Shown here piece by piece: positions 1 through 64,000 of a stretch of DNA of 64,000 nt (position 1 is the first letter of the stretch; each line of letters begins with the position of its first letter). The position numbers were made by a program, and so were the translations under genes. The stretch lies in the NCBI GenBank assembly GCA_026003215.1, contig BPGV01000001.1, forward strand, positions 89,570-153,569. Reading direction: 5' to 3'. The notes beneath the pieces were generated by a model that saw nothing but the letters and a program-made list of their open reading frames with translations, did not search any database and was not told where the DNA came from. The DNA is from Bacteroidia bacterium (lineage in GTDB: Bacteria; Bacteroidota; Bacteroidia; SpSt-205).

Positions 1-1
1 C

Positions 2-658
2 AGCTTCCGTATCCCGCATGTGGCGGAGCTCTGGGCTGAGGGGTTCCATGCCGGGGCGCAGCGGTATGAATACGGGCGGGCTTCCCTTCCTACGGAGGTA
101 GCTTGGACCACGGAGGTAGCCTATGTCCAAGCCCATTGGGAGGTGCGTCCGTATATGCAGTATTTCCCCCGCTATATTTTTGTGGAAAGGCTTCCGGACT
201 CGTTGCCTACGGCCATTGGGGCGGCTTACACCTATGGGGTGCGGCAGGCCTGTCTTGCCGGGATAGAAATAGAAGCCCGCAAAGGTTTTTTTTCCGGGGG
301 CGCAGCGTATGTATGGGGTGCCTTCTTAGACGAGGACAAGGCCCCCCTGCCTAAGGTACCGCCCTTTCGCCTACGGCTTGCCCTAAGCCCTACCTGGCGG
401 CGATGGCTTTGGCATACCGAAGTGCTCCTCTATGCTGCCCAGCGTCGGGCCTACACAGCTTTCGCCACCGAAATCCCTACGCCGGGCTATGGGTTGTGGC
501 ATACGAGCATTCGTTGGCGGTGGCTCACCGTCGGCGTGCAAAACCTCCTCGGTACGCAGTATCAGCCACATCTGAGCGCATATAGGCAGTGGGTTCCGGG
601 GGGAATAGATTTTCCAGGACGGGCTTTCTTTCTGCGGCTGAGCTACCCGACCGAATAA
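2..658 (+). CDS. TonB-dependent outer-membrane receptor, C-terminal part
   Basis: This is the 3' end of a gene that begins before the window; the frame is open from base 2. The visible 218 residues start with FRIPHVAELWAEGFHAG, close to the late-barrel signature of TonB-dependent receptors (fRaP..aEL...G.H), and continue as alternating aromatic and polar strands. It ends in an aromatic strand (FFLRLSYPTE). Such receptors import siderophores, vitamins or oligomers across the outer membrane using TonB energy. The substrate cannot be told because the plug domain is missing. It converges on the next gene with a shared hairpin between them. Family call is confident; ligand is unknown. Confidence 0.8.
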   Translation, partial: SFRIPHVAELWAEGFHAGAQRYEYGRASLPTEVAWTTEVAYVQAHWEVRPYMQYFPRYIFVERLPDSLPTAIGAAYTYGVRQACLAGIEIEARKGFFSGGAAYVWGAFLDEDKAPLPKVPPFRLRLALSPTWRRWLWHTEVLLYAAQRRAYTAFATEIPTPGYGLWHTSIRWRWLTVGVQNLLGTQYQPHLSAYRQWVPGGIDFPGRAFFLRLSYPTE

Positions 659-689
659 AAAAGCGGTGGAAGCAAACCTTCCACCGCTT
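652..689 (-). terminator. Rho-independent terminator of the minus-strand T9SS gene
   Basis: A perfect 12-bp stem (AAGCGGTGGAAG at 661-672, complement at 678-689) encloses a 5-nt loop. Read on the minus strand it is followed by a T run (bases 656-660), so it fits termination of the leftward gene. There is no T run on the plus-strand side. Confidence 0.8.
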
Positions 690-714
690 GGAAAGATACT
701 TTTGAGATAAAGAG

Positions 715-2022
715 TTATGGGAGAAGGTAAAGCTTTTCGCTGTATTGCTTGGTGCGCAAGAAGTAGAGGCCGGCGGGGAGGCTTTCCGGCAGACGGAAAG
801 TCGGCTGCGCATACGAAACTTCGCCTTGCCATACCATCCGACCGGTCAGGTCATGTAAGCTCAGTGGGAGTTTTTCCATAGGAGAGAGACAGCTAAAGCG
901 CCCTTCTCGCAAACCATTCAGAAACACAAAGCACCCTGGGCGGAAGGCCGAAGCCACCGAAGCAGGGGTGCTATAAACGAAGCGATAGCGTTCCACAATC
1001 GTATCTACTTGGGTAAGGCGGGTATTTTCCTCCGGTACAGCAGGCCGGAAGCGCGCAAGCCTTTGGGGTAGCGGAATGGGCAAGTTCCCCCCCTGCCGAA
1101 GGATAAGGCCGCCAGCGCTTTGGTAAGTTCGATATTCTACGCTGTCCAGGCCTCCGTTAGCGGTATAAGTATACAATCTTAGCTCACGCGAATGATTGCT
1201 TATCTGCCCCTGGCCATCGTATCGAAACCTGTTTGTTGAGTCTACAACCACTCGGCGATTGGAGTCGTAAAAGAGATACCGATAACGGGCAGAAGTATCG
1301 CCAGTACTATGGAAGGTGTCCCTCGAGCTAATAAGGTAGCCTTGGGCATCAAAGCATAAACTCCAGGGATAAGCGCTCTGACTGCCCATGTCTGTCAAGC
1401 TGTCACAAGCACCTCCTTGGCCGGGTTTCCGAGCGTAACTATACAAAAGACTCCAATCAGAGCTGAGACTGTCCCACTCATAGTAATAGAGCGTGTCTCC
1501 CAGATGCGTAGTCTTATAGAGGTAGGGCTGGGGCAGGTAGTTTCCAAACAAAAACTCCTGCCACCATCCTGAGAGAATATGTTCGGGAGAAGTTTCGACC
1601 CCTACGCCTACGATCTTGACTACGGGTTGCCACTGATTTTGTAGGGTATCCCACCCTTCTGCTATGAAGGTCGCTTGTGTGGGGGAAGGATAAGAGACAA
1701 GAATATGGTATAGAGTAGAGTCTGTGACACCGGGGGAGGGATTGTAATATTGTTTTACAGCATATCTGGTTATTCTACCATTATTATTGTCCAGGAATAG
1801 GGTATCTTTTTGGCTTAGTTCCCAGTTAGTTTGGGAGATTAGCCTGTAGATTTCTCGGATTCGGGGATTACCTTTGTTGCGGAAGATGTAGATTTCGATG
1901 GGATTGCCCGAGCCGTTATAGTACATTTCTCTCCAGATAGTGTCGGGTACTACATTAAACTGCCCCCACGCTTTGGGGAGGCCCATAAGGGCGATAACTC
2001 CTGCCAGTACGAGTGCACGCAT
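715..2022 (-). CDS. Secreted protein with T9SS C-terminal sorting domain
   Basis: A 435-residue protein. The start at 2022 is chosen because it gives a clean signal peptide (MRALVLAGVIALMGLPKAWG, cut before QFN); a longer frame exists from 2040. The middle is rich in Tyr/Trp/Asp and resembles the YD-like, beta-rich proteins common in Bacteroidota. The last ~75 residues (LSLHDLTGRMVWQG ... AGLYFLR ... KLYLLP) form a type A T9SS sorting domain, so the protein should cross the outer membrane and be anchored or released. It is similar in plan to the protein at 50514-51782 (both carry W.E/W.D, TTYLY-like and YYYYD-like stretches). No catalytic motif is seen; function unknown. Confidence 0.75.
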   Translation of the reverse strand: MRALVLAGVIALMGLPKAWGQFNVVPDTIWREMYYNGSGNPIEIYIFRNKGNPRIREIYRLISQTNWELSQKDTLFLDNNNGRITRYAVKQYYNPSPGVTDSTLYHILVSYPSPTQATFIAEGWDTLQNQWQPVVKIVGVGVETSPEHILSGWWQEFLFGNYLPQPYLYKTTHLGDTLYYYEWDSLSSDWSLLYSYARKPGQGGACDSLTDMGSQSAYPWSLCFDAQGYLISSRDTFHSTGDTSARYRYLFYDSNRRVVVDSTNRFRYDGQGQISNHSRELRLYTYTANGGLDSVEYRTYQSAGGLILRQGGNLPIPLPQRLARFRPAVPEENTRLTQVDTIVERYRFVYSTPASVASAFRPGCFVFLNGLREGRFSCLSPMEKLPLSLHDLTGRMVWQGEVSYAQPTFRLPESLPAGLYFLRTKQYSEKLYLLP

Positions 2023-2081
2023 CGGGCATCTTGTGAGCAAATATCATGCCAAATTGAGACAACTCAGCGGGGTAAGGCTTC

Positions 2082-2141
2082 CCACATCTTCTGCACAGGG
2101 GGGTGAGATAGGGGAGGGATTTATTCCGTTAACTTCGCTGT
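2082..2141 (+). promoter_or_regulatory. nrdB upstream region with element shared with nrdA
   Basis: Contains CCACATCTTCTGCAC at 2082-2096 and the block ATTCCGTTAACTTCGCTGT at 2123-2141 directly before the ATG. The same two blocks, at almost the same spacing (60 and 61 nt to ATG), precede nrdA. TAACTTCG (2130-2137) is a variant of the -7 element TAnnTTTG, 4 nt from the start codon. Confidence 0.6.
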
Positions 2142-3227
2142 ATGGCGACGCGTACATACCTCTTCGGAGGTAAAACCTTTCTCTTAGATGTAGAAAAGGC
2201 GGAGCAGGCCATAGCCGAGAAGCAAGTCATCAATGGCCGTATCACGATGGCTTTCAACCTCCTCCCGCTCAAGTACCCCTGGGCCTACGACCTCTACCGC
2301 ACCATGAAAGCCAACCACTGGGAACCCGAAGACATCCCCATGAATAAAGATGTAGCCCAGTGGAAAAGCGACGAAGTAACCGATATGGACCGCTGGATTA
2401 TCCGGATGGCTGTCGGATACTTCTCAGCAGCAGAGGGGATCGTAGGCGATAACATCATCCATGTGGTACGCGAGCTGGTGACCGCCAGCGAACTCAAGCT
2501 CGTCTTAGGCCGCCATGCCCACGAAGAAAATGTACATGCCGACTCGCTCCTTTATATGATCTCTTCGCTGGGGATTGACCCTTACGAATGTGAAGCCATG
2601 TTCGTAGATATTCCTACGATAAAAGCTAAAAATTCTTTTGTCACTCGTATTTCCCATGCGCTTCGGCGGGATTTGGATTTGACTAAGACCGAAAATAAAC
2701 AGCTTTTGGCTAAAAATATCTTCACTTTTGGACTCGTGATGGAAGGTACGCAGTTTTACGGGCTTTTTGGGATGGTGCTAAGCCTATATCGGCAAGGGAA
2801 GTTTCCGGGGATTGGCCAGATGTTCCGCTATACGCTGCGGGATGAGAGTAATCATATTGAACTTTTCCGAAGGCTTCTGTTAGAGCTGGTGAATGAAAAT
2901 CCTGAGGTTTGGACGCCGGCTTTTCAAGAGGAGCTGCGGGCTACGATGGCCGAGGGGGTTCGCTTGGAGGAGGAGTTTATTCGGGATACGCTTCCGCTGC
3001 CGGCGGTGGGGCTTAAGCCCGAGGAGTTTATTGAGTACATTCATTACATTTCCAATCGGCGTTTGCAGAGTGTGGGGTTAGAGCCGCTTTTCCCGGGGGC
3101 CCGCAATACCCTTCCTTGGCTGGCAGAGCTAATGGACATCCGTAAAGAGCAAAACTTCTTTGAAGGTCGTGTGACCGAATACCGGAAAGCCTCTGCGCTC
3201 ATAGTGGCCAGCGACGACGAGTTGTAA
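2142..3227 (+). CDS. nrdB: Ribonucleotide reductase small (radical) subunit, class Ic-like
   Basis: A 361-residue R2 subunit, which houses a dimetal cofactor that starts the radical needed by NrdA to make deoxyribonucleotides. Metal ligands are visible: E98 (SAAEGIVGDN), E129 and H132 (EENVH), a second-half Glu (EGTQF) and E..H (DESNHIE). In classical class Ia the residue four after the His is the radical Tyr and the first ligand is Asp. Here the position is Leu136 and the ligand is Glu98, the pattern of class Ic enzymes such as the Chlamydia Mn/Fe protein. The ATG at 2142 lies 4 nt after a -7-like element. A strong terminator separates it from nrdA, so the two are separate transcripts with the same upstream signals. 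Confidence 0.95.
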   Translation: MATRTYLFGGKTFLLDVEKAEQAIAEKQVINGRITMAFNLLPLKYPWAYDLYRTMKANHWEPEDIPMNKDVAQWKSDEVTDMDRWIIRMAVGYFSAAEGIVGDNIIHVVRELVTASELKLVLGRHAHEENVHADSLLYMISSLGIDPYECEAMFVDIPTIKAKNSFVTRISHALRRDLDLTKTENKQLLAKNIFTFGLVMEGTQFYGLFGMVLSLYRQGKFPGIGQMFRYTLRDESNHIELFRRLLLELVNENPEVWTPAFQEELRATMAEGVRLEEEFIRDTLPLPAVGLKPEEFIEYIHYISNRRLQSVGLEPLFPGARNTLPWLAELMDIRKEQNFFEGRVTEYRKASALIVASDDEL

Positions 3228-3255
3228 TCCATAGGTTGGGTTACATTCCCTAAGG

Positions 3256-3291
3256 CGGGTGGAAGGGGGGGCCTTCCACCCGTATTTTTTT
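3256..3291 (+). terminator. Rho-independent terminator after nrdB
   Basis: An 11-bp GC-rich stem (CGGGTGGAAGG at 3256-3266 pairing with 3272-3282) around a 5-G loop is followed by TATTTTTTT. This is a canonical intrinsic terminator separating nrdB from nrdA. Confidence 0.9.
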
Positions 3292-3319
3292 CCATGAGGG
3301 CTTTTTATCCCCAGCGTAC

Positions 3320-3384
3320 TTTTCCACACCTTCTACACCCCACAGGTGGAAGGGGAAGGGGGGCTATTCCGTTAACTTCGCTGT
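3320..3384 (+). promoter_or_regulatory. nrdA upstream region: shared nrd element and DnaA-box-like site
   Basis: CCACACCTTCTACAC (3324-3338) and ATTCCGTTAACTTCGCTGT (3366-3384) match the nrdB upstream blocks. TTTTCCACA (3320-3328) overlaps the first block and fits the relaxed DnaA-box consensus TTWTNCACA. An imperfect inverted repeat (TTCCACACC ... GGTGGAA, 3322-3351) could be an operator. No regulator can be named with certainty. Confidence 0.5.
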
Positions 3385-6300
3385 ATGGAAGCGACCCTAT
3401 CCCTGGCCCGTCTGCAGGAGAGCATACAGGCTGCGGTGCAGAGCGTTATTCTCCTCCCCAGATCGTCCGCATGGGGTCTTTTGACCAGTAGTCCTCGTGA
3501 AGTAGCTAACGGCGAGGTACCCCATTACTTTGAAGCCGACCCTTACATGAAGTTGTTGGCCCAAGCCTGGCTCAGTACCCAGGTAGGAGAAGGCATAGAC
3601 TATGACCAGCTGCGACAGCTGATGGAGGCTTGGCTTCGGCCGGTGATTGACTGGCTGGATGCCCTCCCGCCTGTCGTCAAACCTACCGAAGCCGATATCG
3701 TAGCGCTCATCGCGAAGGCCCTTTTTGAACAGGGACAGCAACGGGTAGCCTATGCGTTTTTGCTACTACGGGCGCGACAGCACCCAGAAGGGAAGCCGCT
3801 TCGTACGGCGCCTATGGTGCGCCGCCGCACCGGCCAAATCGTCCCTTGGATGGAGCACAAAATCGCTCGTGCCTTAGAAAAGGCTTTCCGTGCCGTGAAT
3901 CACCCTACCGACCCCATCCCGCGCTTGGTACAGCGCATCACCCAGCGCGCCTTCTCCTTAGGCAAGGCCGTCGTGGAACTCGAAACTATCCAAGACCTGG
4001 TTATAGAGGCCCTGCTCTTGGAGGAGCGCTGGGAAGTCGCGCGCGCGTATGCCCTTTACCGGGCTCGGCGCGCCCAAGAACGGCTGGAGTCCCTCCGTCA
4101 AGCCCCCCTTCAACTGGAACTCCTGGAAGTAGTGGAGCCAAATGGCAGCGTGACCTTTTGGGATGGGGAGGAGCTGCGCGCCCGTATGGCGTATGCCATA
4201 GAAGGCCTGAGCCTCAACCTCTCCGAAACCGCTATTGAGGCCGCTCTCCGTAAAAGCCTCTACTCCGGCATTAGCCGCGAAAACCTCCAAAAGACCCTCA
4301 TCCTCAACGCCAAGGCCCTCATGGAGTATGATGCGGATTTTGCGCTCTTTGCCGGACGAATGCTACTAACCTACATCTATGAAGAAGCTCTGGGTTGGGA
4401 TATTTTACGGCATGGACCCGAAAAACTCAGAGAGTTTCATCAGCAGGGGTTTATTCCTTACATAGAGCGCGGTATCAGCATAGAACGGTTGGATCCACGA
4501 CTCAGAGAGTTTGACTTGGTATGGCTTTCCCAGCAGCTGGACCCGTCCTACGATAAAGGCTTTACGTATTTAGGCATTCAAACGCTGTATGACCGCTACC
4601 TTATCGTGGATAAGACCGGCGCGAAGCCGCGCCGCATAGAAGCGCCGCAGTTTTTCTGGATGCGGGTCGCCATGGGGCTACATCTCTTAGAGGGGGAAGG
4701 CCGCGAAGTGCGCGTATTTGCCTTGTATGATAGATATCGTCGACGCCTGTTTTGCTCGTCTACGCCTACTCTTTTTAATAGCGGCACTGTACGACCGCAG
4801 CTCTCCTCCTGTTATCTGTACAAAGTAGAGGACTCTATTGAGTCTATCATGCTGCGGGGCATTGCAGAGAATGCTTTTCTCTCTAAGTGGGCAGGCGGCC
4901 TTGGCGGTTCTTGGACGGCGGTACGCGGCACAGGTGCCTATATCAAGGGTACCAACGGGGAGAGCCAAGGCGTTATTCCCTTCCTCAAAATGCACAACGA
5001 CCAACTCGTGGCTGTCAATCAAGGGGGCAAGCGCGCCGGCTCCGGGTGCGCCTACTTAGAGGTTTGGCATAATGACATCTTTGACTTCTTAGAGCTGCGG
5101 CGCAACACCGGCGATGAACGCCGTCGTACCCATGACCTCAATACCGCCAGTTGGATACCCGACCTCTTCATGAAGCGCATGGAAGCTCGCCAGCACTGGA
5201 CCCTCTTCCGCTCTAACGAGGTGCCTGACCTCCACGAACTGTACGGAAAAGTCTTTGAAGAAAAATACGAGTACTACGAAAAACTGGCCGAAGAAGGCAA
5301 AATCTGGAGCCGTCGCATAGAGGCCATAGAACTATGGAAGCAAATGCTCCGTATGCTCTACGAGACCGGCCATCCGTGGATGACCTTCAAAGACCCTTGC
5401 AATATCCGAAGTCCGCAAGACCATGTGGGGGTTGTACATTCTTCTAACCTTTGTACGGAAATCACCCTCAATACCAGCGCCGAAGAAACCGCGGTATGTA
5501 ACTTGGGGTCTATCGTACTGGAAAATCACTTGAATGAAGATGGTTCTATCAACTGGGAACTCTTGCGAGAGACAATACAGATAGCAGTTCGGGCCTTAGA
5601 TAATGTGATAGACATCAACTTTTATCCGGTAGAAGCAGCCCGACGGGCAAACTTGCGTCATCGGCCAGTGGGTCTGGGGCTTATGGGTTGGCATTACCTC
5701 CTCATGGCGAAGGGAATCCCGTTTGACTCGGAGGAGGCGGTGGAGCTCGCAGATGAGCTGATGGAGTTTATCGCGTATGAGGCGTATTCGGCTTCTTCGG
5801 ACCTGGCGGTAGAGCGGGGGTCGTATGCTACTTTCAAGGGCTCTAAGTGGGATAGAGGGTTCCTTCCCCCCGATACTTTGGAGCTATTAGAGCAGGAGCG
5901 CGGGCTGCCTATCCAGGTCAAACGGGGCGGTAAGTTAGACTGGAACGCCCTCTGCGAAAAAATCCAACGCCAAGGCATGCGCAACTCTAACGTCTTAGCT
6001 ATCGCGCCTACCGCTACTATCTCCAATATCATGGGCAGCTCCCCTTCTATTGAACCGCTTTATAGCAACATGTATGTCAAAAGCAACCTGTCGGGCGACT
6101 TCGTGGTGCTCAATCCCTACTTAGTGCGGGACCTCAAAAAGCGAGGGCTCTGGTTCGAGTCTATCCGCAAGCAGCTCAAGTATTTTGATGGGGATTTATC
6201 GCAGGTAGAAGGTATTCCGTCCGATTTAGTGGAGCGGTATAAGACGGCTTTCCAAATCTCTTGGCGGCGGATTATAGATGCGGCAGCTCGTCGGCAAAAA

Positions 6301-6564
6301 TGGATAGACCAGTCCCAATCCCTCAACTTATACTTGGCTGCGCCGGATATGAAAGAGCTCAGCCACATGTACCGCTATGCCTGGCATACGGGCTTGAAGA
6401 CTACCTACTACTTACGAACTTTAGGCGCTTCAGCGATTGAAAAAAGCACGGTTTCTAAGGCTGAAATAGAGGCAGTTCCGTCAGATAGCAGTACCTCCTT
6501 TTCCGCGCTGGTATGTCGCTGGAATGCCGAAACTGGCGGAGAAGAATGTGAAGCGTGCCAGTAA
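3385..6564 (+). CDS. nrdA: Ribonucleotide reductase large (catalytic) subunit, long form
   Basis: A 1059-residue R1 subunit that reduces ribonucleotides with the radical supplied by NrdB. Two ATP-cone-like regulatory segments appear in the long N-terminus (about 144-235, beginning MVRRRTGQIVPW, and about 245-340, beginning LEVVEPNGSVTFW). The catalytic barrel follows: SSCYLYKVED carries the first redox Cys, SNLCTEI the Asn/Cys/Glu catalytic triad, AVCNLGS the second redox Cys. The tail GGEECEACQ is the swinging CxxC that exchanges with thioredoxin or glutaredoxin. The length is some 250-300 residues above the commonest class I R1 and similar to the long chlamydial form, consistent with the class Ic NrdB beside it. 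The start shares its upstream block with nrdB. Confidence 0.95.
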   Translation: MEATLSLARLQESIQAAVQSVILLPRSSAWGLLTSSPREVANGEVPHYFEADPYMKLLAQAWLSTQVGEGIDYDQLRQLMEAWLRPVIDWLDALPPVVKPTEADIVALIAKALFEQGQQRVAYAFLLLRARQHPEGKPLRTAPMVRRRTGQIVPWMEHKIARALEKAFRAVNHPTDPIPRLVQRITQRAFSLGKAVVELETIQDLVIEALLLEERWEVARAYALYRARRAQERLESLRQAPLQLELLEVVEPNGSVTFWDGEELRARMAYAIEGLSLNLSETAIEAALRKSLYSGISRENLQKTLILNAKALMEYDADFALFAGRMLLTYIYEEALGWDILRHGPEKLREFHQQGFIPYIERGISIERLDPRLREFDLVWLSQQLDPSYDKGFTYLGIQTLYDRYLIVDKTGAKPRRIEAPQFFWMRVAMGLHLLEGEGREVRVFALYDRYRRRLFCSSTPTLFNSGTVRPQLSSCYLYKVEDSIESIMLRGIAENAFLSKWAGGLGGSWTAVRGTGAYIKGTNGESQGVIPFLKMHNDQLVAVNQGGKRAGSGCAYLEVWHNDIFDFLELRRNTGDERRRTHDLNTASWIPDLFMKRMEARQHWTLFRSNEVPDLHELYGKVFEEKYEYYEKLAEEGKIWSRRIEAIELWKQMLRMLYETGHPWMTFKDPCNIRSPQDHVGVVHSSNLCTEITLNTSAEETAVCNLGSIVLENHLNEDGSINWELLRETIQIAVRALDNVIDINFYPVEAARRANLRHRPVGLGLMGWHYLLMAKGIPFDSEEAVELADELMEFIAYEAYSASSDLAVERGSYATFKGSKWDRGFLPPDTLELLEQERGLPIQVKRGGKLDWNALCEKIQRQGMRNSNVLAIAPTATISNIMGSSPSIEPLYSNMYVKSNLSGDFVVLNPYLVRDLKKRGLWFESIRKQLKYFDGDLSQVEGIPSDLVERYKTAFQISWRRIIDAAARRQKWIDQSQSLNLYLAAPDMKELSHMYRYAWHTGLKTTYYLRTLGASAIEKSTVSKAEIEAVPSDSSTSFSALVCRWNAETGGEECEACQ

Positions 6565-6577
6565 CTAACTTAGCAAA

Positions 6578-7243
6578 GTGATACCCCTTCGTGATATTAA
6601 CCCCTCTCGTACGCTGCCTCTGCTTACGGGGCTTATTATCCTGATAAATGTTATAATATTCGTCCAAAACTACGAGGAGGGTGTTCTTTTTGAGGAGCGT
6701 ATCTATGAGCTGGGGTATGTTCCCGCGTTAGGTTTTTCATGGGAACGGGCGATAAGTTCTATGTTTATGCATGGAGGGTGGCTGCATCTATTCTTTAACA
6801 TGTGGACCTTGTGGGTTTTTGGTGATAATGTGGAGGACAGGCTGGGGAAGGTAGGCTATGCGCTTTTGTATTTTCTTTCGGGGGTGGGCGCGCTTTTCCT
6901 CCATGTGGCTTTGTATCCATCCTCTGAGGTACCTGTGGTGGGGGCTTCGGGGGCTATCTCGGGCGTAATGGGCGCCTATTTGGTGCTTTTTCCTCAGGCA
7001 CGGGTGTGGACATGGATACCACCTTTTTACTTTACGGAGTTATCGGCCAAGTTTTTTTTAGTTTTGTGGCTTCTTATTCAGCTAACTGAAGGGATAGTAG
7101 GTCGCATCAGAGAGTGGATGATAGAAGGGGAGGCCTCAGGAGTAGCTTTTTGGGCACACATAGGGGGCTTTGTGGTAGGGTGGGTTATAGCGCGCGTTTG
7201 GCCTAAGGAAGGGCGAGGGGAAGATTGGAAATACGTGGGATGA
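6578..7243 (+). CDS. Rhomboid family intramembrane serine protease
   Basis: A 221-residue polytopic membrane protein. The rhomboid signature is complete: a hydrophobic TM1, MFMHGGWLHLFFNMWTLWVFG (the H..H....N loop), GASGAISG with the catalytic Ser, and AHIGG with the catalytic His in the last helix. Rhomboids cut substrates inside the membrane; the substrate is unknown. It starts at a GTG 13 nt after nrdA, so it is probably read through from that gene. There is no strong promoter element of its own. A Trp-rich loop and soluble tail end the protein. Confidence 0.9.
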   Translation: MIPLRDINPSRTLPLLTGLIILINVIIFVQNYEEGVLFEERIYELGYVPALGFSWERAISSMFMHGGWLHLFFNMWTLWVFGDNVEDRLGKVGYALLYFLSGVGALFLHVALYPSSEVPVVGASGAISGVMGAYLVLFPQARVWTWIPPFYFTELSAKFFLVLWLLIQLTEGIVGRIREWMIEGEASGVAFWAHIGGFVVGWVIARVWPKEGRGEDWKYVG

Positions 7244-7271
7244 AAATAAAAAGGCCCCCTATGCGGGGGCT
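7243..7271 (-). terminator. Intrinsic terminator of the M43 protease gene
   Basis: A 7-bp stem (GGCCCCC 7253-7259 with GGGGGCT 7265-7271, one wobble pair) is followed on the minus strand by TTTTTATTTT (7252-7243). It suits the leftward protease gene. Confidence 0.7.
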
Positions 7272-7297
7272 CTGGAAGCTTATTTCTGCCCCAATAC

Positions 7298-10200
7298 CTA
7301 TGGAAGGCGTAGCACTTTTTGCGTAGCTACTACTTCTCCCGAGGGGGTGGCCCACTCTAAGAGGTACAGGCCGGCAGGAAGGTTAGGGGCTTGGAGCTGA
7401 TAGTGTCCTGCAAGGAAGGGACCCGCGGTTTCCCACACGGCGGTGCCTAAAAGTGTACGCAAGCGCACTACGCCAAAAGGGGCCTCCGCCGCAAACTCCA
7501 GCTTATCGGCGAAAGGCGTTACTGCCCAGAAGCCCGAAGGGGTGGCCGCGGCTTCAGCGTAAGCCTCTGAACGGTAAGCCAGCGGCGGCGGAGCCCCTGC
7601 CGCAAAACCCGAGAAAGTATTGAAGCTCCCCCATATCCACTGGCCGGTGGTACCATAGGTCCCTACCGCCCGATTGGCGCTGAGCTGATAGGTGGGGGTA
7701 GGGGCGGTGTATTCACTGCTGATGCTGCCAGCGGTCTTGACCACATAGGGGGCGGTATTCCAACTTTGGCTGGTGGTGGTTTGATACCCGTTCACTTCGG
7801 CGTTGGTGTAGTAGAGGGTGATATGGTAGGGGTTAGTAGCATCGTTAGTCGGCACGATGAGGAAGGTTTTATCTGTCACATATTGTGGGGGCGTATGGCC
7901 GGGGCGGAGCGCTTGGGCAGTGGTCCCCGTGCGGTCTATTTGGATCTGGGTGCAGCCGTAGTCAAAGCCTCCTTGATTGGAAAGGCACACCATGAGGTCC
8001 CCATCGGCATCGCTGTAAGCGTACAACGAGTCATACGGCCCGAAATACACCGTAGTAGAGGCCAGAGCGCTTTCTATGGCCGGGGTTTTGCGCCCATACA
8101 GGACGATATTGTCTATGGCTAAGGGGGTTTGGGTGCCATTGCCATCTGCGTCATTATCCCAGCGCCAGGCCAGCCAAAGGTTGGGTTGGTTCCAGGTGGC
8201 GGAGGGTAGGGCCACGTATACCCGTCGTACAATGCCGGGGTAGCCGTAGAGGCTTTGGCTGCGCCGCATGCTGCCTAAGACGCAGGTGTTATTGCCCCAT
8301 GTGCATCCTATAATCGGCTGAAAGCCGCCTGTAGCGGAGGTGGTGGAGTAAAAGAGCCGCCCAAAGTCTTGGAGCGCAGGGGAGCCATATTCGCCTCCTA
8401 CCAATACATCAAAGGCCAAAACCAGGTCTGTGGCGTTGGTCGTATTGATAGCTGGAGATACGGCGGCTACTCGGCTGGTGGAAGTGGTGGTATAGGCGTG
8501 GGGGGGCGGGTTTCCCCCGGTATTGTTGGTGATGTAGAGGGCGTAGCCTGTGCCCATCGCTGTCCCTGTGCCCCGTACCCAGCTATTCGCGCCGGCAGTA
8601 ACCGGGACTTGGGTGAAGCCTCCAGCTCCGATTTCGAAGTTTTCTTGCCAGAGGAGGACTTCGGGCGGGAAAAAGTCGTTATCTTCTATCCACAAGCGGT
8701 AGTTTTGCCTATTTCCAGCGATGGTAGCGGGCCCGCTTGTCACGGAGAGCACGAGGTCGGCATAGCGGAGGGGTTCAATCGCTTGGTCGTCATACACACG
8801 CACGGTGACATTTTGGGGAGAGGTGCTTCCTGCAGGGAAGGTCAGCGTAGGCGTGAGGATAGCAAAGTCTATCCCACTGCGGGCAGTGCTGGTAGAGGCA
8901 GCTGTTACGGAGACGTTCACGGGGCTGGAAGGGGCAGCAGAGATTTGTACCGGTATTTGGATGTCTTTATACCTGCGGCAGTCGCCCGCCAGGAGGGGCC
9001 AGGTAAGCTCTTCGCGTAGGCCTTGGCCGGTATCGGCCCAAAAGACCATCGGCTGGTGGGTGATACGCACATTATCTATCCAGATGCAGTTGCCGTACTG
9101 ATTGATAGTGACGAAGCGTAGGCGGATACTGTTACCGGTGTAAGCACTCAGATTTACAGTTTCGGTGCGCCATTCCCCGGCGGTGGTAGGGATAAAGCGG
9201 GCTGTGCTATTACCTGCCGTAGCTAAGGTAGCGCCGTTCTTTTGGTAGATGGGCGTGGCGCTCCACGTAGCGCCGCAGTCGGTGGAAATCTCTACGCGCA
9301 GTTCGTCGGTGCTGGTGTTATCATAGCGGCGGTAAGCTACATCAAAGACAAGCTGGACGGTAGCTGGGGCCGAGGTGAGGTCTATAATGGGGGTATAGAG
9401 TTCGTCTCGGCGGCCCGTTTGGCTATAGGCCCAGCAGTTGACGAACATCGCTATGGTGCGCTGGCCGTTGCTGCCGGTGCAGGGTCCGGGCCGCCAGGTG
9501 AAGCAGTCGTTATTGGGATCTACGACGCGCCAGAGGTGGGGGGGGATGGGCTGACCTTCTTGGCCGTGTTCAAAGGTTTCGTACAGGGGATAAAAGCCAT
9601 TATGCACGAGGAAGCGCGTGACGGTGGTGTCTTCGGTTCTATCGGGGTCGCCAGCGAGGTTGGTGCAGGCGGTGAGGGTGTATTCGCCCGGGGTAGTAAG
9701 GCCTACGCCTGTGAGATTGAAAGTGGTCGTGGCTCCCGCCGCGAGGCTGCCAGTCCAGGTGGTTGTTTGCCAGGGGCCAGTATTGAGGCGATAGGCCACG
9801 GGAATGCTGGTAAGGGTAGTCGTGCCATTATTGCGGAGGATAGTGGAGATGTTGTAGGTACCCGGGCACATATCCTGCGGGATAGGTAGATCTATCAGGG
9901 CTGCATCAGTGGTGGCTGGGGGCACCAAAGCGGGGGAGGTGATGAGCGAGCGTCGGCGGGGGCAATATTCCAGTACCACGCGCATGCGTAGCGCTTGGTC
10001 CAGGGTGAAGATATTCATGCAGGCGTCATCGGAGTAGTCCATGTAGTTTTCAATCATGCGGCGCACGCCTGCCACGCAGGAAGTAGGGTTTGCTGGGCAG
10101 CCATAGGAGGGGTCTGCGCATTCGGGGGTGTCGTCGCAGTAGTCATCCGGCGCACAAGCCCCTCCGGTGGTGTTATCTCCCCAGATGTGGCGCAGGCCCA

Positions 10201-10981
10201 GCCAGTGGCCCACTTCGTGCGTAGTGGTACGCCCCAAGTGATAAGGAGCACTCAGGCCGGTGGAGCTTTTCAAGGCAGACCCAAAGGACGAGTAGAGTAT
10301 GACTACGCCGTCGGTAGTAGCACCTTGGGTGCAGTTAGGTGCGCCCATGCCATCATCGCCGGGCATACCTAAGAGCCCAGAGGCATCCGGAAACTGGGCA
10401 TAGCCTAAAAGCCCCCCGGACAGGTCCGCTACCCAAATATTGAGGTAGCGGGTGGGATCCCAGATGGTGGCAGGCTTTATCGTGGTCTCCATGTAGTTTT
10501 GCGTGTAAGGGGGAGCGTTCCATCCTTGCGTATTGCGGTTCCACCGGACGATGCCGGTGGTGGGGTTGCCGTTGGGGTCGCGTTTCGCCAGAACAAACTC
10601 GATCCGGGTATCAGCGCCGCGGGGGTCATTATTCCAGCCGGGGGTGCCGGGCATGCGCCGAAAGTCTTCGTTGAGCACCGCAATCTGGTCTAAGATATTT
10701 TGGTCGGGGATGTTGCGACCTGTCCCTATGGCTTCTCCATTATGGATAACATGCACGACGACGGGTATCTGATATACGCCGCCGATAGTGCGGCTGTTTG
10801 CTAAGAGGGCTTTGTAGGCTTGGACCTTTTGGCGGAGGAGCGGCTCGTACTCCTCTAACTTGGGCCAATCGGGATACAATGCCCGCATCATACTGTCGTG
10901 CTGCATCGTACCGCAGCGAATCCATTGGGTCTGGGCCGCAAGCCACCCGCCCAGCCCCAGCAGAGAGAGTAGGTAGCGCAT
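7298..10981 (-). CDS. Secreted M43 (pappalysin-like) metalloprotease with T9SS signal
   Basis: A 1227-residue secreted zinc protease. The start at 10981 has TATCTTTG 6 nt upstream and gives the signal peptide MRYLLSLLGLGGWLAAQ. HEVGHWLGLRH at 255-265 is the extended zinc motif HExxHxxGxxH of the M43 family, followed by the Met-turn region (ENYMDYSDDAC). C-terminal to it are a CARDB-like segment (about 360-455), a beta-sandwich like a MAM domain (about 470-650), a Calx-beta-like segment (about 670-765), another beta-sandwich, and a T9SS sorting domain ending KVLRLP. It probably degrades extracellular protein at the cell surface. The large plus-strand frames opposite it are shadows. Confidence 0.92.
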   Translation of the reverse strand: MRYLLSLLGLGGWLAAQTQWIRCGTMQHDSMMRALYPDWPKLEEYEPLLRQKVQAYKALLANSRTIGGVYQIPVVVHVIHNGEAIGTGRNIPDQNILDQIAVLNEDFRRMPGTPGWNNDPRGADTRIEFVLAKRDPNGNPTTGIVRWNRNTQGWNAPPYTQNYMETTIKPATIWDPTRYLNIWVADLSGGLLGYAQFPDASGLLGMPGDDGMGAPNCTQGATTDGVVILYSSFGSALKSSTGLSAPYHLGRTTTHEVGHWLGLRHIWGDNTTGGACAPDDYCDDTPECADPSYGCPANPTSCVAGVRRMIENYMDYSDDACMNIFTLDQALRMRVVLEYCPRRRSLITSPALVPPATTDAALIDLPIPQDMCPGTYNISTILRNNGTTTLTSIPVAYRLNTGPWQTTTWTGSLAAGATTTFNLTGVGLTTPGEYTLTACTNLAGDPDRTEDTTVTRFLVHNGFYPLYETFEHGQEGQPIPPHLWRVVDPNNDCFTWRPGPCTGSNGQRTIAMFVNCWAYSQTGRRDELYTPIIDLTSAPATVQLVFDVAYRRYDNTSTDELRVEISTDCGATWSATPIYQKNGATLATAGNSTARFIPTTAGEWRTETVNLSAYTGNSIRLRFVTINQYGNCIWIDNVRITHQPMVFWADTGQGLREELTWPLLAGDCRRYKDIQIPVQISAAPSSPVNVSVTAASTSTARSGIDFAILTPTLTFPAGSTSPQNVTVRVYDDQAIEPLRYADLVLSVTSGPATIAGNRQNYRLWIEDNDFFPPEVLLWQENFEIGAGGFTQVPVTAGANSWVRGTGTAMGTGYALYITNNTGGNPPPHAYTTTSTSRVAAVSPAINTTNATDLVLAFDVLVGGEYGSPALQDFGRLFYSTTSATGGFQPIIGCTWGNNTCVLGSMRRSQSLYGYPGIVRRVYVALPSATWNQPNLWLAWRWDNDADGNGTQTPLAIDNIVLYGRKTPAIESALASTTVYFGPYDSLYAYSDADGDLMVCLSNQGGFDYGCTQIQIDRTGTTAQALRPGHTPPQYVTDKTFLIVPTNDATNPYHITLYYTNAEVNGYQTTTSQSWNTAPYVVKTAGSISSEYTAPTPTYQLSANRAVGTYGTTGQWIWGSFNTFSGFAAGAPPPLAYRSEAYAEAAATPSGFWAVTPFADKLEFAAEAPFGVVRLRTLLGTAVWETAGPFLAGHYQLQAPNLPAGLYLLEWATPSGEVVATQKVLRLP

Positions 10982-10987
10982 ACCCAA

Positions 10988-10995
10988 CAAAGATA
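10988..10995 (-). promoter_or_regulatory. -7 promoter element of the M43 protease gene
   Basis: TATCTTTG on the minus strand, 6 nt before the ATG at 10981. It rules out the longer TTG start, which would overlap the element. Bases 10996-11203 beyond it hold no gene that I recognise. Confidence 0.7.
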
Positions 10996-11203
10996 CTTTT
11001 TTTTTTCGTAGGGCACCGAAGAAAGTTGCCTTCAGTTGGGATTGGGCGCAGGACAGGGACCGAAAGCTCTGGGCGAAGAAGTCTACCTAAATATACTGAT
11101 AGTGGCTTTGTGTGCCATGCAGCTAATCCTATCGCTTTTTTTTGAGGATAACCGATTATACTGTATGCCTAATTTTTGTAGAATGGTGAGGTGATTTTAC
11201 CCA

Positions 11204-11211
11204 TACCTTTG
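11204..11211 (+). promoter_or_regulatory. -7 promoter element of the SUMF1-like gene
   Basis: TACCTTTG, 4 nt before the ATG at 11216. Confidence 0.7.
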
Positions 11212-11215
11212 ACAT

Positions 11216-12714
11216 ATGAACCGCGTAGTAGCGTTTGCAGGCCTGATGGGCGCCTATGTAGCCCTCTGGGCCAATGGACTCACAATTACTAACTTGACTG
11301 TAAATCAGGCCGCAGGTACAGTAACCTTTACGGTTCAGTGGCAAAACAGCTTCCGGGATGCAGAAAACTGGGATGCTGTCTGGATTTTTGTCAAGTTTAG
11401 GGATTGTGCTGCACCTAAGACGACACCGTTCACTTTTCCATAGTCCAACATGCCCGGTGAAGGTGGTGTGATTGTGCTGCACCTAAGACGACACCGTTCA
11501 CCCATGGCCTTATTAGCGCGACCCTGGCGGACCACACCTTTCCTGCATCCTTGGAGCCCACTTGTGCAAATGGTACAGCTCCATGTATAGACGCTGCGCC
11601 AGACAATACAGGCGTAATGCTACGACGCACAAGCACAGGCTTTGGGACTGTTAGCGGAACCGTAACCCTTAGAGTGACTAACCTGCCAGCCACCGGCAGC
11701 TACGATGTACGGGTAATTGGGATTGAGATGGTGTTTATTCCTCAGGGTAACTTTTACGCAGGCGATGCTACAAGCACGTATAGTATCCGTACAAGCAACG
11801 CTGATAACTCTCCCATTCAAATCACCAGTGAGGCGGCTCTTACTACCATAAGTTATCTCACAGGTGGGAATATCAGCCTTACAGCTAACTTTCGCAAAGG
11901 GTATGCGCCTTTCTATATTATGAAGTATGAGATATCCCATGGCCAGTATGTGGATTTCTTAAACACCATAGGCCAGACCCAAGCGACTAATCGCTTCCCT
12001 GGTGTCGGAGGGACAAATCGTAATAGGCTGTATTTCAACGCCGTCACTACGGACTACTATACCGATCGGCCAGATCGGGCGGTGAATTATCTGTCGTGGG
12101 AGGATATGGTGGCTTATTTGGATTGGGCGGCTTTACGTCCGCTTACAGAGTTAGAGTATGAAAAAGCTTGTCGAGGCCCTCTGTCCCCGGTGCCGAATGA
12201 ATACGCATGGGGAACAACTACTTATACTTATGGTACGGTGTTGACTGCTTCCGAAGATGGTACGGAGACTTTTACCGACCCGGGGGCTAATGCTCGGGCT
12301 ATCGACCAAGGGCTTACGGGGGGAGATGGAGGAGCAGGTCCCGTGCGGGTGGGTATTTTTGCCACCCCTTCTACCAATACGCGGGCAGCTGCAGGTGCCA
12401 GCTACTGGGGGGTAATGAACCTTTCCGATAATGTCTTTGAGTACTATTACGACATCCGGGCCGGCCAGGCTGGGCGCTCCCCCGCCAATGGTATCCCCTG
12501 GGGTGATGGTGCTCTGGACGCGACAGGGGCAGCTAATCAACCTAACTGGGTGATTGCTTGTAATGCTGTAGATATCATTCTCCGGGGCGTAATGACGGCG
12601 GCCGACCCCTCGGCAGGACGGGTAAGCAACCGGGTAGCTGTAGGCCGCGTATGTAATGGAGGCAACTTCTATCCGGGCCGATATTATACCAACGGTGGTA
12701 GAGGAGGCCGCTGA
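11216..12714 (+). pseudogene. Formylglycine-generating-enzyme (SUMF1) domain protein, disrupted by a 68-bp insertion
   Basis: The first frame (11216-11443) gives a signal peptide and a beta-domain (NWDAVWIFVKFRDC) and then stops. The second (open to 12714) continues with IEMVFIPQGNFYAGD, MKYEISHGQYVDFL, RPLTELEYEKACRG and ...GRYYTNGGRGGR, the layout of Bacteroidota FGE-sulfatase-domain proteins. Deleting bases 11402-11469 joins the frames exactly, reading KFRDCAAPKTTPFTHGLIS. The break is therefore a single insertion, described separately. FGE-like proteins are formylglycine-forming oxidases or binding/regulatory relatives; I see no basis for choosing. Without correction the product would be a truncated 75-residue peptide. 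The ATG at 11216 is supported by its -7 element. Confidence 0.85.
11402..11501 (+). repeat. 32-bp direct repeat flanking a 36-bp insert (repeat-spacer-repeat)
   Basis: Bases 11402-11433 and 11470-11501 are identical 32-mers (begin GATTGTGCTG, end ACCGTTCAC). Between them, 11434-11469 is a 36-bp segment (begins TTTTCCATAG, ends GGTGGTGT) with no counterpart in the restored gene. The net insertion is 68 bp and shifts the frame. The sizes match a one-spacer CRISPR unit, yet the repeat is the host gene's own sequence and is unrelated to the array repeat at 44.5 kb. Confidence 0.95.
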
Positions 12715-12729
12715 GCTTCTCGTCTTTTT

Positions 12730-14710
12730 ATGGGTAGGCTTCTTTGTCTCATAGGCGTTCTTTGCAGTATAGGGGGGCTGCTATGGAGCCAAACTAAGTT
12801 TAGGGGAGGGAGTGGGGGAGGGACCAGTTATGCACGAGTGGCTTGCCCCTCCCCTGCTATCTCGTCCGCTAAGTTTCAAGGCGGTACCTATGATGGTACA
12901 GCGCTTGGAAGCACGTATTATACGATATGTGCCCCGCCTCCGCCTCCGGTTGCCAGCAAGTATGCTGGCGGCAGCGCCGATGGCGAAGCCTTGGCTATCC
13001 TTACCTGTCCTCCTACAGCCTTCTCCTCTGCTAAGTTTCAAGGTGGAGCTTATGATGGGGTGAGCTGGGTACTCCAGATGTGTCCTCCTACCTTCTTAGT
13101 AAGTGCCAAGTTTTTGGGAGGGGCATACGATGGAGCTGCCCTTATAGCTCAGCTTTGTATCCCGCCACCTCTTATAAGCGCTAAATACACGGGTGGCCCG
13201 TATGATGGGGCGGATGCGGCTGTGTCTCTGTGTGTGCCGCTGCCGGTGACTTCTCTCAAGTATGCTGGGGGTCCATATGATGGGGCGGATGTGGCTGTGT
13301 CTCTGTGTATGCCGCTGCCGGTGACTTCTCTCAAGTATGCTGGGGGTCCATATGATGGGGCGGATGTGGCTATGTCTCTGTGTGTGCCGCTGCCGGTGAC
13401 TTCTCTCAAGTATGCTGGGGGTCCTTATGATGGTGAAGCTATGGCCCTTCTCTCATGTCCTATTATGGTGGGGATTTCCCTAAAGTTTGTAGGTGGAAGT
13501 TATGATGGAACTTCTATGGTTGTTCAAAGTTGTCCTTCTTTTTCGGTGGCTTCTGCTAAGTATCAAGGGGGACCCTATGATGGAGAAAGTATGGGTTGGG
13601 TTAGTTGTACTCCCCCCCCTCCACCTAATCCTAATAAGTATAGTGGTGGCGCCTATGATGGGGAAGCCCTGGCTGTTGTTACTTGTCCGCCGACTGTGGT
13701 GCTTTCGGTAAAGTTTTCCGGAGGCCCGTATGATGGCGGCACCTTAGCCCAACTAACTTGTCCGCCAGTGGCTATACTCTCTGCGAAGTATGCTGGGGGG
13801 CCATATGATGGGGAGAGCATGGTACAGGTGGCGTGTCCGCCGGTTATTCCTGTGACGGCGAAGTATACGGGCGGTCCGTATGATGGGGAGGCGATGGTAC
13901 AGGTGGCATGTCCGCCGGTGATCTCCTGTGACGGCGAAGTATACGGGCGGTCCGTATGATGGGGAGAGCATGGTGCAGGTAGCATGTCCGCCGGTTATTC
14001 CTGTGACGGCGAAGTATACGGGCGGTCCGTATGATGGGGAGAGCATGGTACAGGTGGCATGTCCGCCGGTTATTCCTGTGACGGCGAAGTATACGGGCGG
14101 TCCGTATGATGGGGAGAGCATGGCTACCTATAACTATAACTGCCAGGTACCCTTGTCTGCGGAAATAGCGCTTTTGTTAGAAGGGGGGTGGCTGACCCGG
14201 GGCACGGCTAACCTGCGTTGGGAAGTCAGCCGGGAAGCTGGTGTCGTAGCCTATACCCTCTGGCGTGAGGGAGACCCTCTTATGCCTCGCGAGGCAGTCA
14301 TAACCTTGCCAGCGGTCTATCAAGATGGGTATGCCCATGCTTATGAGGCAGTGGACAGGGTGCCTTCTCCCGGGCGATATGCTTATTGGGTGGAGGCTCT
14401 TACGGAAGAAGGACCTAAATTGCATTCTAATGCAGTTACTTTGGAGTGGCCGGCCCGCTGGGAAGTAAAAGTGTGGCCTAATCCTACGGCTTCTACCTTA
14501 TGGGTTCAAGTGGAACTGCCCGAGGCTACAGGGGTGCGCTTCACGCTATGGACGGTGGTCGGGCAGTGCATATATGACTATCGCATAAGTGGCCAAGTAG
14601 GCTTGCAAGTGCATACGATAGATATGCAGGGACTTTCTTCAGGTGTCTATCTCTTGCAGGTCTTTACGGGGATGGGCGAATACAAAAACCTACGGGTAGT
14701 GCGCCTCTGA
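12730..14710 (+). pseudogene. Secreted KY.GGPYDG tandem-repeat protein with T9SS signal, frameshifted
   Basis: Begins with a signal peptide (MGRLLCLIGVLCSIGGLLWS). It then carries about 18 repeats of 24-25 residues with core K(Y/F).GG.YDG followed by about nine residues and one Cys, often CPP. A Fn3-like segment (about LSAEIALLLEGGW to SNAVTLEW) and a T9SS sorting domain ending NLRVVRL follow. The frame changes near 13922-13930. There the copy reads ATCTCCTGTG where sister copies read ATTCCTGTG, i.e. one extra base, so the first frame stops at 13959. Correcting it gives one protein of about 660 residues. It may be a real mutation, slippage within nearly identical copies, or an assembly error. 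Function unknown; the repeat motif is unfamiliar to me. Confidence 0.8.
12790..14125 (+). repeat. Tandem ~75-bp coding repeats
   Basis: About 18 units of roughly 72-78 bp. The 5' units are diverged, the three units around 13230-13430 are close copies, and the four from about 13850 to 14120 are nearly identical, which points to recent homogenisation or expansion at the 3' end. Each unit encodes one GG.YDG motif and one cysteine. Confidence 0.9.
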
Positions 14711-14717
14711 AAAGAAG

Positions 14718-15854
14718 CTACTTTTTAGACAGGGCTACTTGCTCTAAGAGGGTAACTATCTGGGCATAAAGCTTGTGGAGGTTTTCTTTTGTGGCGGCAG
14801 AGACAAATACCGTGGGGTACGGCGATTGGGCGTGCCAGGTGGTCTCTAAGAGTTCCCGCTGCTCTGGGGTAAGGCGGTCTATTTTGTTCATCACGAGGAG
14901 AATAGGGATATCTGCCGCGCCGATGGTCTCCAGCGTGCGTTCTACGGTGCGCAGCTGCTCCAAATAGCCCGGGCTGCTGGCATCTACCACAAGGAGCAGG
15001 AGATCGGCTTCTTTGACCTCAGCTAAGGTGGTAAGGAAGGCCTGCAGGAGATTGGGCGGAAGCTTGCGAATAAAACCCACGGTATCCGATAGGAGAAAAG
15101 GCACTCCCTGCAGGACTACCTTCCGAGTGGTGGTATCTAAGGTCGCAAAAAGCCGGTCAGCTACTAAAACGGGCGCCTTGGTGATAAGCTGCATGAGGGT
15201 AGATTTGCCGACGTTGGTGTAGCCTACCAGGGCCACACGCGGGAGGGTTTCGCGTTTTTCTCTGCGTATGGCGGCCTGTTTGGCGTATTCTTTGAGTTTG
15301 AGACGCAGTTGGGTGATTTGTTTGCGGATTTTGCGGCGGTCGGCTTCCAGCTGCTGCTCACCTCCTCCGCCCCGCAGCCCGATACCGCCTCGCTCGCGGG
15401 AGAGGTGCGTCCATTGGTGTGCCAGCCGTGGTAGCTCATACTCTAAGCGGGCCAGTTCTACTTGGGCTTTGGCTTGGGCTGTGCGGGCATTGCGCGCAAA
15501 TATCTCTAAAATAAGCCCCTCTCTGTCTGTGACCGGCTTACCCCAGGCTTTTTCTAAGTTTCGCACTTGTACGGCGGAGAGTTCGGCATCTACCAAGATA
15601 AAATCTATCGCATCCTTGTGGACTTCTATGTAAGCTTGCACTTCCTGGACGCGGCCTTTGGTGAGGAAAGTCGCTGGGTCGGGCCGCCTCCACCCATAGG
15701 TAAAAACATGCATCACCGCATACCCTGCGCTGCGGGTCAGGAAAAGGAGCTCTTCTAAGTATTCCTCGCTTTGCTCGGGACTTTCTGCGGGGCCCTCTAT
15801 GCGCACTATCAAGGCCCGTAACTGACCATTTTCTCCGATAGCTACGCCCTTCAT
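14718..15854 (-). CDS. hflX: GTPase HflX
   Basis: A 378-residue ribosome-associated GTPase that can split stalled or stressed ribosomes. Seen in order: the N-terminal HflX domain (ILVDAELSAVQVRNLEKAWG), the glycine-rich GGIGLRGGGGEQQLE segment with a coiled coil, then the G domain with G1 GYTNVGKST, G3 DTVGFI and G4 NKID. The gene starts with ATGA overlapping the stop of the upstream coiled-coil gene, so the two are co-transcribed and probably translationally coupled. It converges tail-to-tail on the repeat-protein gene with only 7 nt between. Confidence 0.95.
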   Translation of the reverse strand: MKGVAIGENGQLRALIVRIEGPAESPEQSEEYLEELLFLTRSAGYAVMHVFTYGWRRPDPATFLTKGRVQEVQAYIEVHKDAIDFILVDAELSAVQVRNLEKAWGKPVTDREGLILEIFARNARTAQAKAQVELARLEYELPRLAHQWTHLSRERGGIGLRGGGGEQQLEADRRKIRKQITQLRLKLKEYAKQAAIRREKRETLPRVALVGYTNVGKSTLMQLITKAPVLVADRLFATLDTTTRKVVLQGVPFLLSDTVGFIRKLPPNLLQAFLTTLAEVKEADLLLLVVDASSPGYLEQLRTVERTLETIGAADIPILLVMNKIDRLTPEQRELLETTWHAQSPYPTVFVSAATKENLHKLYAQIVTLLEQVALSKK

Positions 15855-16327
15855 ACGAAAGAAGCTTTATAACAACCCATACTGCCGTAGAATCTCTCCC
15901 ATGCCGGGGTGTAAGCAGGTATATTCTCGGGGAGCGGTGACAAGACGGGTAAGCTTTCGGTATCTTCTGGGAGGGCTTTTATTTTTCGCTCTAAGGGTTT
16001 GCGGGCCTTTGGGCGGTCCCAAAGGATGAAGCCCATAAGCCCTACAATCAAGCCCATACTACCAAAGAGCAGGTAGGTCAGTTGGCTAAACGGGTTATTT
16101 ACAGCACCGATGCGAGCTTCCAGCCGGTCGAAACGCTCTTCCAGTCTATCTAAGCGAGCTGCTATTCTATCTATGTGCTTTTCCAGCTGGTCTATGCGCT
16201 TTTCTAAGGCGCTCATCTTTTCTTCCAGGCGCACGAGTCGCTCCCTATCGGCTAAGGTATAAGGCACAGGTTGGTAGAGGTCTGGGGCCCAAAGCCAGCT
16301 TCCTATCGGCAGGAGGGCTTTTCGCAC
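15851..16327 (-). CDS. Small coiled-coil membrane protein
   Basis: About 158 residues from the GTG at 16327. I prefer this start because TATCTTTG (16344-16337) lies 9 nt before it and the alternative TTG at 16339 sits inside that element. Residues about 30-85 form a strongly heptad-repeated coiled coil (L..RID.LEK.ID.IA.RLDRLEERFDRLEAR). A single transmembrane segment follows (LTYLLFGSMGLIVGLMGFIL), then a charged tail. Similar coiled-coil/one-TM proteins of bacteria are structural or uncharacterised. It lies directly upstream of hflX with overlapping stop and start. Function not inferred. Confidence 0.65.
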   Translation of the reverse strand: MRKALLPIGSWLWAPDLYQPVPYTLADRERLVRLEEKMSALEKRIDQLEKHIDRIAARLDRLEERFDRLEARIGAVNNPFSQLTYLLFGSMGLIVGLMGFILWDRPKARKPLERKIKALPEDTESLPVLSPLPENIPAYTPAWERFYGSMGCYKASFV

Positions 16328-16411
16328 TAAACAAAACAAAGATAAGAAAACCCGGCCGTCTCCCCCCTCTACGCTCCCAGAATGGGCGGTAAGGGGGCTT
16401 TGGCGCTACAC

Positions 16412-18421
16412 TTACTCTTTTGCCCAAGTATAAGCTTGCAAGGTGGTGCCCTGTATCACGAAGAGCCGTTTTTCTACGGGGTCTATTTCAAACTGGGGCG
16501 GTCGGGAAAGCTCCACTTTGCCTAAGGTTTTTTCCATGAGCGGGGTGCAGGAGTCTTTATCCACGACAAAGAGGGCCAGTTGTGTGCCTTGCATCCCGGC
16601 CAGGAAGGCCAGATTTTCTGCAGCTTTGAGCTGGGTGTAACGCCGTTGCACAAGGGCAGTCCAGGTAGCGTCTCCCAGCACCGCCAGCCCTACCGAGGCG
16701 GTAGCATAGCTGGCGGCTTTGAGCATCTGGCGCAGGGAAGGCGCCTGATTCAGCCTATCCCAGGGACGATCAGGGTCGTATACTACCTCTTGGAGCGCTT
16801 TGTAGCCTAAGTACGCTGAACCCACATAAGCTGCCAGGGACACTGTAGCTCCGAGCAGCCGAATAAGCGGAGGCTGTGCAGGCACGGGCTGTTGCAAGTG
16901 ACATATTTCCTTCCCGTTCGGCAAGAAGCGATATAAAGAAGAGCCCCCCCACACCAGGATATGCCCCTTATCATAAGCAATCCCTTGGGGCGGGTCGCTT
17001 TGGAAAGCGGAGATAGGTTTGCCCAAGGGCTCCGGCTGCGTGCCGGCCCCTCGCCATACAAAGAGCTGGCCATTATCGTCTATGCCGTAGGCTTCAAAGA
17101 GAGGGCCTTCTTCCCGCACCGCAAACGGAATGCTAAAAGGGCTTTTGAGGGGTTTCTCCCAGAGGACTTCGCCTGTTTCGCTGATATATTGGAGGCGTCG
17201 GGTGGTTTGTACTAAGAAGCCGCCGGGTACATTCTGGGCATGGAGGAGGGTGCCTTTGAGGCTGATAGGCTTCTGGAAGAGGAACTGTCCCCGCTCAATG
17301 TCCAATACATCTATTTCTACTTTCCAGTTGTCTCGGGGAGCATGGCGGCTTTGCCAGAAGCGCTCCCGCATAAAGACGCAGAAGAGCCGCTTTTCATCCA
17401 AGGGAATATAACCCGCCAGCAGGCCGGGGGTTTTGAGCCGTTCGCCCCAAGGGTTTTGGCCGTTTTCTTGAACCAGAAGGGCTAAGGGGGGATAGAGGAG
17501 GTTATTACCCGTAGGGAGCGCATCGGAGTCAGCCGCTACATCGTCTGTGAAAAGAAGCACCCCTTTTTCTGTACTGAAAGCGTGGAGGATGCGGTTTCGG
17601 TAGAGGGGAATAGGTTTTTCCCAGAGTTTTTCGCCGGTGGAGCGGCGCACGCCTATGAGGCGGCCACGACCATACGCGACTATCCAATCTCGTTCGGGGT
17701 CGGCAAACACAAAAGTCCCTGTGGTAGGCTGGAAACTGATACCTTTTACAATCTCGGTGCGCCAGCGGTTTTGGCCGGTGCGGGCATCTACGGCATAAAG
17801 GGCCCGGTTGGTGAGGAAATACAGCGTACCTTCGTAGCAGCTGATGTTGCTTTGGAGCTGTTCGCTGCCGACGTTTTCGCCGGCGGGTCGGCGCCAGCGT
17901 TCCTCCCCCGTGCGCACGTCATACGCGGCCAAAATGGAGGTTTGGAGCGAGAAGGCTTTCTTAGGGTCTTTGGGGCCTACGCCAAAGAGAATCAACAACC
18001 CTGCCTCTGGGCAGAGAGCGCGGCCGCTTACCCAATCCCAGCTTTTCCGTGCCTCTGAACGGTCAAATACCAGCTTACCCGTGGCAGTATTGAGTACCTT
18101 GTAGGGGGCTAAGTTTTGGGTGAGGGCTATTTCTGCAGGATTATTGGCCATTGCGCCCGGTGGCGCATACTGAAGGCTGCCATTTTCATAAAGCGGTGAG
18201 TCGTCTATGGGGTACCATTCTTGGGAGAGGCCGCGGCAGCCTGCGCATTCCCAGCGCTTTTGTCCAGTGCCCGCATCTAAGGCATATACGCCTTCCCGTA
18301 GGCTGACAACGAGGAGATGGCCGTCAGGAAGGAGCTTGATTCGGGCATCTTTGGGCAGGGAAACTTCCCACAGCGGAGCTTGAGCCCACACCAGGGCGCC
18401 TATCCACAAGAGGAGAGACAT
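16412..18421 (-). CDS. PQQ-like beta-propeller repeat protein, secreted
   Basis: About 669 residues. The start at 18421 gives the signal peptide MSLLLWIGALVWAQ and has TAGATTTG 5 nt upstream; longer frames run into the tRNA. Propeller blades appear as repeats of the type YALDAGTGQKRWE, YDVRTGEERWRR, YAVDARTGQNRWR and VRRSTGEKLWEK, the quinoprotein-like motif of BamB-type and PQQ-dehydrogenase folds. No catalytic dehydrogenase residues are evident, so a structural or binding role is likelier. A hydrophobic stretch near 540-620 (LGATVSLAAYVGSAYLG) suggests a membrane segment within the C-terminal part. Role unknown. Confidence 0.75.
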   Translation of the reverse strand: MSLLLWIGALVWAQAPLWEVSLPKDARIKLLPDGHLLVVSLREGVYALDAGTGQKRWECAGCRGLSQEWYPIDDSPLYENGSLQYAPPGAMANNPAEIALTQNLAPYKVLNTATGKLVFDRSEARKSWDWVSGRALCPEAGLLILFGVGPKDPKKAFSLQTSILAAYDVRTGEERWRRPAGENVGSEQLQSNISCYEGTLYFLTNRALYAVDARTGQNRWRTEIVKGISFQPTTGTFVFADPERDWIVAYGRGRLIGVRRSTGEKLWEKPIPLYRNRILHAFSTEKGVLLFTDDVAADSDALPTGNNLLYPPLALLVQENGQNPWGERLKTPGLLAGYIPLDEKRLFCVFMRERFWQSRHAPRDNWKVEIDVLDIERGQFLFQKPISLKGTLLHAQNVPGGFLVQTTRRLQYISETGEVLWEKPLKSPFSIPFAVREEGPLFEAYGIDDNGQLFVWRGAGTQPEPLGKPISAFQSDPPQGIAYDKGHILVWGGSSLYRFLPNGKEICHLQQPVPAQPPLIRLLGATVSLAAYVGSAYLGYKALQEVVYDPDRPWDRLNQAPSLRQMLKAASYATASVGLAVLGDATWTALVQRRYTQLKAAENLAFLAGMQGTQLALFVVDKDSCTPLMEKTLGKVELSRPPQFEIDPVEKRLFVIQGTTLQAYTWAKE

Positions 18422-18426
18422 CGAGA

Positions 18427-18434
18427 CAAATCTA
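18427..18434 (-). promoter_or_regulatory. -7 promoter element of the beta-propeller gene
   Basis: TAGATTTG on the minus strand, 5 nt before the ATG at 18421 and downstream of tRNA-Ala. It fixes the start. Confidence 0.6.
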
Positions 18435-18459
18435 CGTCTTTTTGAGGCTGGTGGTTGCG

Positions 18460-18535
18460 TGGTGGAGAGTAGCGGATTCGAACCGCTGACCTTCGGCTTG
18501 CAAAGCCGACGCTCTACCACCTGAGCTAACTCCCC
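18460..18535 (-). tRNA. tRNA-Ala (UGC)
   Basis: The minus strand folds as a cloverleaf: acceptor GGGGAGT/ACTCTCC with one G-T pair, D-arm AGCTCAGGTGGTAGAGC, anticodon loop CTTTGCAAA with anticodon TGC, T-loop GGTTCGAATCC. Discriminator A63 is followed by an encoded CCA (18462-18460). Confidence 0.95.
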
Positions 18536-18545
18536 TCCTCGGATG

Positions 18546-18619
18546 TGGGCCTGCGTGGAGTCGAACCACGGACCTCGACATTATCAGTGTCGCGCTCTAA
18601 CCAACTGAGCTACAGGCCC
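18546..18619 (-). tRNA. tRNA-Ile (GAU)
   Basis: Cloverleaf on the minus strand with acceptor GGGCCTG/CAGGCCC, D-arm AGCTCAGTTGGTTAGAGC, anticodon loop with GAT, and T-loop GGTTCGACTCC. CCA is not encoded (the discriminator A is followed by CAT), unlike the neighbouring tRNA-Ala 10 bp downstream. Both are probably processed from one transcript. Confidence 0.95.
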
Positions 18620-18664
18620 AGCGGGCGCAAAGGTACGATTTTTCGGATATCTCCAAGCGAAGCG

Positions 18665-19864
18665 TTAGGCGGAGAGGGGGGTAACTTGGAGTTGGCGTAC
18701 CCAGAGGTAAGTACCTATGCGGGGCAAGAGCGCTTCTAATCGGCTTAAAAGCTCTTCGGCGGAGACTTCTAAAAGCAACAGCTCAGCGATGCCTATGGTT
18801 TCTTGGGTAGCTTCGGCGAAGAAGGGTAGGTACAAGAGGGCAGCGGGCTGGGGCTGATGGAGCGAAACGGGCGGAGTGGGAGTCCCCTTAGGCGGCGGGA
18901 CGATAAGGTAAGGCTTTTTGAGGTGGGCGGCGGTGGCTAAAAGGCCCTGATTGGGGAAAGTAGTGGTAGTGGGCTTGAGAGCATAGGTAGCTTGTACTGC
19001 CCAGCCGTCAGGCTGACGGAGGTAGGTCACAGCGCCAAGCATAGGCAGGTCTTGGTGGAAGGCCTCCAAGAGCTTTCGGAGGAAGGTAGAAAGCGGCTCT
19101 GTGTAAGCGGTACGCATCAGGGTTTCGTACTGGGCGAAGAAGGCTTCCCGTTCGGCGCGCCGGCGTTCCTCAGCTTGCAGACGGAGCACCTCTTGGAGGG
19201 CAGCTTCCGCTTCGGCTTTGCGCTTTTCTGCTTCGGCTCTCTCTTGGTCAAGGGCACGCGTAAGCTCCTCTTGCTTTTGAAGGCTTTCTTGCTGTGCCTG
19301 GGCAAGCTCAAGGATACGTCTGAAGTTTTTGTTATTTTGCTCCATGAAAAAATATCCCACAAATGCCTCCCCTATAATGAGCAATATGTAGGTCAAGGCC
19401 GAAGAAGATAGGGGATTAGGCGGGATAAAAGCTACCTTGTCATGCAGGAGAAAGCCTAATAAAGAGAGAAAAGCGCTTCCTATCAGGGCTAACTGGCTGT
19501 ATTTATGTTCATCAGCAGCATTGAATAGTAATACGCCTGTCAACCCCCCTACCATAGGAATCCAGAGAAAAAGGCCGCTATTAAGAGGATAAGTAAGGGT
19601 GGCTTCTATAAGAAAGCCTGCAAAAGCATAGATATTTAGAGCAAAACGCCAAAAAAGGGTAGTATATGGCTTTCCTACATGGAGGAATATGGCTACCACC
19701 CCACCTAATAAGGCATCTAAGCCCCGCATTTGTATGTAAATCGTTTTTATAGAAGGGGGCGTATCGGTATAGACAGCTAAAAGCAGCGTGAAGAGCTTAA
19801 AGCCAAAGACTCCCCACGCAATAGCTCGGATTTGTATAGGATTTAGGTGCGTATTTGGGGTCAT
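18665..19864 (-). CDS. Membrane protein with coiled coil and GAF-like C-terminal domain
   Basis: A 399-residue protein. Residues 1-180 contain about six hydrophobic helices. Residues about 185-255 form a long charged coiled coil rich in Glu, Gln, Lys and Arg (ELTRALDQERAEAEKRKAEAE). The last ~140 residues (MLGAVTYLRQPDGWAVQATYA ... LLYLPFFAEATQETIGIAEL) look like a GAF-type sensor domain. The arrangement suggests a membrane-attached signalling protein, but no kinase, cyclase or phosphatase domain is present. TACCTTTG lies 4 nt before the ATG. It is divergent from the efflux operon. A divergent GAF fold is possible, so the family call is moderate. Confidence 0.6.
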   Translation of the reverse strand: MTPNTHLNPIQIRAIAWGVFGFKLFTLLLAVYTDTPPSIKTIYIQMRGLDALLGGVVAIFLHVGKPYTTLFWRFALNIYAFAGFLIEATLTYPLNSGLFLWIPMVGGLTGVLLFNAADEHKYSQLALIGSAFLSLLGFLLHDKVAFIPPNPLSSSALTYILLIIGEAFVGYFFMEQNNKNFRRILELAQAQQESLQKQEELTRALDQERAEAEKRKAEAEAALQEVLRLQAEERRRAEREAFFAQYETLMRTAYTEPLSTFLRKLLEAFHQDLPMLGAVTYLRQPDGWAVQATYALKPTTTTFPNQGLLATAAHLKKPYLIVPPPKGTPTPPVSLHQPQPAALLYLPFFAEATQETIGIAELLLLEVSAEELLSRLEALLPRIGTYLWVRQLQVTPLSA

Positions 19865-19868
19865 GGAA

Positions 19869-19876
19869 CAAAGGTA
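19869..19876 (-). promoter_or_regulatory. -7 promoter element of the membrane/GAF-like gene
   Basis: TACCTTTG on the minus strand, 4 nt before the start codon at 19864. Confidence 0.7.
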
Positions 19877-19927
19877 GTCTTTGGCTTGAAGTAGGGGAGA
19901 TAGAGATACAGATACAGCGGACTGAGC

Positions 19928-19935
19928 TACCTTTG
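19928..19935 (+). promoter_or_regulatory. -7 promoter element of the efflux operon
   Basis: TACCTTTG, 6 nt before the ATG at 19942. It supports the shorter start, which begins a good signal peptide. Confidence 0.7.
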
Positions 19936-19941
19936 GCGGTG

Positions 19942-21189
19942 ATGAGGTGGCTCCTTTGGGGGGTGGGCCTACTGTGGGGACAAGATACCTTACATCTGAC
20001 GATAGCTCAGGTAGAGGCGCGCTTTTTGCAAAAAAATCTCCTTCTTCTGGCGCAGAAGCTGCGCATTCAAGCGGAGCAGGCGTTGGTATGGCAGGCGCGT
20101 CTGTGGCCTAATCCCCAGCTTGTCGTGGATCAGATGGATGTTTTTACCCAGGCGGAAGCGTCTTTTGATGCGGGTCCGTTTCTGGCGGCCCCACGTATCA
20201 ATCAGATAAGTGCCACGCTTTCACAGACCCTCTTGACAGCGGGGAAGCGGCTCAAAGGGGTGGCGTTGGCAGAAGCTTCGGTACGCCTCCAAGAAGCGGC
20301 CTTTGCGGAGCTTCTGCGACAGCTGCGGTATCAACTCCGAGGCGCTTTGTATGCGCTCCAAAGAGACCAGTTTCTCCTGGGAGTGCTGCGTGAGCAGGTA
20401 GCGCTCTTAGATAGGCTGCGGGCGCGGTATAAAGCCCTGAGCCAACAAGCGCTTGTGCCCCTCCCCGAATACCTTCGCATCGAAAACCTCTACCTCCAAG
20501 TGCAAGCCGACCTGCGCGACCGCTATCGCCAGTGGGAGGAAAACCAACATACCCTGCGCACGCTCTTGCGCTTCTCCGGAGATACCCTCCTGTGGATAGA
20601 TACCACCGGCTTTATCCAAGCGCAGCTGAACGAAGCCCTTCGGTTAGATTCCCTCCTGCTTTTGGTAGAAAAGAGGGGGGATGTACGACTTGCCCGCGAA
20701 ACGCATCATTACCAAGTGGCGGCCCTAACGTTGGAAAAAGCTATGGCTTTCCCGGATGTGACTGTAGATGTGACTTACGATAGACTCGGCGGATATAGGC
20801 TCAATCAGTGGGGGGTCGGCTTTGCGCTACCGCTGCCTGTATTCAATAGGAACCAAGGACGGATCGCTGCGGCGCGTCTCCTTGTGGAACAAAGTCAGCT
20901 GACCTACGAACAAACCCGCCTTATAGCTGAGTCCGAAGTGGTACGAGCCTGGCGTCAGCTGGTCGCGCTGCAAGCTCAGCTACGAGAGATGGACTTTGCG
21001 CTCTTGGCGCGTTATCGCCAGGCCGAGGCTGCTTATAGAGAAAACCTGCTCGCTGGGCGAATAAGTTTCTTGGCCTATGTAGATTTTTTTCAGAGCTATA
21101 GAGATTTAGCGCAGAAAATAGCAGAAACCTTTTATCTCTTGCATCAAGCACAAAATGAAATAGGATATGCGGTGGGCATGGATAGGTAG
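19942..21189 (+). CDS. TolC-family outer-membrane efflux protein
   Basis: A 415-residue outer-membrane channel component of a tripartite efflux pump. The start at 19942 yields the signal peptide MRWLLWGVGLLWGQ. The body has the two long amphipathic helical repeats of the TolC/CzcC family (NLLLLAQKLRIQAEQALVWQ; later NQGRIAAARLLVEQSQLTYE and AEAAYRENLLAGRISFLAYV). It is first in the operon with the adaptor (overlap 23 bp) and the RND pump. Their type suggests metal-ion export of the CusC/CzcC kind, although the ions cannot be named from sequence. Confidence 0.88.
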   Translation: MRWLLWGVGLLWGQDTLHLTIAQVEARFLQKNLLLLAQKLRIQAEQALVWQARLWPNPQLVVDQMDVFTQAEASFDAGPFLAAPRINQISATLSQTLLTAGKRLKGVALAEASVRLQEAAFAELLRQLRYQLRGALYALQRDQFLLGVLREQVALLDRLRARYKALSQQALVPLPEYLRIENLYLQVQADLRDRYRQWEENQHTLRTLLRFSGDTLLWIDTTGFIQAQLNEALRLDSLLLLVEKRGDVRLARETHHYQVAALTLEKAMAFPDVTVDVTYDRLGGYRLNQWGVGFALPLPVFNRNQGRIAAARLLVEQSQLTYEQTRLIAESEVVRAWRQLVALQAQLREMDFALLARYRQAEAAYRENLLAGRISFLAYVDFFQSYRDLAQKIAETFYLLHQAQNEIGYAVGMDR

Positions 21190-22228
21190 TATCGTCGTGG
21201 TTTTCTGGAGCTGTATGCAGAATGCTCCTGTAGGGACCAATGGCTCTTGGGGAGCTTCGGATAGTCTATTAGAGGAGCTGTGCCTACAAGTGGCGCGTTC
21301 TGAGGCTCTTCCGGTGGAAGTGCGGGTTCCTGGAGAAGTGGTCTCCGTACCGGAAAAAACTGTGCAAGTACGGGCCCTCACCAGTGGTACGCTGGTGGAG
21401 GTATTTGTACGCACAGGCGAACGCGTACAGCAGGGGCTGCCGCTCGTACGCATTCGTTCGCCGGAGCTTTTAGCGTGGGAAGCGCAGTACCAGAGTCTGC
21501 AGGCGCGCATCGCTGCTCAGCGGGAAAAGGTGCAGGCGATGGAAAGGTTAGCCCGAGATAGCTTAGCTTCCAGTACGGAGGTGAGCGCGTCTCGGGCCGA
21601 ACTTTTTTCTATGGAAGCCGAAGCGCAGGGCCTGGCGCATCAGCTTCGGCTTTTTCAACGTTCGGGCATGGATTTTCTCGTGCTGGCTCCGCGTAAGGGT
21701 GTGGTCACTCGGCTATCTGTAAGTGCAGGGACACAAGTACAGCCCGGCGACTTATTGGTAGAAATAGCGGATTTAGCTCTGGTGCGGTTTATCGTGTATC
21801 TGTATCCGGAGCAGCTGGGGCATGCCCTGCCGGGCATGGAAGCAGAGGCGACTTTTCCGGAGGTTTCCGGGCCGGTGCCGTTTCGGATAGCGGGTTTTTT
21901 GCCCACCGTAGATCCGCAAAGTCGGGCCGCTATGGCGTATGCGGATGTGCCTAATCCGCAGTTTCTCTTGCGGCCGGGGGCTTATTTCCAGGCACGTCTC
22001 AAAGGCTACCAAAGCGATTCCGCAGTCGCTGTGCCGGCCTCCGCTTTGGTGTTGGATGCAGACCAGCATTATGCCTTAGTGTATCGGCAGAGAAGCTGGG
22101 AAGTGCGACCCGTACAGATTCGGCGTCTCCTCCGAGATAAAGCGTATATCCAAGGCGTTGTCCCCGGCGAAACCTTGGCTACCCGCAAGGTACTCTTTCT
22201 CTATCAGCAGCTTACGCGTAGCCTATGA
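21167..22228 (+). CDS. RND efflux periplasmic adaptor (membrane-fusion) protein
   Basis: A 353-residue lipoprotein adaptor linking the RND pump to TolC. The N-terminus MRWAWIGSIVVVFWSCMQN has a lipobox-like end with Cys for lipidation. Then come a biotinyl-lipoyl half-motif (VRALTSGTLVEVFVRTGERVQQGLPLVRI, shown here only as a position, residues ~65-93), a short helical hairpin (QARIAAQREKVQAMERLAR), the second lipoyl half (APRKGVVTRLSVSAGTQV) and the beta-barrel. It overlaps tolC by 23 bp and ends ATGA-coupled to the RND gene, so the stoichiometry may be coordinated by coupling. Confidence 0.9.
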   Translation: MRWAWIGSIVVVFWSCMQNAPVGTNGSWGASDSLLEELCLQVARSEALPVEVRVPGEVVSVPEKTVQVRALTSGTLVEVFVRTGERVQQGLPLVRIRSPELLAWEAQYQSLQARIAAQREKVQAMERLARDSLASSTEVSASRAELFSMEAEAQGLAHQLRLFQRSGMDFLVLAPRKGVVTRLSVSAGTQVQPGDLLVEIADLALVRFIVYLYPEQLGHALPGMEAEATFPEVSGPVPFRIAGFLPTVDPQSRAAMAYADVPNPQFLLRPGAYFQARLKGYQSDSAVAVPASALVLDADQHYALVYRQRSWEVRPVQIRRLLRDKAYIQGVVPGETLATRKVLFLYQQLTRSL

Positions 22229-25200
22229 GAGCGATTGTCACCTTTGCGCTGCGCAGGCCCATTTTCGTGGTGCTTCTTACGCTTTTGGTGGGGGTGGCCG
22301 GTGTCGTAGCTTACTTACATACCCCCATAGAAGCCTATCCCGATGTTACAAGCACCCGCACGCGCGTGATTGTGCAATGGCCCGGCCGCAGCGCCGAAGA
22401 AGTAGAAAAGTTTGTTACCCTCCCCCTCACCCAAGCTTTTGGCAATATTCCCCGCAAACGGAGTATTCGTTCTATCTCTCTTTTTGGGTTAGCGGTTGTT
22501 TCTGTGCTTTTCGAAGATGATGTAGAGGATTTTTTTGCGCAGCAATATGTCTCGGCGCGCCTCTCTGGGGTGAGTTTGCCGGCCGGGGCCGAAGCGTATG
22601 TAGAGCCTCCTTATGGCGCGACAGGCGAAATCTTCCGCTACTTCCTCATCGGCAATCGGCCCCTACGTGACCTTACCGCCCTCCAAAACTGGGTAGTGGA
22701 ACGCTACCTCCTCCAAGTGCCTGGTGTAGCCGATGTGGTCACCTTCGGCGGCGAAGAAAAAATCTATGAGGTGCAACTGGATTGGGGGACGTCTCCAAGC
22801 CTATGACCTTACGCCCTTGGATGTGCTGGAAGCCCTCTCCCGTAGCAACATCAACGTCGGCGGCGACATCATAGAACAAGGAGAACAAGCCTATGTGGTC
22901 CGGGGCATAGGCCTCCTGGAATCTACCCAAGACATAGAAAACATTCTCATCACCCTAAGAAACGATGTGCCTATTTACATCAAAAACATTGGTCACGTGG
23001 TTATTTCGGCAAAACCTCGTTTAGGCTGGTGCGGCTGGAACGAATATGCCGATGTGGTGCAGGGCATAGTCCTTATGCGCCGTGGCGAAGATCCCTCTAC
23101 GGTCATCCCCCGCCTCAAAGATAAAATCTACGAACTCAACACCCGCGTTTTGCCGCCGGGAGTCCATATTCAGCCTTTCTTAGATCGCACAGAGCTTATC
23201 CAGACTACGGTAAAAACCGTTGTACATAACTTATTGGAAGGCGCTTTATTGGTGACTCTGGTGGTCGGACTTTTTTTGTGGGAATGGCGCGCCGTACTGA
23301 TTATTGTTTCGGTGATACCCCTGGCTTTTCTTTTTGCTATTTTGCTTCTACGGATTCAAGGGCTTCCGGCGAACCTAATCTCTATGGGGGCTTTGGATTT
23401 TGGGCTTCTTTTGGAGGGAAGCCTGGTGATTGTGGAGAGTGCTTTTGTGGCGCTTGTGCATTTGCAAGATACCTTGCCTCCCCAAGCGCTGGGGCGCCGC
23501 GCCAAGGGGGGCCTCCTACGCCGAGTAATAACGCAAAATGCCAAATATATCTTTACAGCACAGTTTATTTTGATACTTGCGCTCTTGCCTATATTTTTAT
23601 TTGAACGGGTAGAGGGTAAGCTATTTAAGCCTTTAGCTTTCACCTTAGGGTATGCTATGGTAGGGGCCTTGCTGCTAAGCTTGACCTATGTGCCCGCCAT
23701 GATAAAGCTCCTGTATACTACTGTCCCCCCCGAAAAAAACCTGGGCATAGTGCGGCTACTTCTTTTGCCTTGGCAGAAGCTCTCTCATTGGGGATGGCGT
23801 CATCCGGGGCCGGTGTTGCTGGGCTATGCGGTAAGTGTGCTGGGCTTAGGCGTTGCTTTTTACTTTTATGGTTCTGAGTTTGTGCCTAAGCTGAATGAAG
23901 GGGCCTTGTATGTACGAGGTACTTTGCCTATTAGTGTAAAGCTCAGCGAGACGGTAGCCCTGGCTAAGCAGGTACAAAAGGAGATTTTACAGATTCCCGA
24001 AGTGCGTTTTGTGCTTTTTCAGGCGGGTAGGCCTAATGATGGAACCGACCCCACGGGCTTTTTCAACTTAGAGCTTCATGTGCAGCTCCACCCTCAAGAG
24101 CGTTGGCGTAAAGGACTCACACGAGAAAAGCTCGCCGAAGAGGTGCGCGCCCTCCTGAGAAAGTATCCTGGGGTACGATGGGCTATTAGCCAGCCTATAC
24201 AAGATAATGTAGAAGAGTACGTCTCAGGCGTGAAGAGCTCTATAGCTGTCAAGGTTTTTGGTCAAGACCTGGCAGAGTTAGAGCGGTATGCGAATGGTAT
24301 TGCAAAAATCCTAAGAGATATACCGGGCATTGAAGATGTGGTGGTATTTCAGAGTTTAGGCCTGCCTGAGCTACGGATTCGGCTGGATGAAGTGCGTATG
24401 GCTCGGTATGGCGTGCGCATGGAAGATGCTCAGGCCGTCATAGAAACAGCTATTGGGGGGCGCACGGCTACGTATTTTTACGAGGGCGAAAAATACTTTG
24501 ATGTCCGAATACGATTGGAAAAATCTTATCGCGACAATCCGGATGCGATTGCGCTGGTGCGGGTGCCTACCATAGATGGGCGCCAAGTGCCTCTCTCAGC
24601 TATTGCCGACATTCGCGTCCTGAATGGTCCGGCTTTTATTTACAGGGAGGGCACCCAACGGTATGTAGCGGTGGGCTTTTCTGTCTCCAGCCGTGACCTG
24701 GGGGGAACCATAGCCCGTGCCCAAAAAGCCGTAGAGAAACACCTATCATTTCCACGCGGTATCCATGTCAGCTGGGAAGGGGAGTTTGAGAGCAAAGCCC
24801 GAGCTACAAAACGGCTTTCTGTAATAGTGCCTGCTGTGGTGGGTCTTATCTTGCTGGTGTTATATTTCCATTTCGGTTCGCCTCGGGAAGTGCTTATTGC
24901 GGCGCTTACGTTGCCTTTTGCCTTTGTGGGGGGCATGGTGGCTTGGGTGAGTACAGGAATCCCCTTCGGTGTCTCTGCTGGCGTGGGTATGATTATTTTG
25001 CTGGGGGTCAATACCATCAATGCCTTGATACTTTTGGGCGATCTGCGCGGTAAAAAGACTCTGGCTTTGGCCCAAGAAGCCGTAGATAAGCGGATTCGGC
25101 CGCTGGTAATGGTCATGCTCATAGGATCCTTAGGGCTACTGCCCGCAGCTATTTCCACCAGAATGGGGTCAGAGGTGCAAAAACCTTTAGCCATTACGAT

Positions 25201-25282
25201 TGTTTTGGGGATGCCGGTATGTCTATTTTTGTCGTTATTAGTATTGCCTGCTTTGTATAGGCGGCTTTTCCGTCTGCGGTAA
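22225..25282 (+). pseudogene. RND inner-membrane efflux pump (CusA/CzcA type), frameshifted
   Basis: Two overlapping frames (22225-22806 and an open frame ending 25282) together encode a full-length RND pump of about 1018 residues. The first ends ...GGEEKIYEVQLDWG; the second continues RLQAYDLTPLDVLEALSRSN, the expected next segment. The switch falls at a run of five G (22784-22788), and removing one G restores LDWGRLQAYDL. The second part contains the TM helices, the central VVIVESAF-like region (LEGSLVIVESAF) and the terminal helix bundle. It may be a true inactivation, slippage that restores frame in some transcripts, or a homopolymer sequencing error. The rest of the gene shows no decay. 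Confidence 0.85.
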
Positions 25283-25291
25283 GGAATAGCC

Positions 25292-25299
25292 TATCTTTG
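25292..25299 (+). promoter_or_regulatory. -7 promoter element of the TetR gene
   Basis: TATCTTTG, 5 nt before the GTG at 25305. Confidence 0.7.
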
Positions 25300-25304
25300 C
25301 GCAG

Positions 25305-25856
25305 GTGTCGGAGGCCGCTCAGCGTATAAAAGAAGCTGCCCTACGGGAGTTTGCGCAGTATGGGTACGATGGGGCACGCTTGGAAAGGATTGCCAAAGCA
25401 GCAGGCGTTCATACAGCCCAGATTCATTATTACTTTCGCAATAAACGCGGCCTATATGAGGCGGTGCAGGCACTCTTAACTCCGCCTTCCTTAGAGGGGG
25501 CATTGGTGCCTTTACGCGAGGCGGGAAAACCCCTCCCCGAAAGAATCCAAGCGTTTTATACGCGTTTCTACGAAGGGGTCAAGGACTTGTCGCTCTCGGT
25601 GGAGAGCGGACCGACGAACCTCCTGCCTATGCTGCTGCGCAGTCCTCGGCCATTAGAAATCCCCGAGTGGATAGAGGCCCTGCGCGGCGCGCAACAGTTG
25701 GGCTTACTTCGTCGTTTACCTGTGCGTACCTTGCTTATCCAGCAGTGGAGCCTGGCCCTGGCCCCTATGTGGTTTGAGGAACCCCGCGAAAGTTGGGAAA
25801 AGTATTACACCGAGGAAGCCCCGCGGCTTTTCTGGGAAGTCGTCAAAAGCGTATAA
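25305..25856 (+). CDS. TetR/AcrR family transcriptional regulator
   Basis: A 183-residue regulator. The N-terminal helix-turn-helix is clear: ALREFAQYGYDGARLERIAKAAGVHTAQIHYYFRNKRGLYEAV. The remainder is a helical ligand-binding domain. GTG at 25305 is chosen because TATCTTTG lies 5 nt upstream. It directly follows the RND efflux operon on the same strand, so repression of that operon is a natural hypothesis. No palindromic operator is obvious in the short upstream regions. Confidence 0.88.
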   Translation: MSEAAQRIKEAALREFAQYGYDGARLERIAKAAGVHTAQIHYYFRNKRGLYEAVQALLTPPSLEGALVPLREAGKPLPERIQAFYTRFYEGVKDLSLSVESGPTNLLPMLLRSPRPLEIPEWIEALRGAQQLGLLRRLPVRTLLIQQWSLALAPMWFEEPRESWEKYYTEEAPRLFWEVVKSV

Positions 25857-25862
25857 ATCTCC

Positions 25863-25870
25863 CATCTTTG
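25863..25870 (+). promoter_or_regulatory. -7 promoter element of the DUF3078 gene
   Basis: CATCTTTG, 8 nt before the ATG at 25879. It supports the short start with a signal peptide. Confidence 0.55.
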
Positions 25871-25878
25871 CCCCGCCT

Positions 25879-26769
25879 ATGTATAAGGCATGGGCTGGCA
25901 TCGCTCTTCTATGGGCACAAGGCGGCGATACTTTGTCCTTATGGAAGTATGAAGGGCTTTTAGGCTTTCAGGCTGCGCAGACGGCCCTCACTAACTGGCA
26001 AGCCGGCGGCCAAGAGCAGCTTAGCTTTGGCCTGCAGGGGCGCCTCAAAGTGAGCTACCACCAGAAGCGTACAACCCTCAGCTTAGAAAGTTCAGGGCAA
26101 TATGGCCTCTTGCGGGTGGTGCCGCAGCGCACTTATCGTAAGACCCAAGACTTTTGGCTTACGGTAGTCCAGTATGAAAGGAACTTAGACACGGCTGGCC
26201 GGTGGGCCTTTTCGTTCTTGGGCGATGCGCGCACCCAGTGGACGCCTACCTATACCTATGTGGGCGACTCGGTGGTGAAGCCGGCTAAGTCCGCTTTCTT
26301 AGCTCCTTTGTATGGGCAGTTTTCGGTAGGGGTGCGTTACAAAGTGTTCTCCGATTGGACGCTTACGCTCTCTCCCCTCTCAGGTCGGGTTACCTATGTG
26401 CGGCTGCAATACTTGGCCGATAGGGGCGCCTTTGGCCTGCATCCCGCCGAACTGGCACCCGATAGTACTATCCTACGCCCTGCCCGTAAAACCTTATGGG
26501 AGGTAGGGGGACGCCTAACTTCTCGGTTGTCTATAACGCCTACTTCTGGTCTCAAAATCTCCCATTTTTTGGATATTTTTGGGAGTTATACGCAGGCTCC
26601 CTGGGGGCCAGTGGTAGTTTCACAGCTCCAAGCTGTATATAAGCTCAAGGGGTGGTTAGCGCTGACCCTTTCTCAGCAAGCTATTTACGACCCTCGCCAA
26701 GGGAAAGGCAAGGAAGCCCTCCAGCTCCTGTCGGCGTGGAGTGTGGGGATTACGCTGGAAAAGAAATAA
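25879..26769 (+). CDS. DUF3078-like outer-membrane protein
   Basis: A 296-residue protein. The signal peptide is MYKAWAGIALLWAQ; the upstream in-frame extension overlaps the TetR gene and is rejected. The opening WKYEGLLGFQAAQTALTNWQAGGQEQLSFGLQGRLKVSY matches the start of DUF3078 proteins (positions 22-60), whose members are predicted Bacteroidota outer-membrane beta-barrels. Alternating hydrophobic strands run to the C-terminus (WSVGITLEKK). Role unknown; the family is usually chromosomal and conserved. It ends at a strong bidirectional terminator. Confidence 0.75.
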   Translation: MYKAWAGIALLWAQGGDTLSLWKYEGLLGFQAAQTALTNWQAGGQEQLSFGLQGRLKVSYHQKRTTLSLESSGQYGLLRVVPQRTYRKTQDFWLTVVQYERNLDTAGRWAFSFLGDARTQWTPTYTYVGDSVVKPAKSAFLAPLYGQFSVGVRYKVFSDWTLTLSPLSGRVTYVRLQYLADRGAFGLHPAELAPDSTILRPARKTLWEVGGRLTSRLSITPTSGLKISHFLDIFGSYTQAPWGPVVVSQLQAVYKLKGWLALTLSQQAIYDPRQGKGKEALQLLSAWSVGITLEKK

Positions 26770-26794
26770 AAAAGGGGGCCTCAGGCCCCCTTTT
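26770..26794. terminator. Bidirectional intrinsic terminator
   Basis: GGGGGCC (26774-26780), loop TCA, GGCCCCC (26784-26790), flanked by AAAA on the left and TTTT on the right. It can end both the rightward DUF3078 gene and the leftward YqaE-like gene. Confidence 0.85.
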
Positions 26795-26813
26795 GCTTCC
26801 GAGCAAGAGATTT

Positions 26814-27176
26814 TTACTTCCCGGCTTGAATGATGGCGTAGACCACCCCTGGGATGTAACAAAGAGCTGTGAGCAAGATAGCGATAAGCACTTTGTCAGG
26901 GTCCCAGTTGCTGGCGATGCCTACGGCTAAGGGTGGGGTAAGGATGGCTAATACGATTAAGGAGAAAGGCGCAATCCCAGAGGTAGCCTTTTCATACAGC
27001 GATTGAAAGAACGTGGTTACGCGCTGGAAGAAGCTTGCTTTCTGGGATTTTTGCGGGGAGGCTTTTTGCTCGGCTACTGTTACAGCATTGACATTTACGG
27101 GTGCAGCATTTACTGCCTGCACTGCGAGGCCCGTCCCGAAGACGAGCAGTCCGAGTGTGAATACTAAGTACCGCAT
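26814..27176 (-). CDS. YqaE/Pmp3-family membrane protein with long N-terminus
   Basis: A 120-residue protein. An N-terminal hydrophobic segment (MRYLVFTLGLLVFGTGLAVQ) looks like a signal peptide. An Ala/Gln/Lys-rich linker follows, and then a C-terminal YqaE/Pmp3 domain: ILTPPLAVGIASNWDPDKVLI and ILLTALCYIPGVVYAII (two TM helices). Pmp3 proteins are about 50-60 residues long and linked to salt or membrane-potential stress in other organisms. The extra exported N-terminus here is a Bacteroidota-style extension. A -7 element (TACCTTTG, 27202-27195) lies 18 nt before the start. Confidence 0.8.
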   Translation of the reverse strand: MRYLVFTLGLLVFGTGLAVQAVNAAPVNVNAVTVAEQKASPQKSQKASFFQRVTTFFQSLYEKATSGIAPFSLIVLAILTPPLAVGIASNWDPDKVLIAILLTALCYIPGVVYAIIQAGK

Positions 27177-27194
27177 ATGCGTTTAGGTTTAAGA

Positions 27195-27202
27195 CAAAGG
27201 TA
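27195..27202 (-). promoter_or_regulatory. -7 promoter element of the YqaE-like gene
   Basis: TACCTTTG on the minus strand with an 18-nt gap to the start, one of the longer gaps in the window. Confidence 0.6.
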
Positions 27203-27493
27203 AGACTTTTTAGGTAAATGCAAGTACTCGAGAGAGGATTGGTTTCCCTTATATTTGGGAATACTTCTAACAGAGCCTTCGTTTGGGGTGTAAGGGTAAG
27301 CCTGTAAGAATGCTGCGTAGGAGCGTTTCGCTGACAGGTTTCGCCTTCCTTACAATGATTAGGTGTTGTTCTTTATCTTTGGCTAATGCCCGGAAAAACT
27401 ACTACTGCTCGTTTGTCCTGCTTGCCTATTCATTTATAAGATTTAGGGTCAGTGATGGGTTCGCCGTTAGATTTTAGCTATAAGTTTATTCGC
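27203..27493. other. Intergenic region with a possible 17-residue leaderless reading frame
   Basis: I see no conventional gene here. At 27374-27381 there is a perfect TATCTTTG on the plus strand, 4 nt before an ATG (27386) that opens a 17-codon frame ending at 27439 (MPGKTTTARLSCLPIHL). The spacing is the same as that of confirmed genes in this window. It could be a tiny protein, a small RNA start, or chance. A longer frame covering 27283-27477 has no support. Confidence 0.3.
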
Positions 27494-27802
27494 CTATAAA
27501 ACTGAGAGTTTTTTTAGACGCTGTTGGCTTTTGAATAGGTGCAAGGCGTTTCGGCCCCACAAGTAGAGGAGAATGGGAGTGGTGATGAGTATGAGCGGGT
27601 TATAGTCCAGGGCGATTTGCCAATCGCCATGGAGGAGATGCTGCGTAGCACGGGTAAGGCCGCAGCCCGGACATTCTACCCCCAAGAAAAGCCTTGAAGG
27701 GCACACCACCGGCCCCTCGTCAAAAAAATCTGACGGCAAAAGCAAAAGTATTAGAGGAGCCCCTAAAAAACCTATCCGAAAGGCTTTTTCTATCCAGTTC
27801 AT
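27494..27802 (-). CDS. DUF2752 small membrane protein
   Basis: A 102-residue protein with two or three hydrophobic helices and the DUF2752 signature [19 protein letters not shown] followed by an amphipathic segment and the helix [16 protein letters not shown]. The two Cys pairs are typical of the family, whose biochemical role is not established. Its ATG overlaps the stop of the ABC ATPase gene (ATGA type), so the two are co-transcribed. The pairing may simply be operonic. Confidence 0.8.
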
Positions 27803-29583
27803 GCGGGGGTGGCGAGGCTTGCGCGGGCTTTTTTGCGTCGGGCTATGGCGGCTTCAATATCTTCTAAGCGGCCTTTGGGAATAGCTTCGATGAGCTTCTG
27901 GGTGTAAGGGTGCTGGGGATTGCGGTAAATGTCCTCCGCATAGCCACTCTCTACGACCTGCCCCTGATTCATTACCAAGAGGCGGTCGCTCATAAACTTT
28001 ACCACACTGAGGTCATGGGAGATGAAAAGATATGACAGGCCAAACTGTTCTTGCAGGTCCAATAAAAGGTTGAGCACTTGAGCTTGTACAGACACATCTA
28101 AGGCCGAAACGCTTTCATCACAAATAATAAACTTAGGTTGGACGGCGAGAGCGCGAGCGATAGCGATGCGTTGCCGCTGCCCACCGGAAAACTCATGTGG
28201 ATATCGGTAAAAGTGGTCGGCTTCCAAGCCTACTTTTTCTAAGAGTTCTATGGCTTTTTCTTTGGCTTCTTTGGGGTTTTGGGCGATTTTATGGAAAAGG
28301 AGCGGTTCCGTGAGGGCAGTACCGACGGTAAGGCGTGGGTTGAGCGAGCTGTAGGGGTCTTGGAAGATAATCTGCATGTGCCTGCGCAGGCGCCGCAGCT
28401 CCTCCGCAGAAAGGCCGGTCACTTCCTTACTCATAAAGACCACGCGGCCGCCAGTTGGTTCAATCAAGCGGAGGATGGCCCGGCCAGTGGTGGTTTTGCC
28501 GGACCCCGACTCCCCTACTAAGCCTACCGTTTCACCGGGGTGCAGCGTAAAAGACACATTATCCACCGCTTTTACATAATCTACCACTTTGCCAAAGATA
28601 CCCTTGGTGACAGGGAAGTATACTTGTAGGTTTTCTACTTTGAGGAGCGGCTCTTGCTGGGCGAGTTTTTGTTGGCGCTGGCGGTAGGCTGCTTCGGAGA
28701 GGGTCTCGGCGCGCAGGGCCTCTTCTACAGTGAGTTTTTCGGGGGCTTTGAGGAAATCTACCAGCGTGGGCAAGCGGTGCAAACGCTTGTCTAAGGGCGG
28801 GCGGCACGCAATCAGTCCCTTCGTATAAGCTTCTTTGGGATGACTGAAAATATCTCGTACAGACCCCTGTTCTACCACTTTACCTTTGTACATGACGAGT
28901 ACTTCGTCGCATATTTCGCCAATGACCCCCAAGTCGTGCGATATGAAGATAAGACTCATGTGGTGGCGCGCTTGGAGTTCTAAGAGGAGGTCCAGGATGG
29001 TTTTTTGTACGGTTACATCTAAGGCGGTGGTGGGTTCGTCGGCAATCAGGAGGGCGGGTTCGCAGCTGATGGCCATGGCAATCATGACGCGCTGCTTTTG
29101 GCCGCCCGAGAGCTGGTGCGGGTAAGCGCCAAAGATGCGGGCGGGGTTAGGGAGTTTTACCTCTTCAAATAAAGCGAGGGTACGTTCCTTAGCTTCTTTG
29201 TAAGAGACTTTTTGGTGAAGCCGTATAGCTTCCACGACTTGGTCGCCGCAGGTAAAGACCGGATTGAGGCTGGTCATGGGCTCTTGGAAGATCATGGCGA
29301 TCTCGTTGCCCCGTAGGTGGCGCATTTGGGGGGAGGAGAGGGTAAGGAGGTTTACCCGCCCCAGCGACGGCGAATCAAACCAAATCTCGCCGCTGGTGAT
29401 GCGGCCCGGTGGTATGGGGATAAGCCGCATGATAGCCAAGGAAGTAACGCTTTTCCCTGAGCCAGATTCGCCGACTATCCCTAAGGTTTCGCCACGCTTG
29501 AGCGTAAAGCTTACCTGCTCAATAGCCGAAACATACCCGGCTCGGGTTTCAAAGCCCACCGATAAGTCTCGAAGTTCCAACAT
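27799..29583 (-). CDS. Peptide/nickel-type ABC transporter, two fused ATPase domains
   Basis: A 594-residue protein with two complete ABC ATPase domains. The first has Walker [10 protein letters not shown], signature LSGGQKQRV and Walker [13 protein letters not shown]. The second has Walker [10 protein letters not shown], signature FSGGQRQRI and Walker [13 protein letters not shown]. This is the DppD-DppF/GsiA arrangement that powers import of peptides, nickel or glutathione. The start at 29583 is preferred over a longer frame because TATATTTG is 5 nt upstream and [11 protein letters not shown] is a normal beginning. No permease or binding protein is next to it, so its partners must lie elsewhere. 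Confidence 0.92.
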
Positions 29584-29588
29584 CCCCC

Positions 29589-29596
29589 CAAATATA
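29589..29596 (-). promoter_or_regulatory. -7 promoter element of the ABC ATPase gene
   Basis: TATATTTG on the minus strand, 5 nt before the ATG at 29583. It sets the start. Confidence 0.65.
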
Positions 29597-29626
29597 GGGA
29601 TTTGGTGATGGGCAGCGGTTTTTTTG

Positions 29627-29634
29627 TACTTTTG
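29627..29634 (+). promoter_or_regulatory. -7 promoter element of rpmG
   Basis: TACTTTTG, 4 nt before the ATG at 29639. Confidence 0.65.
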
Positions 29635-29638
29635 CCGC

Positions 29639-29821
29639 ATGGCTAAAAAGAAAGGCAACCGCATCCAAGTGGTGCTGGAATGCACCGAGCATGCCGCCAA
29701 CGGCTTGCCGGGCACTTCGCGGTATTATACTTGGAAAAACCGCAAAAATACGCCCGGACGTTTAGAGCTTCGCAAATATAATCCTATCTTACGTCGTCAC
29801 ACCATTCATAGAGAAGTCAAA
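29639..29821 (+). CDS. rpmG: 50S ribosomal protein L33 (bL33)
   Basis: A 60-residue protein with the L33 pattern: [18 protein letters not shown], then [20 protein letters not shown] and a basic tail. It lacks the four zinc-binding cysteines of the C+ form (only one Cys is present), so it is a zinc-independent paralogue. It is followed after 11 nt by the DUF4295 gene, a pairing typical of Bacteroidota. The ATG sits 4 nt after its promoter element. Confidence 0.95.
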
Positions 29822-29832
29822 TAAATAAGCGT

Positions 29833-29994
29833 ATGGCGAAGAAGACCGTAGCGACTTTCCGTTCAGGAGATAAGAAAGCCGGTTTTACGCGGGTGATTTA
29901 TCCCGTAAAAGACGCACAAGGGCGCACGCGCTTTCATAAGAAGCTCGTTTCGTCTGACCAGCTGCAGTCCTTCCTAACGCAGCGCGCTAAGTAA
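29833..29994 (+). CDS. DUF4295 small basic protein, ribosome-associated
   Basis: A 53-residue basic protein (MAKKTVATFRSGDKKAGFTR ... SFLTQRAK). DUF4295 proteins follow rpmG in Bacteroidota. From memory, I believe this family corresponds to a Bacteroidota-specific large-subunit ribosomal protein, but I cannot confirm that here. It shares the transcript with rpmG, and the metallo-hydrolase gene follows after 5 nt. Confidence 0.85.
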   Translation: MAKKTVATFRSGDKKAGFTRVIYPVKDAQGRTRFHKKLVSSDQLQSFLTQRAK

Positions 29995-29999
29995 CGCGC

Positions 30000-30839
30000 A
30001 TGCGTCTGTATGCCATAGAAACGGGGCGCTTCGCCTTGGATGGCGGGGCGATGTTTGGGGTAGTGCCTAAGATGTTATGGGAGCGGCTTATTCCCCCCGA
30101 CAGCCGAAACCGCATCCCCATGGCTATGCGGGCCCTCCTGATAGAAGAAGGAAACCGCCTTTTACTCGTAGATGTGGGCGTAGGCCATAAATATACCCCT
30201 AAGTTTGCCGACTTATATGCGATTGACCACGGTACGCACACGCTGGAAGGCGAGCTTAAGAAATACGGCTTTTCCCCGGACGATATTACGGATGTGGTAC
30301 TGACGCATTTGCACTTTGACCATGCGGGGGGGAGCACTAAGCGAGTGGGAGAACGCATACAGCCGACTTTTCCGAAGGCTCGCTACTACATACAGCGTTC
30401 GCACTGGGAATGGGCCCACGCGCCTAATCCCCGCGAGCGCGCCAGCTTTTTTCCCGAAAACTACGACCCCATCGCCGAAGCCGGCCAGCTTGTGCTCCTG
30501 GAAGGCGAGCAAGAACTTATCCCGGGCGTGTGCCTGCGGGTGGTCAATGGCCATACCGAAGGCCAGCAGCTCGTAGAAGTCCAGTACAAAGGTTACATTA
30601 TCCTGTACGGCGCCGATCTTTTTCCCACCAGTGCGCACCTCCCTTTGCCGTATGTGATGGCTTACGATGTGCGTCCTTTGGTTACTTTTGAAGAGCGCCA
30701 GCGTATCCTCCCGTGGCTTGTCCAAAAACAAGTAATTGTTTTTTACGAGCACGACGCTTCGGTAGAAGCCAGTACCGTTATTGAAAAAGAACCCGGCAAG
30801 TATGAGCGGGGCGAACTTGTTTCTCTGAAAGACTTATAA
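30000..30839 (+). CDS. MBL-fold metallo-hydrolase
   Basis: A 279-residue metallo-beta-lactamase-fold enzyme. The dimetal motif HLHFDHAGG is at about residues 101-109, with a later His (NGHTEGQQ), Asp (YGADLFPTS) and His (YEHDAS) completing the site. Lactonases, thioesterases and other hydrolases share this layout (AiiA/YtnP-like spacing), so the substrate is open. It sits 5 nt after the DUF4295 gene and 5 nt before the hotdog thioesterase, implying one transcript with the ribosomal genes. Confidence 0.88.
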   Translation: MRLYAIETGRFALDGGAMFGVVPKMLWERLIPPDSRNRIPMAMRALLIEEGNRLLLVDVGVGHKYTPKFADLYAIDHGTHTLEGELKKYGFSPDDITDVVLTHLHFDHAGGSTKRVGERIQPTFPKARYYIQRSHWEWAHAPNPRERASFFPENYDPIAEAGQLVLLEGEQELIPGVCLRVVNGHTEGQQLVEVQYKGYIILYGADLFPTSAHLPLPYVMAYDVRPLVTFEERQRILPWLVQKQVIVFYEHDASVEASTVIEKEPGKYERGELVSLKDL

Positions 30840-30844
30840 AGAAG

Positions 30845-31291
30845 GTGAGCCAGCGCATTTGGTTTGTAGAGGCCACACCTGCCGCCCTCAATGAACTGGC
30901 CCAGGGGACTTTGGTAGAGGCGTTGGGTATTACTTTCACGGAGGTGGGGCCGGATTATATCCGGGGGCGTATGCCCGTGGATGGACGAACCCGCCAGTAT
31001 TTAGGGATGCTGCATGGCGGGGCGAGCGTGGCTTTGGCCGAGACGATAGCCAGCACGGCTTCTAATCTGGTGGTCAATCCCCAGACCCACTACTGCGTGG
31101 GCCTGGAAATCAATGCTAACCACCTTCGTGCGGTGCGACAAGGCTATGTGTGGGGCGAGGCGCGGCCCCTGCACCTCGGACGCACCACCCACGTCTGGGA
31201 TATCCGCCTCTACGAAGAAGGTACTAATGCCTTAGTAGCGGTTATCCGGCATACCGTGATTGTCCTCAGCCGCTTAGAAAAGAACCCGTAG
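30845..31291 (+). CDS. Hotdog-fold thioesterase, PaaI family
   Basis: A 148-residue single hotdog domain. GMLHGGASVALAETIAS is the PaaI-type active-site helix region, followed by the strands NPQTHYCVGLEINANHLR and GRTTHVWDIRLYEEG. Members hydrolyse acyl-CoA thioesters, often phenylacetyl- or menaquinone-related (ENTH/MenI). Starts at GTG, 5 nt after the previous stop. The Asn/Gln/Glu catalytic choices cannot be resolved by eye, so the substrate is unknown. Confidence 0.88.
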   Translation: MSQRIWFVEATPAALNELAQGTLVEALGITFTEVGPDYIRGRMPVDGRTRQYLGMLHGGASVALAETIASTASNLVVNPQTHYCVGLEINANHLRAVRQGYVWGEARPLHLGRTTHVWDIRLYEEGTNALVAVIRHTVIVLSRLEKNP

Positions 31292-31436
31292 GAGGTGGAT
31301 ATCTTCACGATTTTCCACATAGCCTCTTACCTTTGGCTTTGTCTGTGGAAGTCCCTGCCTTTAACGTCCCTGTTTTGTGTGAGCCCAGCAAGAAGTAGGT
31401 GTAACGTGGGGTTACTTAGCTAAGAATGTCGGTAGC
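31292..31436. other. Intergenic stretch with an orphan promoter element
   Basis: Holds TTTTCCACA (31311-31319, DnaA-box-like) and TACCTTTG (31328-31335, plus strand). No gene of normal length follows on that strand. A GTG 9 nt after the element opens only a 17-codon frame. A small RNA start is possible. Confidence 0.3.
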
Positions 31437-31814
31437 TTAGGAAGTAGGGGATGGGGGGGTTATGTGCTTTTGGAGGATAGTCCACAGGGTGAGGAGGCGG
31501 TTTTCTAAGCAAGTTTGGAGGGTTTCTGTTTCGGCGGCTGCGGTGAGGAGGGCAGCAGTTACTTCCCCTGGGGATACTTCTGCGGCTTCTGCCAGGGTGA
31601 GGAGTGCTTGGCCTGCTTCTGTCTGCCAGAAACCTACTTCCAGGGAGGCTTCCTCGTGGCGGGTGGCAGGCGGGAGCCAGATCTGATACTCGTCGTACAA
31701 GTAGGTGCGTAAGCTGTAGTAATGGACAACCTCATCCTGAGGCGGGGTGTAAAAGGGTCCTATAAGGGCAGAGACCGGCTCGGATAAATGCTTCTGCAAG
31801 ATCGCCGCTTCCAT
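31437..31814 (-). CDS. Conserved-looking hypothetical protein
   Basis: A 125-residue acidic, soluble protein (MEAAILQKHLSEPVSALIG ...). The N-terminal half is strand-like (VHYYSLRTYLYDEYQIWLPP) and the C-terminal half is helical and Ala/Leu/Glu-rich. I do not recognise a family. It is supported as real by TATATTTG 5 nt before the ATG and by codon use like its neighbours. It is separated from the thioesterase by a 145-bp gap and converges on it. Confidence 0.55.
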   Translation of the reverse strand: MEAAILQKHLSEPVSALIGPFYTPPQDEVVHYYSLRTYLYDEYQIWLPPATRHEEASLEVGFWQTEAGQALLTLAEAAEVSPGEVTAALLTAAAETETLQTCLENRLLTLWTILQKHITPPSPTS

Positions 31815-31819
31815 GAGAG

Positions 31820-31827
31820 CAAATATA
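31820..31827 (-). promoter_or_regulatory. -7 promoter element of the 31437-31814 gene
   Basis: TATATTTG on the minus strand, 5 nt before the start at 31814. Confidence 0.6.
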
Positions 31828-31992
31828 CAAAAAAGATAGTTTGCGACTTGAGAAGAGATAGGCGAGATAGGGCATTGGCGACTCTACTAAATTTTACAGG
31901 CTTATCTACCAGCATATGAGACAATATACCTGTAAGGGGTCTAAGCTCTGCTGATAGAGGAATGATTTATTTGTCTTTTACTGCTCTTTGGT

Positions 31993-33556
31993 TTAGTTAT
32001 CCAATGCTGTTATATGTTTTATATCATAAATGATTATGCTATCATACCTCATGACTACGTTTCTGGTGATTATTTCGGCTTTGATGGTGTCATTATCATT
32101 GAGCTTACCTCCGTAACTGATGAGATATTTTGCTCCCTTCTTGGCCTTATCTATATAGCACTGTATGTTGCCGCAATTGTTATACAAGCTCCATCCTTGC
32201 AGACCTAAAATAGACAAAACATATGTAGGAGATGCATCAAAGTTGCAGATAGCTGTATCTCCGATTTTGATACCGCTTTTCTCTAAGACTTTACTTCCAA
32301 CAAAGGGGGAGATTTTTCGAATAAGAGCCCATTTGATTCTATCTTCATTAGCAAACCACCAATGCATACCTACTTCATAGTCACTCATAAGTATTCCTGA
32401 GTTACCAATTGGCTTTCCCCACCTCCATCGTATGTTTTCTATTGAATAAATCAGGTTATATGATGTAAGTATCAGCATGATAGCATAATAAATCTTAGTA
32501 TCTATCTCTCTTAACAACTTAGCCAATATGATTATGCTTATTATTACTGAAGGTACTATGGGTATCATGTAGTAGTCATGCTCGTTAAATACTTTAAAAC
32601 CATAAAATAAGGTATGTAATAGAAAATAATGCTACTAAGGCCACTTTAGTTATGAATTCTTTGGTAAATATGTGTTTATAGATTATTGCTAATACGATTA
32701 TTATCAGATAATAGAGGGAAGATGATTGAATATAGCCAAGCTGGTACTTCATGAGCCTGTCCCATTCTTTTAGTACAATTGACATTTCATCTTTATTTGC
32801 TGCAAATATTGATATTTCCTTAGGTAGTTGTACATAGTACTGGTTGCTAACTAAGAAATGTGTATACCATAACCCAATAATTGTAAAACTTATCAATAGA
32901 CAGAACAACTTATTCAGTGAAAATCTATATAATAACTCTGTAATATGATAGGCTATTGGTAGTATGAGTACAGGCAAGCGTAGTAACCCACATAGGGTTA
33001 GACTAATGAATGACAAAATAAGTAAGTATTGTTTTTCATTATGCTTATTTAACTCAAGTAAATATACGCTTATAATTCCGAATGAAAGAGCAGAAATATC
33101 TGTGATATAACTCCAACCATAATAGAACACAATGGGTATTGTAAGGAAGTTAGTTGCGACTACAATAGCTCCGAAATAGTCATCTAAGTATTGTTTTGCC
33201 CAAAATACTAAAAAACAAGATCCGATATAAAGGAGTATTATGTTTATGAGTTTGAGAAAATAAGGATATTTTTTGAAGAAAAACGATGAGATATAGTTTA
33301 GAATCGGAAATTCCTGTATAGAGTACTGTCCATATTCTTCATTTAGAAAGTTGTCTATCTTTGGATATAAGAAACTCGTTTTATCTAAGGCATAGTTCTT
33401 TACAATGGAAAAGTGCATGCTTTGTTTCTATTGATGTATGCCTTTGGGTAGCTCTCTAAGCTCTCTAATACTTCCGCCCATTAGTATTGTAAGTATTGCC
33501 ACTATAAATGTGTATATGGCGAGAACACTGATTATTTCTCTTTTGCTTGCTATCAT
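31993..33556 (-). pseudogene. GT39/PMT-like membrane glycosyltransferase, decayed
   Basis: Three in-order pieces of one gene. From an ATG at 33556 the frame reads MIASKREIISVLAIYTFIV... to PKGIHQ and meets TAG at 33430-33428, where relatives I recall carry Trp (IHQW). The same frame resumes as KQSMHFSIVKNYALDKT to about 32600, ending LILWF. A one-base shift there in TTTTAAA (KVFNEHDYYMIPIVP follows, the EHDYY motif of these integral-membrane transferases) joins the last piece, 32568-31993. At least ten hydrophobic segments are visible. Base composition is much more AT-rich than the neighbours, a sign of transfer. Two independent lesions make sequencing error alone an unlikely explanation. Confidence 0.75.
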
Positions 33557-33582
33557 ATGACTTGTTATTGTGTATTTTTATC

Positions 33583-33590
33583 GGTGTCAA
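33583..33590 (-). promoter_or_regulatory. -7-like element upstream of the glycosyltransferase pseudogene
   Basis: TATCTTTG on the minus strand, about 26 nt before the ATG at 33556; the leader is longer than usual in this window. Confidence 0.4.
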
Positions 33591-33599
33591 AGATAGGCT

Positions 33600-34225
33600 T
33601 ACTCATGTGATATTGGTGTCTGACACGCTGATTGCTATGCTTGGCTTGAAGGCAGAATGGCTTTTTTCTCAGGATAGACATGCCTTCGCGAAAGTAAGAA
33701 TTTTATTCCAAGGTCCCCTTTCTGGGGAGTGGCACAAAGGGATGAGCTATGCTAAGTTCGCTTGGGGAGGCTTCTTGCCGTTGCACAGCTCTTGACCGCC
33801 GTTGAAAGGCCAGGGTGTCGAGAAAATAGGCAACCCCTACACAAGGCGATTCGGCTATATAATAACCTCTCGGCTATGGTCAAGCCTCAACCCCTATACC
33901 GACGGGGTAGCCCAGTCCCAGAGGGCCGGCAGCCCAGCCAAGCCCCTTATCCCGTTGGCACCGTCGTGTATTGGCATATTCTCAGCGGCGCCGGACGCCA
34001 CCTTAAGAAAAGCCCAGCGATGCCCTTCCGAAGAAGGGCGCCCCAAAGCTATAATCTCGGTCCGGCTCCTCATCCTCGGGCGTAAGCTAACGATAGAGGT
34101 TTTTTTGAGTTCTCCGGCATCAAGTAAGGTCTTGCAAAAACGGAAAAAGCTGTATATTTACGGGCAGTGCAAGTGTCTGTCTCTATGAGTACCGGGATGT
34201 CGGAGGTGTGTAGGTAGCTGCTTAA
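33600..34225. other. Long non-coding GC-rich stretch
   Basis: About 620 bp without a convincing gene; small frames in it lack start signals or codon bias. It is much more GC-rich than the pseudogene on its left and has several hairpins: CCCTTC-CGAA-GAAGGG (34023-34038), CCCC-tttct-GGGG (about 33717-33729), GGCG-ccgga-CGCC (33992-34004), and the weaker CTATACC/GGGGTAG near 33893-33910. I looked for RNase P, tmRNA and group II intron cores and found none. It could be a structured RNA or remains of a lost gene. Confidence 0.35.
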
Positions 34226-34375
34226 TATCATTTTTGGGAGCATGCCACAGACGAGCAGACCGCTACCGAAGAGTTTGAGAGACTCTCTCCGGCGCATGGG
34301 TTTAGGCCTCCTGCGCTCAGCCACCTCCTCCTCTCCTCGCCTGAACCTGCGCTAAACTCCCTCCATAAAGCTCTC

Positions 34376-35194
34376 GTGGAATCCGTGCAGAAAGCACAAA
34401 ATAGTATCATCTTTTCTACTTTTAGGCTTGATAAGAATATAGAACTTATGCAGGAGATCCGCAAAAATGCCAGAGAAGGTGTGAAAGTTAAGCTTTTTGC
34501 TCCGCCTCATCAAGATATAATACAGCTTGTGGATGAGGGTATAGAGGTTTTTCTGCATCCTTATATGCATGCTAAATCTCTTTTGGTAGATAATCAGGAA
34601 GGATTTATTTTTACGGCTAACCTTCAGGAAAAGGGCTTAAAGACTGGGTTGGAAGTGGGTATAAGGCTTGCGCCTGAGCAGGTTAAGGACCTTATGGCCA
34701 TTTATGGAAGGTGGGAAAGGACTTTTCCTTATAAGGTGAAGCGCTCTGTGCCTATCCAGGATTTAGATACCTACTACAAGCTTGGCTCCCAGAATAGATT
34801 AGAGCCCGTGAAACTTATACTCATGGGGCCTAAGCAAACTAAAAGGCAGAAGGTGCAGAAAGTGGCAGAGCTGGTACGATTCTTTGCTGACATAAATACA
34901 AGCTGGGATGACAAAATAAAGAAACGCGAGTTAGAGCTTATCGCTATGGTGAGCCCTGCCCCAGATAAATATAAGGATATGGCGCCCACAGATAGTTTTA
35001 GCATACTCCAAGAGGAAAAAGTCGTGCTTATCTCTGACATTTTTAGATATGATGATATAAAAAAGATAAAAGAATGGGAAGCATACGATATATATTATGC
35101 TAAGAAGGCCCCCCCTTCTCCGGAGAATCAGGAGAAAAAGGAGGCGGCTGATGTGCAGGAAGGTAGTTCTACTACCTCCCCTTCTCAAAACTGA
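34376..35194 (+). CDS. Phospholipase-D-like domain protein, 5' end uncertain
   Basis: The GTG at 34376 gives 272 residues, but the frame is open upstream to 34226 without ATG, GTG or TTG. The upstream part reads like protein (LSHLLLSSPEPALNSLHKAL). One HKD-type motif is visible: HPYMHAKSLLVDNQEGFIFT followed by ANLQEKGL, as in PLD nucleases and phosphatidyltransferases. Typical members have two copies. The C-terminal third is charged with a Pro/Glu/Ser tail (PPSPENQEKKEAADV). A start lost by mutation or a frameshift around 34195-34225 are both possible. Helicase-associated PLD domains and stand-alone nucleases both fit. Confidence is good for the domain, low for the gene start. Confidence 0.6.
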   Translation: MESVQKAQNSIIFSTFRLDKNIELMQEIRKNAREGVKVKLFAPPHQDIIQLVDEGIEVFLHPYMHAKSLLVDNQEGFIFTANLQEKGLKTGLEVGIRLAPEQVKDLMAIYGRWERTFPYKVKRSVPIQDLDTYYKLGSQNRLEPVKLILMGPKQTKRQKVQKVAELVRFFADINTSWDDKIKKRELELIAMVSPAPDKYKDMAPTDSFSILQEEKVVLISDIFRYDDIKKIKEWEAYDIYYAKKAPPSPENQEKKEAADVQEGSSTTSPSQN

Positions 35195-35468
35195 GGGGTA
35201 GGGGGCTTCTGGATAGGGGCATCGGGCCCAGAGAGTCCAGAGGGGCACCCCTTGTGCTCCCTTGCAGGAGGGTAGAGAGAGCTCCCACCGAAGCGAGAGG
35301 TCCTACCTGAGAGATATGCTGCGCTGGAGGGAATAATACCGCTCTCGTGCCACAGGCCTACAACTTCCCAAAGGTGTTCTATAAATAGCCTTAGCCAAGT
35401 GGCGAGAGGCAAGCCTTATTTCCGAAGGTAAAAGCCTACCCGACCTTAGGTAGCGAGGAGATAGCCTC
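35195..35468. other. Non-coding stretch between PLD-like gene and cas3
   Basis: 274 bp with no supported frame. It is GC-rich with purine-rich tracts and partial inverted repeats (GGGGCACCCC at 35241-35250; CTCCCTTGCAGGAGGG at 35258-35273). No family signature was recognised. Confidence 0.3.
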
Positions 35469-38171
35469 TCACAGGATAAGGAAGCTTTCTTCGGCTTGGG
35501 GGCGTGCACGAGCGAAAAGAAGGCCTTTATCCTGCGTGTATTTCCACGCTGGGGGCAAAAAGGCATAATCCCGAGCAAACCGAGGCGCATCACGAAGGGG
35601 CTCACGGTCTCCTACCATATACTGGGGTAGGGAGACGGCGTACGGTTCATGTACTCGCTTCTGCCACCAGAGTCGCCTCGCCACAGAAGAAAGCTTTTTC
35701 TGCTGTGCAAGGGTTTTATATTCTTGTAGGGCTTCCTCTACCGCTTCTTTAAACTGAGCGGGGATGTACCAGCCGGCAGCTATGCGGCGGAAAATCTGCT
35801 GGGCTTCTTCGCGGGTGTCGCTCACCCAACCTCGCCTTGCCGCTTCCAGCGTTTGATAAAAAGCCTTCAAATAAGCCTTGCCTTCAGGGAGGCTAAGCGC
35901 TTCCTCCGAGTAGAGCAGCTCTACCCAAAGCTTCTTAGTTTTTTCACACAAAAGGCAAGCCGTAGTGGGATAAGTCAGCGGCATAATCCTTGCCCTTCCC
36001 TTCTTTTTTTCCTTCTTATCCTCATTTTCTTTTTCTTCATTCTCTGGTTCTTGGGGGCTTATCAGCGAAAGGAAAGTTTTTCGTATAGTGTTTTCAACGG
36101 CTTGTATGAGGTGCTCGCTCGGGTCACTTTTTGGGGGGTGTGGGCTTTCTGCTGGGGGTTTTATGGTTTCGCAGAGGACCTTAAGGCCTATAAGGGTATA
36201 AGCTAAAAGGAAAGATTTGTAAATTTTTCCGCTGCCGGAGGCCAGCTTATCGGGCTTGGCTTTGTCCGGATCCCAATAAAACCAGATATATACGTTGGGG
36301 GTCTCGGGCGGGGGCGGAGGGGTATGGCGCAAGGGAGCATGCTGGCGAGCTACTCGTCCCATGCGCTGGACTAAAGCATCTGCTGGCGCCAGTTCTGTAA
36401 AAAGCACATCGCCGTACAGGTCTAATGCCGCTTCTACTACTTGTGTTGCTACTAAAATGTGCGGCTTTTGTAAGGGAGGGCGCGCAGGACCCCAACTCTT
36501 CGTAAGAGCCTCTTCTTTCTCTCGCCTATCTTTCGCCGTAAATAAACTGTGCAGTAAATCTATCTCGGCAGTTGAGGAAAATCTTTTTTCCAACTCTTCG
36601 TACATGCGCATGGCTTGATGGCGGGTATTACATACTACTAAGATTCGAGGCTTGTGTGGTGGTGAAAGATAAGGCACGGCTACCTTCCCGGCTAATATGT
36701 CAGCAATCTTTTGGATTACCGTTTCAGGTATGGGGAAATCCTCCTTTGAGGTTGGAGTGCAGGGGAGGACTTCTACTTTATGCTTGCAGAAGGAGTCTAA
36801 GTTTGCGTAAAGGTCTATTTTTTCAGCGTTTAGGCTTTGCAGTTCTTTTTCTAAGAAGGGGGGGAGGGTGGCTGTGATGAGGAGGAATCTGCCCCCCAGA
36901 GAGGCTATATCCTCTAAGAGGCGTACAATCAAGGCTGCGGCTTGGGGGTCATAAGCTTGTACTTCATCTACGATGAGGGTGTGGGTTTGGAGCGTGGTGT
37001 AGATGCGTTCGTAGCCGGGGGGACGGAAGCTATAAGGAAAGATTTGGTCGCCTGTGGTGATGAGGGCAGGAAGGGCGAGATGGCGAGCGGTTTCGTAGTG
37101 GGCCAGAGCTACCTCTTCGGTGGTCTGCCGGGCTAAAGCCGTGAGGGCATCGCCGTACAAAAGACCCACTCGCTTACGCCCCCAGAGCCGTTCCGCTCGC
37201 CTAAAAGTTTGGAATACCGCTGCCCGTAAGGGAAGCGTATAGATGAATCGTCCCGGTGTGGCCCACAAAAAAGCTAACTCTGTCTTACCTGCTCCTGTGG
37301 GTGCTACTACTATAGCTGACTTTTTAGAGATAGCTTTTACCGTTTTGGACTGCCAGGCAGAGCCAGCACTTTTGTGGAGAAAGAAATACCGCAAGGGGGT
37401 TTGGGACAGGCGCGGTCGGTAGATTCCTCGGCGAAGGGACCTTATCCAGCCTTGTTCGTAGGCTGAGGCCCAGTGGTCTGCCCGTTGTAAGGTCCCCGCT
37501 AAGCTAATCCACAGCCGTACTTCCTCGGTGCTGAAGCCCAAGCGCTGGGGCAGCCATTCGTTTAGGTAGGGCGGTGGAGCCCAGTAGCTTAGGGAGAGGC
37601 CTGCGGCCAGCCCCCGTGCCAACGCTTCATTCCAGCCTATTCCCCGTTCTCCCAACTCTTTGCAGAGGAGTTCTTGGTACTTTTCTCGCAGGCGAGGGGT
37701 TTCTAAAAGACCTTGGACCAGCGAGCTGAGCTTATCCGGGGTGGCCACCTCTTCTTGGATACGGTCGCGCCAGTGGTGATAGGCTACTACGGAGAAAAGT
37801 ATTTGTCGGAGCCGTTCGTCGGGTAGATTAGAGTGCCCGAGCCGGGCGCGGAGGTATTCTACCGCTGCATTTATGGTGCCTTCGTCCATCCACAGCAGGG
37901 AAAAAAGCGAGTGCGGTACCTCTGGCAGTTTTTCCTGCAAGAGAGGCAGCCCAAAACGGAGAAAGTCCCCCTTCCCGGCCTTTTTATATAGGCGGGCTTG
38001 GAAGGGAGCGTGAACTTTGCCTGCATCATGCCATAGCGTGATATGTCGTAAAAGCGCTTTATCCCCCGGGGAAGCCCTGCGCAAAAGCGAGCGCGCAGCC
38101 AGCCACACATGACGCGTATGTCTACCAAGCGCAATAGGCGGGTCAGATTTAGCTAAAAGAAGACCCCTCAT
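35469..38171 (-). CDS. cas3: CRISPR-associated nuclease-helicase Cas3 (type I-B)
   Basis: A 900-residue protein that degrades target DNA after recruitment by Cascade. The N-terminal HD nuclease has H-D at 48-49 (ITLWHDAGKVHAPFQ). The superfamily 2 helicase has Walker A VVAPTGAGKTELA at 288-300, a Walker B variant DEVQAYD at 402 (Cas3 proteins usually have DExH), ITATLPP, and motif VI QRMGRVARQ. A Glu/Lys-rich insert (ENEEKENEDKKEKKKGRA) lies in the C-terminal region. The ATG at 38171 overlaps the cas5 stop as ATGA; a TTG further out (38183) is rejected. It is the last gene of the minus-strand operon. Confidence 0.95.
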   Translation of the reverse strand: MRGLLLAKSDPPIALGRHTRHVWLAARSLLRRASPGDKALLRHITLWHDAGKVHAPFQARLYKKAGKGDFLRFGLPLLQEKLPEVPHSLFSLLWMDEGTINAAVEYLRARLGHSNLPDERLRQILFSVVAYHHWRDRIQEEVATPDKLSSLVQGLLETPRLREKYQELLCKELGERGIGWNEALARGLAAGLSLSYWAPPPYLNEWLPQRLGFSTEEVRLWISLAGTLQRADHWASAYEQGWIRSLRRGIYRPRLSQTPLRYFFLHKSAGSAWQSKTVKAISKKSAIVVAPTGAGKTELAFLWATPGRFIYTLPLRAAVFQTFRRAERLWGRKRVGLLYGDALTALARQTTEEVALAHYETARHLALPALITTGDQIFPYSFRPPGYERIYTTLQTHTLIVDEVQAYDPQAAALIVRLLEDIASLGGRFLLITATLPPFLEKELQSLNAEKIDLYANLDSFCKHKVEVLPCTPTSKEDFPIPETVIQKIADILAGKVAVPYLSPPHKPRILVVCNTRHQAMRMYEELEKRFSSTAEIDLLHSLFTAKDRREKEEALTKSWGPARPPLQKPHILVATQVVEAALDLYGDVLFTELAPADALVQRMGRVARQHAPLRHTPPPPPETPNVYIWFYWDPDKAKPDKLASGSGKIYKSFLLAYTLIGLKVLCETIKPPAESPHPPKSDPSEHLIQAVENTIRKTFLSLISPQEPENEEKENEDKKEKKKGRARIMPLTYPTTACLLCEKTKKLWVELLYSEEALSLPEGKAYLKAFYQTLEAARRGWVSDTREEAQQIFRRIAAGWYIPAQFKEAVEEALQEYKTLAQQKKLSSVARRLWWQKRVHEPYAVSLPQYMVGDREPLRDAPRFARDYAFLPPAWKYTQDKGLLFARARPQAEESFLIL

Positions 38172-38947
38172 AACTTTTGCCAAAAGACAGGTAGGTTATA
38201 GTTTTCATCTATATACACATCAGGAAGGGGATAGGGTGTATCGCCTTCCCATAAAAAAACAGGAACTGTTTTCACTTGGCGAGCAGGGGGCTTATCTTGG
38301 GCCCACAAGGCCACGCGGTAAGGGGTACCCCGCAGCCCAGGAAAGCGTTGCATCTCTTTCCAAGGTATCCAGAAGCGCCACGACAGCTTACTCGGAGGTA
38401 AGTCTCCCTTCCTAAGGATGACCTCCTCTAAGGCGAGCGGGATCACCAGGTCCTCCGCCCGACCTAAATGAAGTATTTCGTGGGGTTGGGACTCGTAAAA
38501 AGCTTTCTTGAGCAGAGAAAGGTGGTCTGGAGTTTTTGTGCCCAAGTAGAGGAGGAGCTCTATTTTTTGGAGTACGAGGCTTGTGCGGGGGCTCTGTCCG
38601 CCAGGGTGCTCAGGTAAGCCCCACCGCATACGAGAAGGACGCCTTAAAGCTCGCTTAGAAGAGCGCCCCGCTGGGGCAGCTACAGCGCCAAAGTAATTCT
38701 CATGTTCTTCTTTAGCGAGATTGCGGGCCCAGGTGTACTCGGGCACCACACTCTCCCACCTCCCCGCAACCGCGATCTGCTCAAGCGGTAGGCTTAGTCC
38801 CACATCTGGATCATTGCCCAGCCAGTTTGTCAAAAAACCCAGCACCGTCGCATAGGGCGGTAGCGGATAGGTGAGGATCTTTTGATAAGCATAAGGTACG
38901 CGATAAAGGGCGGAGGGTTGGAGCAGTCTAAGCCGCAGAACTTTCAT
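38168..38947 (-). CDS. cas5: Cascade subunit Cas5 (type I-B)
   Basis: A 259-residue RAMP-fold subunit that caps the 5' handle of the crRNA. The N-terminus MKVLRLRLLQPSALYRVPYA with PLPPYATVLGFLTNWLG is the Cas5 family start. The C-terminal half is beta-rich (PYRVALWAQDKPPAR). It overlaps cas7 by 20 bp and cas3 by 4 bp, consistent with tight coupling in the operon. Placement between cas7 and cas3 is the type I-B order. Confidence 0.9.
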   Translation of the reverse strand: MKVLRLRLLQPSALYRVPYAYQKILTYPLPPYATVLGFLTNWLGNDPDVGLSLPLEQIAVAGRWESVVPEYTWARNLAKEEHENYFGAVAAPAGRSSKRALRRPSRMRWGLPEHPGGQSPRTSLVLQKIELLLYLGTKTPDHLSLLKKAFYESQPHEILHLGRAEDLVIPLALEEVILRKGDLPPSKLSWRFWIPWKEMQRFPGLRGTPYRVALWAQDKPPARQVKTVPVFLWEGDTPYPLPDVYIDENYNLPVFWQKL

Positions 38948-40124
38948 CGGGATAAAGAGAGACTATACGCTGCTTGAACTCTTCTTCGGATAGGCTCTCG
39001 GATTGTAGCGCACCCGGGCAGATGAAGTTCCACGGGCCATAAACGCCACTCACAAAAAGACCGCCCTCTTCGCTTTTGCGCAGATACCAGGGGTTATTCA
39101 GTACGTCTGGATGGAGAGGCAAAGGGCAAGTACCTTCTTGATTGGCAGGGATAGGCGGCCAAAAGAAATAGGGTTCTAAAATAGGTACGGGTACCTTAGT
39201 AAAAGCTGCAACAAAAGCCACAGGAACGAGCGTATTAGCTTCGCCGCTGGATTGGGCATATAATCCACCTCGTAAAGCTTCTATGAGCGCCAAGAGCCGA
39301 CGTCGGCGCCCCTCGGCCCTAAGCACAAACTGCACCTGATAGGGACCCGAAGCCATATCCTTTACAATTACCTTGCCATTAGGATGCTCATAAACATGGT
39401 CAGGGCCTTGGGAGGTTTTCTTCAATCCTGCAATAGTGAAGACCACTGATGAGCTTGTACTCTTAGATTTACTTTTTTTTCCTTGCTTTTGGGCTGTATC
39501 CTCTTCCTGTTCCGCTTGCTCCTGTTCTTTGTTCTTTTCTTTGGCTTCTACTTTGAATGCTACGTTGGTGTCGCTTGCTATTACTTCTGCTTTTGGTAAA
39601 ATCCATTCGTCTCGACCTAAGCGGTGGGTATCTATAACAAAATGTACCTTGTATAGGGAGGTATGTTCTTCTTTTTGGTAGGGATTAGGGGTAGATTCCA
39701 TGATTTTTGCCAATCGTTGTACGAGGTCATGATTGGCGTAGAAAGCCATATCGCCTGCGTAAGGGTAGAGGGAGATGGCTTTGGTGATGCCGACGACAGC
39801 CTTGCGGGTTAGGGTTCTGCCGGCGGTTTGCATATAGCCGAAAAGGTCTAACTCAGCATGGGTGAGGATAGAAGCTTGGGTAAGGTCAAACTGAATTACA
39901 TCACTGGTGGCTTGCAAGGGGGCTGGCTCCCATTCGGGTGCTTTCTCATGGTGGGCTAAGTACAAAGTCTGGAAGAGGTAATGCCGCAAAGCGGGCTTGC
40001 TTATAAAAGTATGTATGCGGTCTTGGTAGGTCAGTTTTTTTACAGACAGCACATTTTGCCCGATTTTTTCGTCTCTGTTGAGGGCATGGGCCCGATACAC
40101 TACGGTAATCGTCAAGTATCGCAT
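38928..40124 (-). CDS. cas7: Cascade backbone subunit Cas7 (Cst2/DevR type)
   Basis: A 398-residue backbone protein that polymerises along the crRNA spacer. It starts MRYLTITVVYRAHALNRDEK and contains LDLFGYMQTAGRTLTRKAVV, the Cas7b/DevR region. Residues about 194-226 (KEKNKEQEQAEQEEDTAQKQ then KSKSKSTSSS) form a low-complexity charged insert that looks like an expanded thumb or web loop. The rest is regular. cas5 starts 20 bp before its stop, so they are translationally coupled. Confidence 0.9.
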   Translation of the reverse strand: MRYLTITVVYRAHALNRDEKIGQNVLSVKKLTYQDRIHTFISKPALRHYLFQTLYLAHHEKAPEWEPAPLQATSDVIQFDLTQASILTHAELDLFGYMQTAGRTLTRKAVVGITKAISLYPYAGDMAFYANHDLVQRLAKIMESTPNPYQKEEHTSLYKVHFVIDTHRLGRDEWILPKAEVIASDTNVAFKVEAKEKNKEQEQAEQEEDTAQKQGKKSKSKSTSSSVVFTIAGLKKTSQGPDHVYEHPNGKVIVKDMASGPYQVQFVLRAEGRRRRLLALIEALRGGLYAQSSGEANTLVPVAFVAAFTKVPVPILEPYFFWPPIPANQEGTCPLPLHPDVLNNPWYLRKSEEGGLFVSGVYGPWNFICPGALQSESLSEEEFKQRIVSLYPDESSAA

Positions 40125-40128
40125 AGGC

Positions 40129-40617
40129 TTAGCTATTTACGGCACTTAAGAAGTGATATACCAAGAGTTGGGTTTCCTCTGGGTGGAAGGCAGGTGAAAA
40201 AGCATAGGCCAAGTTGCGGGGGAAGCCTCCTCCGTGAGCCATATAGGTGCGCAAGAGGAGATAAAATGCTTCTTCGCGTCGGCCAGCCCGCAGAAGCTCC
40301 ATGAGCCGAAACCCTATCTTTTCCAGCGACTCCCGAAGGGCAGGATGCCTGTTCTTTACCTTATAGCCTACCCCCTGCAAACGCTCCGCTATGCTGGTAA
40401 GCTCTTCTTCCTTCCCACTGGAGGGCAACATCATGCCCTTTTTATCAGCCAGGCTCCGAAGAATCCGATAGGTATGTTCTATTTTAGCAAGCTGTCTGCG
40501 CGCTTGCATTAGCGATTGATGTATCTCCTTAAGTTCGGATTTTTGGCGTTCTTCTGGTAGGCTGTACCACTTTTCCAGAAGGCCTTCTACTTTCTCTCGT
40601 AAGTTTTTCAGATCCAT
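40129..40617 (-). CDS. Probable Cascade small subunit (Cas11-like) or split Cas8 C-terminus
   Basis: A 162-residue, almost wholly helical protein, starting MDLKNLREKVEGLLEKWYSL with an ATG that overlaps the cas8 stop. Its C-terminal part (FYLLLRTYMAHGGGFPRNLA, then YAFSPAFHPEETQLLVYHFL) resembles the helical C-terminal region of Cas8b-type proteins. Adding its length to the upstream cas8 (385) gives a normal Cas8b size of about 550. In several type I systems the small subunit Cas11 is made from an internal start in cas8; here it seems to be a separate gene. I infer a Cas11-like role from position and fold only. Confidence 0.55.
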   Translation of the reverse strand: MDLKNLREKVEGLLEKWYSLPEERQKSELKEIHQSLMQARRQLAKIEHTYRILRSLADKKGMMLPSSGKEEELTSIAERLQGVGYKVKNRHPALRESLEKIGFRLMELLRAGRREEAFYLLLRTYMAHGGGFPRNLAYAFSPAFHPEETQLLVYHFLSAVNS

Positions 40618-41765
40618 AGACTATGGCTTTTTTGGATGGTGCGTATTTCTGTGGCTAAGATAAGGAGGTTTTGGGTTATAAAGGGCAGCCGTTCATAGGG
40701 TATATCTTTGAAAAAGTGTTTTAGAGCGGCTTCTTTACTATTTTTGAGGAGTTGGCTGCGCAGGGCGAGGTAGCTCAGGTGCTGTACGATGCCGAAGCGC
40801 CCTGCCAGCAAGGCCCGTACCAGCGCGGAAGAGCGCAGGCGGGCTAAAGCTTGCGTGACCTTCGGCCGTAAAAGAAGCCGTACTACCGCTGGCGAAAGAG
40901 TCACCGTTTCCACCGTTTCCCCTTGCCGATGAATAAGCTGTATGTTTTGAAATACCCATCCCCCCAGCATACGCTGGATTCGCAGGCTATATTCTACTAC
41001 AGAAGTGGCTAACAGCGGTAAAGCTTCTTGCTGTTCCGAAATCCCCTTAAGTAATCTATTCAAATGCCACATGAGCTTAAAGGAAGGCGCATTGATAAAC
41101 ACCTCACTGTTATCGCTCAGACGCGTAAAAGCCAAGTGGTGAAAGAGGATCGCCGTCAGGGCCGGGCGACTTAGGCGGAGGGTTCCCTCTTCGTGTAATC
41201 CCCTAAAAGCATTGGGAAAGCTGCTCTGGGCCGGAAAGAGCCACTGGAGGTTTCTAAGGTCTATGGGCTGCGTGACGTAGCGGGTCTCGCCTAAAAAAAG
41301 GCACGACTCGCGCCGACGCTTTTTTGGAGTAAAAACCGTCTCCCAAGAAAAAGTTTCAGCAAACTGGGAAGGGTTTGCCCACTTCCCCTCGCTGTGGTGG
41401 TACCAGTTTTGATAGGGGGCCTTGTTGCCGAAAAGGGAGGCGAGGGCCGCATAAAAGATTTTTCCCTCCTCTGTGCGGAAAGGACATTTAGGATTAGGTG
41501 GTGGGGGTATTTTGCCGGCGTGGTGGGCATGGTGCTGCACGAACCACCAGTGCAGCTGACGAAGCGGCCATAGCTCGTGAGTGGAGTCAAAAGCCGGCTC
41601 GCTCAAAGCGCTAAAAACACGCCGAAGTAGCCGCTTCCCCGCTAAGGTGCCCTCTTCACGTAGGAAGTCTTCTGGGCTGATGCCTTGTGAGGCGAATACC
41701 TCTAAAAGACCTATCATGCTTGCGTTGAAGAGCCAGTGCGAGGGGAGGATAGGCAGCTCTTTCAT
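40608..41765 (-). CDS. cas8b: Cascade large subunit Cas8 (Cst1-like, type I-B)
   Basis: A 385-residue large subunit, expected to recognise the PAM and start R-loop formation. The opening HWLFNASMIGLLEVFASQ is the Cas8b/Cst1 start. The middle has NWYHHSEGKWANPSQFAETF and PAQSSFPNAFRGL. Cst1 proteins usually carry two CxxC zinc-binding pairs here; only isolated cysteines (CPFRTEEG, CLFLGE) are seen, so the zinc site looks lost. It is short for the family, as if cut before the C-terminal domain, which the next gene supplies. It overlaps cas6 as ATGA. Confidence 0.8.
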   Translation of the reverse strand: MKELPILPSHWLFNASMIGLLEVFASQGISPEDFLREEGTLAGKRLLRRVFSALSEPAFDSTHELWPLRQLHWWFVQHHAHHAGKIPPPPNPKCPFRTEEGKIFYAALASLFGNKAPYQNWYHHSEGKWANPSQFAETFSWETVFTPKKRRRESCLFLGETRYVTQPIDLRNLQWLFPAQSSFPNAFRGLHEEGTLRLSRPALTAILFHHLAFTRLSDNSEVFINAPSFKLMWHLNRLLKGISEQQEALPLLATSVVEYSLRIQRMLGGWVFQNIQLIHRQGETVETVTLSPAVVRLLLRPKVTQALARLRSSALVRALLAGRFGIVQHLSYLALRSQLLKNSKEAALKHFFKDIPYERLPFITQNLLILATEIRTIQKSHSLWI

Positions 41766-42523
41766 AGGGCGGTTCCTTTCTCTAAGAATCCGAAGCCTTG
41801 GCTGCGGCGAACCCCTATGCCAGCTTGGTAGAGCAGCTGCAAGAGGGCCGGCGGCCCCGCCAAACGCAGAACCCCTTCACTGCCTGTCATGTACTGGCCA
41901 TAATGCCAGACGACTTGGGGGCGCAGCGCAGAAAAGTCGCACCGGCTCCACTCCAGCACCAGGCGCTGCCCTAAGAAGCTCTGGCTTAGTTCTCCCACTA
42001 AAAATTGTAGGGCTGCCTCAAATACCTCGTCCTGGGGCGTGAGGTAACGGTGCGGCGCTTGGGGATCCTTGACTAAAAAGGGCGAGAGGGTGCGAAAAAT
42101 CCCCTCCTCTTGCGCAAAGGGCGGCGCGGGCGGATGCACTCGCAGCCGTTGTAGGGAAAACTCCCACTGTTTGCGCCAAGCATGGCTTCTGCGGGCTTGC
42201 CCCCAGCGCACAAAAGCATTGAGCACCTCTACCCCTATCCTCTCATCCGCAAACGAGAAGTTCCACCATGCCTGCGAGCCCGCCCGTAAATACGAGGTCT
42301 CCGCATTAGGCCCCTTTTCTATGGGATGGTTTCGGTCTAACCGCGGAAAATACACCGAAAAACAAAACGGCTTTTTGACTTTGCTTTGGTAAAATAGCCG
42401 AAATACGGAAGGGTTATAGCGCTTGAGCACAGCCTTAAGAAAAGAAGCAAACCCTTGCCTATAATCTAAGGGAAGCAGTCCTGGGTGTTCGCTGGCTATG
42501 CCTACGTGTAAAGAAAAGCGCAT
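41762..42523 (-). CDS. cas6: CRISPR repeat endoribonuclease Cas6
   Basis: A 253-residue RAMP endoribonuclease that cuts the array transcript in the repeat to give crRNAs. The C-terminal Gly-rich loop GIGVRRSQGFGFLEKGTAL is diagnostic. The N-terminus is MRFSLHVGIASEHPGLLPLD. The start at 42523 is chosen over a TTG nine bases upstream because TACTTTTG lies 6 nt before it. It is first in the interference operon, divergent from cas4. Confidence 0.9.
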   Translation of the reverse strand: MRFSLHVGIASEHPGLLPLDYRQGFASFLKAVLKRYNPSVFRLFYQSKVKKPFCFSVYFPRLDRNHPIEKGPNAETSYLRAGSQAWWNFSFADERIGVEVLNAFVRWGQARRSHAWRKQWEFSLQRLRVHPPAPPFAQEEGIFRTLSPFLVKDPQAPHRYLTPQDEVFEAALQFLVGELSQSFLGQRLVLEWSRCDFSALRPQVVWHYGQYMTGSEGVLRLAGPPALLQLLYQAGIGVRRSQGFGFLEKGTAL

Positions 42524-42529
42524 GCTGGG

Positions 42530-42537
42530 CAAAAGTA
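42530..42537 (-). promoter_or_regulatory. -7 promoter element of the type I-B interference operon
   Basis: TACTTTTG on the minus strand, 6 nt before cas6. On the other strand TATTTTG (42559-42565), one base short of the consensus, lies 5 nt before cas4, so both operons probably fire from this 47-bp gap. Confidence 0.6.
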
Positions 42538-42570
42538 GCTTTTTTTCGAAACAAGCCCTATTTTGGGGAC

Positions 42571-43086
42571 ATGCGGTGGTGGGAGATTGCCGGACATGAA
42601 GTAGAGTCTTTTGCGGCTTGTCCCCGCCAGTACTGGTTTTTGAGTCGGGGCCTCCGCATGGAACCCTTTTCGGAGCTGGTACAAGATGGGCGTTTGGTAA
42701 GTGAGACGGCTTACCCTGCTTGGCCGGCCTCTCGCAAACAGGTGAGGATAGGGCGCCTCAAGATAGACGGACTCGACCCACACCACAAGCGCTTATATGA
42801 GGTGAAGCGTGCCGCCCGCTTGGTGCAGGCCCACAGAATGCAACTACTTTTTTACCTCTGGGTGCTGGAGAAGCTGGGCTGGGAAGGATTTCAAGGCGTG
42901 CTTTTGTATCCCCGTGAGAAAAAACGCATAGAAGTTTTGCTTACGCCAGAGGGGCGTGTAGCGGTGACGAAGCTGCTTCGGGCTCTGGTGGCGGTTCGGC
43001 GGGCAAAGCAGCCCCCACCCCTCCAAAAAAAGCCCTTCTGCAAACACTGCGCTTATAAAGACCTTTGCTGGTTAGAGGAACTATGA
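42571..43086 (+). CDS. cas4: CRISPR-associated exonuclease Cas4
   Basis: A 171-residue PD-(D/E)XK protein with a Fe-S cluster, which helps trim prespacers and select PAM and orientation. The nuclease core is IDGLDPHHKRLYEVKRAAR (Asp and E-x-K). The cluster cysteines are in the N-terminal FAACPRQYWF and the C-terminal FCKHCAYKDLCW. The stop overlaps the cas1 start (ATGA). Its presence next to cas1-cas2 indicates an active-type adaptation module. Confidence 0.93.
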   Translation: MRWWEIAGHEVESFAACPRQYWFLSRGLRMEPFSELVQDGRLVSETAYPAWPASRKQVRIGRLKIDGLDPHHKRLYEVKRAARLVQAHRMQLLFYLWVLEKLGWEGFQGVLLYPREKKRIEVLLTPEGRVAVTKLLRALVAVRRAKQPPPLQKKPFCKHCAYKDLCWLEEL

Positions 43087-44075
43087 AGAAAGTGCTATAC
43101 CTTACCCAAAGCGGTAGGTTATTTCGTCGCCAGCATACCTTATGCTGGCAAGCCACCCAGAGTGCGGAAGCTCGGTTCCTGCCTATTGAGACCTTAGGCG
43201 AAATCTACGCTTTAGGACCTGTGCGCCTTAGCACCACTGTTTTACGCTTTTTAGGCGAGAAGCGCATACCTTTTCATGTTTTTAGCTATTACTTGCATTA
43301 CCGCGGTACTTTTTTGCCAAAAGGGTATATTGTCTCTGGGCAGGTGCGGCTTCGCCAGGCGCGGCATGCCTTAGATCGGAAGAAGCGCTTAGAGATAGCC
43401 CGGCGCTTTGTGCTGGGAGCGATAGGGGGGATGCAGCGCAACTTAGCCTATTATCTGAACAGAGGCAAGGGGGTAGAGCCCGCTTTGACAGAACTTTCCG
43501 CTTGGGAAAAGGAAGTGCGGGCGGCTTCTACGCTTCAGGCGGTGATGGGCTGTGAAGGCAGTGCCCGCCGTGCATACTATGGGGCTTTTGGAGCTATTCT
43601 CACGGGGTGGTCTTGGGCTGGACGCACCAAACGCCCGCCTACGGACCCCGTAAATGCCCTTCTTTCCTTCCTAAATAGCCTTACTTATGCGGCAGTCTTA
43701 GGGCAGCTGTACCATACGCCCTTGGACCCAGTCATAGGCTTTTTGCATGCACCCGGCCGAGGACGCTTTCCTTTGGCTTTAGACCTGGCGGAGATTTTCA
43801 AGCCGCTTTTGGCGGACCGGCTCCTTTTTCGCCTCCTCAACCGGCAGGAGATTACAGCTACCGATTTTGACCCGCTTGTACAGGGGTTGCGCTTGCGCCC
43901 AGAGGCTTTACGGAAGGTCCTCCAAGCCTGGGAAGCCAAACTTAGCGAAACTTTTTACCACCGTACCCTTCAGCGGCAGGTGAGCTACCGCTACCTCATC
44001 CGCTTAGAAGCCTATAAACTCATGAAGCACCTCTTGGAGATAGCTTCTTACGAACCTTTTCGGCCTTGGTGGTGA
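43083..44075 (+). CDS. cas1: CRISPR integrase Cas1
   Basis: A 330-residue integrase that joins new spacers to the leader end of the array. The metal-binding triad is intact: Glu in VMGCEGSARRAYYG, His in VIGFLHAPGRGRFPL, and Asp in LALDLAEIFKP. The start at 43083 overlaps the cas4 stop and is preferred over a TTG at 43065. Together with cas2 it would make the integration complex. The off-target-like event at 11402 is consistent with activity of such a complex. Confidence 0.95.
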   Translation: MKKVLYLTQSGRLFRRQHTLCWQATQSAEARFLPIETLGEIYALGPVRLSTTVLRFLGEKRIPFHVFSYYLHYRGTFLPKGYIVSGQVRLRQARHALDRKKRLEIARRFVLGAIGGMQRNLAYYLNRGKGVEPALTELSAWEKEVRAASTLQAVMGCEGSARRAYYGAFGAILTGWSWAGRTKRPPTDPVNALLSFLNSLTYAAVLGQLYHTPLDPVIGFLHAPGRGRFPLALDLAEIFKPLLADRLLFRLLNRQEITATDFDPLVQGLRLRPEALRKVLQAWEAKLSETFYHRTLQRQVSYRYLIRLEAYKLMKHLLEIASYEPFRPWW

Positions 44076-44078
44076 GCT

Positions 44079-44342
44079 ATGTATGTGATTTTGGTATATG
44101 ATGTAGCGCAGACCCGTGTGGCACGGGTGCTCCGAATTGGTCGCCGTTATCTCTCGTGGGTTCAAAACTCGGTATTGGAGGGGGAGCTATCGGAGGTGCA
44201 GCTTCGGGAGCTCCTCCATGCGCTGGGGAAGGTGATAGATGAGACTCAGGATAGTGTGATTATATTCAAGTTTAGGCAGGAAAAGTGGGTAGATCGGGTG
44301 GTTATCGGGCGAGAAAAAGGAGGGACAGATTTTATTTTATGA
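44079..44342 (+). CDS. cas2: CRISPR adaptation protein Cas2
   Basis: An 87-residue ferredoxin-like protein bridging two Cas1 dimers. MYVILVYDVAQTRVARVLRI holds the conserved Asp at position 8. The rest (YLSWVQNSVLEGELSEVQLR) is typical. It begins 3 nt after cas1 and ends 165 bp before the first repeat, which places the leader immediately downstream. Confidence 0.95.
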   Translation: MYVILVYDVAQTRVARVLRIGRRYLSWVQNSVLEGELSEVQLRELLHALGKVIDETQDSVIIFKFRQEKWVDRVVIGREKGGTDFIL

Positions 44343-44507
44343 GAGTCGTCGAAGGGTAGGGGTTTAGGGAGGGATAGGGGGCAGACGATGCGGGCTGCAG
44401 GGGGGGTACAGAAAAAGAGGGGGAAGAAGATAAGATTTTCTTTACCTTTGCGTACTGCTTAGCAGGTTATTGGTTCTTTGAGGCTTTTAGGGAAAGGGAG
44501 GGGGTGA
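44343..44507 (+). promoter_or_regulatory. CRISPR leader with array promoter
   Basis: The 165-bp purine-rich sequence between cas2 and the first repeat. TACCTTTG at 44443-44450 is a good -7 element, so the pre-crRNA should begin about 50 nt before the first repeat. It ends GAGGGGGTGA against the repeat. Orientation is set by this leader and by the degenerate repeat at the far end. Confidence 0.75.
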
Positions 44508-46307
44508 GTTTTTATCGGCCCATTATGGAGTGGAAACTCGTTAGCAGCTCTTGCAAGCGCTCTGCGTAGCGGTTTTTATCGGCCCATTATGGAGTGGAAA
44601 CTCGTCTGCCTTCAAGCGCCACGCTGCGCGAAGTTTTTATCGGCCCATTATGGAGTGGAAACTCATGCACGCTGCCATCCACTGTGCCCGCGTTTTTATC
44701 GGCCCATTATGGAGTGGAAACCTATCGTGAGGTGTCACTGTCGGCTCACGGCCAGTTTTTATCGGCCCATTATGGAGTGGAAACTAGGTATAGCCTTGTA
44801 CAAGAAATATGGCAATCGTGCGTTTTTATCGGCCCATTATGGAGTGGAAACCCTAAAAAAAGGCCTGTTAGGGCCGCCCATGCATAGGTTTTTATCGGCC
44901 CATTATGGAGTGGAAACCGCTCGCGTAGAGCTGCAGCGTGTAAAGCTCATTGCGTTTTTATCGGCCCATTATGGAGTGGAAACAACGTGACCACCTGCCC
45001 CACCAGGCCGGACCACGTGGGTTTTTATCGGCCCATTATGGAGTGGAAACAGGAACATTCGAACTTGGAAGGGATATTGCAGTGTTGCGTTTTTATCGGC
45101 CCATTATGGAGTGGAAACATCAAAAATTCTACGCAATCGCCCAAAACCTCATACGTTTTTATCGGCCCATTATGGAGTGGAAACCTGGCCAAAAAGGCGA
45201 GACTGGTACCCGGGGAAACAAGTTTTTATCGGCCCATTATGGAGTGGAAACTTCTTGAACGCTTTACTATCAAAGCGCTCGCTTTCTATGTTTTTATCGG
45301 CCCATTATGGAGTGGAAACGGCTGCAAGTAGCAAAAAACCAGAAGCTCCTACAAGGTTTTTATCGGCCCATTATGGAGTGGAAACATACGCCGAAAGCCC
45401 AGCATCCCCGCGCGGTCTATGTTTTTATCGGCCCATTATGGAGTGGAAACCCATTCCGTAATTCTGTAATGTTTCCGTAGATTGTTGGTTTTTATCGGCC
45501 CATTATGGAGTGGAAACTGGTTTACCATTAATGTATTCACGTACAGTCTCATAGTTTTTATCGGCCCATTATGGAGTGGAAACGGATCTGTATTTGCTCA
45601 CTTACAGCAACTTCAGTTTTTATCGGCCCATTATGGAGTGGAAACACTATCTGTAAGCAAACCTACCCGTACGCGTATTGCGTTTTTATCGGCCCATTAT
45701 GGAGTGGAAACTGGTTGTCGAGATGGATTAGGGTGGTATCCCACCCGGGTTTTTATCGGCCCATTATGGAGTGGAAACAGCGTTGCGAGGTAATACTCGA
45801 AAGGACGCACAATGTTTTTATCGGCCCATTATGGAGTGGAAACGCACCTCTGCCGTTGCCGCGTGTCCAACAGCGGACTCGTTTTTATCGGCCCATTATG
45901 GAGTGGAAACTACCCTTGGCGTAGAGCGACCAGGCAAAGTGGCCGAGTTTTTATCGGCCCATTATGGAGTGGAAACTTCTTCTGCGCTTCTCAGCGCTTC
46001 TACGACTTGCGCAGTTTTTATCGGCCCATTATGGAGTGGAAACGCAATCTTGAGGTGTCCAGCTGTGGCATCAAGGCCCAGTTTTTATCGGCCCATTATG
46101 GAGTGGAAACTAGTTTCGCCGAAGCCACGCCCCGACGACCTTATCGGTTTTTATCGGCCCATTATGGAGTGGAAACATTTGATGCAGGCCGTATGTGCTA
46201 TTCAGAAACCATGTTTTTATTGGCCCATTATGAAGTGGAAACGTTGGGTTTTCACATCTAAGAATGAGATGGACCGCGTTTTTATCGGCCCATTATGGAG
46301 TGGAAAC
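44508..46307 (+). CRISPR. Type I-B CRISPR array, 28 repeats and 27 spacers
   Basis: The repeat is 30 bp, beginning GTTTTTATCGG and ending GGAGTGGAAAC. Spacers are 29-38 bp, most often 36-37. By eye all repeats are identical except the 27th (46213-46242), which has two substitutions (TTGGCC for TCGGCC and TGAAG for TGGAG). The 28th is perfect, which is unusual at the leader-distal end. Because unit lengths are near 66, chance reading frames run through the array. No spacer matches were seen by eye elsewhere in the window. The following sequence is cmr3 coding sequence with no trailer. Confidence 0.98.
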
Positions 46308-46644
46308 CGCCTCAACGGACGTCTTACTTACGCCGGCGTGGTTTGAGGGGGGATGGCGGCCCCAAGAGGGGTGGCAGAAGCTTTTACCAGGCTGTACCCT
46401 ATGCAGTGTCGCCCACCAGCGCCTGGAGAGGCAGCATGCTTTTATCAAGAAGAATGGCCATCCCTTGGCGTACTTCTTCTCTTTTGTGCCTGCGGGCACG
46501 GTCTATTTTTTTGAGTGTGCGGGAAGCCCAGGGGAAGGCCTACCCGACGCTTTTACCGAAGAGCCAAAAGTAGGAGAGGAGGTTATTCCGCTTAAGGATT
46601 TAGGATTTGGGTTGTATGTCGTCTCATCTTGGGAATATGTCTAA
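46308..46644 (+). pseudogene. cmr3: Cmr3 C-terminal fragment abutting the CRISPR array
   Basis: About 112 codons remain, beginning directly after the last repeat. LLTPAWFEGGWRP and FVPAGTVYFFECAG correspond to the conserved C-terminal segments of Cmr3 (TPA.F..GW and VPAGSVY.F); it ends GFGLYVVSSWEYV. The N-terminal two thirds, which contact the crRNA 5' handle, are missing, and the frame has no start of its own other than inside the array. It overlaps cmr4 by 8 bp. A deletion or recombination joining the array to cmr3 is the simplest explanation; an assembly join is the alternative. Confidence 0.8.
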
Positions 46645-47566
46645 GCAAGGCTTCATACTTTGGTTGTATGTGGAGACTCCGCTGCATGCTGGGGTAGGGC
46701 AGGGGATAGGAGATATTGATTTGCCTTTGCAGCGGGAACGTTCTACGGGGTTTCCGTATGTACAAGCCTCGGGCATCAAGGGGGCTATGCGTGCCCACTG
46801 TGCCGAAAACCTGGAAGCTTCCAAGGTAGAGGTCCTTTTTGGCCCAGATACCCAATCGGCCCACGAACATGCGGGGGCTTTGAGCTTGAGCGATGCGCGC
46901 TTATTGCTTTTTCCGGTGCGTTCTCTGGCAGGGGTGTGGGCTTGGATTACTTGTCCCAAGGTTCTCTCTCGCTTCCTATCCGACGCTAAGCGGGTAGGGC
47001 TATCTCTTTCTTTGCCCGAGCCGCCCTCTCCGCTTTCTCCGGGTGAGGCTATTTTTTCCCAGGAGGGGGCTGAGGTAGTTCTCTCCGCTAATGGGAGAGG
47101 GGACCTGGTAGTATTAGAGGACTTAGCTTTTACACGAAGCTCCCTTTCGGAGTCCTTTTTACCTCAATGGACGGAATTTCTGGCAGAGAGGGCTTTTCCC
47201 AAAGAACCGGGGTACTGGCGGGAAAACCTGCGAAAGCATCTGGTGATTTTATCGGACGAAGACTTTCAGTTTTTTGTGGAGCATGCCACGGAGGTGCTTA
47301 CGCGGGTGCGTATTGAGCCTGAGACCAAGACGGTGCAGGAAGGGGCCTTATGGACGGAGGAGCTTTTGTCCAGTGAGTCGCTTTTGTACTGCGCAGGGGT
47401 GGTAGAGCCTGCCCACAAACCCCAAGAAGATGGGGGCAGTGCTTCCGCAGAGGACCTTTTGAAGAAGTTCAGAAGCTGTTTGACGGAGCACCCTTATTTA
47501 CAGGTAGGTGGAGATCGTACCTTGGGACGGGGCTGGTGCTTTGCTCAAATCACTGCTGCGTTATGA
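46637..47566 (+). CDS. cmr4: Type III-B backbone nuclease Cmr4
   Basis: A 309-residue RAMP backbone subunit that cuts target RNA at 6-nt intervals. LHAGVGQGIGDIDLPLQRER and STGFPYVQASGIKGAMRAH match the Cmr4 core. Asp26 and Asp28 lie in the catalytic loop. The ATG at 46637 overlaps the cmr3 stop and is preferred to one at 46616. The remainder is colinear, ending in a Gly-rich GGDRTLGRGWCF loop. The gene looks intact even though its upstream partners are missing. Confidence 0.9.
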   Translation: MSKQGFILWLYVETPLHAGVGQGIGDIDLPLQRERSTGFPYVQASGIKGAMRAHCAENLEASKVEVLFGPDTQSAHEHAGALSLSDARLLLFPVRSLAGVWAWITCPKVLSRFLSDAKRVGLSLSLPEPPSPLSPGEAIFSQEGAEVVLSANGRGDLVVLEDLAFTRSSLSESFLPQWTEFLAERAFPKEPGYWRENLRKHLVILSDEDFQFFVEHATEVLTRVRIEPETKTVQEGALWTEELLSSESLLYCAGVVEPAHKPQEDGGSASAEDLLKKFRSCLTEHPYLQVGGDRTLGRGWCFAQITAAL

Positions 47567-47982
47567 AAGCCCAATTAGAGTTTTTGGCTCGGAGTCGTGC
47601 AGCGCATGCGCATGCAGCCATCCAAGCCCTTCTCCTAAAGCGACGGGCCGCGAAGGAATACAAAGGTCTTATTCGTCGGTTTCCGTCGTTGGTGCGCACT
47701 GCGGGGTTAGGACAGGCTTTAGCCTTTTTGGCTTCCAAAGCTTCCTCGGCTCCTGAAAGGGCCAATAACCCGCATCACTGGCTTGCAAATACCCTATGGG
47801 ATTGGTGGCGGCAAAGTCCCCTCGGTCCTTCTGCCTCAACAGCCGCTTCCTTTTTGGATTGGATTGTGCGAGAAAGCACCCTCGTAACTTACCGAAAAGC
47901 TACCCAGGAAGTATTGGCCTACCTTTTTTGGCTAAAACGGTTTGCTGAAGCTTTTATCCCCGATGAAACTACCCATGAGTAA
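47563..47982 (+). CDS. cmr5: Type III-B small subunit Cmr5
   Basis: A 139-residue helical protein forming the minor filament of the Cmr complex. Helices include MKAQLEFLARSRAAHAHAAI and STLVTYRKATQEVLAYLFWL, the latter matching the conserved C-terminal Cmr5 helix (Y...A.E...YL.WLKR). It overlaps cmr4 by 4 bp (ATGA) and cmr6 by 20 bp. Confidence 0.88.
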   Translation: MKAQLEFLARSRAAHAHAAIQALLLKRRAAKEYKGLIRRFPSLVRTAGLGQALAFLASKASSAPERANNPHHWLANTLWDWWRQSPLGPSASTAASFLDWIVRESTLVTYRKATQEVLAYLFWLKRFAEAFIPDETTHE

Positions 47983-49126
47983 GGAGGATTCTCGTAGTGG
48001 ATATTACCCTTTTCCGCAACCTCTTCGAGAAAAGCTCGGGGAGTTTTTAGGGCGAGATGGGAGCAAGTCGCTTTTCGTGAATCTGGGTTTGTGGAGCCAG
48101 CGCTTTGTAGAGTGGCAGGAGGAGAGAGAAGGTAGAAAGGTAGCGCAAATAGAAGCGCGAAGCAGAGGGTATGGGTTTATTCAGCAGAGACAGTGGGGAG
48201 CGTACAGGGAGCTTTTGCGTGCGTATTGTGAGCGGATGAAGCGTTTAGTGAGGGCGAGGGGGGGCAAGGTATTTGTATATGCGCTTAGGAGCCGGATGGT
48301 AATAGGATTAGGGGGGGCAGATGTGCGGGAGGTAGGCTTTAGTTTTCATCGAATGGGTTTCCCGTATGTGCCTGCATCTTCGCTAAAGGGGCTAACGCGG
48401 GCGGCCGCTTTGCTTCTGTGTCACTCCTCTCAGGAAGAGGTAGATGCGCTGCTGGGGGCTTCCGTCTCAGAGGAGGGACAAGCCGGTCAAGTCCTCTTTT
48501 TAGATGCTATACCCTTTCTCTCTCCAGAGGATAAAGCTTTACTGGAGGTGGATGTGCTCAATCCCCACTTTCCTGACTATTACCAGCAGGAGGGAAAAAC
48601 GGAGCCCACCGAGTGGCAGGACCCCAATCCGATTTTCTTTTTAGGGGTGCCGGCGGGCACGGCGTTTTGTTTTGGCCTTATAGGAGAGCAGTCTCGGGTG
48701 GAGCGGGTAGGGGCGTGGTTGGAGCGGGGGCTGCGTGAGCTCGGCATAGGCGCTAAAACCACCTTGGGGTACGGGCTGTGGGAGGTACCCAGAGAGCTTG
48801 ACGGACGCAGTCAGCTTTCCCTAGGGTTAAGAGAACCTAAGGAAGGGCCTGCCTCCGAGACTCCGCAAACAAAGCCTTCTCCCGAAAGCGCGCCTCCTCT
48901 TGAGCCTCGAGACAAGGTGCGGGTCGGGGCCCGGCTCCGAGCGCGAATCCTGGAAGGAGCCTCGGGTCGTCAAGGACTATGGGTCACCCTCTTAGTAGAA
49001 GGCCTATGGGAGCAACGGGTCTTTTGTGAGCAGGTGGCCAGCACTTTTAGACACGAAGGCCTCATAGAAGTGGAAGTGACACAGGTTCAGCCAGAAATAC
49101 GCGTAAGATTCAAGAAGCCCCTATGA
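47963..49126 (+). CDS. cmr6: Type III-B RAMP subunit Cmr6
   Basis: A 387-residue RAMP capping subunit. RMVIGLGGADVREVGFSFHR and GFPYVPASSLKGLTRAAALL are the Cmr6 core; GAKTTLGYGLWEVP is the Gly-rich loop. An extra C-terminal segment of about 110 residues follows a Pro/Glu linker and carries an S1/OB-like beta-rich domain (DKVRVGARLRARILEGASGR). That is longer than usual for Cmr6. A start at 47975 is also possible. It is coupled by ATGA to the CARF-HEPN gene. Confidence 0.88.
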   Translation: MKLPMSKEDSRSGYYPFPQPLREKLGEFLGRDGSKSLFVNLGLWSQRFVEWQEEREGRKVAQIEARSRGYGFIQQRQWGAYRELLRAYCERMKRLVRARGGKVFVYALRSRMVIGLGGADVREVGFSFHRMGFPYVPASSLKGLTRAAALLLCHSSQEEVDALLGASVSEEGQAGQVLFLDAIPFLSPEDKALLEVDVLNPHFPDYYQQEGKTEPTEWQDPNPIFFLGVPAGTAFCFGLIGEQSRVERVGAWLERGLRELGIGAKTTLGYGLWEVPRELDGRSQLSLGLREPKEGPASETPQTKPSPESAPPLEPRDKVRVGARLRARILEGASGRQGLWVTLLVEGLWEQRVFCEQVASTFRHEGLIEVEVTQVQPEIRVRFKKPL

Positions 49127-50403
49127 AAAGTCTCATAGCTTTTTTAGGTACTGGCCCATATGAGGAAATCTGTTACCGCTATCCTCTACCAAGTGGGGAA
49201 AGTAAGCCGATTGGCCCCAGCAAATTTGGGTTTTTGGCGATAGCTGAGGGGTGGAAAGCCGATAGAATAGACCTATTTACTACGAAGGAGGCTTCGGAAC
49301 GGCACCGAGCGGAAGTAGAAACACAAGCGGATCGTCTGACTCCAAAACCAGAAATAAGGTTCTTAGAAGTGGAGGAAGCAGGGCATCCCACGAAGTTGTG
49401 GGGTGTGTTTGAGAAGATAGGAGAGGCTCTTGGCGAGGGTCAAGAGGTAGCTGTGGATATCACGCATGGGTTTCGGTCGTTTCCGCTGGTGGGGTTAGCG
49501 GCGCTGGCCTACTTCAAACACCTTAGAGGACTACATGTAGCCCACATTTGGTATGCGGCGTTTATTAAGCCAAGGGAAGAGCAAGACAGGCAGCAGGAAT
49601 GCCCCTTGATAGACTTGGGAATTTATTTGGAGGTGATGGAGCTTATATGGGCTGTGCGGCAGTGGCGCGAGCGTGGCGAACTCTCCCCCGTCGCTAACTT
49701 ATTTCGTCAGGCTCAAAAGCAGTACTATACAGAATCGAAGAAAGACCCACGCCTGGGTACTCTGGGAAGAGCCTTAGAACAGCTGTCAGGAGCGTTGCGC
49801 TTGGTTCAGCCGCAGCTGGTAACTAAGTACGGCAGGGCTGTCTCAGACGCTTTTCGAGAGGCCGAAGCGAAAGACCTATACAAGGAGCTTCCCTCCATAA
49901 AGAGTCTATGGGATAATCTCGCAAAAGATATACAAGAGCTAAGTAGGCCGGCAGAAGCATGGGAGGATGCGCTTGCTCAGCAGCTAAGCCTGATAGAGGA
50001 TTATGTTGAGTGGAAGGCCTATTTGCCAGCGGTGTTATTAGCGCGGGAATGGCTCGTTACCGCTTGGATGGGTGCGGGGGCAAAGTGGCAAAAGAAAGAA
50101 GCCCGACAAGAGGCTGAGAAGCAGTTGGGGGAGTTGCTTCAAAAAAAGCAACAAAAAAAGGCAAATCTCTTATCTTATCTGCTGTTTCTTTTGTTTTTGT
50201 TGCCTCAAAGAAAGCGACAAAAAAAGGCAAACCTATCCAAGAGAGAAGAGCTTTTTAGCGAAGCATGGGGAGCTATCCATGCCATACGAAACAGGCTTGC
50301 CCACTGCGGCATGGGAGAGCAGAATCAGTCTATACCCGTAAAGGAAGAGCAAATGAAAGAGATTGTAGAAAAACTACGAAAGGTGTATCAGGAGTTAATC
50401 TAA
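49123..50403 (+). CDS. CARF-HEPN ribonuclease of the TM1812/Csx1-type family
   Basis: A 426-residue protein. The N-terminal CARF domain begins MKSLIAFLGTGPYEEICYRY and contains VDITHGFRSFP at 111-121, the ligand-binding motif of the TM1812 family. The C-terminal HEPN nuclease has R389 and H394 in IRNRLAHCGM. Such proteins degrade RNA when bound by cyclic oligoadenylate made by Cas10. Cas10 is not in this window, so the activator must come from elsewhere or the protein is idle. At about residues 338-370 an unusual hydrophobic insert (NLLSYLLFLLFLLPQRKR) lies between two diverged direct repeats. Confidence 0.88.
   Translation: MKSLIAFLGTGPYEEICYRYPLPSGESKPIGPSKFGFLAIAEGWKADRIDLFTTKEASERHRAEVETQADRLTPKPEIRFLEVEEAGHPTKLWGVFEKIGEALGEGQEVAVDITHGFRSFPLVGLAALAYFKHLRGLHVAHIWYAAFIKPREEQDRQQECPLIDLGIYLEVMELIWAVRQWRERGELSPVANLFRQAQKQYYTESKKDPRLGTLGRALEQLSGALRLVQPQLVTKYGRAVSDAFREAEAKDLYKELPSIKSLWDNLAKDIQELSRPAEAWEDALAQQLSLIEDYVEWKAYLPAVLLAREWLVTAWMGAGAKWQKKEARQEAEKQLGELLQKKQQKKANLLSYLLFLLFLLPQRKRQKKANLSKREELFSEAWGAIHAIRNRLAHCGMGEQNQSIPVKEEQMKEIVEKLRKVYQELI
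50137..50234 (+). repeat. Imperfect 32-bp repeat flanking a 34-bp insert inside the CARF-HEPN gene
   Basis: 50137-50168 and 50203-50234 match at 28 of 32 bases; the four differences are all transitions. They are separated by 34 bp (50169-50202). The 66-bp net addition is in frame, adding 22 residues. Low-complexity A-runs are included, so slippage or duplication is also plausible. Confidence 0.6.
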
Positions 50404-50464
50404 GGGCGTTAGAGTGACGATATTTAAGTGGGCATGAAGCATGCTAAGGAAGAAGAAAAACAAA

Positions 50465-50490
50465 AGGCGGAAGCCCTTCGGCCTCCGCCT
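50465..50490 (-). terminator. Intrinsic terminator of the second T9SS gene
   Basis: Stem AGGCGGA.GCC with GGC.TCCGCCT around a CTTC loop, followed on the minus strand by TTTTGTTTTTC. It suits the leftward gene 50514-51782. Confidence 0.75.
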
Positions 50491-50513
50491 ATGAGAGAAA
50501 CGGGTCGTTTGCC

Positions 50514-51782
50514 TTACGGCAGTAGGAGGAGTTTTTGGGTGGCGTTTCCTATACGCAGGAGGTAGAGGCCGGGTTGGCTGGGGAGAGTAAGGTGTAGGCC
50601 GCTGGTAGGAATGTCGCCGTGACTTATCAGACGGCCGGAGAGGTCCCACAGCGCATAAGTGCTGCCCCAGCGGCTGTCTAAAAAGGCCCTCGTGCCCGCT
50701 TGCAGCGGCGTGGGCAGGAATGCCGCCGAAGAGAAGCCTCCCACCAGAGCCGAAGGCGCAGAGCGCTGGATGTAGTGATAGCGCTCGCGGCTCACGGGCC
50801 CACAGGCAGGAGGGGTAGCCGAGGCATTGCACGTATCATGCTGCGCAACCAAAGTATTCCAGTGGGCATCGTAGGTGTATTGATTGCGTGCGTAGCTCCA
50901 CTCTGAGGACCCATAGTCATATGTAGCACTACTATCGTGAGAAGGTTTAGGCGCATTGCCCGCATAGAAGTACCATGTATTACCCGCTTGAGCTGGTGAA
51001 CACGAGCCGATGCAAAACCAAAAAGTATCTTGCTGTCTTACCAGCCGGGATTGGGCATCATAATAGTATGTACTAAAACCAGCACCGTATGCGCCAGGGA
51101 AAGGTACCCCTAAAGCCGCAAGGTCTACCCATATGTAAGTAGAGTCTATGCCTGAGGCCGTAAAGTAGTTGTAGATTTTTATGGCTGTTACCCACTGGTT
51201 CTGGGTTGTGTCATATTGGGCGAGATGCACGCTATCTGCTTGTTGGCTACTGAGCAAAGCGGGTGAGCCCCAGGCAGTAGTACGACCGTCGGCTACCCAC
51301 TTGGTACCATTATAACTACTATCTATCATTTCGCCTTTCCAGTAGTTAGCGTTTATGGCGGTGAAGTAAAAAGCGGTCTTACCTAACAGCAGAAGGTTAC
51401 CATTGCCCACGGTATCCTCATAATAGAGGTAAAGCGAGTCGGCTCCCTGGAAGGTGCCCGTGGTATAGTAGTAGTACTGGGTAGTGCTTTGAGCTTCCCA
51501 CTGGGAGCCTGCTTTAACATACAGGGTTTCTTTGTCTATTTGATTGTCGGAGCGATAGAGGTAGGTGGTAAGTTCCCTTTCTTGCCAGTTTCCGTTTCGG
51601 AAGGTGTCTACCCACATGCTATCGGGGAGCCATACGGTATTGGTGGTGCGGGCATAAGAGGGGATGAGGGCACCAGACAAGGTTTGCCATTTTTTCTCCA
51701 AGGTTTCTTTGAGGGGCCTCCAAGAAAGGCCTTGCTGCGCCCATAGGGCGCAGAGACTGAGGAGTATCGCTGCGTGCTTCAT
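50514..51782 (-). CDS. Secreted protein with T9SS C-terminal sorting domain, paralogue-like
   Basis: A 422-residue protein with the signal peptide MKHAAILLSLCALWAQ. The body is Tyr/Ser/Asp-rich, with repeated YYYDAQSRLVRQQDT- and NQYTYDAHWN-like motifs reminiscent of YD repeats. The tail (GSTYALWDLSGRLISHGD ... GLYLLRIGNATQKLLLLP) is a T9SS type A sorting domain. The overall plan and several phrases match the protein at 715-2022, so both are likely members of one family. TACCTTTG is 8 nt before the start. Function unknown. Confidence 0.75.
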   Translation of the reverse strand: MKHAAILLSLCALWAQQGLSWRPLKETLEKKWQTLSGALIPSYARTTNTVWLPDSMWVDTFRNGNWQERELTTYLYRSDNQIDKETLYVKAGSQWEAQSTTQYYYYTTGTFQGADSLYLYYEDTVGNGNLLLLGKTAFYFTAINANYWKGEMIDSSYNGTKWVADGRTTAWGSPALLSSQQADSVHLAQYDTTQNQWVTAIKIYNYFTASGIDSTYIWVDLAALGVPFPGAYGAGFSTYYYDAQSRLVRQQDTFWFCIGSCSPAQAGNTWYFYAGNAPKPSHDSSATYDYGSSEWSYARNQYTYDAHWNTLVAQHDTCNASATPPACGPVSRERYHYIQRSAPSALVGGFSSAAFLPTPLQAGTRAFLDSRWGSTYALWDLSGRLISHGDIPTSGLHLTLPSQPGLYLLRIGNATQKLLLLP

Positions 51783-51790
51783 AGGTTAAA

Positions 51791-51798
51791 CAAAGGTA
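51791..51798 (-). promoter_or_regulatory. -7 promoter element of the second T9SS gene
   Basis: TACCTTTG on the minus strand, 8 nt before the ATG at 51782. Confidence 0.6.
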
Positions 51799-51884
51799 CG
51801 AACCTTAACCCTTCTCATCCTCTATGGAAAAAGTAACCCTTGTTTTGTAAAATCCACGAGTTTGCTTATGGCACGGCCTTAGCT

Positions 51885-51909
51885 GTGGATAAGAGACCAT
51901 TTTTCCACA
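51885..51909. promoter_or_regulatory. Pair of DnaA-box-like sites upstream of the methyltransferase
   Basis: TGTGGATAA (51885-51893, reverse of the perfect DnaA box TTATCCACA) and TTTTCCACA (51901-51909) lie 7 nt apart in opposite orientation. They precede a further promoter at 51946. Confidence 0.5.
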
Positions 51910-51945
51910 GGTAGCATAAAGAGCGCCAGAGAAAAGAGTTTGCGG

Positions 51946-51953
51946 TATCTTTG
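51946..51953 (+). promoter_or_regulatory. -7 promoter element of the methyltransferase gene
   Basis: TATCTTTG, 4 nt before the ATG at 51958, which supports the shorter of two in-frame starts. Confidence 0.7.
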
Positions 51954-51957
51954 GATA

Positions 51958-52830
51958 ATGGGCCGCAGAGAAGCGCCAGAGGGGGGGAGAGTAGAAGGGG
52001 CTTTTTTCCTGAATGAGATATTGGCCGCATATAAGTTTTACGCATGGAGAGATATATTTTACCTTTTACAGGGAGATGTGTTAGAAATTTTGTCTAAGTT
52101 TCCGTCGGAGAGTGTGGATATGATCTTTGCGGACCCGCCGTACCATTTGTCTAATGACGGGATTACCTGCTATGCGGGCAGGCGAGTGAAGGTAAATAAG
52201 GGCGAGTGGGATAGGAGTAAGGGCTTTATGGCGGATGTGGCCTTTCACAGAGCTTGGATTGCGGAGTGTCGCCGCATCCTCAAAAAGACGGGCACTATAT
52301 GGATAAGTGGCACGGCTCATAGTATCTTTCAGTGTGGGTACCTCCTCCAAGAGTTGGGATTTCATATTTTGAATGATATCTGCTGGTACAAGCCCAACGC
52401 TGCTCCCAATATAAGCTGCAATACATTTGCGCATGCGCATGAGATTCTTATTTGGGCTAAGAAGGACAAGGCCGCCAAGCATTTCTTCAACTATGAGCTT
52501 ATGAAAAATGGAGCTTTTCCCGAGGATAAAATGAAAGTTGCTTTTCGGCAGATGCGCAGCGTATGGAGCATACCTACCCCCACCCCTAAGGAGAAAAAAT
52601 GGGGTAAGCACCCTACCCAAAAGCCGCTGGCGCTCCTCCGGCGTATAGTGTTAGCTTCTACTCGGGAGGGGGATCTGATTTTAGACCCCTTCAATGGCAG
52701 TGGTACCACAGGGATTGCCGCTATGCTCGTGGGCCACCGGAGGTATATCGGAATAGATATAGTACCTGAGTATCTCACGCTCACAGGGAAGCGATTGGAG
52801 GAGATAACTGCTCAGGGCAAGCTTTTTTGA
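51958..52830 (+). CDS. Type II DNA methyltransferase (N6-adenine/N4-cytosine)
   Basis: A 290-residue modification enzyme. DMIFADPPYHLS carries the catalytic DPPY motif near the N-terminus and ILDPFNGSGTTGIAA the AdoMet-binding motif near the C-terminus; this order marks a beta-class enzyme. KHPTQKPLALLRRI between them is typical. ATG at 51958 is placed by the -7 element; an earlier frame exists. The restriction gene follows after 6 nt, so the two form one restriction-modification operon. The recognition sequence cannot be told. Confidence 0.92.
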   Translation: MGRREAPEGGRVEGAFFLNEILAAYKFYAWRDIFYLLQGDVLEILSKFPSESVDMIFADPPYHLSNDGITCYAGRRVKVNKGEWDRSKGFMADVAFHRAWIAECRRILKKTGTIWISGTAHSIFQCGYLLQELGFHILNDICWYKPNAAPNISCNTFAHAHEILIWAKKDKAAKHFFNYELMKNGAFPEDKMKVAFRQMRSVWSIPTPTPKEKKWGKHPTQKPLALLRRIVLASTREGDLILDPFNGSGTTGIAAMLVGHRRYIGIDIVPEYLTLTGKRLEEITAQGKLF

Positions 52831-52836
52831 GTTTCT

Positions 52837-53598
52837 ATGGATGAGGCTTGGGAGGCTATTTGTGCCAGGGGGAATATTTTGTCACACGATTTCTCTACGG
52901 GGCCTTATTACCTTTCTGCGGAGCAGATAAAGCAGGCTACCCAGGACTTTTCCAAAACCAGTCAAAGGGAAGTACGCATCTTATGTAAGCAAGATACAAG
53001 GGAAAAACGGCCTAAAGTGTTTCAAGAGAATAATCTTTTTATTTTGCCCGTAAAAAATGGAGAGTTTGCTATCATAAAAGGAGATGGGTATGTAGATGTT
53101 CCCCCAATTATCGCTTCACCTATCCTTTATAGGCCTCGTTTGAACTTTCCTTTGGAAACGGTAGGAGTAGGCGACTCGGAAATGCAGCATTTAGATTTTG
53201 CGTATGCAGCCAGTATTATCAGGGATTTTATGCAGGACCCGTCTCTGGTGTTAACTATACGCGGTCGGAAATATACGCCTAAGATGGAGTTTTTAGCTGG
53301 GGAAGTCCGTCACAAGATAGTAGCTGAAGGGGTACAAACTGAAGTAGATGCAGGCTATGAGGGAAAGGCGCAAGTAGTTTTGGTGGAGGCGAAAAATATA
53401 GAGGCTACCAACGTTATAATCCGCCAGCTTTTTTATCCGTTTAGACAGTGGTCTTACCACACTAAAAAAGAAGTACATACACTTTTCTTCCAGAAAAAGG
53501 GGGACGAGTATCACTTATGGCTCTTTCATTTTCAGGATCCTCATGACTACCACTCAATCCAGCTAACGCGTAGTGCTGTATATCGTTTGGATAAGTAA
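52837..53598 (+). CDS. Probable type II restriction endonuclease
   Basis: A 253-residue protein. A PD-(D/E)XK-like core is visible: EVDAGYEGKAQVVLVEAKN (Asp, then E-A-K) followed by IIRQLFYPFRQW and then SIQLTRSAVYRL near the end. The position directly after a beta-class methyltransferase, and this nuclease core, indicate the cognate endonuclease. I recall similar proteins annotated as type II restriction enzymes (DUF6997-like). Codon use resembles the methyltransferase and is slightly more AT-rich than the following TRAP genes, which fits a mobile cassette. Confidence 0.8.
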   Translation: MDEAWEAICARGNILSHDFSTGPYYLSAEQIKQATQDFSKTSQREVRILCKQDTREKRPKVFQENNLFILPVKNGEFAIIKGDGYVDVPPIIASPILYRPRLNFPLETVGVGDSEMQHLDFAYAASIIRDFMQDPSLVLTIRGRKYTPKMEFLAGEVRHKIVAEGVQTEVDAGYEGKAQVVLVEAKNIEATNVIIRQLFYPFRQWSYHTKKEVHTLFFQKKGDEYHLWLFHFQDPHDYHSIQLTRSAVYRLDK

Positions 53599-53617
53599 AG
53601 CTTCTCTTACCCCTGCT

Positions 53618-53643
53618 TGTGGAAAAGTTCGGACTTATCCATA
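53618..53643. promoter_or_regulatory. DnaA-box-like sites after the restriction gene
   Basis: TGTGGAAAA (53618-53626, reverse of TTTTCCACA) and TTATCCATA (53635-53643, one mismatch to the box) lie between the restriction gene and the TRAP operon. Confidence 0.4.
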
Positions 53644-53694
53644 AGCTCGTGTTTCTGATAAGAAGGTGGGGAAAGCCAAGCAGAGTAGATTTTG

Positions 53695-53702
53695 TAATAT
53701 TG
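53695..53702 (+). promoter_or_regulatory. -7-like element of the TRAP operon
   Basis: TAATATTG, 4 nt before the ATG at 53707; one base from TAnnTTTG. Confidence 0.5.
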
Positions 53703-53706
53703 CCAC

Positions 53707-54492
53707 ATGCGGTATCTCAGGTATTGGTGCATAGGGCTTATTGCCTTTGCTCAGGAGGGGGAGGCCCTATGGCGAGAGAGAGATAATCCCGAAAAAGCAC
53801 AACAACTGCTGGCTATATTAGAAAAGGACCTTCAGGCTAATCCTCATCAGCCGGAAAAGGTTGTACGGTATGCGCGATTGTATTATCTATTAGGAGAGCA
53901 GTCGGAAGAGAAAGCGCAGCGGTTAGAGCGGTACGATAAAGCCTTCAAGGCCTGTAGGGGGGAGCTGGTGCACCAGCTGGGCCTTTCGGAGCAAGCTTCG
54001 GAGGAGGAGATTGTACGGCGTGCAGGTAAGGAACACCTGCCTTTGTTGTACTGGGCGGCGGCTGCGATAGCCCGTTGGGGTAAGCATGCGCCCTTCCGTC
54101 AAAAGGTGCAGGCACGCGCTACTATCCGGCTTTACTGGGATAGGGTCATGGAACTGGACCCGGCTTACTTTTATGGCGGAGCGTATCGGTTTTTCGGGGG
54201 GTATTATGCGTTGGTGCCTGCGATTACAGGCGAACAGGATGTCAATAAATCGCGCGAGATGTTTGAAAAGGCAGTAGGCGTCGCCCCACAGTACTTAGAA
54301 ACAAAAGTTTTATATGCTGAGGCGTACGCAGCACATCCGAAGGCACGGGATAGGGCGCTTTTCCGTAAGCTCCTAAATGAGGTGCTTGAGGCCCCAGTGG
54401 GCGAGGATGCCGATTGTGCCGCGGAAAATCGCTTGGCGAAGAAAAAAGCCCAGACCCTCTTAGCCCAAGAAAACGAACTTTTTGAAGAATAG
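53707..54492 (+). CDS. TRAP-associated TPR protein (TatT family)
   Basis: A 261-residue exported helical repeat protein. A weak signal (MRYLRYWCIGLIAFAQ) precedes TPR-like helices (NPEKAQQLLAILEKDLQANP; YFYGGAYRFFGGYYALVPAI; KSREMFEKAVGVAPQYLETK). The LYYLLGEQ...A...Y.KAF pattern and RFFGGYYA match TatT, the T component of TPR-associated TRAP (TPAT) transporters studied in Treponema. It is followed after 3 nt by the DctP-type gene, then DctQ and DctM, so it should pair with the P component to load ligand. Ligand unknown. Confidence 0.85.
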   Translation: MRYLRYWCIGLIAFAQEGEALWRERDNPEKAQQLLAILEKDLQANPHQPEKVVRYARLYYLLGEQSEEKAQRLERYDKAFKACRGELVHQLGLSEQASEEEIVRRAGKEHLPLLYWAAAAIARWGKHAPFRQKVQARATIRLYWDRVMELDPAYFYGGAYRFFGGYYALVPAITGEQDVNKSREMFEKAVGVAPQYLETKVLYAEAYAAHPKARDRALFRKLLNEVLEAPVGEDADCAAENRLAKKKAQTLLAQENELFEE

Positions 54493-54495
54493 CCT

Positions 54496-55512
54496 ATGCG
54501 TATAGCGATTGGGCTTGCGGTAGTGTGTCTTAGCGCGTTGGCGCAGACCAAGCTCCGGGTGGGATCCACCATTCCCTACGATAGCCCTTGGGAAGAGGCC
54601 TTTGATACTTATGTAAAAGCCGTGCAGGAAAAAGCCGGCCCGGGGAAGGTGACCTTTCGGAAGTTTTTGAGTGGGCAGTTGGGCGGGGAAGTAGAAATCG
54701 TGCGAAGCCTCCGAATGGGCACGTTGGATATAGGGATTTTGTCGGTGGGGGGCATAGCGGAAGGGCTTTCTATGCCAGAGCTGTTGGTATTAGAGATGCC
54801 TTTTTTATTTGAGAGCGATGAGGAGGTGGATTATGTGATGGATGCGCTTTTTGAGGAGTTTCGTCGGCGCTTAGAAGCTAAAGGGCTGGTGCTGGTTCTG
54901 TGGGGGGTGAATGGGTGGCGTAACTTTGGCTGTGCTGCTCGGCCCATCCTTTCGCCGGCTGACTTGAAAGGCCTCAAAATGCGGGCGCAAGAAACCCCTA
55001 TTTATATAGAGATGTATAAGGCGCTGGGGGCTACACCTGTGCCCATAGCTACGCCGGAGGTCCTTATGGCTTTGAAAAATCGGATGGTGGATGGGTTTGA
55101 CCAAACGGTGGTTTTTGCGGTTTCCACGGGATGGATGGGGCAAATCAAGCACTATACTTTGAGTCGCCATATTTTTCAGCCGGGGGCTATTGTAATCTCT
55201 AAAAAGACTTTTGACCGGCTTCCGCCAGATATTCAAAAAGCCTTGCTGGTGGCGGATAAACGCGCAGTGATTCAAGCAGCGGGCCGTAAACTGGTACGCG
55301 ACGAGGAGCAATCTATCTTGGCCAGCATAGAAAAAGAGGGTAATGTGCAGTTTTATCGTTTGACTCCTCAGCAAAGGGAAACTTTCCGCAAGGCCCTACA
55401 AGCCGCCATGCCACGTTTGGAAGCGGCATTAGGGCCAGAAGGCAAGGTCCTCATGGCGCAGGTCCGAAATAAGGTTATGGAGTTTCGTAAGAAAAAAGCT
55501 GTAAGTAAATGA
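54496..55512 (+). CDS. TRAP transporter substrate-binding protein (DctP family)
   Basis: A 338-residue periplasmic binding protein with the signal peptide MRIAIGLAVVCLSALAQ. KLRVGSTIPYDSPWEEAFDT, SGQLGGEVEIVRSLRMGTLD and LKGLKMRAQETPIYIEMYKA match DctP. The conserved ligand Arg lies in KMRAQ. It overlaps dctQ by 4 bp. With TatT it forms the P component of a TPAT system. The ligand may be an organic acid but cannot be fixed from sequence. Confidence 0.93.
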   Translation: MRIAIGLAVVCLSALAQTKLRVGSTIPYDSPWEEAFDTYVKAVQEKAGPGKVTFRKFLSGQLGGEVEIVRSLRMGTLDIGILSVGGIAEGLSMPELLVLEMPFLFESDEEVDYVMDALFEEFRRRLEAKGLVLVLWGVNGWRNFGCAARPILSPADLKGLKMRAQETPIYIEMYKALGATPVPIATPEVLMALKNRMVDGFDQTVVFAVSTGWMGQIKHYTLSRHIFQPGAIVISKKTFDRLPPDIQKALLVADKRAVIQAAGRKLVRDEEQSILASIEKEGNVQFYRLTPQQRETFRKALQAAMPRLEAALGPEGKVLMAQVRNKVMEFRKKKAVSK

Positions 55513-56045
55513 CCTATTTTGCAGAAAAGTATCTACATATTCAGCGCAAGTTCTATAAAATAGAACAGTTTTGTGCTGTAATCCTCATGTTTGCTATCTC
55601 TGGGATTGTATTAGCGGGGGTATTTTCGCGCTATTTGCTTGAGGAGCCCTTTTATGGCACCGATAGGTTAGCCACGTATGTGTTTGTACTACTTAGCTTT
55701 TGGGGGATTCAGATGGCCAGTGGGTATTATGAGCATATCACGGTAGGGGTAGTGCGGCAGTGGATAGGCACGAAAATGGGCGCCTATCTTTCTGCGTTAG
55801 CTTCTTTGCTGACAGCGGTCTTCTTAGGCTACTTGGCCTGGGTAGGGTATGGCTTCGTACGGTTTCTGTACGAAGCTCAGGAAAAAGATATTGTCCTGGG
55901 GCTTCCTATGTGGATTGTTTATGTATTTTTTGTCGTGGCGGCTATTTTTTCGGCTCTTCGCTACCTAATGGGGGTGTATTTATGGCTGGAAGTAGGGCAA
56001 GGGCGACTAAGCCCAGAGTCTTTTCAACGTAAAACCTTGGCCTGA
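55509..56045 (+). CDS. TRAP transporter small membrane subunit (DctQ family)
   Basis: A 178-residue four-TM protein (CAVILMFAISGIVLAGVFSR; TDRLATYVFVLLSFWGIQMA; LSALASLLTAVFLGYLAWVG; WIVYVFFVVAAIFSALRYLM). Overlaps dctP by 4 bp and ends 6 nt before dctM. It pairs with DctM to make the transporter core and helps place the binding protein. The DctQ family is diverse in sequence, so the call rests on topology and context. Confidence 0.9.
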   Translation: MTYFAEKYLHIQRKFYKIEQFCAVILMFAISGIVLAGVFSRYLLEEPFYGTDRLATYVFVLLSFWGIQMASGYYEHITVGVVRQWIGTKMGAYLSALASLLTAVFLGYLAWVGYGFVRFLYEAQEKDIVLGLPMWIVYVFFVVAAIFSALRYLMGVYLWLEVGQGRLSPESFQRKTLA

Positions 56046-56051
56046 GGCATT

Positions 56052-57323
56052 ATGAAAGGGGTCGTGTTGCTGGTAGCGTTAGGCATATTGATTGTGGTAG
56101 GGGTTCCGCTATTTGTGCTGTTGGGGGGGTTAGGGTTTGGGTTATTTGCGGGGTATGAGGAGCTGCCGGGGGAGGCGCTCATCAAGTACATGATGGAGAC
56201 GCTTACGAAGCCGGCGCTTTTAGCGATACCGATGTATATTTTATCGGGGGTGTTGGTAGCTAAGGGGCGTACGGCGCAACAGCTGGTTCGGGTAGCCCAA
56301 GCATGGCTGGGGTGGTTGCCGGGGGGACTGGCGGTGGCGACGGTACTGGCGTGTATGATATTTGGGGCTATCTCGGGCTCTTCGCCGGTGACGATGGTGG
56401 CGATTGGGAGTTTTCTTTATCCGGCCATGCGTCAGGCGGGCTATCCGGAGACCCTTGCATTAGGGAGCGTGACGGTGGCCGGTTCGTTGGGAATTTTGAT
56501 TCCGCCGAGTATTCCCATGATTGTATATGGGATAGTCACGCGGACGGATATAGATCAGCTTTTTTTAGCGAGTGTGGTCCCCGGTTTGTGGGCTGGGGGT
56601 TTTTTGATAGGTATAGCTGTGCTATTAGGGGTCATATATAAGCTACCCCGAGAGGCTTTTCAGTGGAAAGATGCTATAAAAGCTACGATAGGGGCTTTGC
56701 CGGCTTTGGGATTACCTGTATTGGTGATGGGGGGGATTTATACGGGGCTTTACAATGTGACGGAGGCGGCGGGCATAGCGGTATTATATCTCCTTTTGTT
56801 GGAAGGGTTTCTTTATCGGACTCTTCGGTGGGGTATGCTGCGAGAGGCTTTGTCTGAAGCTACCACGGCGTTGGGGAGTATTTTGGCGATTGTACTTATG
56901 GCGGCATTATTGAGCTATTTTTTGCTTCTGCAGGAGCTACCTTTTTGGGTGGCAGAACAGGTAGAGGGCTGGGGATTATCTGTGGTAGAGTTTGTGTGGG
57001 TAGTGGTGGGGATACTTTTACTGGCGGGGATGGTAATGGATGTACTTTCAGCGATATTGATTTTTGCACCGGCTTTTTTGCCGGCGGTGCAGGCTTTAGG
57101 GGTGTCCCCGGTATGGCTGGGGGTGCTTTTCATTATAGTGCTGGAGATAGGGTATATCACGCCACCGGTGGGGCTCAATCTTTTTGTGGCGATGGGGTAT
57201 TTTCGGCAGCCGATGGGGCGGGTGGTGCGGGCCAGCTTACCGTTTCTTTTGGGTCTTTTAGCGACGGTGGGGCTTTTGATAGGGGCGCCGTCTTGGCTGG
57301 GGTTAGACATGTTTACCGGCTAA
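56052..57323 (+). CDS. TRAP transporter large membrane subunit (DctM family)
   Basis: A 423-residue, about 12-TM transporter subunit driven by a Na+ or H+ gradient. LAIPMYILSGVLVAKGRTAQ, GAISGSSPVTMVAIGSFLYP and GILIPPSIPMIVYGI are the DctM signatures, and VLEIGYITPPVGLNLFVAMG is the second-half mirror of the discriminating loop. It converges on the glycosyltransferase gene and overlaps its 3' end by 21 bp. Confidence 0.95.
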   Translation: MKGVVLLVALGILIVVGVPLFVLLGGLGFGLFAGYEELPGEALIKYMMETLTKPALLAIPMYILSGVLVAKGRTAQQLVRVAQAWLGWLPGGLAVATVLACMIFGAISGSSPVTMVAIGSFLYPAMRQAGYPETLALGSVTVAGSLGILIPPSIPMIVYGIVTRTDIDQLFLASVVPGLWAGGFLIGIAVLLGVIYKLPREAFQWKDAIKATIGALPALGLPVLVMGGIYTGLYNVTEAAGIAVLYLLLLEGFLYRTLRWGMLREALSEATTALGSILAIVLMAALLSYFLLLQELPFWVAEQVEGWGLSVVEFVWVVVGILLLAGMVMDVLSAILIFAPAFLPAVQALGVSPVWLGVLFIIVLEIGYITPPVGLNLFVAMGYFRQPMGRVVRASLPFLLGLLATVGLLIGAPSWLGLDMFTG

Positions 57324-58481
57324 GGCTTTTTCGGCTATCGCTAAGAATAGTTGAGCGTTGGTAGATAGGTCAGAATAGCGGGCTATCCAAGCGCGGTTGC
57401 GCTCCTTCCAAAAGGGGGGGCTATTGTGTAGGAGGGCTTCTATGTGAAAGAGGGCTTCTGTGAGTTTTTCTGGGGTAAAGGGTTCCACGAACCAGGCGTT
57501 GTAGCCGTGGGTGAGGATTTCCCGATGGGCGGGGATAGCGTTGACTATCGGCAGGGCGCCGTGCCAGCGGCCTTCTGCGACCGCATAGCTATACCCATCA
57601 TAGACGGGAGCTGAAATGAAAGCCGCAGCATGCTGCCATAGATATGACATATATTTTTTATCTAATCTTTTTATGAAAAATAAAAACATATTTTTATATT
57701 GTTTTTCTAAGTAGTCTATAGTAGGGGAGAGGGTAGGGTCTAAGGGGTAGGCGCCTTGGAGGAGGATTAGGGCGAAGGTGGTGCCGCCTTTTTCGCAGTA
57801 GGCTTGGAAGGCTTTGAGTATGACATCGGCTCCGTAAAACCGGGTAGCGCCACGTGGCGCCAAAAGCCAGTGGGGCGCTGACAGCCGCTCCACCCCCGCG
57901 GGCGCCTCGCTGGGGGGCCACCTTAGACCAATCCCTGTTGGTACTTCAATATATATTTTTTCTTTTTCAAAATATTTATTGGTAAAACAAAGTTCATAAT
58001 TATCTCCCACACAGAGGAGGGCGTGGTGCAGGGTAGGGCGGAGGAGGGCGGGAAGGAGGGCTCGGCGTGTTATTGTGCGTAAGTAAGTGGAGAGAGAGGG
58101 CGGCTTACCTTGGGCGCTCCAGCTCAGGGTGATAGGGGGGGCATAGGGTCCATATTCTAATACGTCTGCCCCCATGGCAAAAGGAATATAGGGGCGGAAT
58201 CCGCTCAGCCATACCCATACGCCAAAAGGGGTAAGATGAATAGGATGGGCCAGGGTTATATTTTGGGCTTGAAGGGCTCCCTTCAAGGCAGGACGGCGAC
58301 TCCAAAAGTGCTTCCACTGCGGAGACGGTACCGCTTCTCCCACACAGATGTACGATAAAGGCAGTTCGGGAGGTGGGCTCTCTATCCCGAAAAGGAACAC
58401 TTCGGCGCCAGCTTCTTGGAGCGCTTGGCCCCAGCGCAGCGTATGGAGGTCGTGTGGCGAACCCACTAAGCCTATCCGCAT
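57303..58481 (-). CDS. Glycosyltransferase, family 4-like
   Basis: A 392-residue GT-B enzyme. The N-terminus MRIGLVGSPHDLHTLRWGQA is a GT4 start. The C-terminal nucleotide-sugar region has AAFISAPVYDGYSYAVAEGR (the E...E-like motif) with ALPIVNAIPAHREILTHGYN and WFVEPF. Donor and acceptor are unknown. It starts ten bases inside the upstream gene's 3' end, so the two are cotranscribed. GC-poor islands (57650-57700, 57950-57990) interrupt otherwise normal codon use. Confidence 0.85.
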   Translation of the reverse strand: MRIGLVGSPHDLHTLRWGQALQEAGAEVFLFGIESPPPELPLSYICVGEAVPSPQWKHFWSRRPALKGALQAQNITLAHPIHLTPFGVWVWLSGFRPYIPFAMGADVLEYGPYAPPITLSWSAQGKPPSLSTYLRTITRRALLPALLRPTLHHALLCVGDNYELCFTNKYFEKEKIYIEVPTGIGLRWPPSEAPAGVERLSAPHWLLAPRGATRFYGADVILKAFQAYCEKGGTTFALILLQGAYPLDPTLSPTIDYLEKQYKNMFLFFIKRLDKKYMSYLWQHAAAFISAPVYDGYSYAVAEGRWHGALPIVNAIPAHREILTHGYNAWFVEPFTPEKLTEALFHIEALLHNSPPFWKERNRAWIARYSDLSTNAQLFLAIAEKALAGKHV

Positions 58482-58909
58482 AAGTGAATAGCCAAACGAC
58501 TTTTTGTCAGAGGTACCGCGTTGACGCCCTCTTCAGACGGCTCCAAAAGGTAATGGGTCTCGGGCCAGGTCCCCTCCTGCCATGATTTTATTATTTCGTT
58601 ATATTTTTTCGTAAAAATAAAATCATTTACCATATCCAATATGGCGAGGTGGTCGGTGGGGAGGAGGGCGAAGCCGTTTTGGGGTAGGAGGGTGTGGAGC
58701 GTGCGGAAGAGGGTGTCTATGGCGCAGCCGGAGATAGGGCTTGAAGTGGCTATTTCTATAAAATGGTCGTAGGGGAAGCTTACTTCCCATGAGATAGGGC
58801 GGCCGTGTGTGCGCCAGTCCCCTAAAGCCTCTTTGAGAAGAGTTTCCAAGAGCTTTTTCTCTGGCGGCGTGAGGGGCCGTGCAACCAGAAACTGCCATCT
58901 TCGTGCCAT
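58472..58909 (-). CDS. Hypothetical protein, start overlapping the divergent PPTase
   Basis: A 145-residue soluble protein beginning MARRWQFLVARPLTPPEKKL. The start at 58909 is supported by the -7-like TATCTTAG 4 nt upstream. The central part (SFPYDHFIEIATSSPISGCA; IDTLFRTLHTLLPQNGFALL) is conserved-looking, similar to small Bacteroidota proteins annotated as ABC ATPase-like without justification. No catalytic motif is visible. Its ATG and the ATG of the opposite gene share the bases CATG. Overlaps the glycosyltransferase by 10 bp. Confidence 0.55.
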   Translation of the reverse strand: MARRWQFLVARPLTPPEKKLLETLLKEALGDWRTHGRPISWEVSFPYDHFIEIATSSPISGCAIDTLFRTLHTLLPQNGFALLPTDHLAILDMVNDFIFTKKYNEIIKSWQEGTWPETHYLLEPSEEGVNAVPLTKSRLAIHLCG

Positions 58910-58921
58910 GCCTCTAAGATA
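58896..58921. promoter_or_regulatory. Overlapping divergent promoters with a shared CATG start
   Basis: CATCTTCG (58896-58903) is 4 nt before the plus-strand ATG at 58908. TATCTTAG (58921-58914, minus) is 4 nt before the minus-strand ATG at 58909. The two ATGs overlap as CATG, so each promoter lies in the other gene's coding sequence. Confidence 0.5.
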
Positions 58922-59483
58922 CACGGGCTTTTGGAGAGGGATATATTGGGCTGTGTGGGAAATCCGTGAAAAAGAAGAATTCCTACGGGCGAGCGTACCG
59001 CTCTCTGGGCGAGAGCAGGCCTATATTGACACCATTACGCATCCTCGGCGTCGTTTAGAATCCCTGGCAGCCCGAGCCGCTCTTTTCCACTTGCCGAGTC
59101 TGTCTTACACCTCCCTTTCTCACAGTTATCCTTGGGCAGGGGCCGCTTGCGCCCCCTTCCCGGTGGGGATAGATATTGAACGCTGGCGGTTTTTCCCGGA
59201 AAAAGTCAAGCTGTACTTCACTAATACACTTGATAGAGAGCTACTTCATGGCTCAGATTTTACCTATTGGCATATATGGTCAGCTAAAGAAGTGGCTTAT
59301 AAGCTATTATGCGCTGAGTTTGACAAGTTGTCATTTAGACGGGAGCTTTTCTTTCAGGGGAAATGGATTAGGTACCACAGGGGGGAAAGAAGCGGGGAAG
59401 TGCCTTTGGGTTTTTGGGCTGGGGAAAGTTGGCTGCTTACGGTGGGGTATCTTTTGGAAAAAGCGGTATATTTGGGGAGATGA
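58908..59483 (+). CDS. 4'-phosphopantetheinyl transferase (Sfp-type)
   Basis: A 191-residue enzyme that moves phosphopantetheine from CoA to carrier proteins. The signatures are SLSHSYPWAGAACAP, VGIDIERWR (Mg-binding Asp and Glu) and IWSAKEVAYKLL. The start at 58908 overlaps the opposite gene's start; upstream frames would lie wholly in that gene. It ends coupled to the LytTR regulator (ATGA). The carrier protein it serves is not in the window. Confidence 0.88.
   Translation: MPLRYTGFWRGIYWAVWEIREKEEFLRASVPLSGREQAYIDTITHPRRRLESLAARAALFHLPSLSYTSLSHSYPWAGAACAPFPVGIDIERWRFFPEKVKLYFTNTLDRELLHGSDFTYWHIWSAKEVAYKLLCAEFDKLSFRRELFFQGKWIRYHRGERSGEVPLGFWAGESWLLTVGYLLEKAVYLGR
59467..59474 (+). promoter_or_regulatory. 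-7 promoter element of the LytTR regulator
   Basis: TATATTTG, 5 nt before the ATG at 59480, lying inside the end of the PPTase gene. Confidence 0.55.
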
Positions 59484-60220
59484 GCCTCTGGCGGGTTCTG
59501 GTGGTAGAAGATGAGGAGCCGGCCCGGCGCCTTTTGCGCCGCTACCTTAGCCAAATCCCTGACTTAGACCTTACGGAGGCTTCCGACGGAGAGACCGCCC
59601 TCCAAGCCCTCCAAGAACAGGAATGGGATATTGTGCTCTTAGATATAGAAATGCCGGGGGTAGATGGCGTGTCTCTGATGCACTTTGCCAGCAGCCTTCC
59701 CCGTCCCCCAGCGATAGTTTTTACCACAGCGTATAGTGAGCATGCGGTAAAAGCCTTTGAAGGGGGGGCTGCCGACTACCTGCTTAAGCCGTTTTCTTTG
59801 GATCGGCTTCGGCAGGCGATAGCACGCGCCCAGCGGAAGCGACAAGCTGCCCTTTCCGCAGCTGCTACCCCTAAAACTTCCCTCTCTAAGCTACCTATTC
59901 CCCAAAAAGAAGGACATCTCTTGATTGCTTTTGAAGATATTGTCGGTATTCGGATAGAAGACCGAACGCTATACATTGAAACGCGTTCGGGTGAGATCCA
60001 CACTACCCGAGCCTATACCCTGCAACAGGTAGAGGAGAAGCTCCCCCATCCCCCCTTTTTGCGTATCGGACGAGATGCCCTTATCAACACAGATGCCGTA
60101 CAGGAGGTGTTATCGTGGTTTGCTGGACGCTATAAGGTGGTGCTGCATAATGGGAGCGTGTATATGTGTAGTAGAGACTTTGCGCCTACCCTGCTTAGAA
60201 CGCTGGGTTTGAAGGAGTAA
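59480..60220 (+). CDS. LytTR-family response regulator
   Basis: A 246-residue two-domain regulator. The receiver has VLVVEDEEPARR (acidic pocket), VLLDIEMPGVDG (phospho-Asp), FTTAYSEHAVKAF and LLKPFSL (Lys). The C-terminal LytTR DNA-binding domain has FEDIVGIRIEDRTLYIETRS and FLRIGRDALINTDAVQEVLS. No histidine kinase is adjacent. It overlaps the PPTase stop as ATGA, and may also have its own promoter. Confidence 0.92.
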   Translation: MSLWRVLVVEDEEPARRLLRRYLSQIPDLDLTEASDGETALQALQEQEWDIVLLDIEMPGVDGVSLMHFASSLPRPPAIVFTTAYSEHAVKAFEGGAADYLLKPFSLDRLRQAIARAQRKRQAALSAAATPKTSLSKLPIPQKEGHLLIAFEDIVGIRIEDRTLYIETRSGEIHTTRAYTLQQVEEKLPHPPFLRIGRDALINTDAVQEVLSWFAGRYKVVLHNGSVYMCSRDFAPTLLRTLGLKE

Positions 60221-60230
60221 AACTGTACAA

Positions 60231-61859
60231 ATGGAGACTTTTGTACAGCTCTATCAGCGGCTGGACCAGACTCAAAGCACACAAGCCAAACAAGAAGCAC
60301 TGGTAGGGTACTTTAGGAGGGCTAATCCCCACGAGGCCGCGTGGGTAGTGCGTCTCTTGTGCGGAGAACATGCCCGGCGGTTTATCTCGCCGCGCAAGCT
60401 TCGGCAGTGGGTGGCTGACTACCTCGGCCTGCCCATCGCGCTTGTGGAAAGCTGCTATCAGCAGGTAGGAGATTTGGCTGAGACTATCGCCTTACTTCTC
60501 CCCAATCGCTTTATCTCGGAAGGAGAGCTTCCTCCTTTGTATTGGCTGGCTGAGCGGGAGTTTCCTCGGCTGGCGGAGGCTCCGGAGGCGCAGCAGCGGG
60601 CTACCCTGATTTCGTATTGGCAGCGCTTGAGTTTCTACGAGTGCTTCCTCTTCCATAAGCTCCTCTTAGGGGCGATGCGGGTAGGTGTGGCTGATGGCCT
60701 TTTGGTGCGTGCCCTGGCAGAGGCTCTACACCTGCCAGAAGGGACCATAGCCCAGAAACTTGCATGCCTACCCCCGCCATCCCCTGCCTTTTATGCATAT
60801 CTGCACAAGGAAAGTGGCCCCAACACCGAACCTTACCCCTTCTTTTTGGCGTATCCCATAGAAGACTTGGGGACCGATTTTGTGGAGAAGCTGGGCCCTT
60901 TGGCGGCCTACCAGATAGAATGGAAGTGGGATGGGGTTCGGGTACAGGTCGTACGGCGTGCCGGCCGCGTGGCTTTGTGGTCACGGGGAGGCGTGCTCCT
61001 CACCGAGAGCTTTCCGGAGCTGGTACAACGTTTCCAAAACCTGCCCTCAGGCACGGTAATAGATGGCGAGCTGTTAATTGTACGAGAAGGGCGCGTACAG
61101 CCTTTTTTTGCGCTCCAACGCCGCCTCCTGCGAAAGAAACTCACTCCAGCCCTCCTACGAGAAGCCCCCGCGGAGGTATTTGCTTATGATATTTTAGAGT
61201 GGGAAGGCCAAGATATCCGCCAACAGCCCCTTTCCGAACGCCGAGCCCTCTTAGAAAAGGTAGCCGAGCTTTATCCTTTCCTGCAAGTATCGCCTACTCT
61301 GCGAGTTTCCTCGTGGGAGGAGATAGAAGCCTATAGAGCTGAGGTGCCTCCTGGGGCGGAGGGTATCATGCTCAAGCGGAAGGAAAGCCCCTATTTGGTG
61401 GGGCGGCGCCGCGGCTATTGGTGGAAGTACAAGCAACAGCCGTACTCGGTGGACGCTGTGCTTCTCTATGCCCAGCAAGGGCATGGGCGCCGTTCGGGGT
61501 GGTTTACAGATCTGACATTTGCCTTATGGAATGAGCGTGGGGAGCTGGTGCCTTTTGCCAAAGCCTACTCGGGCCTCACGGATGCCGAGATGCAGGAGCT
61601 TACGCGGTGGATACGCACCCACGCTGTGGGGAAAGTAGGTCCTGTAGTCAAAGTGCCCCCTCAGTGGGTCTTTGAGATAGCGTTTGAGGGGATACAACGT
61701 TCTCGGCGGCATGCTTGTGGCTACGCAGTGCGCTTCCCCCGCATTCTGCGCTGGCGTAAGGATAAATCGCCCGCTGAAGCCGATACCCTCAGCACCTTAG
61801 CTAAACTCAGCGGCGACCCCCACTTTCCCACAGGGCCTTTTCAGCCTGAGCTATTTTAG
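60231..61859 (+). CDS. ATP-dependent DNA ligase
   Basis: A 542-residue ligase. N-terminal helical DNA-binding domain (METFVQLYQRLDQTQSTQAK); nucleotidyltransferase core with KWDG as the adenylated Lys motif (EWKWDGVRVQVVRR), then DGELL and EGIMLKR (motif IV), WWKYK (motif V); and an OB domain with GYAVRFPRILRWRKDK. It is the LigB/Lig I-like type without Ku fusion. It lies 10 nt after the regulator. Bacteria normally use NAD-dependent ligase, so this one is probably for repair. Confidence 0.92.
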   Translation: METFVQLYQRLDQTQSTQAKQEALVGYFRRANPHEAAWVVRLLCGEHARRFISPRKLRQWVADYLGLPIALVESCYQQVGDLAETIALLLPNRFISEGELPPLYWLAEREFPRLAEAPEAQQRATLISYWQRLSFYECFLFHKLLLGAMRVGVADGLLVRALAEALHLPEGTIAQKLACLPPPSPAFYAYLHKESGPNTEPYPFFLAYPIEDLGTDFVEKLGPLAAYQIEWKWDGVRVQVVRRAGRVALWSRGGVLLTESFPELVQRFQNLPSGTVIDGELLIVREGRVQPFFALQRRLLRKKLTPALLREAPAEVFAYDILEWEGQDIRQQPLSERRALLEKVAELYPFLQVSPTLRVSSWEEIEAYRAEVPPGAEGIMLKRKESPYLVGRRRGYWWKYKQQPYSVDAVLLYAQQGHGRRSGWFTDLTFALWNERGELVPFAKAYSGLTDAEMQELTRWIRTHAVGKVGPVVKVPPQWVFEIAFEGIQRSRRHACGYAVRFPRILRWRKDKSPAEADTLSTLAKLSGDPHFPTGPFQPELF

Positions 61860-61880
61860 GGCAGATAAGCCGTCTCTTTT

Positions 61881-62961
61881 CTACGCCAGCTGTAAGAGGT
61901 AGCTCTTAAGGAAGGGTTCAAGGTCGCCGTCCAGTACGCCCTGAGCGTCGCTGGTTTCATAATCGGTGCGTAGGTCTTTGACGAGCTTGTAGGGGTGGAG
62001 GACATAACTACGGATCTGAGAACCCCACTCAATCGGGCGTTTTTGGGCTTCCAGTTTGGCGCGCTCTTCTTGGCGTTTTTGTAGCTCAAGCTGGTATAGG
62101 CGGCTTTTGAGGAGCTGGAGGGCTTTTTCGCGGTTTTGGTGCTGGGAACGTTCTTGCTGGCAGGATACAACGATGCCGGTGGGGATATGTTTCACTCGTA
62201 CGGCCGTTTCTACTTTATTGACATTTTGACCGCCGTGTCCTCCGGCTCGGAAGGTATCCCATTCTAAGTCGTTGGGGTCAATCTGTATTTCTATGCGGTC
62301 ATCTACGAGGGGATAGACGGATACCCCGGCGAAGGAAGTATGGCGACGGGCGTTCGCGTCAAAAGGGGAGATGCGCACGAGGCGGTGGACGCCGTTTTCG
62401 CCTTTGAGGTAGCCGTAGGCGTAGGGGGCGTCTATTTCTAAGGTGATGTTGCGGTAGCCGGCGCCATCGCCGAGGAGTTCATCCACGATAGCAATTGGCC
62501 AGCCTTTCTTTTGGGCGTAGAGGGTGTACATGCGGGCGAGCATGGCGGCCCAATCTTGGGCTTCGGTGCCGCCAGCACCGGCGTTGATTTCAATAATGCA
62601 GCCGTAAGCGTCTTCTGGTGCGGAAAGCATCTTTTTCCATTCTAAGTCAGCGATAGCTTTTTCCGCGTCGGTAAAAGCTTTTTGGACTTCTGCTTCTTCG
62701 GCGGCGCCTTCTTTGCTGAGTTCCAGCGCCATTGCGGCCAGCTCTACGGCATTAGCGGCGACCTGATATTGGGTAAGCCATTCTTTTTCGGCTTTGAGCT
62801 GAGCGAGGATTTTACGGGCGCTTTCGGGGTCATCCCAGAGGGTGGGGTCTTGGGACTGCACTTCTAACTGAGCTACTCGGGCTTCTCGGCCATCCATGTC
62901 AAAGAAACCTCCTTAGCGCCGAGAGGCGCTCTTTGAGGGCTCTGAGGGCTTCGGTGGTCAT
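61881..62961 (-). CDS. prfB: Peptide chain release factor 2 with programmed +1 frameshift
   Basis: RF2, which releases peptides at UGA and UAA. The gene is in two frames: a 20-codon start ([20 protein letters not shown]) from 62961 ends in TGA at 62901-62899, and the body (61881 to about 62900) continues in the +1 frame as [15 protein letters not shown]. The site AGGAGG-TTT-CTT-TGA-C is the known autoregulatory frameshift. Low RF2 stalls at TGA and favours the shift. Body motifs: SPF anticodon tripeptide (RISPFDA) and GGQ ([13 protein letters not shown]). TACCTTTG is 4 nt before the start. About 359 residues when shifted. Confidence 0.95.
62898..62913 (-). promoter_or_regulatory. Programmed +1 frameshift site of prfB
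   Basis: On the minus strand: AGGAGG (62912-62907 approx.), TTT, CTT, TGA, C. The Shine-Dalgarno-like AGGAGG sits at the spacing used to promote the shift, notable because genes here mostly lack such sequences. Confidence 0.9.
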
Positions 62962-62965
62962 AGCG

Positions 62966-62973
62966 CAAAGGTA
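62966..62973 (-). promoter_or_regulatory. -7 promoter element of prfB
   Basis: TACCTTTG on the minus strand, 4 nt before the ATG at 62961. Confidence 0.7.
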
Positions 62974-62992
62974 CGACACCTACAGCGAATCG

Positions 62993-63000
62993 TATCTTTG
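62993..63000 (+). promoter_or_regulatory. -7 promoter element of the nuclease gene
   Basis: TATCTTTG, 4 nt before the ATG at 63005. It rejects the upstream in-frame start. Confidence 0.7.
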
Positions 63001-63004
63001 GCCA

Positions 63005-63964
63005 ATGCGACCGGGGCTTTTGGTGCTTTTGCTGGTTTTGGTAGGCATAGCCGCTTGGCTGGTTATGGATAAGGCTGCTCGGCGTACTTCCCCGGCTTCT
63101 CGCTCGAGTGCCATCGCCCAAGCCGATTCAGAGGCTTCTATCGTGCTGACCGATGACTCCACCAGTGAAGCGGCAGCTGAAGTCGCAACTCCACCCACCA
63201 AGGAGCAGAAGAGCGCCAGTCCCTTGAGCCGTACCGCCACCCCCTCGATCACCGCCCTCGTGCGCTTAGAGCAGGCCTACGCGCAGGGAGCAGCTTGCCA
63301 GATAGTGCGGCATACGTATTATGCGCTCTGCTATGATGAAAAGTACGAGCAGCCGCGCTGGACGGTGCATATCTTAGAAGGAGCCCAGCTGGCTCGGGGA
63401 CGTATTCGGCGTACGCAGGATTTTCGTCCTGACCCCCACGTGCCTACCGGTTCGGCTGCCTTAGAAGACTATAAGCGTTCCGGCTACGACCGAGGCCATC
63501 TTGTACCTGCGGGTGACTTCAAGTGGGACTCGGTGGGGATGACCGAGACTTTCTACCTCTCTAATATGAGTCCCCAGCTCCACGAGTTCAACGCGGGTAT
63601 ATGGGAGGAAGTGGAGAGCACGGTACGCAGCTGGGCCCAAGCTAAGAAATGCCTCGTAGTCTATACCGGACCTGTGTTGGATAACCCCCGGGACTATATC
63701 GGCCCAAACAAAGTAGCGGTGCCTCGGGCTTTTTATAAGGTGGTGTATTGGTTGGAAGATGAAAAGGCGCCCCGGGCCGTAGCTTTTCTGGTGCCGCATG
63801 CCCCCAGCAGACGGCCTCCTATGGACTTCCTCGTGTCGGTAGACTCCGTGGAAAAGGTCACTGGTATAGACTTTTATCCGGCCCTCCCTGACCCCATAGA
63901 AGAGCGGGTAGAAGCGCGCATAGAAAGAGATTTTTGGCGCCCGCCCAAGCGCCACAAGCGCTAA
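63005..63964 (+). CDS. DNA/RNA non-specific endonuclease (secreted/anchored)
   Basis: A 319-residue nuclease. An N-terminal hydrophobic anchor or signal (MRPGLLVLLLVLVGIAAWLV) is followed by an Ala/Ser/Thr-rich linker to about residue 95. The NUC domain has DRGHLVPAGDFKWD (catalytic His) and MSPQLHEFNAGIWEEVE (metal-binding Asn). Residues 200-300 are regular. These nucleases degrade nucleic acid outside the cytoplasm for nutrients or competition. The start is set by the -7 element; a longer frame enters prfB. Confidence 0.92.
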   Translation: MRPGLLVLLLVLVGIAAWLVMDKAARRTSPASRSSAIAQADSEASIVLTDDSTSEAAAEVATPPTKEQKSASPLSRTATPSITALVRLEQAYAQGAACQIVRHTYYALCYDEKYEQPRWTVHILEGAQLARGRIRRTQDFRPDPHVPTGSAALEDYKRSGYDRGHLVPAGDFKWDSVGMTETFYLSNMSPQLHEFNAGIWEEVESTVRSWAQAKKCLVVYTGPVLDNPRDYIGPNKVAVPRAFYKVVYWLEDEKAPRAVAFLVPHAPSRRPPMDFLVSVDSVEKVTGIDFYPALPDPIEERVEARIERDFWRPPKRHKR

Positions 63965-63969
63965 CTTTG
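63962..63969 (+). promoter_or_regulatory. -7 promoter element of the gene leaving the window
   Basis: TAACTTTG, 7 nt before the ATG at 63977; its first base overlaps the stop codon of the nuclease gene. Confidence 0.55.
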
Positions 63970-63976
63970 CCCGCAG

Positions 63977-64000
63977 ATGCCCGTAGTTCCAGCGATTACC
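63977..64000 (+). CDS. Start of a gene cut by the window end
   Basis: Eight codons (MPVVPAIT) in an open frame after a good -7 element. Too short to assign. Confidence 0.4.

Follow-up and report, generated by a model that had tools for sequence, protein, structure and literature searches.

Why does a type III-B cmr operon begin inside its cmr3 gene, exactly at the last repeat of a type I-B CRISPR array? We analyzed this locus in a 64,000-nucleotide stretch of DNA from a Bacteroidia bacterium (referred to as the window), which corresponds to positions 89570-153569 of a single contig of 2,268,343 bases. The genome is 99.04% complete and 0.04% contaminated. The array belongs to a neighboring type I-B cluster in which cas8b, cas7, cas5 and cas6b are present together with cas4-cas1-cas2. 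NCBIfam families were matched for cas5 (TIGR01895), cas7 (TIGR02585) and cas6 (TIGR01877), and Cas8b and Cas6b were identified by PADLOC. The array is still served by this I-B system. The features of the locus are given in Table 1.

Table 1. Features of the type I-B cluster, the array and the truncated cmr operon (positions in the window).
Feature	Position	Strand	Basis or detail
Type I-B effector genes cas3, cas5, cas7, unassigned ~162 aa ORF (small-subunit position), cas8b, cas6b	35469..42532	-	
cas3	35469-38183	-	ORF translation only (helicase motifs)
cas4	42571-43086	+	PADLOC Cas4b, E 6.9e-43
cas1	43083-44075	+	PADLOC Cas1b, E 2.1e-116
cas2	44079-44342	+	PADLOC Cas2b, E 2.1e-35
Presumed leader, cas2 to first repeat	44343..44507	+	Inferred from cas2 adjacency and repeat orientation (3' end ...GAAAC)
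CRISPR array	44508..46307	+	28 repeats of 30 nt, 27 spacers of 29-38 nt
Junction of repeat 28 (last base) and cmr3-derived sequence (first base)	46307..46309	+	
cmr3 3' remnant (last ~111 aa, C-terminal domain)	46308..46644	+	Cmr3 profiles, same-genus alignment, AlphaFold model
cmr4 (309 aa)	46637-47566	+	TIGR02580, 223 bits (cut-off 87); PDB Cmr4 9arw, E 2.2e-55
cmr5	47563-47982	+	TIGR01881, 51.8 bits (cut-off 27.9)
cmr6 (about 383 aa, C-terminal extension)	47975-49126	+	TIGR01898, 122.8 bits (cut-off 51.1)
csx1-like CARF-HEPN gene	49123-50403	+	PADLOC CARF_HEPN, residues 2-424, E 3.2e-72; DxTHG TIGR02549

The repeat consensus of the array is GTTTTTATCGGCCCATTATGGAGTGGAAAC. Repeat 27 is degenerate, with two mismatches, and repeat 28 (46278-46307) is perfect. 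An earlier interpretation, made from the letters of this DNA without database searches (the sequence-only reading), claimed that cmr3 codons directly follow the last repeat. Indeed, no spacer is present beyond repeat 28, and the in-frame cmr3 codons start immediately: the junction reads ...GAA ACC GCC TCA ACG GAC GTC TTA CTT ACG CCG, encoding ET/ASTDVLLTP, and the frame across it is ET/ASTDVLLTPAWFEGGWRPQ..., with the slash marking the junction. The codons GCC TCA from position 46309 are those present at the aligned place in cmr3 of Bacteroidia SKW103, a member of the same genus. The observation that the operon is cut at the array end is real. Chance alone would place a junction precisely at the end of a repeat in roughly 1 in 66 cases per repeat unit, and the exactness is therefore suggestive only, and too little to claim a special mechanism.

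The PADLOC Cmr3 models (positions 236-324 of 324, E 1.3e-11) match the truncated gene from residue 5 past the repeat almost to the end of its frame, and residues 262-374 of the same-genus Cmr3 (374 aa) align to the fragment with an E-value of 1.8e-20. About 70% of the protein is thus missing, close to the two thirds estimated earlier. The fragment matched no NCBIfam family. The AlphaFold model of the Cmr3 tail has a mean pLDDT of 83.5, and its six best PDB matches are all solved Cmr3 chains (Foldseek E 0.004-0.08, probability 0.99-1.00), none of which reaches an E-value of 0.001. The junction falls right where the C-terminal domain has its first predicted strand (residues 15-21 of the model). 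The frame of the tail is open back through repeat 28 to an ATG at 46264 in spacer 27, and a GTG at 46300, inside the last repeat, is also in frame; a fusion protein of 114-126 aa starting at either codon is possible, and it may keep translational coupling to cmr4. The array repeat itself is open in all three frames.

The genes downstream were described in the sequence-only reading as intact, tightly overlapped and free of decay. All four (cmr4, cmr5, cmr6 and csx1) are uninterrupted frames, and the overlaps are 8 nt for cmr3/cmr4, 4 nt for cmr4/cmr5, 8 nt for cmr5/cmr6 and 4 nt for cmr6/csx1. Cmr4, Cmr5 and Cmr6 each score above their NCBIfam cut-offs, and in the alignment the conserved Asp in GDIDLPLQRE of Cmr4 is present. 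The translation of the csx1-like gene contains the DITHG (CARF) and RNRLAH (R-x4-H, HEPN) motifs, so that the predicted protein, with a CARF domain and a HEPN R-x4-6-H motif, would be a CARF-HEPN ribonuclease of the Csx1/Csm6 type. Chance is no concern for the gene identities at the locus. We then assessed decay at the alignment columns that are conserved in at least 90% of the other homologues. Deviations were found at 2 of 38 such columns in Cmr4, none of 11 in Cmr5 and 1 of 28 in Cmr6, which is within the range of the other homologues; there is no excess of changes at conserved sites. The conservation of these three predicted proteins fits recent loss, or selection that still continues. In the Cmr3 tail, 3 of 11 conserved columns deviate, and only 2 of 47 other homologues show as high a fraction; given the few sites, this weakly suggests that the tail may be under relaxation. 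A promoter scan detected no promoter-like site on the + strand from the array to csx1, the counts being near the shuffled expectation. The Cmr6 protein is long, with about 100 residues past the Cmr6-model match (window 48800-49126); Cmr6 of another genome, G051, has an N-terminal extension instead.

The absence of the 5' part of the operon extends to the whole genome. The cas10 gene was not found in the 2.27 Mb contig with TIGR02577, with a same-genus Cas10 or with a profile of 11 Cas10 proteins; the profile gave nothing at E-values up to 10, and in the same search it detected Cas10 in SKW103 (G009; E 0) and G051 (E 6.8e-58). Similarly, a RAMP family search of the genome for cmr1 returned cmr4 and cmr6 only, and a nine-protein Cmr1 profile matched SKW103 only and nothing in the genome containing the window (G000). 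The N-terminal part of Cmr3 was not found in the genome with the same-genus Cmr3 as query, and no second array with the I-B repeat is present anywhere in it. Thus, family, protein and profile searches agree with the earlier claim that cmr1 and cas10 are missing. The sequence-only reading had left a choice between a remnant and a 5' half located elsewhere, possibly beside another array with the same repeat; the first option is favored, and the second is not supported, since neither the missing genes nor such an array were found in this single-contig genome. Because its signature gene cas10 (cmr2) was tested for and is absent, the locus does not qualify as functional type III-B; cmr1 is also absent, and of the 374 residues of a full-length Cmr3 only the last ~111 are encoded.

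The genome does contain a second CRISPR locus near 1.636 Mb (G000:C1:1636073-1637065; L029 12068-16363), which comprises a cas3-like gene, cas1, cas4 and a 36-repeat array with the core GTGAAAATCGCACCAATGTGGG. Its repeat differs from the I-B repeat, and no type III gene was detected there by ORF reading or RAMP search. A 118-repeat array in a relative (G002) has a closely similar repeat on the opposite strand (core ATTTCAATCCCACATTGGTGCG).

Among the 11 genomes of the genus, cmr4 was found in three: the one containing the window, G008 and SKW103. The cmr4 contigs of the latter two are short (6.0 and 3.7 kb), and that of G008 starts within cmr4. The SKW103 contig (JANZYW010000091) encodes the 3' end of cmr1, cas10 (952 aa), a full cmr3, cmr4, cmr5 and the start of cmr6, within which it ends, before any csx1 position. 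It shares with the window the order cmr3-cmr4-cmr5-cmr6, the same ATGTCTAA overlap between cmr3 and cmr4, and a Cmr4 that is about 56% identical. However, in the window a CRISPR repeat takes the place of the cas10, full-length cmr3 and cmr1 3' end of SKW103. The cmr1 3' end of SKW103 (L015 1-465) lies in two frames (matches at 11-343 and 259-465, one TGA), which is explained either by a frameshift or by an error in this contig of low coverage.

To place the window in a wider context, we surveyed 50 named loci fetched by Cmr4 similarity. In 44 of them cas10 and cmr3 are located upstream of cmr4, in agreement with the gene order proposed previously, to which the window is an exception. The other six comprise four loci cut by contig edges (L078, L100, L101 and L110) and two in which cmr1 directly precedes cmr4 and the 3' side is cut off (L104 and L122). 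No other array-fused Cas10-less operon was present among the 50 loci. In L104 (8609-12206) and L122 (2912-4125) there is no cas10 or cmr3 between cmr1 and cmr4, and the contigs end soon after; these loci either have a different gene order or are themselves truncated operons. In G051, a gene of 459 aa, possibly CARF-containing and nuclease-like, lies between cmr3 and cmr4 (L017 1394-2773). The gene following csx1 in the window (50514-51782) was considered as a marker of the site and rejected: its homologues are only 26-39% identical and occur at several places in some genomes.

In Cmr complexes, the Cas10-Cmr3 pair recognizes the 5' handle of the crRNA, Cmr4 and Cmr5 form the body, and Cmr6 and Cmr1 form the other end (PMC5965380). 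Csx1 is stimulated by cA4, which is made by Cas10 (PMC7192623). Without Cas10, no cyclic oligoadenylate can come from this system, a point already made in the sequence-only reading that holds according to known Cmr biology, and there is no Cas10-Cmr3 pair for the 5' handle. Therefore, a normal Cmr complex is not expected, and Csx1 should stay unstimulated. It has been argued that loss of signaling leads to the loss of ancillary proteins (reviewed in PMC6452270), and hence the intact csx1 gene points to a recent loss or to a remaining use. The best reading is that the remnant would be inactive as a Cas10 signaling system.

Together, we consider that the locus is the remnant of a recent deletion in a type III-B operon that became fused to the I-B array, with a probability of about 0.72. 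One deletion, estimated from the relatives at about 5 kb, would have removed cmr1, cas10 and the first ~70% of cmr3, with its left end at a repeat end in the I-B array and its right end inside cmr3. It probably also took the former leader-distal end of the array. Polymorphisms are common at the 3' ends of terminal repeats, which rarely rearrange (reviewed in PMC8047081), and in the arrays of the relatives G002 and G010, which have a sister repeat, the last repeats are degenerate and are followed by unrelated genes. The perfect last repeat in the window, by comparison with these degenerate ends, suggests that it was formerly internal and that the array end was lost with the deletion. It was probably a single, recent event of the illegitimate type, joining non-homologous ends. 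That the operon was once intact at exactly this spot is inferred, as we found no strain-level relative that lacks the deletion. Afterwards, read-through from the array may drive transcription of cmr4-cmr6 and csx1; if it does not, these genes would be heading to decay. Microhomology at the junction is not demonstrable: SKW103 cmr3 reads GTC AAC GCC TCA and the junction GAA ACC GCC TCA, and in codon register only scattered bases are shared before GCC TCA. Known spacer-repeat deletions likewise preserve a repeat boundary, but they join repeat to repeat (PMC8047081), whereas one end here lies in a repeat-free protein-coding gene. Self-targeting was considered as a cause and rejected, as no convincing spacer match, and no exact match longer than 15 nt, was found in the window, the SKW103 operon or the other fetched loci. 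Two features of the locus run against the deletion: the retention of four genes, with their overlaps and active-site motifs, could likewise reflect selection, and an exact repeat end combined with a position at a domain edge is tidier than a random break need be.

An assembly artefact, in which the array and the cmr operon were wrongly joined and the reads covering cmr1, cas10 and the 5' part of cmr3 were left out, is unlikely. The junction does lie at the end of a sequence that is present 27 times identically, and the relatives' operons are on short contigs, so the region may assemble poorly. However, collapse of a repeat needs a repeat beside cmr3, and the best ungapped match to the I-B repeat in the SKW103 operon is 17 of 30 positions; a chimeric read or forced join would be required, in a genome that forms one contig and has the completeness and contamination values given above.

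The intact state of cmr4-cmr6 and csx1 could also be explained if a plasmid or other replicon outside the assembly encoded cas10, cmr1 and a full cmr3 for the chromosomal Cmr4-6 and Csx1. Plasmid-borne type III-B Cas10 genes exist, in the collection mostly in cyanobacteria and Thermus. However, the genome has no cas10, no plasmid record resembles the stretch, and a complete system on a plasmid would come with cmr4-6 of its own, which makes complementation in trans improbable. The same low probability applies to a working Cas10-free derivative, in which Cmr4, Cmr5 and Cmr6, with or without the Cmr3 C-terminal domain, would bind I-B crRNAs and cut RNA, and Csx1 would act alone or on other nucleotide signals. 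The kept active-site motifs and gene overlaps would suit such a derivative, as would the Cmr3 tail, which is predicted to form a compact domain and whose open frame has possible start codons (ATG or GTG) inside the array. Against it stand the loss of Cas10 and of the N-terminal part of Cmr3, the occurrence in one genome only, the lack of a second such operon in the survey and the deviations in the Cmr3 tail.

It is very improbable that a Cas1-Cas2 half-site event joined a chromosomal DNA end inside cmr3 to the spacer-side repeat edge and thereby amputated the neighboring operon; the argument for it is one of geometry, as other DNA is joined directly to the 3' edge of the repeat, as in spacer-side integration. 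Finally, the array-mediated rearrangement proposed earlier, taken here as relocation of the 5' half through homologous recombination between repeats, draws on the view that arrays recombine between repeats (PMC8047081), but it is already largely refuted for this assembly: with no second array, no 5' half elsewhere and no repeat-like sequence in the intact SKW103 operon, repeat-repeat recombination is hardly credible.

The locus is real and unusual, and most likely reflects a recent deletion that disabled the system, not a novel type of defense. None of the papers considered on Cas10-less type III loci, some of them by title and abstract, describes an array-fused truncation. A related case is type IV, whose reduced class 1 loci arose by gene loss (PMC6452270) and likewise lack catalytic or signaling parts of the effector module; however, type IV forms a stable lineage carried mostly on plasmids, whereas the window holds a single truncated operon that keeps the signaling effector gene csx1. 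As a deletion remnant, the locus would be a snapshot of Cas10 signaling lost in one step, with the backbone and the ribonuclease effector surviving. If several strains share the junction, they would allow a direct test of whether the orphaned Cmr4-6 and Csx1 decay neutrally or keep a Cas10-free role. Elsewhere in the window (13200-13800) lies a run of imperfect tandem repeats in coding sequence, each roughly 75 bases long (TATGATGGGGCGGATG...), perhaps encoding a repetitive surface protein.
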